This document shows, piece by piece, positions 1 through 44,343 of a stretch of DNA of 44,343 nucleotides. Within the stretch, counting starts at the first letter, position 1, and each line of letters opens with the position of its first letter. Origin of the DNA: Clostridia bacterium (GTDB lineage Bacteria > Bacillota > Clostridia > Oscillospirales > Acutalibacteraceae); assembly GCA_017474125.1 (NCBI GenBank), contig JAFVIF010000014.1, forward strand, positions 1-44,343, in the 5' to 3' direction. The notes below the pieces were generated by a model, which was given only the letters and a program-made list of their open reading frames with translations, made no database searches and was not told the DNA's origin. Both the position numbers and the translations under genes were made by a program.

Positions 1-551
1 GCAGACGGGCATATATTTCCTATCCAAAAGATATGTCGCAGGACTTAAAGGATTGGTTTCAGCCGTTCCATCGGACAAGCCATATCTACCGCTTGTATCT
101 GCATTACTGTTATCTGCTCGGATACTTGCCGAAAAATACCGACTACAAACCCACAAGTCCCTATCTCAAAGAGGACTTAAAGAAACTCGATGAGATTTCC
201 GAGCAAGTGCGATATATGGGTAAATATCATATTGAAACCTTTGATGATCTGTATGCAGACAGATTAAAGATTGATAGCGATATGAATAGGCTCATAGAAA
301 TCCGTACCAAACTGCAAAACAAAATCCGCAGAGCAACACACGCCGAAAAGGAAACCCTGCGAGAAGAAAAAACAGGTGTTACTGCTCGGATAATGGAACT
401 GCGGAAACAACTAAAAATGAACAAAGCCATTGAAGAACGCTCCGTTAAAATTCAAGAGAAAACGGATATGTTCTTTGCTAACGAAATTGTGGCTCAAAAA
501 GTTAAAGAACAAAAAATCAGAGAACGACAGAAAGGAGGTTGGGAGCGATGA
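1..551 (+). CDS. Relaxase/mobilization nuclease, C-terminal part (5' end outside window)
   Basis: The reading frame is open to the left edge (first full codon at base 3), so this is the tail of a longer protein. The visible part has the aromatic-rich stretch HIYRLYLHYCYLLGYLPK, which I recognise from the region downstream of the catalytic domain in Firmicute MobA/VirD2-type relaxases, followed by a charged helical, probably coiled-coil segment of about 80 residues rich in Lys, Glu and Arg. Such relaxases nick oriT and lead the transferred strand in conjugative or mobilizable elements; the His and Tyr catalytic residues lie outside the window. The stop TGA overlaps the next start in an ATGA arrangement, which points to translational coupling with the ParB-like gene. 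The family call depends on this tail and on the neighbouring recombinase. Confidence 0.72.
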   Translation, partial: RRAYISYPKDMSQDLKDWFQPFHRTSHIYRLYLHYCYLLGYLPKNTDYKPTSPYLKEDLKKLDEISEQVRYMGKYHIETFDDLYADRLKIDSDMNRLIEIRTKLQNKIRRATHAEKETLREEKTGVTARIMELRKQLKMNKAIEERSVKIQEKTDMFFANEIVAQKVKEQKIRERQKGGWER

Positions 552-1444
552 CAAAATATGAAATCCCAATCGAAAGCAAAAAGAAAAAGTCCGCCCGTAT
601 TCCCATAGATAAGCTACACGATTTTGACGGTCATCCGTACAAAGTTACAGACAATGAGGATATGGACAAGCTTGTGGAAAGTATCAAATCGCAAGGTATT
701 ATCACCCCTCTTATCGTAAGGCAGAAAGATAATACTACCGATGAATACGAAGTAATATCGGGACACCGAAGATTACACGCAAGTAAAAGGGCGGGACTAA
801 CAGAAGTACCCGCCTTAATTTATCCCTATTCAAAAACCGAAGCGGCGATTGCCGTTGTGGACAGCAATCTACACCGAGAACGGATTTTACCGAGCGAAAA
901 AGCCTTCGCCTACAAAATGAAGATGGAGGCTTTGAAGGAGCAAGGCAAACGAACCGATTTAACCTTGTCGCAAGTTGCGACAAAGTCGGATACCGCTACT
1001 GAGATCGGTAAAGCAGCAAACGAAAGCCGTGACCAAGTGTTTCGGTATATCCGTTTAACCAATCTTATCCCCGAACTGTTACAGCTTGTGGACGAGGAAC
1101 GAATCGCACTTACTCCCGCTGTGGAGTTATCCTATCTCACAGAGCAGGAGCAGTACGATTTACTGAGTACCATTGAGAGTGAGGACTGCACTCCGTCACT
1201 CTCGCAGGCACAAAGGCTGAAGAAATTATCCCAAGCAGGTCAGCTTAACGCAGATAAGATCTTCGCCGTTATGAGTGAAGAAAAGGCAAACCAAAAGGAA
1301 CGTATCAGTTTTCCTTTTGAAGATGTCCGCCGCTTCTTCCCTAAGAGTTATTCCCAAAAAGATGTATATAATGCAATCCTAAAGCTCATTGGTGAAGATT
1401 ATCAGCGCCGTGAACGAGCAAGAAAAAATCGTGATGAAAGGTAA
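548..1444 (+). CDS. ParB/Spo0J-like nuclease-domain protein of a mobile element
   Basis: A 298-residue protein with the N-terminal ParB/sulfiredoxin-like fold: a segment resembling ParB box I (GIITPLIV, about residues 50-57) and the box II signature VISGHRRLHASKRAG (about 70-84), followed by a helix-turn-helix central region up to about residue 200. Chromosomal ParB proteins bind parS and CTP; element-borne versions such as this one are common beside relaxases and may aid element maintenance or regulation. I start at ATG 548 rather than TTG 539, because AAAGGAGG at 531-538 then sits nine bases upstream and the ATG overlaps the relaxase stop (ATGA). No ParA ATPase is in view, so a complete partition system cannot be claimed. 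Confidence 0.8.
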   Translation: MTKYEIPIESKKKKSARIPIDKLHDFDGHPYKVTDNEDMDKLVESIKSQGIITPLIVRQKDNTTDEYEVISGHRRLHASKRAGLTEVPALIYPYSKTEAAIAVVDSNLHRERILPSEKAFAYKMKMEALKEQGKRTDLTLSQVATKSDTATEIGKAANESRDQVFRYIRLTNLIPELLQLVDEERIALTPAVELSYLTEQEQYDLLSTIESEDCTPSLSQAQRLKKLSQAGQLNADKIFAVMSEEKANQKERISFPFEDVRRFFPKSYSQKDVYNAILKLIGEDYQRRERARKNRDER

Positions 1445-1453
1445 GGAAATATT

Positions 1454-1681
1454 ATGAAATTTATATGTGGTCTTGCACAGCAAGAAAGTGAATATGTGAT
1501 AAACGGAGTCAAGTATATCGTTGGTTCGTCATTTATGACTTCCAAGATTAGAAGCCACCCGACAATTACCGACCGTTTCAAAAGAATTGTAACAAGTGAT
1601 TTCATACCTTTGACGGATGAATCACCACCGAGTAAAATGGCAGTAGAATATGTGTGTTCGACTGCCGGAAAGGAGGACTAA
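1454..1681 (+). CDS. Small conserved mobile-element protein of unknown function
   Basis: A 75-residue protein beginning MKFICGLAQQESEYVINGVKYIV. I cannot assign a function. It has no membrane segment and no obvious DNA-binding motif; the first half (VINGVKYIVGSSF) looks like a small beta-strand domain. It lies between the ParB-like gene and the recombinase, nine bases after the former and directly abutting the latter: its TAA occupies 1679-1681, and the recombinase ATG is at 1682. Its 3' end carries the recombinase ribosome binding site AAAGGAGG. Tight packing on the same strand supports real translation. Small genes in this position are a recurrent feature of serine-recombinase elements of gut Clostridia, possibly recombination directionality or regulatory factors, but that role is inference only. 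Confidence 0.65.
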   Translation: MKFICGLAQQESEYVINGVKYIVGSSFMTSKIRSHPTITDRFKRIVTSDFIPLTDESPPSKMAVEYVCSTAGKED

Positions 1682-3376
1682 ATGCAGTCGAAGAAAAAAG
1701 ACAACGTCGGCATAACCGCTTTATACTGCCGACTATCCCGTGATGACGGAACGGATAACGATAGCAACTCTATCGTGAATCAAAAGAAGTTGTTGCAAAA
1801 ATACGCAAAGGAACACGGCTTTTCCAACACTCGCAGTTATGTGGATGACGGTTATACGGGAACAAACTTTAACCGCCCCGGCTTTCAAAAACTGCTTGAG
1901 GATATTGAAATGGGATATGTTAGCGTGATTATCGTAAAGGATATGTCCCGACTCGGCAGAGATTATCTGCAAGTGGGATATTACACCGACACCTACTTTC
2001 CCGACAGAAATATTCGCTTCATAGCAGTTAATGACTGTGTGGATAGTGCAGATGGCGAAAACGAGCTTGCACCCTTTCGTAACGTTATGAACGAAATGTA
2101 TGCAAGAGATATTAGCCGTAAGGTCAGAAGCTCCCACAGACTTCGTGGCAATGCAGGAGAACCGTTATCTCAGCCACCGTATGGATACCTGAAATCGCCC
2201 GAAAACAAAAAGAAGTGGATTATAGATCCCGAAGCAGCACAAGTGGTGCAAGATATATTCCGTATGTGTTTGGAGGGGAAAGGCAATGAAACCATTGCCC
2301 GAATCCTGCAAGAACGAAAGGTGTTAATTCCGATGGCATATTGGAGAGAAAAAGGTCTCGGTAGAGGCGGAACAAAAGCACAACCCGATCCGTACAAATG
2401 GTGTAAAACCACCATAGCCAAGATACTTGCTCAGCAGGAATACTGTGGTGATGTAATCAACTTCAAGACCTATTCAAAGTCATTTAAGAACAAAGCCCGT
2501 ATCCCTAATCCTGAAGAAAATTGGGCGGTGTTCAAGGATGTTCACGAGCCGATTATCGACCGAGAAACCTTTGAAGCGGTACAAAAGCTCACCAAGAAAA
2601 CCAAACGCCGAGCGCCGAAAGTGGATAATGCCGAAAAGAATATGTTTTGCGATTTGCTCTACTGTGCTGATTGCGGTAGCAAGTTATGGTCGCACGTAAA
2701 CACCATAAACAAAGATATTCAGTATTTCAGTTGCTCCAACTACAAGGTGGATACGAGAGGAACTTGTGAGTCAAGGCATTATATCCGAGCTGATGCAATA
2801 GAACAAGTGGTAATGCTTGAACTCAAGCGAATGGCAAGATTCTTACAGAGCGACGAAGAAGCCTTTGCAGACCTACTTGCTCAAAAGACACAAAAGGATA
2901 TTATCGATGAGCAGAAAGCCTTACAAGGCGAACTGCAACGCTGTACGGCACGAAACCAAAAGGTTGCTGAACTTTACGAAAAGCTCTATGAGGATAATGT
3001 TTCGGGCAAGGTAACGGACGAATGGTTTATGCAGTTATCCCACAAATACGAAGTGGAACGTATGGAGCAGAAAAGCAAGATTGCAACCCTAAACGAGAGG
3101 ATAAACAATCTTGGCACGATGCAACAAAATAAAGATCGCTTTATTGGCGCTATCCGAAGATTTATGGAAATGCAGAAGCTGACCGCACCACTTCTTAGGG
3201 AACTCATAGACGAGATAACTGTTTATGAAACCGAAGGCGTTGGTAAAAACCGCAGTCAGAGGATTATGATCCATTACAAATTCATTGGGTATATTGAGAT
3301 ACCCGAATGTGGAAGTAATTACAAGGCAGATACCCGAAAAGGTGTAGCAGTCGAGTATATTACCAAATCCGCATAA
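1682..3376 (+). CDS. Large serine recombinase (TndX/TnpX-like integrase-excisionase)
   Basis: A 564-residue site-specific recombinase. The N-terminal resolvase domain (about 1-160) opens with ALYCRLSRDDG, with the nucleophilic Ser at residue 19, and contains the conserved MSRLGRDYLQVGYY segment. It is followed by a Recombinase domain (about 170-290), a zinc ribbon (CADCGSKLW, later a CSNY and a Cys-containing segment), a Glu/Lys-rich coiled coil (about 390-480) and a C-terminal segment like that seen in DUF4368 recombinases. Enzymes of this type insert and excise ICEs and mobilizable transposons such as Tn5397 and Tn4451 without host factors. The start has AAAGGAGG directly upstream inside the preceding gene. 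It is the last element gene, and the element end is expected within about 100 bases downstream. Confidence 0.95.
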   Translation: MQSKKKDNVGITALYCRLSRDDGTDNDSNSIVNQKKLLQKYAKEHGFSNTRSYVDDGYTGTNFNRPGFQKLLEDIEMGYVSVIIVKDMSRLGRDYLQVGYYTDTYFPDRNIRFIAVNDCVDSADGENELAPFRNVMNEMYARDISRKVRSSHRLRGNAGEPLSQPPYGYLKSPENKKKWIIDPEAAQVVQDIFRMCLEGKGNETIARILQERKVLIPMAYWREKGLGRGGTKAQPDPYKWCKTTIAKILAQQEYCGDVINFKTYSKSFKNKARIPNPEENWAVFKDVHEPIIDRETFEAVQKLTKKTKRRAPKVDNAEKNMFCDLLYCADCGSKLWSHVNTINKDIQYFSCSNYKVDTRGTCESRHYIRADAIEQVVMLELKRMARFLQSDEEAFADLLAQKTQKDIIDEQKALQGELQRCTARNQKVAELYEKLYEDNVSGKVTDEWFMQLSHKYEVERMEQKSKIATLNERINNLGTMQQNKDRFIGAIRRFMEMQKLTAPLLRELIDEITVYETEGVGKNRSQRIMIHYKFIGYIEIPECGSNYKADTRKGVAVEYITKSA

Positions 3377-3432
3377 AACAAAAGAGCAGGCTTAAAACCT
3401 GCTCCATACATAACGAAGAAACTCGAAATTAC
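3377..3432. other. Probable right end (attachment junction) of the integrated element
   Basis: The recombinase gene stops at 3376 and the first host feature, the terminator of the tRNA-Pro gene, begins at about 3432. Large serine recombinases usually lie next to one end of their element, so the junction should be in this 56-base stretch. The tRNA gene, its encoded CCA and its terminator are intact, so integration did not target the tRNA itself. The core dinucleotide cannot be identified without the left end or an empty site. Confidence 0.4.
3384..3404 (-). terminator. Hairpin with T-rich tail on the minus strand
   Basis: The arms GAGCAGG (3384-3390) and CCTGCTC (3398-3404) enclose a seven-base loop. 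On the minus strand the hairpin is followed by TTTTGTTTT, which makes it a rho-independent terminator facing into the recombinase gene. It could shield the element from host transcription entering from the right, backing up the tRNA terminator. Confidence 0.55.
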
Positions 3433-3478
3433 AAAAAAATCGAGTGTCCATAACTCAAATCCGTTATGAACACTCGAT
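3432..3478 (-). terminator. Strong terminator of the tRNA-Pro gene
   Basis: A 16-bp stem (3439-3454 with 3463-3478) with an eight-base loop begins two bases after the tRNA CCA end on the minus strand. All pairs are Watson-Crick except one that is G:U in the minus-strand RNA. A run of T residues follows (A tract 3433-3439 on the plus strand). Confidence 0.9.
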
Positions 3479-3479
3479 A

Positions 3480-3556
3480 TGGTCGAGGTGACAGGATTTG
3501 AACCTGCGACTTCTACGTCCCGAACGTAGCGCTCTACCAAACTGAGCCACACCTCG
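3480..3556 (-). tRNA. tRNA-Pro (anticodon CGG)
   Basis: Read on the minus strand, a 77-base cloverleaf can be folded. The acceptor stem CGAGGTG pairs with CACCTCG, followed by discriminator A and an encoded CCA. The anticodon stem CTACG/CGTAG encloses the loop TTCGGGA, with anticodon CGG reading the proline codon CCG. The T arm GCAGG-TTCAAAT-CCTGT is canonical. It is a single-gene transcription unit with its own promoter and terminator. Confidence 0.96.
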
Positions 3557-3573
3557 ATTTTTACGACTCTGTT

Positions 3574-3602
3574 ATTATAAGGCAAAAACGGTTAAAAGTC
3601 AA
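3574..3602 (-). promoter_or_regulatory. Sigma-A promoter of tRNA-Pro
   Basis: On the minus strand TTGACT (3597-3602) and TATAAT (3574-3579) are separated by 17 bases. The -10 box ends 17 bases before the tRNA 5' end. This is a near-consensus housekeeping promoter. Confidence 0.88.
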
Positions 3603-3618
3603 TAGAAAAACTCAAACA

Positions 3619-3646
3619 AAAATCCCGAGATTGCTCTCGGGATTTT
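3619..3646 (-). terminator. Terminator closing the ceramidase-like/aminotransferase unit
   Basis: A 12-bp stem, AAAATCCCGAGA (3619-3630) with TCTCGGGATTTT (3635-3646), has a four-base loop. On the minus strand it is followed by TTTTTGTTTG. It sits 13 bases after the stop of the gene at 3660. Confidence 0.88.
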
Positions 3647-3659
3647 CGCGCCATCGAAA

Positions 3660-4976
3660 TTACTGACTATGCCCATTATCAAGTAATTTCCCAATAAGAC
3701 GGAGATTTTCATTAATAATATTGTCATCAGTATTATTCATAAGACAGAACACGTTTCTGCCCAAGAACTGTTCGACCTCATAACCACCACGAGGTATTTG
3801 GTCTAAAGACGGCAGATAAGCATTTGCAGCATTTGCGTTACTGATGCCAAGGGTATAAGCAAATGGACTATAGTGCTTAAGCCTTAAGAATATCTCAGAA
3901 AATACCTCAAAACCAAAAGGTACTATTACTGCGCCGTTAAAAGCGAAGATAACCTGTTGAATTTCCATATAAGTTTCAATATCGCCTTTTTCTACTGCTT
4001 CAATACGCTTTAAAAGAGTAGAATATTTAAGCTTTTGGAAGGGCCAGAATTTTTCGGGATCACCCATTGCGGCAATTTGTTCCTTTAATTCTTCAACAGT
4101 TGGCATTTCTTTATAAGGTAGCTTAATAACATCGGTAACCGCACTGAAATTAACCTTACGGTAGTCCTTAATAGTTTTATAAGCACGCACAGCATCGGTA
4201 GCAGCTATTCCGCCAAGCTCAGTCATAAGCGAAATATCACCACAGGTTTTACCGTTAGAAAGGCGTGGTCCTACATCACCCTCGGCACCGTTAATGTACA
4301 TTGTAAAAGCACCGCTTTCGGTTTCCATACGGTCAACCATAACGCCTGACCAGTCGCGGGTTATGGGAGTATCATGACCTGCGGCAGTGCCGTGGCAACC
4401 GTAGTGAATAAGGTTAGCAACAGGAGTTTTATCTTCGGCGCTTATAAAGGAAAGAACAGTCATAGTAGGATCAAATGCTCCCCAAGGATTTTGTCCCAAG
4501 CCTATTTTTCCTTCCTTAGATAGTTCACGGCGGTTAATTCCTACGAAACTTTCTGTGGTACCAATACCAAGAAGAACTTCTTTAGCATTAGATATCGCTT
4601 CTTTGCATGCGCAGAGCATATTCTTAATAAGAGTATTTTCAAAATACTCTGTATCAAAATCACCCCAACCCACAATAGAAGAAAGACACGGACCGGAATG
4701 GGTATGAGTTGCAGCTATAATAATGCGTTCTTGATTAACGCCTACAGCATTAAAGATTTCATCTTTAAGTCTTGCGGCAATAGGTTCAGGAAAAGAACAC
4801 AAATCCATACTAATAAGTATTGAATCAACCTTATCATAGCCAAATGCCATTACGTTACAGCGCAAATCATCATTAACCTTATCGGCAGGACGTTTATTTG
4901 GGTAACCATAAAGCAAGGTTCCGAGCGGAGGAGTAATTATCCTCTTCCCTGCACCGAGAATGAATTTTTTATTCAT
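3660..4976 (-). CDS. Neutral-ceramidase-like hydrolase, paralog 1 (Ser of GDVSPN replaced)
   Basis: A 438-residue protein with the N-terminal neutral/alkaline ceramidase fold. Visible motifs are ATHTHSGP (His91, His93), YGCHGT (His195), a Glu in PFGFEVFSE (Glu357) and GGYE (Tyr399). These match in order the His/His/Glu/Tyr zinc-ligand set known from bacterial and human neutral ceramidases. The ceramidase GDVSPN motif, whose Ser is reported as essential, reads GDVGPR here (Gly236). At about 440 residues it lacks the C-terminal Ig-like domain of true ceramidases (about 640-780 residues), and it has no signal peptide, so it should act in the cytoplasm. It is a probable zinc amidase or esterase on a non-ceramide, perhaps sugar- or cyclitol-linked, substrate; that is inference. 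It is the last gene of a three-gene unit, 16 bases after the aminotransferase. Confidence 0.82.
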   Translation of the reverse strand: MNKKFILGAGKRIITPPLGTLLYGYPNKRPADKVNDDLRCNVMAFGYDKVDSILISMDLCSFPEPIAARLKDEIFNAVGVNQERIIIAATHTHSGPCLSSIVGWGDFDTEYFENTLIKNMLCACKEAISNAKEVLLGIGTTESFVGINRRELSKEGKIGLGQNPWGAFDPTMTVLSFISAEDKTPVANLIHYGCHGTAAGHDTPITRDWSGVMVDRMETESGAFTMYINGAEGDVGPRLSNGKTCGDISLMTELGGIAATDAVRAYKTIKDYRKVNFSAVTDVIKLPYKEMPTVEELKEQIAAMGDPEKFWPFQKLKYSTLLKRIEAVEKGDIETYMEIQQVIFAFNGAVIVPFGFEVFSEIFLRLKHYSPFAYTLGISNANAANAYLPSLDQIPRGGYEVEQFLGRNVFCLMNNTDDNIINENLRLIGKLLDNGHSQ

Positions 4977-4992
4977 AATAATTCACCAAAAA

Positions 4993-6156
4993 TTATGCAT
5001 TTTTTGCATCAACAAGCCTCTTAACGATAGCGTCAATCTGTTCTTTAGTCCAGTCAGGATTAATGGAAATGTGACCGGCCTTTTTAAGAAGCTCAAGACT
5101 CTTTTCACAGCAGGCAGGGTCATACTCATAACCCTTGTTTGCTTCAAAGTTAAAGGGGTTAAAAAGAGGATGAGCCGCGCCGCGTTTATTAAGAATACAA
5201 TCCCAAGCAGTATAAACATGCTTACCGGTATTTATCGGAACCGTACAAGCCTTTGAATTCTTAGCAATTTTTTCTGCTTCTTCAGCGGAATCAAACTGAA
5301 GTGTAAGAGAGGTAGCACAGCAGCCGTCGTAATCGTTAGAAGGAATAAACTTAAAGTGAGGAGCAAGAGCGTCACGGAGCATATTTTTCTTTTCGCGAAG
5401 ATCGTTTATAATACCGTCAAGCTTCTTAAGCTGCTCACGAAGGATAGCTGCAGTAATTTCGTTGGTTCTGAATTCGTGACCGCAGAAGGTTTCGGTAGAG
5501 AAATCTTCCATTTGGTTACCGAAGTAAGCAACTGCACTACTATCGTGGTAAATAAGAGCCTTTTCAAAAATAGACTTATTATTGGTGAGAAGAGCACCGC
5601 CCTCGCCTGCGCTGATTACCTTAAAGTAGTTAAAGCTGAATGCACCGGCATCACCGAGAGTACCAAGATATTTGCCCTTATACTGACCGCCTACAGCCTG
5701 ACAAGCATCTTCAAGAACGGCAATACCGTACTTTTTACCAAGAGCAACGAAAGCATCCATATCACAAGGATTACCCTGCATATGTACAGGAATAACAGCC
5801 TTGGTTTTCTTGGTGATTTTCTTTTCTACGTCTTTAGGGTCTAACATAAGAGTTTCATCAATTTCAGCAATAACGGGAACTGCACCTGCGGCAACTACAG
5901 CCATAGCGGTAGCAATATAAGTATATGCAGGAACGATAACTTCATCTCCGGGGCCGATACCCATACCAATAAGAGCGGCGGTAAGACCAGCATGACCCGA
6001 AGTCATAAGGATAGTATGGTCAACGCCCACCTTATCCTTCAACTCTTTTTCAAAGTTGTAGGATTCCTGAAGTGTGCCCGAGTTAACCTTGAAAAGTTGT
6101 CCCGATTCGATAACTCTGGCAACTGCATTAATTTCTTCTTGACCCATTCTGTACAT
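4993..6156 (-). CDS. DegT/DnrJ/EryC1/StrS-family PLP aminotransferase
   Basis: A 387-residue fold-type I aminotransferase of the sugar/cyclitol class. Recognisable parts are MTSGHAGLTAALIGMGIGPGDEVIVP near residues 50-75, EDACQAVGG (the Asp that holds the PLP pyridine nitrogen), and FSFNYFKVISAGEGG with the Schiff-base Lys. Family members usually transfer an amino group from Glu or Gln to keto-sugars (often nucleotide-linked) or to inososes. No nucleotide-sugar dehydratase or glycosyltransferase is nearby, so a free keto-sugar or inosose, or the reverse deaminating reaction, is at least as likely. It lies between two ceramidase-like genes with spacers of 16 and 15 bases, so all three are very probably co-transcribed. 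The ATG start has AAAGGAGA eight bases upstream. Confidence 0.88.
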   Translation of the reverse strand: MYRMGQEEINAVARVIESGQLFKVNSGTLQESYNFEKELKDKVGVDHTILMTSGHAGLTAALIGMGIGPGDEVIVPAYTYIATAMAVVAAGAVPVIAEIDETLMLDPKDVEKKITKKTKAVIPVHMQGNPCDMDAFVALGKKYGIAVLEDACQAVGGQYKGKYLGTLGDAGAFSFNYFKVISAGEGGALLTNNKSIFEKALIYHDSSAVAYFGNQMEDFSTETFCGHEFRTNEITAAILREQLKKLDGIINDLREKKNMLRDALAPHFKFIPSNDYDGCCATSLTLQFDSAEEAEKIAKNSKACTVPINTGKHVYTAWDCILNKRGAAHPLFNPFNFEANKGYEYDPACCEKSLELLKKAGHISINPDWTKEQIDAIVKRLVDAKNA

Positions 6157-6171
6157 AAAACATATCTCCTT

Positions 6172-7467
6172 TTATTTAATTTTTTCAATATTTTTAATTG
6201 TTTCTTTAATAAACTGATAATCAGCATCATCAGTATAGCACTGGATATCATCTATAAAAAACATTAAAATTTCATAACCCAAACGGCAAAGCTCACTTTG
6301 AGTCGGGAAATATCCGCCAATACCGTTTGCATTACTCAAAACGATTACGTTGTAATCCTTAACTTCTTTTTGAATGCGAAGATTAATTTCGCTAAAAAGC
6401 TCATAAGGACAAGAGGCAAATACAACGTTTCCAAGTTTAATAAGCGACTGCGGAACAGGACGATATTCATTATCATTGTCGCCGTTCAGAATTGCTTTTT
6501 TAACTTCTTTATAATGAAGTAAACGTCTTTTTGCAAGCGGCCAGGTATCCTTACCCTCGTACTCGGCTATCCATTTTTCGGCTTCTTCTAAAGAAACTTT
6601 CGGAAGCAAAGGCAGATTAAGTTGACCATCGAACACGTCAAAATCAACATCGGCGTATTCGGGTAAAGAATTATAAATTTTCAATGCATCCGATGCGGCA
6701 ATAGCGCCAAGTTCTGCGGTAAGTTTAATATTTCCTATGGTTTTGCCATTAGAAAGCCTTGGACCAACATCACCTTCAGGGCCGTTAAAGAAGGCAGTAA
6801 TTCCACCCGAAACGGTTTCAACAGCATCGGTCATATATCCCGGCCAATCGCGGGTAACTTCGTGATTTAAGCCTGCTGAAGTGCCGTGACATCCGTAAGA
6901 AATAATATTACCAACAACTGCATCTTCCTCATTTTTAAAGGAAATAACGGTCATATCGGGATTAAACGGTCCCCAAGGATTTTGACCTAAAACTATATCG
7001 TTATTCTCGTTAAGTTCACGTCTATTTATACCAACATAGCTTTTACCAACCGCGGAAGCAACAGTAACAGGCTGTAGATTATTGAAAGCATCAACACCCA
7101 CTTTAACAATAGCGGGACGGAAAATACCATTAACGTACTCAATGTCGATTTCTCCCCACCCAAAGCCGCCTGAAGTGTTAGGAGCGGAATGAGTATGAGT
7201 TGCTGCTAAAATAATATTACCGAAAGGAACACCAGTTTTTTCATTAATTTCTTTTCTGATTTCCTCCTGCAAGTAGTTGGCAACACCGCATACGGTTATG
7301 GAAATCATTATAGCTGTTTTTTCATTTTGAGAAAAAGCGAAAGCGGTAGCGGTTAAATCATCATTAACCGATTCGGAATAAATATTTGGATTATAGCCGT
7401 AAAGATTACCGCCGATTTCGGGAGTAATAATTTCTCTTGCTATACCCAAAAGCAATTTATTATTCAT
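6172..7467 (-). CDS. Neutral-ceramidase-like hydrolase, paralog 2
   Basis: A 431-residue protein with the same layout as the gene at 3660. It has ATHTHSAP (His91, His93), YGCHGTSAG (His194), EGDVGPRLSNG with Gly at the position of the ceramidase Ser, PYELFSEINLRI (the Glu ligand) and GYE near the C-terminus. The block GQNPWG (about 161-166) is present in all three paralogs. No signal peptide or membrane segment is seen. It is the first gene of a unit with its own extended -10 promoter, and is separated from the upstream paralog by a terminator. The start is ATG 7467 with AAAGGGGG about five bases upstream. It is closer to paralog 3 than to paralog 1 (shared YELF.EINLRI and ILSNANG.GGYFPT.SELCR.GYE), which suggests a recent duplication. 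Confidence 0.82.
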   Translation of the reverse strand: MNNKLLLGIAREIITPEIGGNLYGYNPNIYSESVNDDLTATAFAFSQNEKTAIMISITVCGVANYLQEEIRKEINEKTGVPFGNIILAATHTHSAPNTSGGFGWGEIDIEYVNGIFRPAIVKVGVDAFNNLQPVTVASAVGKSYVGINRRELNENNDIVLGQNPWGPFNPDMTVISFKNEEDAVVGNIISYGCHGTSAGLNHEVTRDWPGYMTDAVETVSGGITAFFNGPEGDVGPRLSNGKTIGNIKLTAELGAIAASDALKIYNSLPEYADVDFDVFDGQLNLPLLPKVSLEEAEKWIAEYEGKDTWPLAKRRLLHYKEVKKAILNGDNDNEYRPVPQSLIKLGNVVFASCPYELFSEINLRIQKEVKDYNVIVLSNANGIGGYFPTQSELCRLGYEILMFFIDDIQCYTDDADYQFIKETIKNIEKIK

Positions 7468-7503
7468 AAAAATCCCCCTTTATCTTTTATGCTTTTATTT
7501 TAC

Positions 7504-7512
7504 ATTATAGCA
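7504..7512 (-). promoter_or_regulatory. Extended -10 promoter of the paralog 2 unit
   Basis: On the minus strand TGCTATAAT combines a TG dinucleotide and a perfect TATAAT (7504-7509), about 36 bases before the ATG at 7467. No good -35 hexamer lies 16-18 bases upstream, as is usual for extended -10 promoters. With the terminator at 7573-7594 this shows the five-gene cluster is two transcription units. Confidence 0.75.
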
Positions 7513-7572
7513 AATAATATAACAACCCTAAAAACTATCAAAAGCTACCAAAAAATTAGCACAACAGAGAAA

Positions 7573-7594
7573 AAGCACCCAATTACGGGTGCTT
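7573..7594 (-). terminator. Terminator after ceramidase-like paralog 3
   Basis: An 8-bp stem, AAGCACCC (7573-7580) with GGGTGCTT (7587-7594), has a six-base loop and is followed on the minus strand by five T residues. It lies 14 bases after the stop of the gene at 7609. The remaining part of the 141-base intergenic stretch holds only the promoter at 7504. Confidence 0.85.
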
Positions 7595-7608
7595 AAAAGT
7601 ACGAAAAA

Positions 7609-8907
7609 TTATCTTTCAAGGGCCGAAAGAATGCGAACAGTCTCTTTAATCAACTGATAATCGGCATCGTCGGTATAACATTGTACATTTTGGAATTTAA
7701 AACAATTAACCTCATATCCTCCGCGGCAAAGTTCACTTTCAGTTGGGAAATAACCACCGCTGCCGTTAGCGTTAGAAAGAATGATAACATCTAAATCGTT
7801 AACCATTTTATCTATACGAAGGTTAATTTCCATAAACAATTCATAAGGGGAAGCAACAAAAGCAATATTTCCTATACGCAATATATCAAGCTGAATGTCG
7901 CGGAAATCTTCTTCTACGTATCCATCTTCATAAGACTTAATTACAGAAATATAATGCTCGTGTGTCTGTTTTGTAATGTTCACTAATTTACTTCCGTCAA
8001 CGCCATCGGTTTTACTCTTAGCGACTTCCAACGGTACTCTTTTAAGAAGCGGTAATTTAGCAGCGTCGCTATGACAAGAAATGGACACCTCTTTATATTC
8101 ACTCAAAGTATTATAGATCCGTAAAGCATCAGCGGCGGCAATTGCGCCAAGCTCTTCTGTGAGCTTAATATTGCCAACAGTTCTTCCGTTAGAAAGACGA
8201 GGTCCTTGGTCGCCCTCGGGACCGTTAAAGTAAGCGGTAATTCCGCCCGAAACCACTTCTACGGCATCGGTCATAATGCCCGACCAATCGCGGGAAATTT
8301 CACGGTTTCTACCTGCAGAAGTGCCGTGACAGCCATAAGAAATTATGTTACCGATAACTTCATTTTTCATATTCTTGAAGGAAATAATGGTCATTTTTGG
8401 GTTATGAACACCCCAAGGATTCTGACCGAAATCTATTTTATTATCGGCGGTTAATTCGCGTCTGTTAACTCCAACAAAGCTGTCACCAACAGCAGTTGCA
8501 ACAACGGCTTCTTGCTTTGAATTAACAGAATCATCAACAGCTTTTCTAAAGCCAGGTAAGAAATAACCTTCGTAATATTCCCGGTCTACGTCGCCCCAAC
8601 CAACAGTTCCGCAAATATTGGGGCCTGAATGTGTATGTGTAGCGGCAATAATTATATTACCGTAAGGAATACCGTATTTAACTTCTATTTCTTTTCTTAA
8701 TTCATCTTGAAGTTCGTAACAAATACCACAAAGGGTGATAGAAATAAATAATGCTTTTGTATCGGCATAATCAAACGCGAAAGCGTAGGTATAAAGGTCG
8801 TCGTGAATCGACTCACTGTGATGGTCGGGAACGTATCCGTAAAGACATGTTCCGACAGTGGGAGTTATTTTAGCTTTTCCAACACCGACAAATAATTTAT
8901 TAGACAT
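7609..8907 (-). CDS. Neutral-ceramidase-like hydrolase, paralog 3
   Basis: A 432-residue member of the same family: ATHTHSGPN, YGCHGTSAGRN, EGDQGPRLSNG, SPYELFMEINLRI and RGGYEVN. It differs from the other two in having GDQGPR in place of GDVGPR; again there is no Ser at the position that is essential in neutral ceramidase. A start on GTG 8916 is possible, but that GTG belongs to the ribosome binding site GAGGTG. ATG 8907 lies six bases after it and gives an N-terminus (MSNKLFVGVGKAKITP) that aligns with the paralogs. It follows the GH3 gene by ten bases, and the binding site overlaps that gene's TGA stop, so translation is probably coupled. It is predicted to be cytoplasmic. Confidence 0.82.
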   Translation of the reverse strand: MSNKLFVGVGKAKITPTVGTCLYGYVPDHHSESIHDDLYTYAFAFDYADTKALFISITLCGICYELQDELRKEIEVKYGIPYGNIIIAATHTHSGPNICGTVGWGDVDREYYEGYFLPGFRKAVDDSVNSKQEAVVATAVGDSFVGVNRRELTADNKIDFGQNPWGVHNPKMTIISFKNMKNEVIGNIISYGCHGTSAGRNREISRDWSGIMTDAVEVVSGGITAYFNGPEGDQGPRLSNGRTVGNIKLTEELGAIAAADALRIYNTLSEYKEVSISCHSDAAKLPLLKRVPLEVAKSKTDGVDGSKLVNITKQTHEHYISVIKSYEDGYVEEDFRDIQLDILRIGNIAFVASPYELFMEINLRIDKMVNDLDVIILSNANGSGGYFPTESELCRGGYEVNCFKFQNVQCYTDDADYQLIKETVRILSALER

Positions 8908-8917
8908 AACTGTCACC

Positions 8918-10516
8918 TCAATTTAATGTAATTTCGTAAGTTAGTTTACCGTTAGCAGGATATTCTCCTGCAAGTACGTCAATAGCCGCAGCTACGCTTT
9001 CTCTTGATGTGGGAGCAAGTATATATCGAGGAATATGAGGTAAGTTTTCAAGAACACAAGGATTACCGAAGTGAACCAAAGTTGAAATTCTGTTAGTGAG
9101 CTGCAATGCTTCTATAAGTGTTTCAACACGTCTTGTTAAGTGTTCTCGACCGCAATATGCCAAAAACTCAGAAAAGGTAATAAAGATTACATCATCATAA
9201 TCGATTGAAAATGACACAGTACGGTGACAGTGCCCCTGAGTCGGGAACTGGTGGATACACTTAACAGTAGAATTAGGGAAATATTTAAGTATTTGTTCGG
9301 TTACCTCTTGAGGGTAAAGCCAACCGTTGGAAAAAGTATCAACAGAAACTCCGCCGTCGCCACCAACTTTTTCTTCGTTTCTAACCATAAGTACGAAATA
9401 GTGCTTACCGTCTCGCGAAATATTAGCTGTGAGTCCCTCGTCAAATTTGGCGGTAACTGCATCCTTATTTATACTCTTAAACAGCTTTAAGTCTTCTTCA
9501 GTAATTTCAGTGTATTTAGCAGGATTCAGAGTCTTCTTTTGAGCGGCAAGCACACGTTTAACAGCTTCGTCAAGACGTTCGTCGGTAATCATACCTTCAT
9601 TATAACACTTAACAAGCGCTTCATAGGACTCTTTATATTTGCTGTCATAGGGCAACGCTAAATCGTTACCTGCGGCAATAGCTAAGCCACGGGAAGCATC
9701 ATAACCGAATTTAGAAAGGATACCCATCATACAAAGGGCATCGGTTAAAATCAGTCCGTTGTAGCCTTCTTCGCGAATTATGTTAATAACCTTTTTCGAA
9801 AGGCTTGAAGGATAATCAGGGTCAATATTACTGCATTTTATATGGCTGGACATAAGTCCGTCGAGCAAATCGTCTTTCATTAACTCTTTATAGGCGTAAA
9901 GACTATATTCAAGAAGCTCTTCCTTAGTTTGAAGAGATTCACTTTCGGCCATATGAGAGTCAATATTCTTGTAATTTATACCGCTTGGGTAGTGCTTACC
10001 TACAGTCAGCACGCCTGCATCATGCATACCCCTTGCTTCTGCAGCAGCAAGACGTGCAACCTTAGTTTTATCGGAGCCTAAAGAACGAGCAGAACCGGTA
10101 GTGCTAATGTCAAGTAACGGATTGCAAACAATGTTATAGCCCATTTTTTTAGCGGCAATACCAATAACCTTACCGAATGCATAAGCATGCTCTTCGCTGT
10201 CGGTACAGCCGATAGCATTATGCTTACCAACCAAATATTCTGCAGCTTCGGTTTTTATTCCGCTTTCGGCGTCGGTAAATATAAGAATCGGATAATCGGC
10301 TGTTTCTTTTACCAAATCAATAATTTCTTGAGCATCGGGCGTAGAATATTGCACCCAAACGCCGCCCAAGGCATGATTTTTGATTAAATCAAGAATAAAT
10401 TCCACATTTTTCGGATTTTCTCTTCTTGCCCAGCCGTTAATATCAATAATATGAGCAAGGCCAAGTTTTTGCTCAACGGATAATTCTTCAAATATAAGTT
10501 CTTTAATTTCTTTCAT
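8918..10516 (-). CDS. GH3 family beta-N-acetylhexosaminidase-like glycosidase (NagZ type)
   Basis: A 532-residue, apparently cytoplasmic glycoside hydrolase of family 3. It shows the (beta/alpha)8 landmarks IFTDAESG (about 79-86), GKHYPSG (about 173-179), IDSHMAES (about 185-192) and GLILTDAL with the predicted nucleophile Asp259. The Asp-x-His pair after KHYP (Asp186, His188) matches the acid/base loop of NagZ-type enzymes, though the usual KHFPGHG is altered to KHYPSGI. NagZ-type enzymes remove beta-linked GlcNAc; here the partner enzymes suggest an amino-sugar conjugate rather than cell-wall recycling, which is inference. The start is ATG 10516, six bases after GAGGTG; GTG 10525 is part of that site. 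It is the first gene of the unit, directly behind a strong promoter. Confidence 0.85.
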   Translation of the reverse strand: MKEIKELIFEELSVEQKLGLAHIIDINGWARRENPKNVEFILDLIKNHALGGVWVQYSTPDAQEIIDLVKETADYPILIFTDAESGIKTEAAEYLVGKHNAIGCTDSEEHAYAFGKVIGIAAKKMGYNIVCNPLLDISTTGSARSLGSDKTKVARLAAAEARGMHDAGVLTVGKHYPSGINYKNIDSHMAESESLQTKEELLEYSLYAYKELMKDDLLDGLMSSHIKCSNIDPDYPSSLSKKVINIIREEGYNGLILTDALCMMGILSKFGYDASRGLAIAAGNDLALPYDSKYKESYEALVKCYNEGMITDERLDEAVKRVLAAQKKTLNPAKYTEITEEDLKLFKSINKDAVTAKFDEGLTANISRDGKHYFVLMVRNEEKVGGDGGVSVDTFSNGWLYPQEVTEQILKYFPNSTVKCIHQFPTQGHCHRTVSFSIDYDDVIFITFSEFLAYCGREHLTRRVETLIEALQLTNRISTLVHFGNPCVLENLPHIPRYILAPTSRESVAAAIDVLAGEYPANGKLTYEITLN

Positions 10517-10537
10517 TGGTACCACCTCACTACGTCC

Positions 10538-10566
10538 ATTATAGTTAAATAAGTATTTTCAGTCAA
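10538..10566 (-). promoter_or_regulatory. Sigma-A promoter of the GH3/paralog 3 unit
   Basis: On the minus strand TTGACT (10561-10566) and TATAAT (10538-10543) are separated by exactly 17 bases, about 22 bases before the ATG at 10516. This is close to consensus, and no operator-like palindrome is apparent beside it. Confidence 0.88.
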
Positions 10567-10618
10567 CATTTAAAATTGATATTTATTACCTAATTTTATG
10601 CAGATTTTCCATAAAAAT

Positions 10619-10642
10619 AAAAGCAGGCAAACGCCTGCTTTT
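10619..10642. terminator. Terminator downstream of the YesL-like gene
   Basis: A 10-bp stem, AAAAGCAGGC (10619-10628) with GCCTGCTTTT (10633-10642), has a four-base loop. It begins three bases after the stop of the minus-strand gene at 10646 and has T-rich sequence on the minus side. Confidence 0.85.
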
Positions 10643-10645
10643 AAA

Positions 10646-11443
10646 TTATACCATATCTTCAAAATCACTTTCATCGTCATCGCCAACATCAAGTCCTAAA
10701 TTGCGGCGATTTTCGATATCGGCATCGGGATGTTGTTCATAGTAAGGGTCTATCATAAATTTCTTTATAGCGGAAAATACTCCAAATTGTATAACAAAAT
10801 AATGATAGGTTGGATAAAAGAAAATCGTAATAACGGCAAGTATACCTGCAACAAGAGCATCGCTTGCAAAGAATATAAGCAGGAAAGCCCATACTGCCCA
10901 ATAAATACCGATAGCTAACAGCATTACGATATTATTAACAAGGTTAACAAAGAAAAACTTAAAGCTGTTAAGGTAAATCTGCTTTACCTTCATATCAAAT
11001 GTAATTACAAGAAACCAAATATAGCATTTCATAACAAGGAACACAATGGTTATGAAAATAATTAAGCCGAGGCATATCACTCCAAAGGTACTGCCTGCTT
11101 TGACAGCCGTATGAAAATAGCTTATATCAAAAGCAAGAAAAGCAGTGATAATTATATTAATTATACCTACACCCAATGCCTGCTTCCAATTCTTTTTAAT
11201 TGCAGTAAAAAAATCAGAGAGGCCAAAGGAATGCTTATCACGGGAAATACTTCTTGTAACGTAGGTAATACCTACGGCCGAAAGACCGGGTATTAAAAAC
11301 AAGAGCCAATAAACAAGGCTTACGGGGATAAGCTTCCAAAGACTTCTGAATAGTGTTTCAAAGAACACGACAAAGGTACGCTTTTTAGGGCCGTTTTTTC
11401 TAACACCGGGACCCTCTTTATTATAATTATAAAATAAACCCAT
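10646..11443 (-). CDS. YesL-like (DUF624-type) integral membrane protein
   Basis: A 265-residue membrane protein with five or six hydrophobic segments (about 40-60, 90-110, 120-145, 160-205 as a pair, and 205-225) and an acidic C-terminal tail (DVGDDDESDFEDMV). The N-terminal pattern, a short basic leader followed by TLFRSLWKLIPVSLVYWLLFLIPG cut by GLSAVGITYV, resembles the YesL/DUF624 family, members of which often lie in carbohydrate loci. No transport or enzymatic function is established for the family. It starts five bases after the stop of the upstream membrane protein gene, so the two form an operon. Confidence 0.62.
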   Translation of the reverse strand: MGLFYNYNKEGPGVRKNGPKKRTFVVFFETLFRSLWKLIPVSLVYWLLFLIPGLSAVGITYVTRSISRDKHSFGLSDFFTAIKKNWKQALGVGIINIIITAFLAFDISYFHTAVKAGSTFGVICLGLIIFITIVFLVMKCYIWFLVITFDMKVKQIYLNSFKFFFVNLVNNIVMLLAIGIYWAVWAFLLIFFASDALVAGILAVITIFFYPTYHYFVIQFGVFSAIKKFMIDPYYEQHPDADIENRRNLGLDVGDDDESDFEDMV

Positions 11444-11448
11444 TGTTA

Positions 11449-12165
11449 TTAGCCAACCTTCTTTTTATAAGTAATTCTTTCAATCAGATTAATATCCTTA
11501 TATCCGAAAGCATAGGAAATTAAGGAAATAACGGGAAGATATAAATGAAGAGCTCCGCATAGAACCAAACCCTTTTCTGTAAGCTCTGCGGCGTTATCAG
11601 CGCTCGAATAGATTAAGGTTATAAAATAGTGGAAATGAGAGTTTAATAGTCGATAGGTATCAAGGAAATTCGGATTAAGTACCTTATAGTGAGAAAGCAC
11701 GAGTAATGCGAAAACAACAAGCGAAGGAACAGCGGCTATTAAACCGATATAAAGACCCGAAAAAATATTTTCCTTTTTACGCCCGTGCTTAACAGCTGAA
11801 ATATCCTTATTACCCATTTCCCATACTGTTCCGCAAAGAATACCCGTAATCATAACGGCAGAAAAGATTTGCGCAAGTACAAGTGAAATAGTCTGTCGTT
11901 CCTGTGACAGCTTTCTGTCGGCCAGAGCGTTTAGACGCGTAGGGTCATAGTCAGCACATACACAGTTTTCAGGAGGATTGTTTTCGGCATCGTGATAGCA
12001 AACCTGCTCTTCTCTGCCCGTTTCCTCGTTATAATAAAATATTTTTTGACCAATAACGTCGCTAAAACCGGCAGTAATAGCAAAGTTAAAAGAAAAGAAA
12101 ACAATAAGACACATTACGGTACCAATAGCAAATCGAGTGAATAATTTAACACCGGACTTAAACAA
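11449..12165 (-). CDS. Uncharacterised integral membrane protein
   Basis: I do not recognise this 238-residue protein. It has about four hydrophobic segments: near residues 10-32, 88-110, 133-158 and 200-222. A soluble loop between the first two carries several Cys residues (QVCYHDAENN, then ENCVCADYDP), which could bind metal or form disulfides outside the membrane. The start is uncertain: TTG 12165 has AGGTG five bases upstream, while TTG 12183 would add six residues but has no binding site. It is the first gene of a pair with the YesL-like gene. Function cannot be inferred beyond membrane location. Confidence 0.6.
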   Translation of the reverse strand: MFKSGVKLFTRFAIGTVMCLIVFFSFNFAITAGFSDVIGQKIFYYNEETGREEQVCYHDAENNPPENCVCADYDPTRLNALADRKLSQERQTISLVLAQIFSAVMITGILCGTVWEMGNKDISAVKHGRKKENIFSGLYIGLIAAVPSLVVFALLVLSHYKVLNPNFLDTYRLLNSHFHYFITLIYSSADNAAELTEKGLVLCGALHLYLPVISLISYAFGYKDINLIERITYKKKVG

Positions 12166-12220
12166 AACGACACCTACTTTCAAAATTTGACTAAATAATT
12201 ATAACTGATTAAATTTAAAA

Positions 12221-12249
12221 AAGCAAGTAAATCGGCGATTTACTTGCTT
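12221..12249 (-). terminator. Terminator of the small tail-anchored protein gene
   Basis: A 13-bp perfect stem (12221-12233 with 12237-12249) has a three-base loop and a T-rich minus-strand tail (A-rich 12215-12222 on the plus strand). It lies 15 bases after the stop of the gene at 12264. Confidence 0.85.
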
Positions 12250-12263
12250 AATTTATAGTTTGT

Positions 12264-12542
12264 TCACAAAACCAGCCATAAAATTACTCCGACGGCGGCA
12301 AAAAATGCGCCCAAAGCGCAAAGCATAATCCTGCGCCTTCTTTTTCGTTCTCTCATTACAGCCCGCCTTAGTGATTCCCTAGAAGTGCTTTGAAGTTTTT
12401 TTATAAACTCCCCCGCTTCACCTGCAATAATTTTATCTGATTTATTAGAATATTCGGGCGAAACAAACAATATAACCTTATTAAAAAATTTGTTACCCGT
12501 ATCGGTAATTTCTATTACGGATTTATTTACACCTTTAACCAT
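12264..12542 (-). CDS. Small tail-anchored membrane protein of unknown function
   Basis: A 92-residue protein with a polar N-terminal domain (1-63), a very basic stretch RERKRRRR (64-71) and a single C-terminal hydrophobic segment (about 72-92). This is the layout of a tail-anchored protein whose soluble part stays in the cytoplasm. The segment SDKIIAGEAGEFIKKLQ may be a short amphipathic helix. The ATG has GGAGG six bases upstream, and a strong terminator follows, so it is probably a real monocistronic gene. No family is recognised. It is divergent from the glycosylase gene across an AT-rich stretch. Confidence 0.6.
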   Translation of the reverse strand: MVKGVNKSVIEITDTGNKFFNKVILFVSPEYSNKSDKIIAGEAGEFIKKLQSTSRESLRRAVMRERKRRRRIMLCALGAFFAAVGVILWLVL

Positions 12543-12738
12543 ATTATACCTCCATTTTCTTATAATTATATTTTTAACTGGGATAAAAAATATTATTCAG
12601 GTTTACATAAAAATGTTAATAACTCGGTTCATAACTCTAATAAACCCGTTAATATCAATGCTTTTAGCGATAAAATATTATTTTGCAACCACATTATGTA
12701 AACCAAATAACATTATTCTTTATTTTTCGTCAAAAATG

Positions 12739-12747
12739 TGCTACAAT
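12739..12747 (+). promoter_or_regulatory. Extended -10 promoter of the glycosylase gene
   Basis: TGCTACAAT (12739-12747) joins a TG with a near-consensus -10, thirty bases before ATG 12777. The -35 region is T-rich without a clear hexamer. The rest of the 234-base stretch 12543-12776 shows nothing else that I can support. Confidence 0.6.
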
Positions 12748-12776
12748 TAGAAAAACTGTTTAGGATGATTTTTAAA

Positions 12777-13604
12777 ATGAGATACACGTTTAATGACAAT
12801 AAGGTTGAAATAGAGCATAACGGTCTGTTTGACCTAAAAAAGACGTTTGAATGCGGACAGTGCTTTCGCTTTGATATGACGGAAAACAACATATGGCACG
12901 GAGTTGTCAGGGATAAGGAGATAAACCTTTATGAAAAAAGCGGTAAGGTTGTTATTTATCCCGTAACTAAAGAGGAATTTGAAAGCTTTTGGTGCGACTT
13001 TTTTGATTTAAACCGAGATTACGAAGCTATTAACAATAAGCTTTCGGAAAACGACGTACTGAAAAATGCCGCAAGCTACGGAAAAGGTATTCGTATTTTA
13101 AAGCAGGACCCTTGGGAAGCTTTATGCTCCTTTATAATTTCGCAAAACAACAATATACCGCGAATTAAAGGTATTATTAAGCGCTTATGCGAAACCTACG
13201 GCAATAAGCTACGTAACGATTACTCCTTCCCTTGCGCCGACGTTATTGCAAAGCTAACCGTTGAGGATTTAGCGCCGCTTAGAAGCGGTTTCAGAGCAAA
13301 ATACATCATTGATGCCGCCAAAAAGGTTAGCAGCGGAGAAATCAATTTAGAGGAAATTGCAGCACAAAGCGGTGATGAAGCGCGCGAAAAACTGACAACT
13401 ATTTACGGCGTTGGTAAAAAGGTTGCAGACTGCACTCTGCTTTTCGGAATGGGACATATTGATATTTGCCCTATTGACGTATGGATTAAACGTGCATTGA
13501 GTTATTTTTTCAATAACGATTTTCCCGAATGCGCCAAGGAATACGCAGGCATTGCACAGCAGTATTTATTCTATTACGCAAGAGAAACAAAGCTTAATTT
13601 ATAA
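12777..13604 (+). CDS. ogg: 8-oxoguanine DNA glycosylase (OGG1-type, HhH-GPD)
   Basis: A 275-residue base-excision repair glycosylase that removes 8-oxoguanine opposite C and should also have AP-lyase activity. It has an N-terminal OGG domain (about 1-110, FECGQCFRF, then QDPWEALCSFIISQNNN) and a helix-hairpin-helix GPD core near residues 210-240: IYGVGKKVADCTLLFG, with a Lys matching catalytic Lys249 of human OGG1, followed by PIDVW with the conserved Asp. The start is ATG 12777, with AGGA about 11 bases upstream; ATG 12765 is in frame but has no ribosome binding site. It is monocistronic between two minus-strand genes. Its last codons recur as a fragment at 41427. Confidence 0.93.
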   Translation: MRYTFNDNKVEIEHNGLFDLKKTFECGQCFRFDMTENNIWHGVVRDKEINLYEKSGKVVIYPVTKEEFESFWCDFFDLNRDYEAINNKLSENDVLKNAASYGKGIRILKQDPWEALCSFIISQNNNIPRIKGIIKRLCETYGNKLRNDYSFPCADVIAKLTVEDLAPLRSGFRAKYIIDAAKKVSSGEINLEEIAAQSGDEAREKLTTIYGVGKKVADCTLLFGMGHIDICPIDVWIKRALSYFFNNDFPECAKEYAGIAQQYLFYYARETKLNL

Positions 13605-13610
13605 ACACTA

Positions 13611-13664
13611 AAAAACTACCGCTGAAGGTACCTCTTTAAGGAAACTTCTCGAGCGGTAGTTTTT
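13611..13664. terminator. Bidirectional terminator between convergent genes
   Basis: AAAAACTACCGCT (13611-13623) pairs with AGCGGTAGTTTTT (13652-13664), giving T tails in both directions. The 28-base loop may fold further (GAAG with CTTC). It ends both the glycosylase gene and, on the minus strand, the acetyltransferase gene, whose stop codon it touches. Confidence 0.85.
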
Positions 13665-14401
13665 TAATCTAATGCAAAGCCTAAATAACAGTTATTCAGG
13701 CTAATATTTTTTAATTTTTTGACCATTGCAAAGCGGTATTCGTTACCTACAGTCAGCAACGTTTTATTCTTATATTCATCGGGGAGTAAATTATAATCAC
13801 CAAGCACCTCTTTAACCTTTCCCGACAGCCTTTCCTTAACAACAAAAACCTTAGGCTCAAGCGGGTTATCGGTCAGCATAGTGCAATACGACAGTAATAG
13901 GTTTAAAAAATCGCTTGAATAATCAACGAAGCTTTCATTAATAAGGCTTTTTCTGATATTACTTATTTCATTTGGGTTTTTAACCTCAACGAGAGTCAAA
14001 GAATTACTAAAGCTGTTTAAACTAAAAGACTTTTTATAAAAGGCAGTTTCAAACCCTAAACGAGCGTAGTAATCGAAAAGAGATTCGCTCATTGGCTTTA
14101 AACAAAGAAAATCGTATTGGTTTTTAAGCTCAGCGGTAAGGCTATCGAAAAGACGAGACATATAGCCTTTACCTCTGTATTGCTCTAAAGTAGCAACGGC
14201 GTAAACGTATTTACCTTTAAGCTTTCCGCAGGTAACGTCCATTGCAAAAAGCATTGAAACGACCGTTTCACCCTCTAAAAGATATTTGCAGGAGCTTTCA
14301 AAAAACAGACTGAAAAGATAATCGGTAAACTCTTCATCGTCGTGGAATGCGCTGATATAAAGCCTTTTGCATTGCTCGGCAATACTGTTATTCATTGTCA
14401 T
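13664..14401 (-). CDS. GNAT-family N-acetyltransferase
   Basis: A 245-residue protein with an N-terminal GNAT domain. The acetyl-CoA-binding segment is seen at about residues 62-84 (YVYAVATLEQYRGKGYMSRLF), with the motif QYRGKGYM. A second, less clear domain of about 110 residues follows, giving a two-domain layout like Eis/DUF4081-type acetyltransferases. The acceptor substrate is unknown. The gene overlaps the end of the upstream DUF2156 gene by 14 bases (ATGACAATGAATAA contains both possible starts and the stop), so the two are translationally coupled and may act on a common substrate. Confidence 0.82.
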   Translation of the reverse strand: MTMNNSIAEQCKRLYISAFHDDEEFTDYLFSLFFESSCKYLLEGETVVSMLFAMDVTCGKLKGKYVYAVATLEQYRGKGYMSRLFDSLTAELKNQYDFLCLKPMSESLFDYYARLGFETAFYKKSFSLNSFSNSLTLVEVKNPNEISNIRKSLINESFVDYSSDFLNLLLSYCTMLTDNPLEPKVFVVKERLSGKVKEVLGDYNLLPDEYKNKTLLTVGNEYRFAMVKKLKNISLNNCYLGFALD

Positions 14402-15284
14402 TCACCGCTTCGATTATATATTTTTCAAGTAAAATAGCAGGCTTGTAGGAAAGCTTTGCTTTTCGTAAGCCTTCAATCCCCATATCCTCTTCCCTGTTTA
14501 TTAAGCTATAATCAGCAAGCTCGTTTAAAACAAACTGTTGATTAATCATAGCGTATGCGCCGTCAAATTCAACAAGGGCTTTTTCAAAATTAACGTCAAA
14601 AACACTGCTTGAAATTTCACAGCCGACAGTAAAAGCAATAATATTTCCGTCAACACGCAGCACGCCGCCGCGCACACCGTCAACCTTTTGTCCGCTGAGA
14701 AGCCTGTTAATTCCCTCTTCTTCGGTTTTCATAGAGCTCGAAGTCTTTTCACTGTAGCTGTCGTACCAATGGGCAAGCAGCTTTAATACATCACTTGAAT
14801 TGTTATCATTAAGCCTTTCGTAGCTCCAATTATATTTCTTTTTAAAGGTAGCTATATGATTCCTTTTGGAATGATATTTTTTTCCCGACAGCTCAGCTAA
14901 ATCATTTCTGTTGTAAATATATTCAAAGGAATCTCTCATAGGGGTAAATATAAAGGAGGCGCCGAGCTGTCTTTTAAAAATATCGAAGCGCTCACCCTGA
15001 CCGCCGAAAAGAATTAAAGGCAGATTATTTGCATCGGCATATTCTTTAAGCTTGTCTACAGCCTTTTTCATATCTTTAGAAAAAGGTATACCAAAGCTTG
15101 TTCTGCCGTCGATACAGTTTTTACTGTATAAAACACCGTCTTCAATACAAAAGCTGAAACCGAAATATTCCTGCCAAATAAGCATATTTATTGATGAAAA
15201 TTCGCAAGAGTATTCGTTGAATTCATCGAAGAATTTACGAATAACGGGCAAATCGGAATAATCAACACCTTTAAATTCAAGCAT
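14388..15284 (-). CDS. DUF2156 / LPG-synthase C-terminal-like protein
   Basis: A 298-residue soluble protein with the tandem GNAT-like fold of the phosphatidylglycerol lysyltransferase C-terminal family. The marker segment is GKKYHSKRNHIATFKKKYNW at about residue 134, with HWYDSYSEKT after it and FDGAYAMINQQFV near residue 245. Full-length lysyl-PG synthases have an N-terminal flippase; this stand-alone version does not, so it probably transfers an acyl or aminoacyl group to another, unknown acceptor. It has its own promoter at 15327-15354 and is coupled to the acetyltransferase gene downstream. Confidence 0.85.
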   Translation of the reverse strand: MLEFKGVDYSDLPVIRKFFDEFNEYSCEFSSINMLIWQEYFGFSFCIEDGVLYSKNCIDGRTSFGIPFSKDMKKAVDKLKEYADANNLPLILFGGQGERFDIFKRQLGASFIFTPMRDSFEYIYNRNDLAELSGKKYHSKRNHIATFKKKYNWSYERLNDNNSSDVLKLLAHWYDSYSEKTSSSMKTEEEGINRLLSGQKVDGVRGGVLRVDGNIIAFTVGCEISSSVFDVNFEKALVEFDGAYAMINQQFVLNELADYSLINREEDMGIEGLRKAKLSYKPAILLEKYIIEAVNDNE

Positions 15285-15326
15285 CCCTTTAACATCCTTT
15301 TAATCTCAATATTTATACTAATATTT

Positions 15327-15354
15327 ATTATAAGCATTTAAAAGCAAATTTCAA
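15327..15354 (-). promoter_or_regulatory. Sigma-A promoter of the DUF2156/GNAT operon
   Basis: On the minus strand TTGAAA (15349-15354) and TATAAT (15327-15332) are separated by 16 bases, about 43 bases before the ATG at 15284. Confidence 0.8.
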
Positions 15355-15368
15355 CAATTATATATAAA

Positions 15369-15397
15369 AAAGCGCATTGAAAAAATCAATGCGCTTT
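15369..15397 (-). terminator. Terminator of the sipL-type gene
   Basis: A 12-bp stem, AAAGCGCATTGA (15369-15380) with TCAATGCGCTTT (15386-15397), has a five-base loop and T residues on the minus strand. It begins three bases after the stop at 15401. Confidence 0.87.
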
Positions 15398-15400
15398 ACT

Positions 15401-16930
15401 TCAAAATAAAGGTATAAGTAGCTGTTTATCGTCTTCTAAAACATCACATTTTATAGAATTAATTTCCCGTATTTGCTCTACGTCGGAATTATACCTTTTT
15501 GCAATATCCCATATTCGCTCGCCTACGCCTGCGTAATAGATAATAAGTGAACAATCCTTGTTTTTATCCTTTGATAAGCTTTCTCCTCTGCCGATTTCGG
15601 TAAGTAATTTCACCTTATTTTCTTCGCTTAAGGAAATATTCACTCTATATTCAATTCTATAATCAATACTGCTGTCACTTATCAGCGTATAGGAAACGCT
15701 CACAGGCTCGAAATCACACTCGCTTAAAAGACTTCCCTTAACGTCATATTCGGTTTGCTTTTTATAAACGGTATCTATCCGTTTTTCAAAATATGAAACG
15801 TTACCGTCCGTACACTGTGCCAAAATACAAAGGTTAATTTTCAAATTGGCGGTTAGCTCGTTACCGCTAAAGGAACAGGACGACACTTCGGTTTCGCTCC
15901 AAGAATCAATAATACCTGCTATACCGTCACTGTCAAAATCAACGGTTTGTTTAAACATAAAGGTGTCACTTATGTGACCCACAATTTTAAGCACGCTTAA
16001 ATCGGTTTTATTTAGCTGAAGGTTGCAATCGGTAGAATAAGCATCGGTAATAACGGGAATTATATCGTCGCAATAGCTATGGGCGGTAACCGCCAGCTTA
16101 GCATTAAAATTCATACTTCGTACCGAATCGGCTCCCTTTGCGGGTGTCACCTCTAAATAACATAGCTGTACCTTGGCAGTGCAAACACAGTCCTCGCTGA
16201 TACCGCCAATATCAATAAGCTGACTAAAGGGTATGGCGCTTTTATATACGGCACAATTATCCTTAGCCTTATACAGCACGTTAAGACTTATGCTGCCCTT
16301 AACCGAAACCTTATTACGCACCGCTTTAACTTCGTTAACTGTAGTATCGGCACAATATCTTAATATTCCTTCGATATCGGGCTGACCCTGAGAAAGAGTT
16401 AATACTTCTTCAATAAGCAAATTTTTTTCTGCATTGCCGAGAGTATTAAGAGCAGGCATATCTATTCGGTCAATTTGAATATCTTTATCGCCTATATCGG
16501 CAATAACCTCATATTTTTTCTGCAAAAAAGCAGTCAGAGTTAACGATAAAGCGCCGTGCACCGATACCTTACGTTCGGTAACCACTCTACAGTTGTTATA
16601 TTCTGTTTTTAAGCAGGTTTCAATCAGCGCTCCGCTCAAATCACAGCTTGCATCGAAGCTTCTGCTAACGGGAGAAATATGTTCATAATTATGTATTTTA
16701 CAGTTTTTATCGCAGTACATAATATTTATGCAAATATGACCGTCAACAGTCACGCTTTTCCCGTTAATACTCTTCGAGGTTATTCGGCCCTCCATTCTGC
16801 ATTTTAGCAGCTTATTTATTTGCGCGTAATAATCGGGCAAAATTATATCTTCGTCTACGGGTATTTCTCCGCCGCCGTTAAATACAGCTTCGTTAACCGA
16901 CAAGGGCTGCCTTACCGTCTTTAATTCCAT
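15401..16930 (-). CDS. sipL: SipL-like spore morphogenesis protein (DUF3794 repeats + LysM)
   Basis: A 509-residue protein with repeated DUF3794 modules (about 30-120, 165-270 and 310-400, each with an alternating strand pattern like VKGSISLNVLYKAKD) and a C-terminal LysM domain (about 463-508, YYAGVGERIWDIAKRYN followed by IREINSI). This matches SipL of Clostridioides difficile, which binds the coat basement ATPase SpoIVA through its LysM domain and is needed for coat assembly. It lies just downstream of spoVM on the same strand, across a terminator, so it probably has its own mother-cell promoter. The start ATG 16930 is preceded by GAGAGG. The assignment to SipL rather than another DUF3794/LysM protein rests on domain order and context. 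Confidence 0.8.
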   Translation of the reverse strand: MELKTVRQPLSVNEAVFNGGGEIPVDEDIILPDYYAQINKLLKCRMEGRITSKSINGKSVTVDGHICINIMYCDKNCKIHNYEHISPVSRSFDASCDLSGALIETCLKTEYNNCRVVTERKVSVHGALSLTLTAFLQKKYEVIADIGDKDIQIDRIDMPALNTLGNAEKNLLIEEVLTLSQGQPDIEGILRYCADTTVNEVKAVRNKVSVKGSISLNVLYKAKDNCAVYKSAIPFSQLIDIGGISEDCVCTAKVQLCYLEVTPAKGADSVRSMNFNAKLAVTAHSYCDDIIPVITDAYSTDCNLQLNKTDLSVLKIVGHISDTFMFKQTVDFDSDGIAGIIDSWSETEVSSCSFSGNELTANLKINLCILAQCTDGNVSYFEKRIDTVYKKQTEYDVKGSLLSECDFEPVSVSYTLISDSSIDYRIEYRVNISLSEENKVKLLTEIGRGESLSKDKNKDCSLIIYYAGVGERIWDIAKRYNSDVEQIREINSIKCDVLEDDKQLLIPLF

Positions 16931-17014
16931 AAATACTACCTCTCTTTTTTAACTAAATAGGTGTTACGATAAAGTATATTAATTAAGGCAATAATTTATG
17001 CATAAAGAAAAAAA

Positions 17015-17045
17015 TACACCTCCAAGGATTGACCTTGGAGGTGTA
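17015..17045 (-). terminator. Terminator after spoVM
   Basis: A 13-bp stem (17015-17027 with 17033-17045) has a five-base loop ATTGA and a long T tract on the minus strand (A run 17008-17014). It is the first convincing terminator downstream of the yicC-rsgA gene string, so it may end that whole operon as well as the spoVM pair. Confidence 0.88.
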
Positions 17046-17062
17046 TAACTAAAATATAAATT

Positions 17063-17152
17063 TTAAACGATGGGCTGTTCTTTTTTGATTTTAAAAATCA
17101 AACGTAATATTCCGCTCAACAGCTTCGGGCTTTTTACAAGTACTACTTTCAT
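17063..17152 (-). CDS. spoVM: Stage V sporulation protein M (29-residue membrane-curvature peptide)
   Basis: A 29-residue gene too short for ordinary gene calling. The protein begins MKVVLVKSPKLLSGILRLIF and ends KIKKEQPIV. Against Bacillus subtilis SpoVM (beginning MKFYTIKLPKFLGGIVR) it shares Met1, Lys2, Lys7, Pro9, Lys10, Leu12, Gly14, Ile15 and Arg17 without gaps; Pro9 is known to be critical there. SpoVM is an amphipathic helix that marks the convex forespore outer membrane and recruits SpoIVA. The ATG has AGGAG eight bases upstream, which overlaps the stop of the preceding 49-residue gene, and a terminator follows. Location downstream of prpC-prkC-rsgA matches the B. subtilis order. sipL, whose product also works with SpoIVA, is next. 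Confidence 0.88.
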   Translation of the reverse strand: MKVVLVKSPKLLSGILRLIFKIKKEQPIV

Positions 17153-17163
17153 AACGCTCACTC

Positions 17164-17313
17164 CTAACGACATCTTACAAACGAAACTCCAAGGAGTATA
17201 ACGGCAAAAGCGAGAACGGCAATTAAAAACCGAGCAGAAGCAAAGCAGGCAACCAAAAGCCCAACTGCAAAGGCAATGGCAATAAGTCCTTTATTGGCAG
17301 TTCTTTTACGCAT
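17164..17313 (-). CDS. 49-residue hydrophobic protein co-transcribed with spoVM
   Basis: A short gene that begins MRKRTANKGLIAIAFAVGLL and continues through a second hydrophobic stretch (FLIAVLAFAVILLGVSF) to end RCR. Two membrane helices (about 9-26 and 28-46) with a basic N-terminus and a basic C-terminus suggest a small helical hairpin with both ends in the cytoplasm. AAAGGAGT lies six to seven bases before ATG 17313. The TAG stop overlaps the ribosome binding site of spoVM, 11 bases away, so the two are almost certainly one transcript. I recognise no family. By context it may act at the forespore membrane during sporulation, which is inference. Confidence 0.68.
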   Translation of the reverse strand: MRKRTANKGLIAIAFAVGLLVACFASARFLIAVLAFAVILLGVSFVRCR

Positions 17314-17337
17314 ACCCTTACTCCTTTATGTATACTC

Positions 17338-17367
17338 GAAACGTAACGTTTCTAATAATAGTATACG
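17338..17367 (-). promoter_or_regulatory. Palindrome and possible sporulation promoter before the 49-residue gene
   Basis: GAAACG and CGTTTC (17338-17343, 17347-17352) form an inverted repeat around TAA. Next to it, on the minus strand, CGTATACTAT (17358-17367) resembles the -10 of sigma-E type promoters, but a matching -35 is weak. It lies in the 73-base gap after rsgA and could give mother-cell expression of the 49-residue gene and spoVM in addition to read-through. Confidence 0.3.
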
Positions 17368-17386
17368 AAAAAGGAGCAGAATGTGT

Positions 17387-18274
17387 TCATCGTTTTTTCG
17401 TTTTTGAGTAAGGCTTAAGATCCTTTAGCTCGTTAAAAATTGACTGATAACTGTCAAGGCGGGTTTTGCTTAATTCTCCTGCTTTAACTGCCGCTTCCAC
17501 ACCGCAACCGCTTTCGCCGATATGAGCGCAATCGAGAAAACGGCAATTATGGGTAAAGGGTTCAAAATCGGGAAAGCAAGCCACCATTTGTTCTTTAAAC
17601 TCAAGGGTGAAAAGCTGACTGTCAAGGGAAGAAAACCCCGGTGTATCGGCAACGTAGCCACCGTAGGAATGCTTGAACAGCTCGGTATGACGGGTTGTAT
17701 GACGTCCTCTGCCGAGCTTATCGCTAACCTCACCTGTTTGTAGGTTAAGTGTTGGAAACAGCACGTTCAAAAGGCTCGATTTACCAACACCCGAATTTCC
17801 CGTAAAAGCGCAGACGCAATTTTCAATTTCCCTTTTAATATCTTCAATACCTTCGTTTTTACTGGCAGAAGTAATAATTGTTTTATATCCGCTTTTTTCG
17901 TAAATTTCTTTAAACTCCGTAAAGTCCCCTAAGTCGCTTTTATTAAAAACTATAACGGGTGTAATTGAATAAAAATGACAAAGGGCGATTAAGCGGTCAA
18001 TTATTAAGGTGTTAGGTGCAGGTGTAACAAAGGATGACACAATAAAAAGCTTGTCAAGGTTTGCAACAGCAGGCCTGATTAAGGAATTTTTACGGGGGTG
18101 TATGCTTTCGATAACCCCCTTTAACGATTCATCAGCCGTAATATCTACAACATCGCCCACAAGGGGTGAAGCGCCTTCCTTACGGAAGGAGCCTCTTGCA
18201 CGGCATTCGTATACAGTATCGTTAACCGACACATAATAAAAGCCTGATATAGCTTTAATAATAAGTCCTGTCAT
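17387..18274 (-). CDS. rsgA: Ribosome small-subunit-dependent GTPase A
   Basis: A 295-residue circularly permuted GTPase that helps late 30S subunit maturation (YloQ/CpgA in B. subtilis). It has an N-terminal OB fold (about 1-65), then G motifs in permuted order: NKSD (111-114), GNSGVGKSS (159-167) and DTPGFSS (210-216), and a C-terminal zinc site Cys244, Cys249, His251, Cys257. Length and layout are normal for the family. It starts nine bases after prkC, forming the usual prpC-prkC-rsgA module; in B. subtilis this GTPase is a substrate of PrkC. Confidence 0.96.
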   Translation of the reverse strand: MTGLIIKAISGFYYVSVNDTVYECRARGSFRKEGASPLVGDVVDITADESLKGVIESIHPRKNSLIRPAVANLDKLFIVSSFVTPAPNTLIIDRLIALCHFYSITPVIVFNKSDLGDFTEFKEIYEKSGYKTIITSASKNEGIEDIKREIENCVCAFTGNSGVGKSSLLNVLFPTLNLQTGEVSDKLGRGRHTTRHTELFKHSYGGYVADTPGFSSLDSQLFTLEFKEQMVACFPDFEPFTHNCRFLDCAHIGESGCGVEAAVKAGELSKTRLDSYQSIFNELKDLKPYSKTKKR

Positions 18275-18283
18275 AGGCGATTA

Positions 18284-20200
18284 CTAAGTAAGATACGACT
18301 TTACGGTATATTTACCCGTAACACAATCAATATCAACAATTAAATAATCAACGTAGGAAAGCTTGTCGGCGGTCACCTTGAAAACGCAGCCGCTAAGCTC
18401 ACGCTGTGATGAAACGAAGTCAATATTATAGCTGGCGGTTTGAGTAAAGTCAATAAGCGTTGAGCTTGCTATAATTTGGTCATTGTGCCAAATAGTAATA
18501 TAGCCCGTAGAAATATCTGCAATAGCCTCACCGGGGAGATTAATATCTATAGAAGCATCGAACTTACCCGTACTAATAACAAGGTCAATTGCAGAGCCAA
18601 AGCCTACCTCGGTACCGGGAACGTAATCGGGAGACTGATCCATTACTACACCTACCGAGAATTCGCGGTCGGTACAGTTAGCCTCTGTTACGTTTCCTAC
18701 AACAAGGCCCTTATTTTCGAGAAGACGTATTGCTTCATCCTTAGTAAGACCAACACAGTCGGGAATTTTAACCTTGGCAGTTGCTTCACCGGTACTAATA
18801 TAAACGGTAATGACGCTACCTACGGGTACTGAAGAGCCGCTTGCAGGATTTGTTCGGATTATAAGACCCTTTTGTACCGAATCATCGGAAACCTCAACAA
18901 ATTCAGGCACAAAGCCTTCCTTTTCAAGTATGCTTTTAGCAACATCCTCTGATTTACCGGAAACGTCGGGAACGGTTACGGTACGCTCACCGCTGCTGAC
19001 AATAAGGGTAATGCGGTTATTTTTCTTAATAAGGCGCCCTGCCTCAATCGACTGACCGATTATAATACCCTTAGCGCTGTCGCTCGGTTCAAACTCATAT
19101 ATCAGTTCAAAGTTTTCAGCATGCTCGCTGTTTTGAACAGCCTCCATTTTCATACCGATAAAGTGGGGACATTCAACATCGGGTGTACGACCGAAAAGCT
19201 TACCCGGCACCCAAATAGAAGCAATAATAATTAAAGCGGCTATACAGGCAACGGTAATTCCTGCAATAATGGGAAGCCATTGAATTTTTTTAGCGCTCTT
19301 TTCCTCGGGAGTATCATCAATATAGCGGGTTGGGTCCTCATCTACATAGTAGCCGTAATCAAAGGTAACGGCAGGATCACGCTTAAAGGCTTCAAGGTCG
19401 CAAAGCATTTCGGAGGCAGACTTATAGCGCTTTTCGCAATTTTTCTGCATAGCGTGCATAGTAATTTGCTCAAGACCCTCGGGAATAGAGCCGTTAATGG
19501 AAGTCGGCAAATCGGGCTCACGCTGAAGCTGCATAATAGCGACCGAAACGGCGCTTTCGGCTTGGAAAGGAAGCTGACCCGTAAGCATTTCGTAAAGAAT
19601 AACACCAAAGGAATAAATATCGGACTTTTCGTCGGTATTATCCCCTCTTGCCTGCTCGGGGCTGATATAATGCACCGAGCCGATTGCTTTATCGGTAATT
19701 GTTTTTTGTTCGCTTCTTGCAAAACGAGCAATACCGAAATCGGTTACCTTAATAGTGCCGTCGGCAAGCACCATAATATTTTGCGGCTTTACGTCACGGT
19801 GAACGATTCCTCTGTCGTGGGCGTGCTGAATACCGCGTAAAATTTGAACGGCAAAATGCAGAGCATCCTTCCAACGAAGGCTTCCCTGCTGTTCAATATG
19901 CTGTTTTAAGGTAATGCCGTCAATATACTCCATAACGATATACTGAAGGGTTTCGCCGAAGCTTACATCAAACACCTTAACTATGTTAGGGTGAGAAAGC
20001 ACGGCAATAGCCTTAGATTCGTTTTTAAAGCGGCGAATAAATTCCTCGTTTGAAACGTATTCCTCTTTAAGAATTTTTACGGCTACGGTTTTATTTTCAA
20101 CACTGTCGAAGGCCTTATACACAACAGCCATACCGCCGACACCTAATACTTCAAGTATTTCATAACGTCCGTCAAGCTTTTTTCCAACATAATTATCCAT
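18284..20200 (-). CDS. prkC: PASTA-domain Ser/Thr protein kinase
   Basis: A 638-residue Hanks-type kinase. The kinase domain (about 12-272) has the Gly-rich loop GVGGMAVVY, Lys42 in VAVKIL, HRDVKPQN (134-141), DFG (154-156) and GSVHYISPEQARG. A juxtamembrane acidic stretch follows, then one transmembrane helix (about 308-330). Outside the cell lie three PASTA repeats (about 338-402, 403-471 and 472-543) that sense muropeptides or lipid II in this family, and a C-terminal beta domain of about 95 residues. It regulates cell wall growth and, in B. subtilis, spore germination. It lies 21 bases after its cognate phosphatase gene. Confidence 0.96.
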   Translation of the reverse strand: MDNYVGKKLDGRYEILEVLGVGGMAVVYKAFDSVENKTVAVKILKEEYVSNEEFIRRFKNESKAIAVLSHPNIVKVFDVSFGETLQYIVMEYIDGITLKQHIEQQGSLRWKDALHFAVQILRGIQHAHDRGIVHRDVKPQNIMVLADGTIKVTDFGIARFARSEQKTITDKAIGSVHYISPEQARGDNTDEKSDIYSFGVILYEMLTGQLPFQAESAVSVAIMQLQREPDLPTSINGSIPEGLEQITMHAMQKNCEKRYKSASEMLCDLEAFKRDPAVTFDYGYYVDEDPTRYIDDTPEEKSAKKIQWLPIIAGITVACIAALIIIASIWVPGKLFGRTPDVECPHFIGMKMEAVQNSEHAENFELIYEFEPSDSAKGIIIGQSIEAGRLIKKNNRITLIVSSGERTVTVPDVSGKSEDVAKSILEKEGFVPEFVEVSDDSVQKGLIIRTNPASGSSVPVGSVITVYISTGEATAKVKIPDCVGLTKDEAIRLLENKGLVVGNVTEANCTDREFSVGVVMDQSPDYVPGTEVGFGSAIDLVISTGKFDASIDINLPGEAIADISTGYITIWHNDQIIASSTLIDFTQTASYNIDFVSSQRELSGCVFKVTADKLSYVDYLIVDIDCVTGKYTVKSYLT

Positions 20201-20221
20201 TAGCTTAGTCCTTTCGTTTGA

Positions 20222-20947
20222 TTATATTTTTACAACAACAGCGGTAATATTATCGCCGCCGCCACCGGTATTTGCTAAATTAATAAGGCTTGAAGCAACG
20301 TTTTCATCAAAGGCCTCAAGGCTGTTTTTGATGTCAACATCACTTACATAATTAGAAAGACCGTCACTGCAAAGTAAAATCACGTCACCGTCGTTAAGGT
20401 CAATAAAATCAAGATCACTTCTTACTTCGCTTCCTACACCAAGCGCTCTTGTAATAATGTTCTTACTCGGGTGGGTTTTTGCCTCCTCCTCGGTAATTTC
20501 ACCGCGGTCAATCATACCTTGAACAATTGAATGGTCAACGGTAAGCTGATTTAAAGCTCCACTCGAATACAAATACGCGCGGCTATCACCGACGTGAAGA
20601 AGATAACCCGTTTTTTCTAAAACAAAAAGCAACACAACGGTAGTGCCCATTCCATTAAGGTCGGCATTCACATTTGCGGCTTCATAAATAACATCATTAG
20701 CAGAAGCAACCGCAGCCCTTAAAAGGTGCTCAATTTGCATACCGCTCATAGTAGGTTTATATGAACGTAAGATGTATTCGCTAATTTCACGGACAGCATA
20801 TTCACTGGCAACGTTACCTGCATTTGCACCGCCCATACCGTCACAAACAACGGCAAAGAAGGCCGAAGGAGAAATAACTTTGAAAATATAAGCATCTTCA
20901 TTGCTTTCCCTAACAAGTCCCTTATCACTCATTCCGTAAATTTGCAT
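20222..20947 (-). CDS. prpC: PP2C-type Ser/Thr phosphatase
   Basis: A 241-residue PPM-family phosphatase that reverses PrkC phosphorylation. Metal-binding motifs are clear: GLVRESNEDAY (Asp18), VCDGMGGANAG (Asp36, Gly37), HVGDSRAYLY, CSDGLSNYV and GGGDNITAVV. A longer reading from 21001 would run far into rlmN. The start used is ATG 20947, because AAAGGAGG lies nine bases upstream; another ATG follows the GGAGG with no spacing. The rlmN stop (20949-20951) is one base away, so the two are translationally coupled. Confidence 0.96.
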   Translation of the reverse strand: MQIYGMSDKGLVRESNEDAYIFKVISPSAFFAVVCDGMGGANAGNVASEYAVREISEYILRSYKPTMSGMQIEHLLRAAVASANDVIYEAANVNADLNGMGTTVVLLFVLEKTGYLLHVGDSRAYLYSSGALNQLTVDHSIVQGMIDRGEITEEEAKTHPSKNIITRALGVGSEVRSDLDFIDLNDGDVILLCSDGLSNYVSDVDIKNSLEAFDENVASSLINLANTGGGGDNITAVVVKI

Positions 20948-20948
20948 A

Positions 20949-21989
20949 CTATACATCCTCCTTTCTCGTTTCACTGCGCCTAAGCTGACCGCAGGAAGCA
21001 TTAATATCAGCGCCCAAGGTTCGCCTTACAGTTGCCGTAATACCGCACTTTTCAAGAGTTGCCTTAAAGCGTTCAATTATATTATTATCGGATTTTTTAA
21101 ATGCCGTTTCAACAACGGGATTAGCAGGAATAAGATTAACGTGGCACATTATTCCACGAAGCTTTTTCGCTAACGTTAATGCACATTCGGTGGAATCGTT
21201 AACACCGTTTATCATAGCGTATTCAAAGGAAATACGACGGGTAGTAACCTTTTGATAATCCCTGCAGGCCCGAAGAAGCATATCAATATTCCATTTATTG
21301 TTAACGGGCATAGTTTTACTTCTTATTTCATCGGTGGGCGCGTGTAAGGAAATAGAAAGAGTAATAGGTAAATTCAGCTCGGCAAGCTTATAAATACCGC
21401 TTACAACACCCGAGGTTGAAAGAGAAATATGCCTAAGACCGATATTCATTCCGTTTTCATCGCTTACAAGCTTTAAAAAGCGTGCGCTGTTATCGAAATT
21501 ATCAAGCGGCTCGCCCATACCCATCATAACAACGTTAGATACCCTAATACCGTTATCCTTTTGTGCGGCCGTTAACTGAGCAAGCATTTCAGAAGCGGTT
21601 AAATGCCTAACCAAGCCGCCAATACCCGAAGCGCAGAATTTACAGCCCATTCTACAGCCAACCTGAGTAGAAATACAAACAGTGTAGCCGTGGTTATATT
21701 TCATTAAAACCGATTCTATAGTTTCACCGTCATAAAGCCTATACAAATATTTAACGGTGCCATCAATTTGAGATTCAAGCCGACGGACAATCGTTACCGA
21801 CGCTATATAGCATTTATCATTTAACCGTGCTCGTAAATCCTTGGAGAGATTAGACATTTCATCAAAGCTTTCAACACCCGTGTGCAGCCATTTAAAAATC
21901 TGCCCGGCCCTGAAAGCAGGCTGACCCATTTCCTTCATTAAATCGGCAATTTCCGATTGTGTCATTGATTTAATATCAAGCTTCTCCAA
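20949..21989 (-). CDS. rlmN: Dual-specificity 23S rRNA A2503 / tRNA A37 C2-methyltransferase
   Basis: A 346-residue radical SAM enzyme with the cluster motif GCRMGCKFCASG (Cys112, Cys116, Cys119), MGMGEPLDN, a SLHAPTDEIR segment and a C-terminal methyl-carrying Cys in ASCGQLR. It methylates A2503 of 23S rRNA through a methyl-Cys intermediate. I prefer the TTG start at 21989 (MEKLDIKSM, eight bases after AGGTGG); GTG 21998 or 22001 would add three or four residues and overlap that binding site. The family's N-terminus normally begins with a similar D-I-K-S-L stretch. Confidence 0.95.
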   Translation of the reverse strand: MEKLDIKSMTQSEIADLMKEMGQPAFRAGQIFKWLHTGVESFDEMSNLSKDLRARLNDKCYIASVTIVRRLESQIDGTVKYLYRLYDGETIESVLMKYNHGYTVCISTQVGCRMGCKFCASGIGGLVRHLTASEMLAQLTAAQKDNGIRVSNVVMMGMGEPLDNFDNSARFLKLVSDENGMNIGLRHISLSTSGVVSGIYKLAELNLPITLSISLHAPTDEIRSKTMPVNNKWNIDMLLRACRDYQKVTTRRISFEYAMINGVNDSTECALTLAKKLRGIMCHVNLIPANPVVETAFKKSDNNIIERFKATLEKCGITATVRRTLGADINASCGQLRRSETRKEDV

Positions 21990-22001
21990 GCAATTCACCA
22001 C

Positions 22002-23273
22002 CTAAGCATTAAAAACAAGTAAGGCACAGAAAAATCCGTCGTTATTTTCAGAGGGATAAAACGTGTGCATAAACTCGCAGGAAAAATCACGGTTATTATC
22101 TAAAAACCAATTAACTATCGCTTCGTTTTCCGCCTTGCGTATGGTACAGGTGGAATAAAGCATTCTGCCGCCCTTTTTAACGTATTTTGAAGAGGTTTCT
22201 ATAATAGACTTTTGCACCGCTTCAAGGGAAGAAAAATCATCGGCAGGCTTATATTTAATTTCAGGTTTTCTTCTTATTACACCGAAGCCCGAGCAAGGCA
22301 CGTCGCAAAGCACCGCATCAAAAAGGCCTAAATCCTTATTATAAACAGTTGCATCGTTCACCTTTGCCGAAATACTTTTAATACCAAGTCTTTCAGCACC
22401 CTTTGTAATAAGAGAAACACGGCTTTCGTAGAGGTCACAGGAAATAATTTCGCCGCTGTCCTCCATAATTTCGGCAACAGTAAAGGATTTACCGCCGGGT
22501 GCGGCACAAAGGTCCAAAATTCTTTCACCCTTTATGGCACTTAGACTGTGAGCGCATTGCTGTGAGGATAAATCCTGCACGTGGAAAAAACCGTCGGCAA
22601 ACAAAGAATTATCGGCAAAATCAATACCCGACAACAATTCTATACAGTTATCAATATCTGTTTTTTCAGAAGACACTCCCTGCTCGCTTAGTTTGTTGAT
22701 AAGGTCGTCAGTGCTGATTTTCAGGGTGTTAACCCTTAGGTTAACCCTTGAAGGTAGAAGAAAAGCCTTCAAAAACTCTTCAGCACGCTGTGCACCGTAA
22801 TCATTAACCAAATCCTTTAATATCCATTGCGGACAGGAATACCTAACCGATAGGGAAAATAAATCGCTTCCCGTAGGCAATGGTATAACTGAATCAGCGG
22901 CATTTCTTAAAACGGCGTTAACGTAGCCGCTGTTCCTGTTTTCATTTGATTTTTTAATAAGCTTAACAGCTTCATTAACGGCGGCACTATTGGGGACACG
23001 GTCCATATAGTAAATTTGATATATGGCAGATCTGAGCACCTGTCGCGTATAAGGCTGTAGCTTTTTTGAAGGGATTTTACTAAGCTTATTAATATAAAAA
23101 TCAAGAGTAATAATTCTGTCTAAAACACCGTAAAATATTGCGCTTGCAAGGGATTTATCCTCTTTAGAGGCACTACTTTTAGATAAAAGCTGACCTAAAA
23201 TCAAATTTGAATAAGCGCCGTCAAGCTCGACCCTTATTAGAGCATCAACAGCAATTTTACGAGCGTTAGCCAC
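22002..23273 (-). CDS. rsmB: 16S rRNA m5C967 methyltransferase
   Basis: A 423-residue protein with an N-terminal NusB-like RNA-binding domain (about 1-135) and a C-terminal Rossmann methyltransferase. SAM motif DLCAAPGGKS, the CDVPCSGFG motif and YSTCTIRKAENE with the catalytic Cys are visible. The start is GTG 23273, six bases after AGGGTG; this makes an eight-base overlap with fmt. GTG 23282 overlaps the binding site and would add only three residues. The order fmt-rsmB-rlmN is typical for Firmicutes. Confidence 0.95.
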   Translation of the reverse strand: MANARKIAVDALIRVELDGAYSNLILGQLLSKSSASKEDKSLASAIFYGVLDRIITLDFYINKLSKIPSKKLQPYTRQVLRSAIYQIYYMDRVPNSAAVNEAVKLIKKSNENRNSGYVNAVLRNAADSVIPLPTGSDLFSLSVRYSCPQWILKDLVNDYGAQRAEEFLKAFLLPSRVNLRVNTLKISTDDLINKLSEQGVSSEKTDIDNCIELLSGIDFADNSLFADGFFHVQDLSSQQCAHSLSAIKGERILDLCAAPGGKSFTVAEIMEDSGEIISCDLYESRVSLITKGAERLGIKSISAKVNDATVYNKDLGLFDAVLCDVPCSGFGVIRRKPEIKYKPADDFSSLEAVQKSIIETSSKYVKKGGRMLYSTCTIRKAENEAIVNWFLDNNRDFSCEFMHTFYPSENNDGFFCALLVFNA

Positions 23274-24207
23274 GGTCTTCACCCTGCGTTAAAACCATAC
23301 CGTTAGGGATTTTTTTGCCCTTGAGAAAATCGTAAGCGGACATTCTTTTGCCGCCTTCAAGCTGTATATCGGTTAATATAATACACTGCCCATCACCGCA
23401 AGCAACGGCCAAGGTATTTTCATCAACAACGGTACCTGCCGCAGCATTACTTTTGCCTGAAACGGTACAACCGTAAATTTTTAAACGCTTACCCTCAAAA
23501 TAACAGAAGGCTACAGGCCAAGAATTAAAGCCACGCACTAAATTACGTATTTCCTCGGCAGGCTTATTAAAATCAATCAGCGCCATTTCTTTAGTTATAA
23601 TCGGAGCATAGCTTGCTTCGTTTTCGTTCTGCTTTATAGGATTTAAAGCGCCGTTTTCAGCCTTTAAAAGGGTTTCAACCATAAGGTCGGCAGAAACAGT
23701 AGAAAGCTTTTCAAATAATGTATCGCTTATTTCGTCATCATTTATTTCAACCTTGGTAATACCTAAAATATCGCCGGTATCAATGCCTTTATCCATTTGC
23801 TGAACGGTAACACCCGTTTCCTTTTCGCCGTTAACAATAGCCCATTGTATGGGAGAAGCACCACGGTATTTGGGAAGAATAGAGGCATGACCGTTAAAGC
23901 AACCTAAACGAGGCAAAGATAGAATTCTTTCAGGAAGAATTTTACCGTAAGCTACCACAACAATCACGTCGGGAGCAATATTCTTCAAAATTTCGTAAGC
24001 CTCGTCGGTACGTAGGCTGTCAGGCTGATAAACCTTAATCCCCTGTTCCTCGGCGTAAACCTTAACGGGCGGTGCAGTTAAAATTCTTTTTCTGCCAACA
24101 GGCTTATCGGGCTGACAAAAAACAGCCTCAACACTATGGCCTGCATTAATTAAAGCCTTAAGAGTTGCAACCGAATATTCGGGAGTACCCATAAAAACAA
24201 TTCTCAT
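23266..24207 (-). CDS. fmt: Methionyl-tRNA formyltransferase
   Basis: A 313-residue enzyme that formylates initiator Met-tRNA with 10-formyl-THF. It begins MRIVFMGTPEYSVATL, has the catalytic segment NGHASILPKYRGASPIQWAI (about 107-126) and TGVTVQQMDKGIDTGDI, and a C-terminal OB-like tRNA-binding domain (about 205-310). Length is typical. It lies nine bases after def, whose product removes the formyl group after translation. Confidence 0.97.
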   Translation of the reverse strand: MRIVFMGTPEYSVATLKALINAGHSVEAVFCQPDKPVGRKRILTAPPVKVYAEEQGIKVYQPDSLRTDEAYEILKNIAPDVIVVVAYGKILPERILSLPRLGCFNGHASILPKYRGASPIQWAIVNGEKETGVTVQQMDKGIDTGDILGITKVEINDDEISDTLFEKLSTVSADLMVETLLKAENGALNPIKQNENEASYAPIITKEMALIDFNKPAEEIRNLVRGFNSWPVAFCYFEGKRLKIYGCTVSGKSNAAAGTVVDENTLAVACGDGQCIILTDIQLEGGKRMSAYDFLKGKKIPNGMVLTQGEDRG

Positions 24208-24216
24208 ATTAACCTC

Positions 24217-24654
24217 TTACATTCTGTCTAAAAATACTATTCCGTCAAGATGGTCAATTTCGTGACAAAGAGCGCGAGCCATCAGCCCTTCTCCCTCAAC
24301 CACAATATTTTCACCCTTACGGTTTTGAGCACGAACCTTAACCTTCATAGGTCGTGTTACCTCTTCGTATCTGCCGGGTACCGAAAGGCAACCCTCCTGC
24401 CCTGTTTGTTCACCGCTTGTTTCAACAATGACGGGATTAATAAGCTCAACTAAACCTTCGCCAATATCAATAACACAGTATCGGCGCAAAATACCTACCT
24501 GAGGCGCGGCAAGACCAACGCCGTCGGCATTATACATAGTGTCCGCCATATCATCAAGAATTTGAGCAAGACGGTCGTCAAAATTCATTTGAGTACGGCA
24601 AACCTTTTTAAGAATTGCATCTTTGCCGTATTTGGTTATTTCACGAATTGCCAT
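24217..24654 (-). CDS. def: Peptide deformylase
   Basis: A 145-residue metalloprotease-like deformylase with all three family motifs: [10 protein letters not shown] (45-54), EGCLS (87-91; the Cys is a metal ligand) and HEIDH (131-135; two His ligands and the catalytic Glu). The short length and sequence fit the type 1 group. It sits between priA (eight bases upstream) and fmt (nine bases downstream). Confidence 0.97.
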
Positions 24655-24662
24655 ATTTCCTC

Positions 24663-27092
24663 CTAAATAACCGACTCGGGGTTAATATCAATAAACACAG
24701 AAACGTCACCTTTTCTGCGAATGTCCATTGCTTTTCGCACCATTTCACGAAAACGTGCATTAAACCTGCATTTAATTATCATTCTGAAGCGGTAACGAAG
24801 ATTAATCTTAGGAACTGCGGCTGCGGTTGGGCCTAAAATAACGAGTTTTACGTCGCTATAGTCTCCGTCGATTAATTCTTTAATATTATTAAAAATAGTA
24901 TTAATGGTGTCGTAAGCGATATCGCGGTCGGTAGATGAAACCGACAGTAATGCAATATCACAAAACGGCGGATATACCATTGTTTTTCTTGTTAAAATTT
25001 CATCCTTATAAAAGGCGTCGTAATCCTGCTTAACCGCAAGATGAATTAGGTTGCTGTCGGGGGATACCGTTTGTACAATTGCCTTGCCCGAATATCCGCC
25101 GCGCCCTGCACGTCCAACAACCTGAGTGAGCAAGGAAAAGGTACGCTCAAAGCTTCTGAAATCCTCACTGTACATTGCTTGATCGGCGCCGATTACACCA
25201 ACAAGAGTAACGTTTGGGAAATTGAGCCCCTTAGCAACCATTTGAGTTCCGAGCATAAAATCGTATTCACCCTTAGCAAAACGGCCCAAATACTCCGAAA
25301 AGGAGTCTCTGGTCATAGTGCTGTCGGCATCAAGTCTTAGTACTCTTGCACTCGGAAAAAGCATTTTAAGCTCATCCTCTACCTTTTGAGTGCCCATACC
25401 GTAAAAGCGCAGGTGCTCACTTGAACATTCAGGACAATACTTTTCAATCGGAGAGGAATGCCCACAGTAATGACACATCATACGCTTATTGGCGGCGTGA
25501 TAGGTCATAGAAATACTGCAGTTTGGACAGGTTGCAACCCATCCGCAAACAGGACAGGATATATAAGTATTATATCCTCTTCTGTTAAGCAGTAAAATAG
25601 CCTGCTTATTTTCTGCAAGAACTATATCGAGTTCATCGGCGAGCCGCCTGCTTATACAACCCGAATTTCCCGAAAAGATTTCGGATTTCATATCAACCGT
25701 AGTAACGTCGGGCAACTGTGCGCCTCCGTAACGGTTAGTCAGCTTATGAAGTCCGTATTTGCCGTTTTCGGCGGCAAAGTAGGATTCCATAGACGGAGTT
25801 GCCGAAGCAAGTAATAAAAGAGCATTATGATAATTTACGCGGAATTTAGCTACGTTACGGGCATGAAAACGAGGAGACTGCTCTGATTTATAGGTATGCT
25901 CCTGTTCTTCATCCATAACGATAAGACCGATATTATCCATCGGTGCAAAAACTGCCGAGCGCGTACCAATAGCAACAACAGCCTGACCGTTTTTAACACG
26001 CTTCCACTCGTCCATTCTCTGTCCCTGCGACATAGCGCTGTGAAATACCGCAATACGGTTGCCGTAACGCTCGCCGAATAAGGAAAGTGTTTGCGGTGTA
26101 AGAGAAATTTCGGGCACCATAACAATTACGCCCTTGCCCGAATCTATAACGCTGTCTACAAGCTTTAAAAACACTTGAGTTTTTCCGCTTCCGGTAACGC
26201 CGTACAGCAACGAGCAAGCGCCGTTTTCGGTGCCGAGCTTTGCCTTCAGATCATTAAACACACTGTTTTGCTGCTCAGTTAAAGTGATTTCACTTCGATT
26301 GCCATCCTTTGAAAAATTATGAGGCAAACGAAAAACCTCTTTTTCATAAACGGTAACAATATTATGCTTATGAAGGGTTTCAATAACCGAAAGGCTAACA
26401 CCCGTATAATAGGTTATTTCCTTAATAGACGCTTCACCGACACTGAGCAAGTATTCTACAACCTCGCGCTGACGTTCGGTAATGCTTGCAGAAGCTATTT
26501 CCTCGGCCGAAACGCAAAGACGCACCATTTTCATGGTGGCGTCGCCCATTTTTTGTGCGGCACCGTTTTCTTTAATTACAGCGCCACAGCTTAAAAGCTG
26601 AGTCAAAACGCTGTCATCCTCAAGGTTAAAGGCTTTAATAATCGCTTCCTTTTTAACCTCATTGCCTTTATTAAGCAAAAAGGAATAAACGGCAACGGCA
26701 GTTTCCGAAAGACTTTCTACATTCGCATCCTTAACAGCTATATAGCTTTCGGTCAACTTCATTCCGACACCTGCCGGAAGAATAGCGTGAATTGCATCAA
26801 AATAGGTACAGAAGGTTTGATTTCGCATCCATTCACAAAGGCGAATCATTTCATCACCAAGAATGGGCTTACTGTCAAAAACCGACAATACCGATTTAAG
26901 CTTATCAGCGTTTTCCGCAGTCTCTGTAGCCATTACAAAGCCCTGCTTCTTTAAATTGGAGCGTCCGAAAGGAACAACCACCCTCATACCTGCGCAAACG
27001 CGGTCGGCAAGGTTTTCGGGTAAAAGATAGGAGTATTGTCTGTCAAACTGAGACGTTGCGCCGTCAATAACGACCTTTGCCACCTTATACAA
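24663..27092 (-). CDS. priA: Primosomal replication-restart helicase PriA
   Basis: An 809-residue superfamily 2 helicase that reloads the replisome at stalled forks. It has N-terminal DNA-binding and winged-helix regions (about 1-260), Walker A GVTGSGKT (298-305), DEEQEH (394-399) and an eight-Cys zinc-binding insert (Cys513, 516, 522, 525, 540, 543, 553, 556). Motifs V-VI follow in [15 protein letters not shown] and RAGRG. The start is TTG 27092 with AAAGGAGG seven bases upstream. In B. subtilis coaBC separates rpoZ from priA; here only 38 bases do, and no coaBC is present in the window. Confidence 0.97.
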
Positions 27093-27130
27093 CAGACACC
27101 CTCCTTTCCTTTCAGCAAATATTTTTTAAA

Positions 27131-27310
27131 TTAAAGTCCGCGTTCACAGGCAATTTTATTAATAGCAAGAGAAACGGGCTTTTCAATAACAATCTCTTCA
27201 TTCTGAATAGCTTCATCTGCAATGCTTCTTGCCTCTTTAGCGATTTCGAGAACCAGACTGTAGCGGTTATCACAATTTTGAATAAGTTTACCAATAGCGG
27301 GATTTAACAT
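27131..27310 (-). CDS. rpoZ: RNA polymerase omega subunit
   Basis: A 59-residue gene in a frame easily missed because of its length. It begins [20 protein letters not shown] and contains the omega signature RYSLVLEIAKEAR, then VSLAINKIACERGL at the end. Omega supports assembly of RNA polymerase by binding beta-prime. ATG 27310 lies inside the last codons of gmk (seven-base overlap) with GAGGTG eight bases upstream. gmk-rpoZ adjacency is highly conserved in Firmicutes, which makes this call firm despite the short length. Confidence 0.95.
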   Translation of the reverse strand: MLNPAIGKLIQNCDNRYSLVLEIAKEARSIADEAIQNEEIVIEKPVSLAINKIACERGL

Positions 27311-27912
27311 TTTTTAAGCACCTCATTAATAAATTCTTTCTGTCTGTCCAAGGAAAGTCGGTCAGCCAAAATTATATGAAGAATATCGTCAACAGCTCTG
27401 TCAACAACATCATTCGTAACAATATAGTCGTATTCATCGGCACGTTTCATTTCTCCTATTGCCGAAGCGAGCCTTTTAGCTATTTTTTCGTCAGAATCTG
27501 TTCCCCTTCCGCGAAGCCTTTTTTCAAGCTCGGCAAAGGAAGGCGGCATTATAAAAATGCTTATTGCATCGGGAATGATTTTCCTTACCTTTTCGGCGCC
27601 GTTAACGTCAATTTCAAGAATTATATCATCACCGTTTTCAATAGCGTCAAGCACAGGCTTTTTGGGAGTACCGTAATAATCGTCTACGTAAAGGTTATGC
27701 TCAAGGTATTCATCCCTGCTCAGCCTTTCTTTAAACTCCTCACGTGAAATAAAATGATACTTTTTGCCTTCTACCTCACCCGGTCGCATATCTCTTGTAA
27801 TAGACGAAATAGAAAATTTGATTTCGGGATGACGGGTAAACAGTACTTCAAGTAAGGTATCCTTACCCGAGCCCGAAGGTCCCGAAAAAATTATCAGCTT
27901 TCCTTTACTCAT
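27304..27912 (-). CDS. gmk: Guanylate kinase
   Basis: A 202-residue enzyme that phosphorylates GMP to GDP. It has the P-loop GPSGSGKDT (11-19), [19 protein letters not shown] (GMP-binding), [12 protein letters not shown] and [19 protein letters not shown]. The start is ATG 27912, six bases after GAGGAGG; this overlaps the end of remA by eight bases. A longer in-frame start at 27927 overlaps the binding site. Confidence 0.97.
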
Positions 27913-28171
27913 TTTCGGCCTCCTCATCTAAAGCGCCATCGTCGGTCATTCGGTTGGCAACCGTTTCCGACTGAAGATAGGTAAGAATTATATGGTCACT
28001 GTCGGTAATTATAACAGCGCGGGTACGCCTACCGTGAGTCGCATCAATCAAATTGCCCTTTTCCTTAGCTTCACTAATCATTCTTTTAATAGGAGCCGAT
28101 TCGGGACTTACTATAGCAACCATACGGCCTGCCGATACCATATTACCAAAACCAATATTAACAAGCTTCAT
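27905..28171 (-). CDS. remA: RemA/DUF370 family DNA-binding regulator
   Basis: An 88-residue protein closely matching B. subtilis RemA (extracellular matrix regulatory protein A), with [20 protein letters not shown] and [20 protein letters not shown] at the N-terminus and [18 protein letters not shown] in the middle. RemA forms ring-shaped oligomers that bind DNA and activates matrix and osmoprotection genes in B. subtilis; its regulon in this organism is unknown. It lies five bases after yicC and overlaps gmk. Confidence 0.94.
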
Positions 28172-28176
28172 ATAAA

Positions 28177-29055
28177 TTACTCCAAATTTTGAATTTGTTC
28201 ACGAATTTTTTCAATTTCTGCCTTAATATCAACAACAACGTTGGTTATTTCAATATCCTGCGATTTCGAACCGGTTGTATTGGCTTCGCGGTTCATTTCC
28301 TGAACGATAAAGTCTAATTTTCTGCCTATCGGCTCATCCTTCGAAAGAAGCTCCTCAACCTGCTGAAGGTGACTGCGAAGTCGCACGGTTTCTTCGGCAA
28401 CGGCAACCTTATCTGCATAAATTGCGGTTTCGGTTAAAATCCTTTGCTCGTCAATTTGCACATCCCCGATAAGCTCCTTAATTTTCTGTTCAAGACGCTC
28501 ACGGTAAAGCTTTACCGTTTCGGGAGATTTTTCTTCGATAAAGCCAACGTGTTTACGTATGGTTTCAATTCTCGATAAAACGTCCTCGCAGAGCTTGGCG
28601 CCTTCCTTTGCGCGCATTGCAATAAAGTTGTCGACAGCCTTATCTAAAACGCTTAGCACCTGCTCGCTGATTAACTCCTCGTCAATTTGCTTTTTGGTAA
28701 CCTTAAACACCTCGGAATTTGCGGCAACCTTCATAGTGGTAATATCGTTTTCAATGCCGTATTCGCTTACAAGCTGATTAAGTGCGGAAATATAAGCATC
28801 GGCATATTCCTTATTAAGCTCGATAAGAGTATCGCTCTCGCCTAAATTCACGGTTGAAACGTAAACCTCAATTTTTCCTCGCGACACCCTTTGCTTAAGG
28901 GCGGCAGAAATCTTTTCCTCCAAAAAGCCGTAGGCTCTCGGAGCCTTAACTGTCAGTTCAAAATATCTGTGATTAACCGCTTTAATTTCAACGGTAATAT
29001 CCATTGTTTCAAACTGAACCTGAGCGCGTCCGTAGCCCGTCATACTGTTGGCCAT
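28177..29055 (-). CDS. yicC: YicC/YloC-family endoribonuclease
   Basis: A 292-residue protein beginning [16 protein letters not shown], the hallmark of the YicC family, with [16 protein letters not shown] next and the C-terminal DUF1732 region ([16 protein letters not shown], then [19 protein letters not shown]). Members are RNA endonucleases involved in small-RNA and mRNA decay. The start is ATG 29055 with TAGGAGT about nine bases upstream; GTG 29079 lies before that site. It is the first gene of the long housekeeping operon. Confidence 0.94.
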
Positions 29056-29102
29056 TTTATATTCACTCCTAATTGACACTATAAGCCCATATTATTCATT
29101 AT

Positions 29103-29132
29103 ATTTTAACAAATTTGACCCCTTGTTGTCAA
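29103..29132 (-). promoter_or_regulatory. Probable sigma-A promoter of the yicC-rsgA operon
   Basis: On the minus strand TTGACA (29127-29132) and TAAAAT (29103-29108) are separated by 18 bases, about 48 bases before the yicC ATG. A TATAAT a few bases further downstream is too far from the -35. Confidence 0.7.
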
Positions 29133-29147
29133 CCTTTTAGCGAAAAT

Positions 29148-29173
29148 AAAAAGCCCCTTTTAGGGGCTTTTTT
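29148..29173. terminator. Terminator after the Gfo/Idh gene
   Basis: AAAAAGCCCCT pairs with AGGGGCTTTTT around a three-base loop, with T or A tracts on both sides. It separates the minus-strand oxidoreductase gene (stop 29190) from the promoter of the housekeeping operon. Confidence 0.85.
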
Positions 29174-29189
29174 AATAATATTATTGAAT

Positions 29190-30359
29190 TTAAATGAAAT
29201 CTGCGTTCCAATCCTCATCCCAAGGGTAGCGAATAGTAAGCACCTCGCCGCCGCGCCTTGCAGATTCCTCGGCATAAATTCCGGGAATAGTCATAGCAAG
29301 ACCTGCTTTAAGAGGAACGGATTTACTTTTACCTTCACAAAGCTCTTTTATGAAATTGTCAATCATTGCGTAATCGATATCACCGTGAGCGGCGCTGTCA
29401 ATACCACCCCTGCCGTTAGCCTTATCGACGTTTGCATACTCGGGCGGCATAAATTCTCCGCTCATTTCTTTAAGCCCTGTTTCAAGCTCCTTCATAGAAT
29501 TATAGCGAATCACGGGCTTATCAAAACGGTCGATACGCTCCATATAACCTTCACTGCCAAACACTCGATAATTGTGATGTCCTATATCGGCGCGACAGCG
29601 TTTATTGCGCATTAAACGAACTACAACCCCCGAATCGGTTTGGAAATTTGCACACATCATATCGTCGGTGGTTTCACCGTTAACTCTTTTATATTCCGAT
29701 TTATCAGCGTGTTCACCCGTTCCAAAACAGCTAACCTTACGTAATTGTTCATTTAATATAGCAAGTAACGGACCCAAAGAATGAGTACAGTAACGAATGG
29801 GAATTAGAAGTCGGCGCCAGTCACCGTTTTCGTTAAGATGTATGCTCATATCGGAGCCGGGCAAGGACCAATGAATATATTCCGCTTCCATACAATATGG
29901 ATTTCCCAAAAGACCTTTGTTATAAAATTCTTTAAGTAAAACCGCAAATTTCGAAAAATTCGGATTAGCACCCGTAAAAATTACCGCCTTTGAGCGTTGT
30001 GCGGCCTTCCAAAGTGCATCGGCCTCTTTAAGACTTGCAACAACCGGAATATCGGATAAAACGTTAATATTTTTATTAAGTGCCTTCACACAAAATTCTG
30101 CGTGAATATCCGCTCCCGTTTCAACAAATACAGCATCTAAATCAGCTTCATCAAGCATTCTGTCGTAATCCTCGTAAAATGAAGCGTTCGGAAACATTTC
30201 ACTTAAAGGAGCGTTACACAACCATTGCTGTTTATACCAGTTATTAGGAATAATATCACAGGCGGCGGCTATTTCAACATTTGGAAAATCTGCCGCAATT
30301 TTTAAAAGCTCTCTACCTCGGTGGCCAAGTCCGACAACACCCAAACGAACACAATTCAT
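29190..30359 (-). CDS. Gfo/Idh/MocA-family oxidoreductase with altered EKP motif
   Basis: A 389-residue NAD(P)-dependent dehydrogenase-like protein. The N-terminal Rossmann fold starts VRLGVVGLGHRGREL (Gly10, Gly12, Gly15) with acidic AACDI after strand 2. The C-terminal alpha/beta domain includes HWSLPGSDMSIHLNENGDWRRL and a conserved CTHSLGPLL. The usual catalytic EKP after strand 5 reads SDIP here (NVLSDIPVV), so the Lys normally in the active site is missing; the reaction may differ, for instance redox-assisted glycoside cleavage. The start is ATG 30359, eight bases after GGAG. It follows the EamA transporter gene by 12 bases, which suggests uptake or export of its substrate. Confidence 0.85.
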   Translation of the reverse strand: MNCVRLGVVGLGHRGRELLKIAADFPNVEIAAACDIIPNNWYKQQWLCNAPLSEMFPNASFYEDYDRMLDEADLDAVFVETGADIHAEFCVKALNKNINVLSDIPVVASLKEADALWKAAQRSKAVIFTGANPNFSKFAVLLKEFYNKGLLGNPYCMEAEYIHWSLPGSDMSIHLNENGDWRRLLIPIRYCTHSLGPLLAILNEQLRKVSCFGTGEHADKSEYKRVNGETTDDMMCANFQTDSGVVVRLMRNKRCRADIGHHNYRVFGSEGYMERIDRFDKPVIRYNSMKELETGLKEMSGEFMPPEYANVDKANGRGGIDSAAHGDIDYAMIDNFIKELCEGKSKSVPLKAGLAMTIPGIYAEESARRGGEVLTIRYPWDEDWNADFI

Positions 30360-30371
30360 ATACATCTCTCC

Positions 30372-31259
30372 TTATTTTACATTAATAAGCGCAACCGCCG
30401 CTATGCCTACGGCAACGCCGATATACTGTCGCAGTGTAAATTTTTCCTTATATAAAAGCGCAGCAAACAAAAAGGTTATAAGCATTGCAAGCCCGCCCTT
30501 TAATGGACCTGATAACGAAATCGGTAAATAATAGTACACGGCAAGAGAAAAAACGTTATTCATACCGTTAAATAAGCCTGCCGCCATACCGTATAAAAAA
30601 CCGTGCTTAATGGTAGACTTTAAGCTGTCCTTTTCATAAATAAGACCTAATATAAACAGAACTAAAGCACTGCCGATAAAAATTACGGTAAGATATTCGT
30701 TTCTGTATTGACCGTCAAAACGGTCCTGCTGCCATTTATTCAAAATAGAAATCGCAACGTTAGAAACAATATTAAGGATTAAGCTTATGAGCCATTTTAA
30801 GGTAAACTTGGCGTCACTATCCTTTGAAGCCTTATACTGTATTAAAAATAAAGCCAAAAATTTTAATGCTACGGCAAGATAGAAAAATCTACCTGTTGTC
30901 TCGCCAAGCACCGCAATGCCGTAAATAATGGTCAGAACTCCGCCGAAGGACGAATAAAAACGTGTCAGTCCAAAAGAGCCTGATGCAAAAGCAACGTAAG
31001 CCGCATAAAAACCTATGGCGTAAAGAACGGCGCCTGCAAGACCGCAAAGGAATACCCCAAACGGAAGTTGAAAACCGTTTTTATCCAGAATCAAATCGGA
31101 CGCAACAAAGTATACCACTGCAAACAGACATAAAAATACGTTAAAAAACATTCCGCCTTTTCCGTATTTTTTGCCGTAATTTTTAACGACGATGGTTTCA
31201 AACTGATGAGCAAAAACACTTGCCACCAAATAAACCATACCTAAAGCATATCCACTCAT
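30372..31259 (-). CDS. EamA/DMT-superfamily transporter
   Basis: A 295-residue protein with about ten hydrophobic helices in two repeats, typical of the drug/metabolite transporter superfamily. The first repeat contains FGLTRFYSSFGGVLTIIYGI with VLGETTG after it, and the second has PISLSGPLKGGLAMLITFLF with LLYKEKFTLRQYIGVAVGI after it, both typical helix 3-4 signatures. The direction and substrate are not deducible; the neighbouring dehydrogenase suggests a sugar or sugar acid. ATG 31259 is preferred over GTG 31280. It is divergent from an AraC regulator that is a plausible controller. Confidence 0.8.
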   Translation of the reverse strand: MSGYALGMVYLVASVFAHQFETIVVKNYGKKYGKGGMFFNVFLCLFAVVYFVASDLILDKNGFQLPFGVFLCGLAGAVLYAIGFYAAYVAFASGSFGLTRFYSSFGGVLTIIYGIAVLGETTGRFFYLAVALKFLALFLIQYKASKDSDAKFTLKWLISLILNIVSNVAISILNKWQQDRFDGQYRNEYLTVIFIGSALVLFILGLIYEKDSLKSTIKHGFLYGMAAGLFNGMNNVFSLAVYYYLPISLSGPLKGGLAMLITFLFAALLYKEKFTLRQYIGVAVGIAAVALINVK

Positions 31260-31282
31260 GTTGTATTCACTCTTTCTCACTC

Positions 31283-31288
31283 ATTATA
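31283..31288 (-). promoter_or_regulatory. -10 element of the transporter/oxidoreductase operon
   Basis: A perfect TATAAT on the minus strand lies about 24 bases before ATG 31259. The -35 region has no good hexamer at the right distance, which fits a promoter needing an activator such as the divergent AraC protein. Confidence 0.5.
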
Positions 31289-31321
31289 ATGAATATGTTC
31301 AATTACCCTTAGTAATTGTTT

Positions 31322-31370
31322 GCGAATTCAAAGAATTCGCAGTCGAAATAAGGCTTTGCCATGTTTCGAC
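31322..31370. repeat. Two consecutive inverted repeats in a divergent intergenic region
   Basis: GCGAATTC (31322-31329) and GAATTCGC (31333-31340) flank three A residues. Directly after, GTCGAAA (31342-31348) and TTTCGAC (31364-31370) flank 15 bases. They occupy the middle of the 242 bases between the divergent transporter and AraC genes. They could be operators, an mRNA leader structure or a dispersed intergenic repeat; there is no T tract, so they are not a terminator. Confidence 0.6.
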
Positions 31371-31451
31371 ATCAACATAGTCATTATAGCACAGGAAATC
31401 GATAAGTAAATGCAAAAATTCCGTTTTATAATGCAAAAAAACCACTTACTC

Positions 31452-31480
31452 TTGATTTTTTACTTAATTAATGATATAAA
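31452..31480 (+). promoter_or_regulatory. Sigma-A promoter of the AraC gene
   Basis: TTGATT (31452-31457) and TATAAA (31475-31480) are spaced by 17 bases, 21 bases before the GTG start at 31502. Confidence 0.7.
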
Positions 31481-31501
31481 AATTATCAGTGAGGTGATGA
31501 A

Positions 31502-32305
31502 GTGAACGATATTTGTCAGTTTATTCCGCCAAAGGAACACAAAAGCGATTTAAGCTTTTTGCATTTTGTATATGAAACGGATTTAAAAAATCATAAACAG
31601 CCCTTTGTTCGCAGTAATTACTATATGCACGTGGTTTTTAAAGGCAAAGCAATATTCAAAACTGAAGGAAAAAGCTTCAGCCTTAACGTTGGTGACGTTT
31701 TTATTACCGCACCCTTTCAAAGCTATACCCTTGAAGCTGATAACAATTTTTCCTTTATGTATATAAGCTTCAACGGTGACGGTGCATTACCTTTACTTAA
31801 TGAGCATAGCGTAAGTAAAAGCAACTGTGTATTTATTGGACTGGAGCATATTATAAGCTTTTGGGTGGAATCAATACGCCGTATCAAGCCGTCCAACGCC
31901 AATACCGTAACCGAAAGCGTGTTTTTGTTCACACTTTCCTTTATCGAAGGCGGACAGGCGGAACGCTACGATAAAATTAAGGATAAGTTTGACAGTATTC
32001 TCGATTATATTAATTTAAACTTCACCTCAAGTGATTTATCCTTAAAAAAGCTTGCCGATTTATTTTTCTATACTGAAAAACATCTATCTCGCCTTTTCAC
32101 AATCAGAACAGGCAAAAAATTCACTCAGCACGTAAATGCCCTTCGTATAGATTATTCCGTCCGCCTTTTAAACGAAGGAAAATTCACCCTTGACGAAATA
32201 GCTGTCAAATGCGGCTATAGGGATAAGGTTTATTTTTCAAAAGTTTTTAAAAAGCTTACAGGCAAAACTCCAACTGAATATTCAAAAGAAAAAATAACAA
32301 GGTGA
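31502..32305 (+). CDS. AraC-family transcriptional regulator 1
   Basis: A 267-residue regulator with an N-terminal cupin-like sensor domain (about 30-120, VFKGKAIFKTEGKSFSLNVG) and a C-terminal pair of helix-turn-helix motifs (about 170-265; LSLKKLADLFFYTEKHLSRL and FTLDEIAVKCGYRDKVYFSK, then FKKLTGKTPTEY). Such proteins usually activate sugar genes on ligand binding. The start is GTG 31502 with GAGGTG five bases upstream. It is divergent from the transporter/oxidoreductase operon, its most likely target, and convergent with the esterase operon. Confidence 0.92.
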   Translation: MNDICQFIPPKEHKSDLSFLHFVYETDLKNHKQPFVRSNYYMHVVFKGKAIFKTEGKSFSLNVGDVFITAPFQSYTLEADNNFSFMYISFNGDGALPLLNEHSVSKSNCVFIGLEHIISFWVESIRRIKPSNANTVTESVFLFTLSFIEGGQAERYDKIKDKFDSILDYINLNFTSSDLSLKKLADLFFYTEKHLSRLFTIRTGKKFTQHVNALRIDYSVRLLNEGKFTLDEIAVKCGYRDKVYFSKVFKKLTGKTPTEYSKEKITR

Positions 32306-32327
32306 GTGCTCACCTTGTTATTTTTTT
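32291..32327. terminator. Bidirectional terminator between convergent genes
   Basis: AAAATAACAAGGTGA pairs with TCACCTTGTTATTTT around a small GTGC loop, with seven T residues on the plus strand and a long T run on the minus strand. It overlaps the AraC stop codon and lies 13 bases from the esterase stop, so it can serve both. Confidence 0.88.
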
Positions 32328-32339
32328 ATGCATTAAAAT

Positions 32340-33395
32340 TTAGCCTAATAATATTTTTTCGAGCAAATCTCCAATAGCATTCGCCATAGAATAAAAGCCG
32401 AAATCGGTTGGATGAGTACCGTCAACAGTACCATCGTCCTTTGCAAGCCTCATAAGCTCAGGACCTTCGATTATATATACGTTAGAATCGCCGTTAGCTT
32501 TGGCGTTATTATACGTAGTTTTAATAACCTCTAACCGCTTTTCTTCTTCATCGCTCAAATAAAACTTTGGACGCGACAAAAATATAACGGGCAAATCGGG
32601 GTTAGTTTTACGGATAATATTAAACATTCTCTCATGAGTAGCCATTAAATGCTCAACGTTTGGAGCATTATGGTCGTAATCATACACAAACGCCGACATA
32701 CTAAGCTTAGAAATATACTCAGCCATTTCTACTTCGCCCTTAGCGTTTCCCGAAAAGCCGAGGTTAATATGATCAACGTTTAGTCTACGCGTAATAATAT
32801 TTTCGTAAGCATTGCCGGGTCTTGAAGCGCATCCGCCCTGAGTTATGGATGAGCCGTAATATACAATAGGCTTTATATCCTTGTACCCTTGAGGCTCGCC
32901 TACAACACTACCGTCCTTTAAACCAATATACATTTCACTTACTACGCTGTATAAAGGAAAATGGATGGTAATTTCTCTGATTTCCGAACTTCCAAACTCA
33001 ATAATACTTTCATAACCGTTGCTTATATTAAACGGTGGCACAAAGGTTCTCACAAACTTTTCACCGCTACCGCCAACATACATATCGAAGCCTGCAGAAC
33101 CGGTTAAGGCAAAATGAGGCATTTTAGGAATACAAGTCATTTTTACGTTAATAGCAATATAGGGGCTATCTGTTTTAAAACGAAGTCTACCGCCGGCTCC
33201 GTGAGCGTGTTCTCCAAGCACGCCAACGCTGACCGATTTGGCGACCTCCTCCGGAAGTCGTCTAAATTTACCGTTATCGTAATAAACACCGTAAATTTTA
33301 AACGGATTTTGATTTACGACATAAAAACGAATATCTTCTTTTTCAATATTCGTTTCAACTTTAAAATTTGAATCAATATGTGCTATATCAAACAT
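32340..33395 (-). CDS. SGNH/GDSL hydrolase with GxDLY-type N-terminal domain
   Basis: A 351-residue two-domain carbohydrate-esterase-like protein. The N-terminal beta-sandwich (about 20-165) contains GFDMY (102-106), the variant of the GxDLY motif. The SGNH domain has YYGSSITQGG (nucleophile Ser183), GFSGNA (Asn217) and DGTHP (Asp325, His328). Such enzymes remove acetyl or other acyl groups from sugars. There is no signal peptide. ATG 33395 is used; GTG 33404 is part of the AAGGTG binding site. It is the last gene of a run that includes the EEP, GH20 and HAD genes, with spacers of 18, 18 and 37 bases. Confidence 0.87.
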   Translation of the reverse strand: MFDIAHIDSNFKVETNIEKEDIRFYVVNQNPFKIYGVYYDNGKFRRLPEEVAKSVSVGVLGEHAHGAGGRLRFKTDSPYIAINVKMTCIPKMPHFALTGSAGFDMYVGGSGEKFVRTFVPPFNISNGYESIIEFGSSEIREITIHFPLYSVVSEMYIGLKDGSVVGEPQGYKDIKPIVYYGSSITQGGCASRPGNAYENIITRRLNVDHINLGFSGNAKGEVEMAEYISKLSMSAFVYDYDHNAPNVEHLMATHERMFNIIRKTNPDLPVIFLSRPKFYLSDEEEKRLEVIKTTYNNAKANGDSNVYIIEGPELMRLAKDDGTVDGTHPTDFGFYSMANAIGDLLEKILLG

Positions 33396-33413
33396 AAAAA
33401 ACACCTTAAGCAG

Positions 33414-34211
33414 TTAAAATTCAATTTCAGCAATAAGCGGTATATGGTCTGACGAAGTACGCGCCTTATCGTTAGTTTCAATATAAAAACTTTTCACTTT
33501 ACCGCCAAATTCACCGTAAACAAAAATATAATCAATGCATATATTAGGCTCAACAGGACAAACTGCAAAAGTTTCGTCATCCTGTAAAACAGGATATGCA
33601 AACTGACAGGTATATTCCTGATTTGTGCATTTTTCCGCAATATTTCTTATATCAACAAAACCCATTTTAAGCATTTCAAAATAAGGTTCGTCGCCTTGCG
33701 TTGAATTCTTTCCGTTATTAAAATCTCCGCCAATAAATACAGGAACGTTGTACTTATTTATAATTTCGGCACAAATATTTTTTAATTCTTTAGCGTTTTC
33801 AATGCGCTGATTCGTGTCCTCTTCCCCTCTGTCCATCCACCAAAAATGTGTTGAAGCAAAGGCAAAACGTTTTTTGGTTTTAATTTCTTCAAAAACAGCC
33901 CAGGAAACACCTTTAGACTTTGAATCATTAAGTCCGCTATATAACTGATAACCCTCGTCAACAACGCTGAGTTTATCATTTTTGTAAAAAAGCGGAGTAA
34001 AGTTAACGTTATCAAACTGCGGAAGAGCCTCTTTGTACAAATCACTCATAAGCGAATTTACCGACGGCGAATCCTTGCGGTTTGTCTGCGGTCCGCACTC
34101 CTGAAAAGCGCAAATATCAGCATCAAAATCGCTTATAAGGGAACGTAATAGCCGAGTCCTGTAACCTGCAGGCGAACTATTCCAAATATTTTGGCTATAA
34201 AAAGTAATCAT
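33414..34211 (-). CDS. Endonuclease/exonuclease/phosphatase (EEP) family hydrolase
   Basis: A 265-residue metal-dependent phosphoesterase fold. Catalytic landmarks are SQNIW (Asn8), FQECG (Glu38), STHFWW, GGDFNNG (Asp/Asn pair) and the C-terminal SSDHIPL (Asp-His). It resembles EEP proteins that hydrolyse small phosphodiesters or phosphosugars rather than ExoIII-type DNA repair enzymes; no DNA-binding insertion is seen. Placement in a sugar operon suggests a glycan-linked phosphodiester as substrate, which is inference. Confidence 0.88.
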   Translation of the reverse strand: MITFYSQNIWNSSPAGYRTRLLRSLISDFDADICAFQECGPQTNRKDSPSVNSLMSDLYKEALPQFDNVNFTPLFYKNDKLSVVDEGYQLYSGLNDSKSKGVSWAVFEEIKTKKRFAFASTHFWWMDRGEEDTNQRIENAKELKNICAEIINKYNVPVFIGGDFNNGKNSTQGDEPYFEMLKMGFVDIRNIAEKCTNQEYTCQFAYPVLQDDETFAVCPVEPNICIDYIFVYGEFGGKVKSFYIETNDKARTSSDHIPLIAEIEF

Positions 34212-34229
34212 AATAAAACGCTCCGATAA

Positions 34230-35846
34230 TTATCTTGCTATTACTCTCTTTTCAACAGCATAATCAATAACGTAATTTATGTTAGGAAGAGGAATTATAT
34301 AAAACTCTTCGGACGAAGCGAAATCTGTTAAATAATTATATAATCTTTCAGTGTATTCTATGGTGTTATCTAATCTATTAAGGTCATTGGCAATATGAGG
34401 AGCAAGGTCAATAAACTCGCCTAAAGTAACTTTATACTGCTTAATACACTTTACAGTATCAGCAAAGCCTTCAGCAAATTGCTTTACTAAGCCTCTCGCC
34501 TTTTCGTTATCACTAAACTGTATTTTTGCAGCCTGAGTATAGAGAGCGTTACATTTAGCAAAAGCAGACGTTAAAGTTATGGTTGCCTTTATAAAATCAA
34601 CAACCGAAACAAGATAGGTTTTGCAATAAAGCTCAAAATCGTTTTCGGTTTTCCACTTTGAAAGAAGCGTTTCAATTTTGTTTAACGGCTCAACAACATT
34701 CGGTAACAAGTCTGTCTCTCTGGCAATAAATTCAGAACCCATATCAATAAATGAAGTTTTGTTAAACAACATAGGGATAGTTTTACAAACGTAACCCTGA
34801 TGCTTGAAACACGGATAAAAAGCGGCATGAACTTCATCCTGAATTATGTGCATTATTTCGGTGTAAGGTGTAATTCTGCCGAAAAGCGCAAGCTCAATTT
34901 TTTCATCATCTCGAGTGCTCGCCTCAAAGTTACCGCTCATATAAAGACCGGCACGGGCAAATGCAGACCACTGACCCCATAAATCTCTACCGTTATAATC
35001 CTCCCAATGTGCAAGCATGCCACAGAGGTTATCGGGGTTGCCCACCTTTTCAATATCAACGAACAAGGCTTCAACCTCATCGGGAGTAACGGGAATAAGG
35101 TCTTCGTCATTACGCCACGGACGCATATACTGATGGTTACAAAAGCCTAACCATGAATTATCGCTGGGACAGGCAACTACAGTTTTAAAGCCCTCGTTCA
35201 CAAAATATTTTAGGCTTTGAGTACGGTGACCGTAATAATGCCAATCAAAAATTTCAACGTCGCGGCTAAAAGGAGCTACAAGCTCTCTGTGAGCGCACAA
35301 AAGATCGTTCCAAATACCGATTTTTTTGCCATCGGCAAGAAGCTTATCACAAAGACCGGAAAGGAAATCGGCGTAAAGCGGACGAGTCTTATCGTTAAGG
35401 TCAGCTTCATCGCCGCCAATATGGATGTAATCGGTATCAAAGGCTTCAAGATATTCGTAAAGAACTTTAAGAACAAACTCTTCAGCTTCGGGATTGGTAA
35501 AAGCAATATTAGTGCTTCTGGTATCACCGTCTTTACATAAGTACTTGAAGCGTTCCTGACGCATAAAATGCTCCATATGACCTACTACGTTGGTCATCGG
35601 GAAAAGAAAAATGCCTAATTCTTCGCATTTAGCCTTAGCCCATTTAGCATCCTCGTGGGTCATAACTCCCTTACGCATAATGCCGCCGCCAAGGCACTTA
35701 AGTTCAAATGCGCCCTCTAAATACAATCCGACACCGTTGTAACCAAGTTCACTTAGTTTTTCAACAACCATCAAAAATTCCTTACGGTCAAAACGGCGCT
35801 GACGGGCGGTATCCCACATAAACCATCTTCTTTTGAACACATTCAT
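34230..35846 (-). CDS. GH20-family beta-N-acetylhexosaminidase-like enzyme
   Basis: A 538-residue cytoplasmic glycoside hydrolase. The (beta/alpha)8 domain starts at once with KRRWFMWDTARQRRF (the usual N-terminal GH20b domain is missing) and has the catalytic Asp146-Glu147 pair in YIHIGGDEAD. The Asp polarises the substrate acetamido group and the Glu is the acid/base. WNDLLCA and HWEDYNGRDLWGQW follow. The last 200 residues are helical. Family members cleave terminal beta-GlcNAc or GalNAc from glycans. The lack of a signal peptide implies that oligosaccharides are imported first. Confidence 0.85.
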   Translation of the reverse strand: MNVFKRRWFMWDTARQRRFDRKEFLMVVEKLSELGYNGVGLYLEGAFELKCLGGGIMRKGVMTHEDAKWAKAKCEELGIFLFPMTNVVGHMEHFMRQERFKYLCKDGDTRSTNIAFTNPEAEEFVLKVLYEYLEAFDTDYIHIGGDEADLNDKTRPLYADFLSGLCDKLLADGKKIGIWNDLLCAHRELVAPFSRDVEIFDWHYYGHRTQSLKYFVNEGFKTVVACPSDNSWLGFCNHQYMRPWRNDEDLIPVTPDEVEALFVDIEKVGNPDNLCGMLAHWEDYNGRDLWGQWSAFARAGLYMSGNFEASTRDDEKIELALFGRITPYTEIMHIIQDEVHAAFYPCFKHQGYVCKTIPMLFNKTSFIDMGSEFIARETDLLPNVVEPLNKIETLLSKWKTENDFELYCKTYLVSVVDFIKATITLTSAFAKCNALYTQAAKIQFSDNEKARGLVKQFAEGFADTVKCIKQYKVTLGEFIDLAPHIANDLNRLDNTIEYTERLYNYLTDFASSEEFYIIPLPNINYVIDYAVEKRVIAR

Positions 35847-35883
35847 AACAATAAACTCCTTAATTTACTATTTTATAAAATTA

Positions 35884-36846
35884 TTAATCAAAAATATTTA
35901 ATAAATCCTGTGACTTATAATTTTCAATAATCATATTAGTGCCAAGCTCTTTATGAAGTTCACGTTGTCTTTTAGCGCCTTTGGGCAGAACACTGACAGT
36001 TACAGCCCCGAGCTTTACTCCGGCAATAATCTCGCTTCGGCCATCACCTATAACCAGTACGTTTTCACCGCTAATGCCTAATTTTTCAACCAAACGAAGC
36101 ATTACTTCATCCTTAGGTATCTTTTCATCCCATGTTGAACCGAAAATATCTTCAACCATTTTGTTATTTCCTATATCAAAGCCCAAGCCCAATACTTCTT
36201 CGTACATTCCCATAGGAGGTTGAACGGATTTATCCACAACAGCACCTGTAACAAAGAAATTTTTCACTCCGTTTTGATACAAATAATTCATAAACTCCTT
36301 AGAGCCGGGAATCAAATAATCATTTGGCTTTTCCTTAGCTTTTGCAAGATTATTATCTCTGCAGAAACGGTTTAAAACCTGCTCGTAAACCCAAAACAGC
36401 TTTGGGGTTATGTCGGCAAGATAGTCGATATATTCTTTTGGTTCGTCAAAATCATCGAATTTTTCCTTACCGTCCCAAATAAGTTCAATAATTTTAGAAT
36501 TAACCTTGCTGTTATATTTACCGTTAACGCACTCCTGATTACGGCGTATTGCCCATTCCATTTGAGTAAGCGCAGAAAGTCCTGCACTTTCGACACAGAA
36601 CCTATCCGTTTCCTCTAAGGGTTCTGTATCACAAAGTCTAACCAAACGATTAATATTTTCCTCACTTGTGAGATTATTCGGAATACCGTTCATAGCGGTA
36701 TCATAAAGCACTCTGCTCATTACAGGAGGCCAATTACGGATAAGAGAATGTGTACCGTCAATATCATGAAAGGCACAAATTATTTTTCTGTCCTTTACTG
36801 CGTTAACAATTTCTGTTTCTGTTGCATAGGAAGTATTTACTATCAT
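35884..36846 (-). CDS. HAD-superfamily phosphatase-like protein
   Basis: A 320-residue HAD hydrolase with motif I DIDGT in AFHDIDGTHSL (about 25-35), a large helical cap (about 60-165), motif II in FFVTGAVV, and motif IV in VLVIGDGRSEIIAG. The Asp nucleophile and the +2 Asp acid/base are both present, so it should be an active phosphatase or phosphoglycomutase-like enzyme. It lies upstream of the GH20 gene in the same direction. The substrate is not deducible; a hexose or hexosamine phosphate fits the context. Confidence 0.8.
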   Translation of the reverse strand: MIVNTSYATETEIVNAVKDRKIICAFHDIDGTHSLIRNWPPVMSRVLYDTAMNGIPNNLTSEENINRLVRLCDTEPLEETDRFCVESAGLSALTQMEWAIRRNQECVNGKYNSKVNSKIIELIWDGKEKFDDFDEPKEYIDYLADITPKLFWVYEQVLNRFCRDNNLAKAKEKPNDYLIPGSKEFMNYLYQNGVKNFFVTGAVVDKSVQPPMGMYEEVLGLGFDIGNNKMVEDIFGSTWDEKIPKDEVMLRLVEKLGISGENVLVIGDGRSEIIAGVKLGAVTVSVLPKGAKRQRELHKELGTNMIIENYKSQDLLNIFD

Positions 36847-36896
36847 TTTACGTCATCCTTACACACTTTTAAAATAAATGTCAGTTCACTTAACAA

Positions 36897-36962
36897 AACC
36901 GTGCTCTTGAAGCTTTTGATATATTACTTATCAATTTTACCATATCGCTTCAAAGCACGGTT
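36897..36962 (-). terminator. Large hairpin after the GH130 gene
   Basis: AACCGTGCTCTTGAAGC (36897-36913) pairs, with one bulged base, with GCTTCAAAGCACGGTT (36947-36962) around a 33-base AT-rich centre. On the minus strand TTTTGTT follows. It lies five bases after the GH130 stop and probably separates that gene from the HAD-GH20-EEP-esterase run. Confidence 0.65.
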
Positions 36963-36967
36963 AAGAA

Positions 36968-38011
36968 TTAGTTGTTTAAATTTTTATAGCACTCAATATC
37001 GGAGATAGGGTGCTTTTTAAGCTCATCAAGAAGCTCGGAAAGCTTACCTGTTGCAAGAGCGATTCTCTCGTCTGCGGCACCGTAGTAAATTCTAATCTCA
37101 TCCTTTTCCTCATCAGCAAGAGCGCCGCAGGCAAAGCAGGTGTTACCGCTTCTGCCGTAAAGCTCATAGTCGGTGTTAGGAGCGAGAATAGGACGGTCAA
37201 GCACGTAGAGAATCTTAGACGGGTCTTCAAGATCCATCAGCATTGCGCTGAGGGAGTATACGAACTCGCCGTTTTCGCAATATACAGCGTGGTAAATTTC
37301 CAACCAACCCTCTTTAGTCTTAATTGGAGGAGTAGGGCCAATCTTATAGTTAGCAAAGTCCTGACAAGGAACAAAGAAAGGACGGTGACGACCCCAATAG
37401 AGCATATCGGGAGAGTAAGAAATCCACATACCATAGGTAAGAGCGTCGTACATAAATGCTTCAGGCATATTGGTAAGACGAGGAATACCGTAAGGTCTGT
37501 CAAGACGAACGTACTGACCGTTTATCTTTTCAGGGAATAAAGAAGGTACACGGTTAATAGGAAGTCCGATGCATTCAACAAACTCTACAGTTTTAAAATC
37601 CTTGGTGTTTTCAAGGATAGCAGCAGGTCCGATATCACGACCAAGGGGATATTTAACCTGTGCAGGACGAATAATATAATATTCATCGCCAATCTGAGTA
37701 ACGCGGGGGTCTATAACCCAGCAGTCATAGTTACCGGGGACACCGGGTGCCCAGTCTGTATATTTACAAAGAGGCTCTTTATCAATATCGAAATTAATTC
37801 CGTCTTCACTGAATGCGGCGTGAATTCCTGTTTTTTCCCTGCCGTTCTCATCAAAGATACAAGCAATAAGAAGGACGTATTTGCCCTGATACATAGCCTG
37901 TCCGCAGTTAAAAACAGACTTAACCTTTTTAGGGAACATTTCCTTAGTGATAAGTGGGTTGTTTTCGTAGCGGTGCATTATGTATTCTTCTTTAATAAAC
38001 TTTTCAATCAT
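36968..38011 (-). CDS. GH130-family mannoside phosphorylase/hydrolase-like enzyme
   Basis: A 347-residue five-bladed beta-propeller enzyme. It has NYDCWVIDPRVTQIGDEYYI with Asp101 as the probable proton donor, SLFPEKINGQYVRLDRP, ISYSPDMLYWG, IGPTPPIKTKEGWLEIYHAV and IYYGAADERIALA, all hallmarks of GH130. Most members phosphorolyse beta-1,4-mannosides to mannose 1-phosphate, including the linkage in N-glycan cores (Man-GlcNAc); some are hydrolases, and which type this is cannot be settled by eye. Together with GH20, N-glycan use is plausible. ATG 38011 has GGGAGG eight bases upstream. Confidence 0.9.
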   Translation of the reverse strand: MIEKFIKEEYIMHRYENNPLITKEMFPKKVKSVFNCGQAMYQGKYVLLIACIFDENGREKTGIHAAFSEDGINFDIDKEPLCKYTDWAPGVPGNYDCWVIDPRVTQIGDEYYIIRPAQVKYPLGRDIGPAAILENTKDFKTVEFVECIGLPINRVPSLFPEKINGQYVRLDRPYGIPRLTNMPEAFMYDALTYGMWISYSPDMLYWGRHRPFFVPCQDFANYKIGPTPPIKTKEGWLEIYHAVYCENGEFVYSLSAMLMDLEDPSKILYVLDRPILAPNTDYELYGRSGNTCFACGALADEEKDEIRIYYGAADERIALATGKLSELLDELKKHPISDIECYKNLNN

Positions 38012-38077
38012 AATAACAGCCTCCCTGCTGAAAATGTAATATTGTTATTATATACCAAGAACATACCTGTTAGAATT

Positions 38078-38106
38078 ATTTTACAAAAACATTTAAGTAT
38101 TGTCAA
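38078..38106 (-). promoter_or_regulatory. Sigma-A promoter of the GH130 gene
   Basis: On the minus strand TTGACA (38101-38106) and TAAAAT (38078-38083) are spaced by 17 bases, with a 66-base leader before the ATG. Confidence 0.78.
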
Positions 38107-38193
38107 GGTTAACATAGCAGAAAATTGCACTAAGTGCAACCTTTACGAAAAAGCTGAAAAAATTGCACGAATGTCGAAAAAAATTAAGCTTTT

Positions 38194-38961
38194 TTAATGC
38201 ATTTTCCTGTATTCGCTTGGCGAAACGCCTTTTTTCTTTGAGAAAAAGCGAGAAAACGCCAAAGCATCATAATATCCTACTGAAGTTGCAATCTCCGCAA
38301 TAGAACTGCTGCTGTTTTTCAGTAGTTTTTCGGCATATTTTATCTTTACGTTATTTATATATTCCTTTGGTGATATTCCCTCGTATTTAATGAAAAGATT
38401 ATATAGATACCTGTCCGAAATTCCAAGACTTTTTGCAATATCCACAACCTGAAACGGCTTACCTAAATTAATTTTTATATATTCTTTTGAAACTTTAATA
38501 TATTGATTTCCAACAACGGTTTCTTCTTTAATACTAAATGACAAAATATCATAAAAGAAGGATAAAGCCTTCGGTTGCGTAAGTTTTGATGAAAAGATTC
38601 TTTCAATCACCTCATAAAGTTCTGTATAGTCCACGTAATTAAAAATACTATCTTCATTTAAAGAAAGATATTCCTGACACACTTCATTAGCGGCAGTTCC
38701 GGTAAAGATTATCCAAAAATATTGCCAAGGTTCACTTTTATCACTATAATATTCAACTCGTTCATTTTCGCGTATTAAAAAGCCCTGACCTTGTTTTACC
38801 TCTTTTCCGTTAAAATACCCCTTTCCTTTGAGCACGTAATGAATGATATAAACTTCTCGTGCGCCGGGGCCCCAATTAGCTTCCGTTGAGTTTTCTTCTA
38901 TTCCGAACTGAAGTATATTTATATTTTTACAGTTACTTACTAATACAGATTCTGTTTTCAT
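38194..38961 (-). CDS. AraC-family transcriptional regulator 2
   Basis: A 255-residue regulator with an N-terminal cupin sensor (about 20-110, VLKGKGYFNGKEVKQGQGFL) and a C-terminal double helix-turn-helix (about 155-255; FQVVDIAKSLGISDRYLYNL and SSIAEIATSVGYYDALAFSR, then FFSKKKGVSPSEYRK). It lies upstream of GH130 on the same strand and is divergent from the GH27 gene, so both are candidate targets. It is only distantly similar to regulator 1. Confidence 0.92.
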   Translation of the reverse strand: MKTESVLVSNCKNINILQFGIEENSTEANWGPGAREVYIIHYVLKGKGYFNGKEVKQGQGFLIRENERVEYYSDKSEPWQYFWIIFTGTAANEVCQEYLSLNEDSIFNYVDYTELYEVIERIFSSKLTQPKALSFFYDILSFSIKEETVVGNQYIKVSKEYIKINLGKPFQVVDIAKSLGISDRYLYNLFIKYEGISPKEYINNVKIKYAEKLLKNSSSSIAEIATSVGYYDALAFSRFFSKKKGVSPSEYRKMH

Positions 38962-39072
38962 AATCTTTTAATACGGTTTTAACCATATTCTCCTTGCTGT
39001 AAATTTCGTAATATCAACTATTATCACTTTATAATATGTATGATTTTACCATATATTTATATGCTTTTGCAA

Positions 39073-39100
39073 TTGTTTTTTTCGATAATTATGGTATCTT
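39073..39100 (+). promoter_or_regulatory. Promoter of the GH27 gene
   Basis: TTGTTT (39073-39078) and TATCTT (39095-39100) are spaced by 16 bases; TGG directly before the -10 makes it an extended -10 type. A strong AGGAGG follows before ATG 39136. Confidence 0.6.
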
Positions 39101-39135
39101 GAAAATAACCTTTTTATAAACAGGAGGATATATCA

Positions 39136-40581
39136 ATGAGAACAACAAAAATCGCCCACGCCTCCCCTTTCAGCGGTTCTCCAAAAATCAATTTGCCATC
39201 CATTTTCGGCGCATCTCCAAATAAGCCCTTTTTACTACGAATCCCCGCAACCGGTGAACGTCCTATAAAATTTTCTGCACAGGGCCTTCCTGAAGGATTA
39301 ACTTTAAAGGAAAATATCATAACAGGTTGTGTCTTGAAAGAAGGCAACTATGAAGTAACCATAACCGCCGAAAATGCATTTTCAAAAACAACCAAAATAG
39401 TCACATTTGAAATATTCCCAAACAACCTTCTTGTAACTCCATTACTTGGATTTACTACTTGGAACGCCTTTGAAACAAGCGTATCTCAAAAAAATGTATC
39501 CGATACTGCAAAAGCAATGATAAAATTAGGCATTGCAGAATACGGTTATGGTTATGTAAATCTGGACTCCGGCTGGCAACACAAATACGGTGGAGAATTA
39601 GATGCTATTCAGCCTAATCCTAAATTTCCCGATATGAAGACGATGGTTGATGAAATACATTCACTCGGATTAAAATGCGGAATTTATTCAACTCCTATGC
39701 TTACTGCTTGGGGCTGTCCGAATGAATATGAATCCATTCCCGGTTGTACCGTTGGCGAACCCGATATTCGCTTTGCCGATACAAACGGCGGAATAGGTAC
39801 TGTCCGCAAAGAGAAAAACAATGTTAAACAGTGGCAAATTTGGGGATTTGACTATCTAAAATACGACTGGCGCCCTTGCGACCCCGTAAATGCAGAAATT
39901 ATGCGGCAAGAACTTATAAACTCAAGTCGTGATTTCGGATTTTGTGTTACTGTAAACGCACTCCACGACTATATGTATTATTGGACAAAATTCTGCAATT
40001 CTTACCGTGACAATCTTGATTCAAACGGCAATTGGGAACGCTTAATTCTGATTTTCAATACATACTTAAGTAACGTTGAATCTATGTCAAAAGGACATTA
40101 CTTTGACCTTGATATGTTAGACGTTGGTAACTGTGTATTTAAAAATAACGAAGGTTTCTTAAATGAAGACGAAATGATAGTTTCGTATTCAATGCGCGCA
40201 TTCTTAAATTCACCTATTCAGCTTAGTTGCGACCTAACGGAAATAAGCGAATTTGAATTAGATTTGTATTGTAACGAGGAAATTATTGCAATAAATCAAG
40301 ACGTTGGTTTCGCCCCCTCCATACCTGTTTTCAAAAAAACAGAAAACAATTCGAACTTATATGTATTTGAAAAACAGCTTGCTGACGGAAAGGTTGCTTA
40401 CGGCATTTTTAATATGGGCGAATCGGACGAAATAATTACTATTAACTTTGACGGACGAAGTTCTGTGCGTGATCTCTGGAGCAAAACGGATTTAGACGCT
40501 GCAGACACCATTACGATCGATTCACCAAAGCATACAGTACGTATTCTTAAATGCTCTAAAAAATTAAATGAAGTAAAATAG
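39136..40581 (+). CDS. GH27-family alpha-galactosidase-like enzyme with N-terminal Ig-like domain
   Basis: A 481-residue enzyme with an N-terminal putative-Ig domain (about 20-95, SAQGLPEGLTLKENIITG) followed by a GH27 (beta/alpha)8 domain from PLLGFTTWNAFE. The nucleophile is Asp244 in YLKYDWRP and the acid/base Asp326 in FDLDMLDVGN. A C-terminal beta domain starts near residue 395. Family members hydrolyse alpha-galactosides, alpha-GalNAc or beta-L-arabinopyranosides; WRP in place of the usual N-C after the nucleophile hints at a different specificity. It has no signal peptide. AGGAGGATATATCAATG gives a clear start. Confidence 0.88.
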   Translation: MRTTKIAHASPFSGSPKINLPSIFGASPNKPFLLRIPATGERPIKFSAQGLPEGLTLKENIITGCVLKEGNYEVTITAENAFSKTTKIVTFEIFPNNLLVTPLLGFTTWNAFETSVSQKNVSDTAKAMIKLGIAEYGYGYVNLDSGWQHKYGGELDAIQPNPKFPDMKTMVDEIHSLGLKCGIYSTPMLTAWGCPNEYESIPGCTVGEPDIRFADTNGGIGTVRKEKNNVKQWQIWGFDYLKYDWRPCDPVNAEIMRQELINSSRDFGFCVTVNALHDYMYYWTKFCNSYRDNLDSNGNWERLILIFNTYLSNVESMSKGHYFDLDMLDVGNCVFKNNEGFLNEDEMIVSYSMRAFLNSPIQLSCDLTEISEFELDLYCNEEIIAINQDVGFAPSIPVFKKTENNSNLYVFEKQLADGKVAYGIFNMGESDEIITINFDGRSSVRDLWSKTDLDAADTITIDSPKHTVRILKCSKKLNEVK

Positions 40582-40587
40582 AATCAA

Positions 40588-40617
40588 AACCGCGATTTTT
40601 ATAATCGCGGTTCTATT
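40588..40617 (+). terminator. Terminator of the GH27 gene
   Basis: AACCGCGAT (40588-40596) pairs with ATCGCGGTT (40604-40612), with T-rich CTATTTTTTG after it. Confidence 0.85.
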
Positions 40618-40633
40618 TTTTGTAACAGGAATA

Positions 40634-40663
40634 AATAGCAGAAACCAATTGGCTTCTGCTATT
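40634..40663 (-). terminator. Probable terminator downstream of the HAD mutase-like gene
   Basis: AATAGCAGAA (40634-40643) pairs with TTCTGCTATT (40654-40663), and the centre CCAATTGG is itself palindromic. On the minus strand the one mismatch becomes a G:U pair and TTTATT follows, so it suits the gene at 40715. Confidence 0.55.
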
Positions 40664-40714
40664 AAAAGTGTTTCTCATATCCAAAATAGCACTTGATGAA
40701 AACCTGATTTTCAA

Positions 40715-41371
40715 TTAACTTTTCGTAAGTTTTAATAGAGTTTCCCCTTCGGCAATATAGTTTGTGGCAATTTTTTTAATTCTATCCTGACCGAAATTGT
40801 AACGGTCATATATCCCAACGGTAGGCATGCCGATTTTAGTTGCAGTTTCGATTGCGGTAAGTGAATCTTCAAACACCCACGTGTCTTTTATTTCAGCACC
40901 CAAAAACTCGGCTGCTTGTAAAAAAACATCCGGCTCGTCCTTACCTTTACCTATGGTACCGCAAGAAAACACCTTTAAAAAATATTTTCTAATATCACAA
41001 TGATCTAATGCCACATCAATTAGTTCCGGTGCAGTTGCCGATGCAATACACATTTTAACTCCGTTATTTTTACAATGTTCTAAAAACGCCCTTACGCCGT
41101 CTTTTAATTCAACGCTATTAGCATAAAAATCAATCATAATGCGATTTGCTTCTGCCAACAATTCTTCTCCGCTTTCGCCAAGATTATAGTTGTCATGAAT
41201 CATCTTCATTGCGTCCTTTAATGTCTGTGTTCTGACTCTTTTATCATCTTCCGCACTTGGAGTAAAGCTTTTATTATTCAAATACCGCTCACCAAAAGTT
41301 GACCAAATCACATCCCAAAGCATTAGCGAATCAACCAATGTTCCGTCCATGTCAAAAATTGCCGCTTTCAT
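40715..41371 (-). CDS. HAD-superfamily beta-phosphoglucomutase-like phosphatase
   Basis: A 218-residue HAD protein with the small alpha-helical cap of subclass I. Motif I is FDMDGTLVDS (about 6-15), motif II is IASATAPE, motif III Lys lies in GTIGKGKDEPD and motif IV is VFEDSLTAIE. This is the pattern of beta-phosphoglucomutases and 2-deoxy- or sugar-phosphate phosphatases. ATG 41371 gives the standard N-terminus (MKAAIFDMDGTL); GTG 41389 is an alternative with no better binding site. It is monocistronic. Confidence 0.85.
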   Translation of the reverse strand: MKAAIFDMDGTLVDSLMLWDVIWSTFGERYLNNKSFTPSAEDDKRVRTQTLKDAMKMIHDNYNLGESGEELLAEANRIMIDFYANSVELKDGVRAFLEHCKNNGVKMCIASATAPELIDVALDHCDIRKYFLKVFSCGTIGKGKDEPDVFLQAAEFLGAEIKDTWVFEDSLTAIETATKIGMPTVGIYDRYNFGQDRIKKIATNYIAEGETLLKLTKS

Positions 41372-41426
41372 ATTTGTAAAAATCACCAACCTTTATGTGT
41401 ATTATAGCATAAAAGCAGAAACGCCG

Positions 41427-41492
41427 CAATACCTTTTCTATTACGCAAGAGAAACTAAACTGAAAATCATAACCACCCGTCAAATGCAATAG
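41427..41492 (+). pseudogene. 3' remnant of a second 8-oxoguanine glycosylase gene
   Basis: In the intergenic region 41372-41564 the plus strand encodes QYLFYYARETKL (41427-41462), identical to the C-terminal residues of the complete glycosylase at 12777-13604, then a divergent tail to a TAG at 41490. Over those 36 bases seven differ from the full gene, and every difference is synonymous. No start codon, HhH motif or other OGG domain precedes it, so it is a decayed or truncated gene end. A terminator overlaps its stop, as beside the intact gene. Confidence 0.78.
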
Positions 41493-41544
41493 TACTATAA
41501 AAAACTTGCTGCTTCATTTCGGCAGCAAGTTTTTTTATAGTACT
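41491..41544. terminator. Very long bidirectional terminator hairpin
   Basis: A 22-bp stem with one bulge (41491-41512 with 41522-41544) and a nine-base loop has A and T runs within the stem. On the minus strand it closes the RraA-like gene (stop 41565); on the plus strand it follows the glycosylase remnant. Confidence 0.85.
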
Positions 41545-41564
41545 TGAAACGATATTATCAATAT

Positions 41565-42467
41565 TTACAGAGCAGACTGAGTATCGTTAGGATCGCCGTT
41601 AATTGCAAGATCATATTCCTCTGACCAGTCAAGACCTCTGTATTGTTCGGCTCTGTCATCATTTTCAATGAAGTCCATAAGAAGATCCAGCATTTCCTTA
41701 GTCCATGTATTTTTATCAATTTGTGCAGTTGTAAATTTATTTTGGCTAATCATTTCAAAACCGAAAAGGTCTTTAACCTGTGTTTTAACAGCTCCATCAA
41801 CCACCGATGCAACAAGGTGAGCAGGAATGAAAAGCACTCCACCACCGGCACCGAATACAACATCACCCGGCATACAAATAGCATTTCCTATTCTTGTAGG
41901 AGTATTATATCCCGTCATAATAAAATCTCTTATGGGGGTAGGATCAATTCCGCGATAGTAAACCTGTGTTCCCTCAACCTTTTTCATCTGCTCAACGTCT
42001 CTTATACCACCCCAGACGATTGCTCCGCCTGTTTTGGTTTTATTTTTAAGTGCAGTGGTTAGGTTTCCGCCGAAAAATGTACCTTTATAAATCTTATCGT
42101 ACATATCTATTACTGCAACGTCACCTTCCATAAGGTTGTCTACAACCCACTGGTTATACGTGCCAGTTCTTCCCTCAGCTCTGCCCACGCTTTTAACTAC
42201 TTCGTCAAGGTCGGGACGATAGGGACAGTAGGTAGCAGTTACAGCACGTCCTACAAGTTTTCTGTCATCGTTGTGCAGAGTATGTAATCTACCTTCAAAC
42301 TGACTTTCATAGCCTTTTATAAAAATCGGCTTCCACACTTCCTCCAAAGTCAGATTGTGAAGTGCTTTAAGATATTTATCAGCAACCTTAGGTCTGCCGT
42401 CAGGAAGTCTTTCTCCCTTCCACTGCGGAGTTAGTTCAATTATTGCTTGTCTATCATTAAATTTCAT
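41565..42467 (-). CDS. RraA-like / HMG-CHA aldolase-family protein
   Basis: A 300-residue protein of the RraA/dimethylmenaquinone-methyltransferase-like family. The core motif is seen in GGAIVWGGIRDVEQM, where the Gly-x-Arg-Asp is the metal and pyruvate-binding site, with FGGNLTTALKNKTKTG before it and MPGDVVFGAGGGVLFIP after it. Members are class II pyruvate aldolases, dehydratases or RNase E regulators; RNase E control is not relevant to Clostridia. Extra N- and C-terminal segments make it longer than RraA (about 160). The GH39 stop is two bases upstream, and uxuA lies before that, so a uronate or aldonate catabolic role is likely. Confidence 0.85.
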   Translation of the reverse strand: MKFNDRQAIIELTPQWKGERLPDGRPKVADKYLKALHNLTLEEVWKPIFIKGYESQFEGRLHTLHNDDRKLVGRAVTATYCPYRPDLDEVVKSVGRAEGRTGTYNQWVVDNLMEGDVAVIDMYDKIYKGTFFGGNLTTALKNKTKTGGAIVWGGIRDVEQMKKVEGTQVYYRGIDPTPIRDFIMTGYNTPTRIGNAICMPGDVVFGAGGGVLFIPAHLVASVVDGAVKTQVKDLFGFEMISQNKFTTAQIDKNTWTKEMLDLLMDFIENDDRAEQYRGLDWSEEYDLAINGDPNDTQSAL

Positions 42468-42469
42468 AA

Positions 42470-43963
42470 TTATTCCTCGCTGACTGTAATTAAATAAGTT
42501 GCATTGGAAGATAATTTTATTTTTATTTCATTTGCCCCTTTAAGTTGTGCAATGGGTTTAAGCTTTCCTTCTTCCTTCAGAATACTGATTTCTTCTGCTG
42601 TGGGTATTTCTATACCCATTCTTTCATACAAACGATAAGGATTGGTATTTTCCTTGTCGATACACCAAACTGTTACTTCTTTATTTTCCATTTCGCAATC
42701 AAACTTAACAGTTTCCTCAATAACCGGTAAATCTTCTTCGAAATCATCAGAAGAATAGGATAATAATACAGCAAAATTATCCTCGTCATCCTTTGTAGGA
42801 ATAACGTAAAGATTTTCATTTTCAACCCTATATTCAAGAAGATTTTCTTTTAATTTTGCAGCTAACGCATGAGCATTATAAATAGGCTTTGCAATATTAT
42901 TCAAAGTGAAGAAACCGCGAAATCCCGTAAATTCTTCGGTCATTTCGTGTTGTCCCGACAGACATATCATAAGTATCTCTATATTATAGTCAGAATTAAT
43001 ATGTCTGTAAATCAATTTTGCAAAATATGCGGCGAAAACTTCAGTTTCACGGAATATAAGTTCGGGTACCTGTGTTTTGTTTTTAAAGCCACCTCCGGCA
43101 GCACCCCACTCATCAACGATAATAGAGGTATCCTCAAATCCGCATTCATTAATCACATTCATAACATTTTGATGTTTATTAAAATGGTTGTCAACATTAA
43201 GCGCATTTACACCCAACTTAGAAGCCTCATAAAAACCTAAACATCCGTAATTGTGAAATGAAATAAAATCAAGTTTTAAATTATTATTCTTTACAAAGTT
43301 AAGCCACGGTCTTAAAAATTCTTCATAATATAGTGCCAATGAAGGTCCGCCGATTTTAATTTCATCAGATACGCGCCTAATTCCTTTTGCAAAAGCTTCG
43401 TATAACTTGCAGTATTCCTTAAGACGTTCTGCTGTCTCGGTTTTAGGTAAGGAAGACATAAAAAAGCAGCTGATATCCGGCTCGTTAAAGCATTGCATTT
43501 TCCATTTTGAAACCGTTTCAATTCCATATCTTTCTACAATATGTTTTGTGTACTGATAGCATACTTCTTCCCACAAAGCATAATCTGTTGGAGGAGAAGT
43601 GTTAAACATTTTTCCTTTGTAACGAGTTTTATTAAAGGAAACACTTGTCTTATCAATTACGCTTTTAGCAATGCAGTCAGGCATTGCCGCGTATGCTAAA
43701 AGCAGGTCGAAGCCTTTTTCAACAAGATAGTCAAGACGTAGGTCATTTGTACGAAAATCATACTGCAACTGTCCGTCCATATCTATATACACAATATCTT
43801 CAAACATTGTATAGACTCTTACAGTCTTGGCACATTTATCTTCCGCAACCTTGTCTAAAATACATTTTCCCCAAGAATCCTCTACAGCATCGGTAGGATG
43901 AAAAAGAATGTTATTCCAAAAATTATGCTGTTTCTTTACTACTTTATTACTTATTGAAATCAT
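42470..43963 (-). CDS. GH39-family glycoside hydrolase (beta-xylosidase/iduronidase-like)
   Basis: A 497-residue clan A glycosidase. The acid/base is Glu161 in QCFNEPD and the nucleophile Glu285 in IIVDEWG; DFISFHNYG between them is typical of GH39. A C-terminal beta-sandwich (about 385-495) is present. The family comprises beta-xylosidases and alpha-L-iduronidases. It has no signal peptide. It lies 23 bases after uxuA and two bases before the RraA-like gene, so a xylan- or uronic-acid-containing substrate fits. Confidence 0.84.
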   Translation of the reverse strand: MISISNKVVKKQHNFWNNILFHPTDAVEDSWGKCILDKVAEDKCAKTVRVYTMFEDIVYIDMDGQLQYDFRTNDLRLDYLVEKGFDLLLAYAAMPDCIAKSVIDKTSVSFNKTRYKGKMFNTSPPTDYALWEEVCYQYTKHIVERYGIETVSKWKMQCFNEPDISCFFMSSLPKTETAERLKEYCKLYEAFAKGIRRVSDEIKIGGPSLALYYEEFLRPWLNFVKNNNLKLDFISFHNYGCLGFYEASKLGVNALNVDNHFNKHQNVMNVINECGFEDTSIIVDEWGAAGGGFKNKTQVPELIFRETEVFAAYFAKLIYRHINSDYNIEILMICLSGQHEMTEEFTGFRGFFTLNNIAKPIYNAHALAAKLKENLLEYRVENENLYVIPTKDDEDNFAVLLSYSSDDFEEDLPVIEETVKFDCEMENKEVTVWCIDKENTNPYRLYERMGIEIPTAEEISILKEEGKLKPIAQLKGANEIKIKLSSNATYLITVSEE

Positions 43964-43986
43964 TTACTTTCCCTCCATATTATACT

Positions 43987-44343
43987 TTATTCACATGCTT
44001 CCAGCAAACCCTTTAAATATCCTATAGCATAAAGTCTGCCAAGAGCAGTATAACCTGCAGTTTCCTGCTTTTCCCCTGCCATAAGGGGAACATGGTCCAC
44101 ACGTATAGGAACATTTATACCGCATTTTTTGTAAAGACGCAGCATATCAGCCATATCAATAGCCCCGTTATCGTGGAATGTTTCGTTGAATTTGTATTTG
44201 TTACCCACTGCATTACGGAAATGTATAAAGAAAATTTTATCTTTAAGCTCCGGGATAACTTTATATAAATCCTCACCCATCATCTGATATGTAGCCTGAC
44301 ACATTGTAACGCCTAAATTGTAACTTTTAACTGTATTTACAGC
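43987..44343 (-). CDS. uxuA: Mannonate dehydratase, C-terminal part (5' end outside window)
   Basis: The frame is open to the right edge, giving the last 118 residues. The visible part, LGVTMCQATYQMMGED, FFIHFRNAVGNKYKFNETFH followed by DNGAIDM, IRVDHVPLM and GYTALGRLYAIGYLKGLLEA, matches the end of UxuA, which dehydrates D-mannonate to 2-keto-3-deoxygluconate in glucuronate breakdown. The His and Asp metal ligands HFR, FHDNG and DHVP are intact. It is the first visible gene of the uxuA-GH39-RraA run. Confidence 0.93.
   Translation of the reverse strand, partial: AVNTVKSYNLGVTMCQATYQMMGEDLYKVIPELKDKIFFIHFRNAVGNKYKFNETFHDNGAIDMADMLRLYKKCGINVPIRVDHVPLMAGEKQETAGYTALGRLYAIGYLKGLLEACE

Follow-up and report, generated by a model that had tools for sequence, protein, structure and literature searches.

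What reaction is carried out by short proteins of the ceramidase fold that lack a serine regarded as essential in neutral ceramidase? The question is raised by a group of genes on contig JAFVIF010000014.1 of a Clostridia bacterium (Acutalibacteraceae), the 44,343 nucleotides of which are the window analyzed here. The name 'ceramidase' is commonly given to short PF04734 proteins. Among the genes and loci examined, nothing links the present proteins to sphingolipids. Their gene context is more informative than the change of the serine, and it points to small amino sugars or aminocyclitols.

The Locus

The span 3660..8907 had been described in an earlier note as three ceramidase-like genes. All three are confirmed, but a fourth gene in the same span had been omitted; this gene, for a DegT/DnrJ/EryC1 pyridoxal phosphate (PLP) aminotransferase, is central to the interpretation of the other three. 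All features are on the minus strand. A GH3 glycosidase of the NagZ or β-N-acetylglucosaminidase type, with a DSH motif (8918..10516; 532 aa, or 535 from a GTG at 10525), adjoins cer3 on its upstream side. The three short PF04734 zinc-hydrolase-like proteins are cer3 (7609..8907; 432 aa from ATG, 435 from a GTG at 8916), cer2 (6172..7467; 431 aa) and cer1 (3660..4976; 438 aa). The aminotransferase gene (4993..6156; 387 aa) lies between cer2, which ends 15 nucleotides before it, and cer1. Promoter-like sites precede the GH3-cer3 pair (10538..10566, 11/12) and cer2 (7514..7541, 10/12), and terminator-like hairpins are found between cer3 and cer2 (7573..7594, of the intrinsic type) and past cer1 (3616..3649). 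These four are consensus matches only, and 27 promoter-like sites were found across the region where 21.2 are expected.

The three genes are not recent tandem copies. In the family tree cer2 and cer3, 56% identical, are sisters (95/94) whose duplication predates the split from a genome of the same genus (G001), and cer1 belongs to an older clade with copies from three other genomes (G316, G317 and G416; 97/95).

Relation to Neutral Ceramidase

Direct matches to PF04734 are modest. Cer3 and cer2 score 56.6 and 36.9 bits, and cer1, at 29.3, falls under the gathering cut-off of 32.1; the matches extend only to profile positions 227-258 of 509. A profile built from 13 members of the subfamily defined below matches the ceramidase of Pseudomonas aeruginosa (2zws, E 1e-11), in related N-terminal sequence, and the human enzyme (4wgk, E 8e-10). 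In this alignment H91, H93, R149, H194, E356, Y386 and Y398 of cer3 pair with H97, H99, R160, H204, E411, Y448 and Y460 of 2zws (positions as printed for the chain). The C-terminal stretch with the glutamate and two tyrosines is weak when taken alone (3.4 and 2.7 bits) yet collinear. The zinc-ligand motifs attributed earlier to the three genes are thus present, THTH and GCH directly and the glutamate and tyrosine by alignment to 2zws; the first zinc histidine is residue 97 of the solved chain and not 96 as had been given.

The subfamily to which these proteins belong is sharply bounded. It comprises 35 intact genes in 30 loci, all with at least 434 profile bits, and other intact matches reach at most 201. 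The member counts are lower bounds, as at most four candidates per genome were scored. A broken copy with internal stops (C16 in G317, 290 bits) was left unmended and excluded from the 35, and a fragment at a contig end (G159, 201 bits) was placed with the distant homologues and may belong to the subfamily. His91, His194, Glu356 and Tyr386, which we take to bind zinc, are kept in 35 of 35 members, as are His93 and Arg149 in the pocket, and Tyr398 is kept in 34. RDW and GPR motifs are retained in nearly all. Passages of a review name His196, Arg257 and Tyr591 as the catalytic residues of human neutral ceramidase (PMC6952831), and H93, R149 and Y398 of cer3 align with these. Purifying selection is apparent for cer1, cer2 and cer3 in comparison with G001, with NG86 dN/dS of 0.04-0.09 at near-saturated synonymous sites. 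Because the zinc and catalytic positions are retained and dN/dS is so low, the possibility that these are pseudo-enzymes was rejected.

Other features set the subfamily apart from neutral ceramidase. As had been claimed, the C-terminal domain is absent: neither a second Pfam domain nor a C-terminal Ig-like domain was found in the four members scanned (cer1, cer2, cer3 and L139), and the proteins of the subfamily are 429-484 residues long as called. The predicted lack of a signal peptide also holds for the three proteins, since their start codons lie 7-10 residues ahead of the first conserved glycine and leave no room for one. This distance is 4-11 residues in 28 of the 35 members. For the other seven a secretion or anchor segment is not evident; in six of them the highest mean hydropathy over 15 residues ranges from -1.2 to 0.9, and the N-terminus of the seventh (13 residues) is too short for a score. 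A distinct, signal-less, single-domain subfamily of zinc hydrolases, as proposed earlier, is upheld by the gap in profile score. Scores against the NCBIfam ceramidase equivalog NF041649 (cut-off 1200 bits) are 33.9 for cer3 and 19.8 for cer2, with no match for cer1.

The Serine of the GDVSPN Motif

In the portions of two papers that bear on it, the hexapeptide GDVSPN with its serine is described for neutral ceramidase (PMC5773612, PMC5874051). The earlier reading of the corresponding residues is correct: GDVGPR in cer1 and cer2, and GDQGPR in cer3 (residues 232-237, at 8197..8214 on the minus strand by hand conversion from residue numbers). G235 of cer3 is aligned to S250 in the GNLSPN of 2zws, which is probably the Ser274 of the note under precursor numbering. 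Across the 35 members the serine position holds glycine in 33, alanine in two and serine in none, and the asparagine of the motif is replaced by arginine in 34.

From the loss of an 'essential' serine the note had argued for another substrate. That step does not hold, and the loss was rejected as proof of a new substrate. In the part of the review concerned, the serine sits at the base of the pocket and steadies an arginine (PMC6952831). Distant short PF04734 homologues commonly lack it as well; among the 50 of 60 that could be aligned there, the residue is N in 23, S in 13, G in five, R in five and something else in four, so that serine is missing in 37. The ceramidase fold, these sequences suggest, does not depend on the serine in general. 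Its change marks the subfamily and is by itself no evidence of substrate.

The Aminotransferase Partner

Of the 30 loci, 26 have a DegT gene close to the subfamily member, and in 22 it is directly downstream on the same strand, at a distance of at most 52 nucleotides (two overlap). The four loci with no DegT nearby are L133, L136, L141 and L143. As a control, 57 loci with 60 distant PF04734 genes (flanks of up to about 1.5 kb) contained no DegT at or above 50% identity; three had one of 32-39%. By genome, a DegT at E≤1e-60 occurs in 25 of 25 with the subfamily versus three of 17 others (Fisher 1e-8). The loci are mutually related, so these locus counts are not independent. Distances for cer correlate with those for DegT (r 0.90), but both also follow the species tree; the pair statistics omit the two weaker DegT paralogues L052 and L055.

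The DegT of the window scores 255.5 bits with PF01041 (cut-off 19.8). Its K179, in SFNYFK..GEGG, is presumably the PLP-binding lysine and is invariant (SFxxxKxxxxGEGG) in the 24 DegTs aligned from the 26 loci, the adjacent DegTs of L128 and L140 falling outside the alignment. The best solved match of the family is KdnA, the 8-amino-3,8-dideoxy-manno-octulosonate transaminase (5k8b; E 1.9e-89, 303 bits), nearly full length at positions 5-386 and about 80 bits above the next; KdnA is thus the nearest solved relative, with orthology not implied.

Other Neighbors and Known Pathways

Recurrent neighbors of the subfamily include IolE-like and XylA-like TIM barrels, Gfo/Idh dehydrogenases, AraC regulators and NagZ-type GH3 enzymes. 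Eight of 30 loci (0.5 expected) have a xylose-isomerase-like TIM barrel no more than 100 nucleotides from a cer gene. G317 has just two PF01261 genes, and by bit score both are in its cer locus. Only half of the loci (15 of 30) have a TIM or Gfo/Idh gene inside 6 kb, and neither of the two from the present genus does (the window and G001); 15 loci end at a contig edge within 6 kb, and neighbor counts there are lower bounds. The GH3 gene of the β-N-acetylglucosaminidase type is directly upstream of cer in three loci from two families. An EutH gene was observed one gene away in two genomes of a single genus, and a link to ethanolamine was considered.

The neighboring TIM barrels and dehydrogenases most closely resemble IolE, XylA and levoglucosan dehydrogenase/IolG, but their scores are far under the equivalog cut-offs for IolE (90 vs 290 bits), IolG (122 vs 355) and levoglucosan dehydrogenase (195 vs 650). 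We know of no amidase or DegT step in the inositol and levoglucosan pathways. Two known systems act on amino sugars or aminocyclitols with related enzymes: the NtdABC kanosamine pathway shares a DegT aminotransferase and a Gfo/Idh dehydrogenase with the cer loci, and rhizopine (moc) catabolism shares Gfo/Idh and TIM barrel proteins. To our knowledge neither includes a hydrolase of the ceramidase fold, and the partner DegT is closer to KdnA (7e-65) than to NtdA (3e-29). No paper on the subfamily or on the cer-DegT pairing was among the matches listed from the open-licence literature.

Proposed Function

The usual adjacency of DegT and the frequent inositol and sugar genes suggest that what loses its acyl group is an uncommon amino sugar or aminocyclitol, not a fat. 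The non-sphingolipid substrate of the earlier note is therefore favored by the carbohydrate and cyclitol neighborhood, even though its own argument from the serine is unsupported. Judged from sequence, there is about an even chance that cer1-cer3 are active cytoplasmic zinc amidases whose substrate for N-deacylation is not ceramide but a small amino sugar or aminocyclitol. A glycosidase, here the NagZ-type GH3, would free the N-acylated amino sugar. The ceramidase-fold enzyme would then hydrolyze the amide with water bound to zinc on His91, His194, Glu356 and Tyr386, with His93, Arg149 and Tyr398 in the pocket. Transfer of the released amine to a keto acid by the partner DegT would then yield a keto sugar or inosose. 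That ketone would be consumed by the IolE-, IolG/levoglucosan-dehydrogenase- and XylA-like enzymes that neighbor the pair in other genomes. The sequences themselves show the conserved residues, the boundary of the subfamily, its linkage to DegT and to TIM barrels, and purifying selection; we infer that the bond is an amide, in what order the steps run, the catabolic direction, the substrate class and the cytoplasmic site.

The same pairing would also suit a biosynthetic module, in which an amino sugar or aminocyclitol is the product of DegT. The ceramidase-fold enzyme would there act in the assembly of a glycan or metabolite, either as a deacetylase or as a tailoring enzyme that transfers acyl groups in the reverse reaction. 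Most DegT enzymes serve biosynthesis, KdnA makes 8-amino-Kdo, and a UDP-GlcNAc 2-epimerase gene adjoins the pair in G147; in G039 a gene like it is 2.2 kb away from DegT. Regulators of the AraC type, present within 6 kb of cer in 12 loci out of 30 (three checked with Pfam), and the GH3, GH1, GH43 and GH109 glycosidases of some neighborhoods are more usual for catabolism, and the module is considered unlikely.

Rather improbable is cleavage of a bond other than an N-acyl amide, in which case the same fold would carry a zinc-dependent esterase, a lactonase or some other hydrolase that acts on a sugar derivative. Only a zinc site is known, and the RDW and GPR motifs have no known role, which leaves room for such chemistry, but release of an amine is the best explanation because the catalytic residues of an amidase are kept and the pairing with an aminotransferase is tight. 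The least probable reading, and a very doubtful one, is a genuine short ceramidase, or an amidase of other N-acyl lipids (N-acylethanolamine, N-acyl amino acid). The catalytic residues shared with 2zws and 4wgk would suit it, as would EutH; the missing C-terminal domain and signal peptide, the NF041649 scores and the sugar- or cyclitol-type neighbors speak against it.

The subfamily has gained a partner enzyme that can be tested, along with a pathway context. Together these would correct the label 'ceramidase', and could reveal the use, by gut and rumen-type Clostridia, of amino sugars or aminocyclitols that carry an acyl group. More tentatively, and less likely than not, the loci may encode an undescribed catabolic route of gut Clostridia in which N-acylated aminocyclitols or rare amino sugars are processed by the zinc deacylase and by a deaminating KdnA-like DegT. 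The inososes or keto sugars so formed would feed the IolE/IolG/XylA-like enzymes. If true, the route would offer a non-phosphorylative alternative to NagA/NagB, and a short ceramidase subfamily would have its first function.

A point against the proposed function is that the DegT is also found where the subfamily is absent. In G158 and G195 it lies beside two Amidohydro_2 genes, and G195 has in addition a broken DegT (pieces 50-66% identical) 2.2 kb from a distant PF04734 gene, outside the flanks covered by the control.

Ceramidase residues in the short proteins

The three short neutral-ceramidase-like proteins of the window match PF04734, cer1 slightly under the cut-off. A profile built from 13 subfamily members aligns with the solved neutral ceramidases of P. 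aeruginosa (2zws, E 1e-11) and human (4wgk, E 8e-10). In chain positions of these alignments, cer3 H91, H93, R149 and H194 correspond to 2zws H97, H99, R160 and H204, and E356, Y386 and Y398 to E411, Y448 and Y460. The Glu/Tyr region scores only 3.4 and 2.7 bits alone, which leaves collinearity and exact register as its backing. With chain position 1 of 4wgk taken as residue 99 (construct 99-780), H93, R149, Y386 and Y398 align with human His196, Arg257, Tyr579 and Tyr591, the residues named as catalytically critical in PMC6952831.

The serine of the ceramidase motif was said in the earlier note to be replaced, and this was borne out. Gly235 of cer3 aligns with the Ser in the SPN motif of 2zws; across the 35 intact subfamily genes the position is Gly in 33, Ala in two and never Ser, and the Asn two residues further on is Arg in 34. 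Judged from the alignments, the replacement is real and diagnostic of the subfamily. The same note took the loss as a pointer to another substrate, a use it does not serve by itself, since 37 of 50 aligned distant PF04734 genes also lack the Ser (N 23, S 13, G 5, R 5, four others; 60 genes drawn from the same searches as the subfamily). The replacement is neither predictive of inactivity nor proof of substrate. The working principle of these proteins resembles that of neutral ceramidase, but they fall outside neutral ceramidase proper in Ser motif, C-terminal domain, secretion and equivalog score.

Extent of the subfamily

With cer3 as protein query, members were found in 8 genomes among 148 relatives, its own included, and any match at E<=1e-10 in 15. 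The subfamily profile detected members in 18 of 391 genomes of the class, again including its own (any match at E<=1e-20 in 45), and among 398 genomes of the phylum in its own genome alone (any match in 24). Together, 25 genomes and two named loci, which belong to a Clostridia MAG of water-deer cecum and to Ruminococcus MAG RUG14256, account for the 35 intact genes, a lower bound, at 30 loci. That these genes form a distinct subfamily, as had been proposed, is upheld by a sharp score boundary: the weakest member reaches 434 bits, and the next intact match, itself a contig-end fragment, 201. One broken copy, in G317, scores 290 bits. The tree joins cer2 and cer3 as sisters, each pairing with its own orthologue in the same-genus genome G001, and cer1 clusters with copies of G316, G317 and G416. 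Among the matches listed in open-licence literature there is no description of the subfamily or of a ceramidase-DegT pairing.

Gene order in the window

The source genome is 2.0 Mb and 86% complete, and the window is the beginning of its contig C1. On the minus strand a GH3 gene (10516-8918), closest to a GH3 beta-N-acetylglucosaminidase and with the DSH motif kept, is followed by cer3 (8907-7609), cer2 (7467-6172), a DegT/DnrJ/EryC1 PLP aminotransferase gene, DegT (6156-4993), and cer1 (4976-3660). A terminator-like hairpin (7594-7573) and a promoter-like site (7541-7514), also on the minus strand, lie between cer3 and cer2; the genes are therefore probably transcribed as two units, GH3-cer3 and cer2-DegT-cer1. 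Past cer1 are a second terminator-like hairpin and a tRNA-Pro gene. The promoter and terminator signals are consensus matches only, of types that number 27 against 21.2 expected (promoter-like) and 11 against 6.1 (terminator-like).

Positions 539-3556 include a mobile-element-like segment, with a ParB-type protein (539-1444) and a large serine recombinase (1682-3376); its end adjoins tRNA-Pro(CGG) at 3480-3556. G001 (locus L050), too, has a recombinase homologue just past cer1, truncated where its contig stops. Elsewhere in the window, 29190-43963 is a glycan-use region with a Gfo/Idh oxidoreductase, a GDSL esterase, a GH20-like protein, GH130, an alpha-galactosidase-like protein, an RraA-like aldolase, GH39 and AraC-type regulators (31502-32305 and 38194-38961).

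The DegT partner

A DegT gene is found near the subfamily gene at 26 of 30 loci. At 22 it is directly downstream on the same strand (<=52 nt, two overlapping); the other placements, one locus each, are past a 142-nt gap, past one TIM-barrel gene, upstream, and divergent 2.4 kb off. Loci L133, L136, L141 and L143 have none nearby. The 24 aligned proteins are 48-87% identical to that of the window, the PLP lysine is kept, and the best solved match is KdnA (5k8b).

This DegT is absent from 57 loci with 60 distant PF04734 genes (flanks <=~1.5 kb per side, often less), three of which have a DegT of 32-39% identity. Longer flanks add a broken copy (50-66% identity) 2.2 kb from a distant gene of G195 (C293, L152), and a 36% identical one at L057, with a Gfo/Idh gene in between. 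At E<=1e-60 the DegT occurs in 25/25 subfamily genomes versus 3/17 others (Fisher 1e-8), the latter a non-random set nearly all picked for their distant PF04734 genes; in G230 the match is just 42% identical, and the cer gene is on a different contig from DegT (L156). In G429 a second, 41% identical DegT stands in a row (L157, 5561-8991) with Gfo/Idh and XylA-like genes, close copies of those adjoining cer elsewhere.

Wider neighbourhood and a possible role

Within 6 kb of cer, xylose-isomerase-type TIM barrels occur at 11 of 30 loci, Gfo/Idh dehydrogenases at nine (one weak) and either at 15, a contig end falling within that distance on one or both sides at 15 loci. The PF01261 background (533 genes in 64.3 Mb) predicts about 3 loci; a PF01261 gene is within 100 nt of cer at eight, with 0.5 genes expected within one gene of it. 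G317 has only two PF01261 genes genome-wide, whose bit scores match the pair flanking cer and DegT in L142. Comparison with solved structures and curated models places the TIM-barrel and Gfo/Idh neighbours closest to IolE, XylA, levoglucosan dehydrogenase and IolG, with every score under the equivalog cut-off. Neither type was found within 6 kb in the window or in G001, whose contig stops 0.8 kb past cer1. AraC-type regulators are present at 12 loci, GH3 at three and ThuA at three. At DegT-less loci, GH1 overlaps cer (L133), GH43 is just upstream (L136) and GH109 is 3.1 kb away (L143).

A parsimonious reading, which we consider to stand an even chance of being right, is that cer would act as a zinc-water amidase supplying a primary amine to the adjacent DegT. 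The latter would turn the amine into a ketone, the intermediate type handled by IolE/IolG-like enzymes. From the observed residues and gene linkage we infer the bond cut, the direction and the substrate. Three observations count against amidase followed by transaminase: the biosynthetic-looking context in G147 and perhaps G039, the lack of cyclitol-type genes at half of the loci, and the occurrence of DegT beside amidohydrolases where no subfamily gene adjoins. In the last case (L150, L151, L156; 42-52% identical) two Amidohydro_2 proteins come next, perhaps an alternative DegT partner.

Some distant short PF04734 genes (L057, L059, L063, L064) also lie near amine-sugar type enzymes, namely DegT plus Gfo/Idh, PIG-L deacetylases, an amidohydrolase and a class-III aminotransferase; amino sugars may thus be substrates for more of the short proteins. 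EutH, of the ethanolamine permease family, is one gene away from cer in L126 and L128, from two genomes of one genus.
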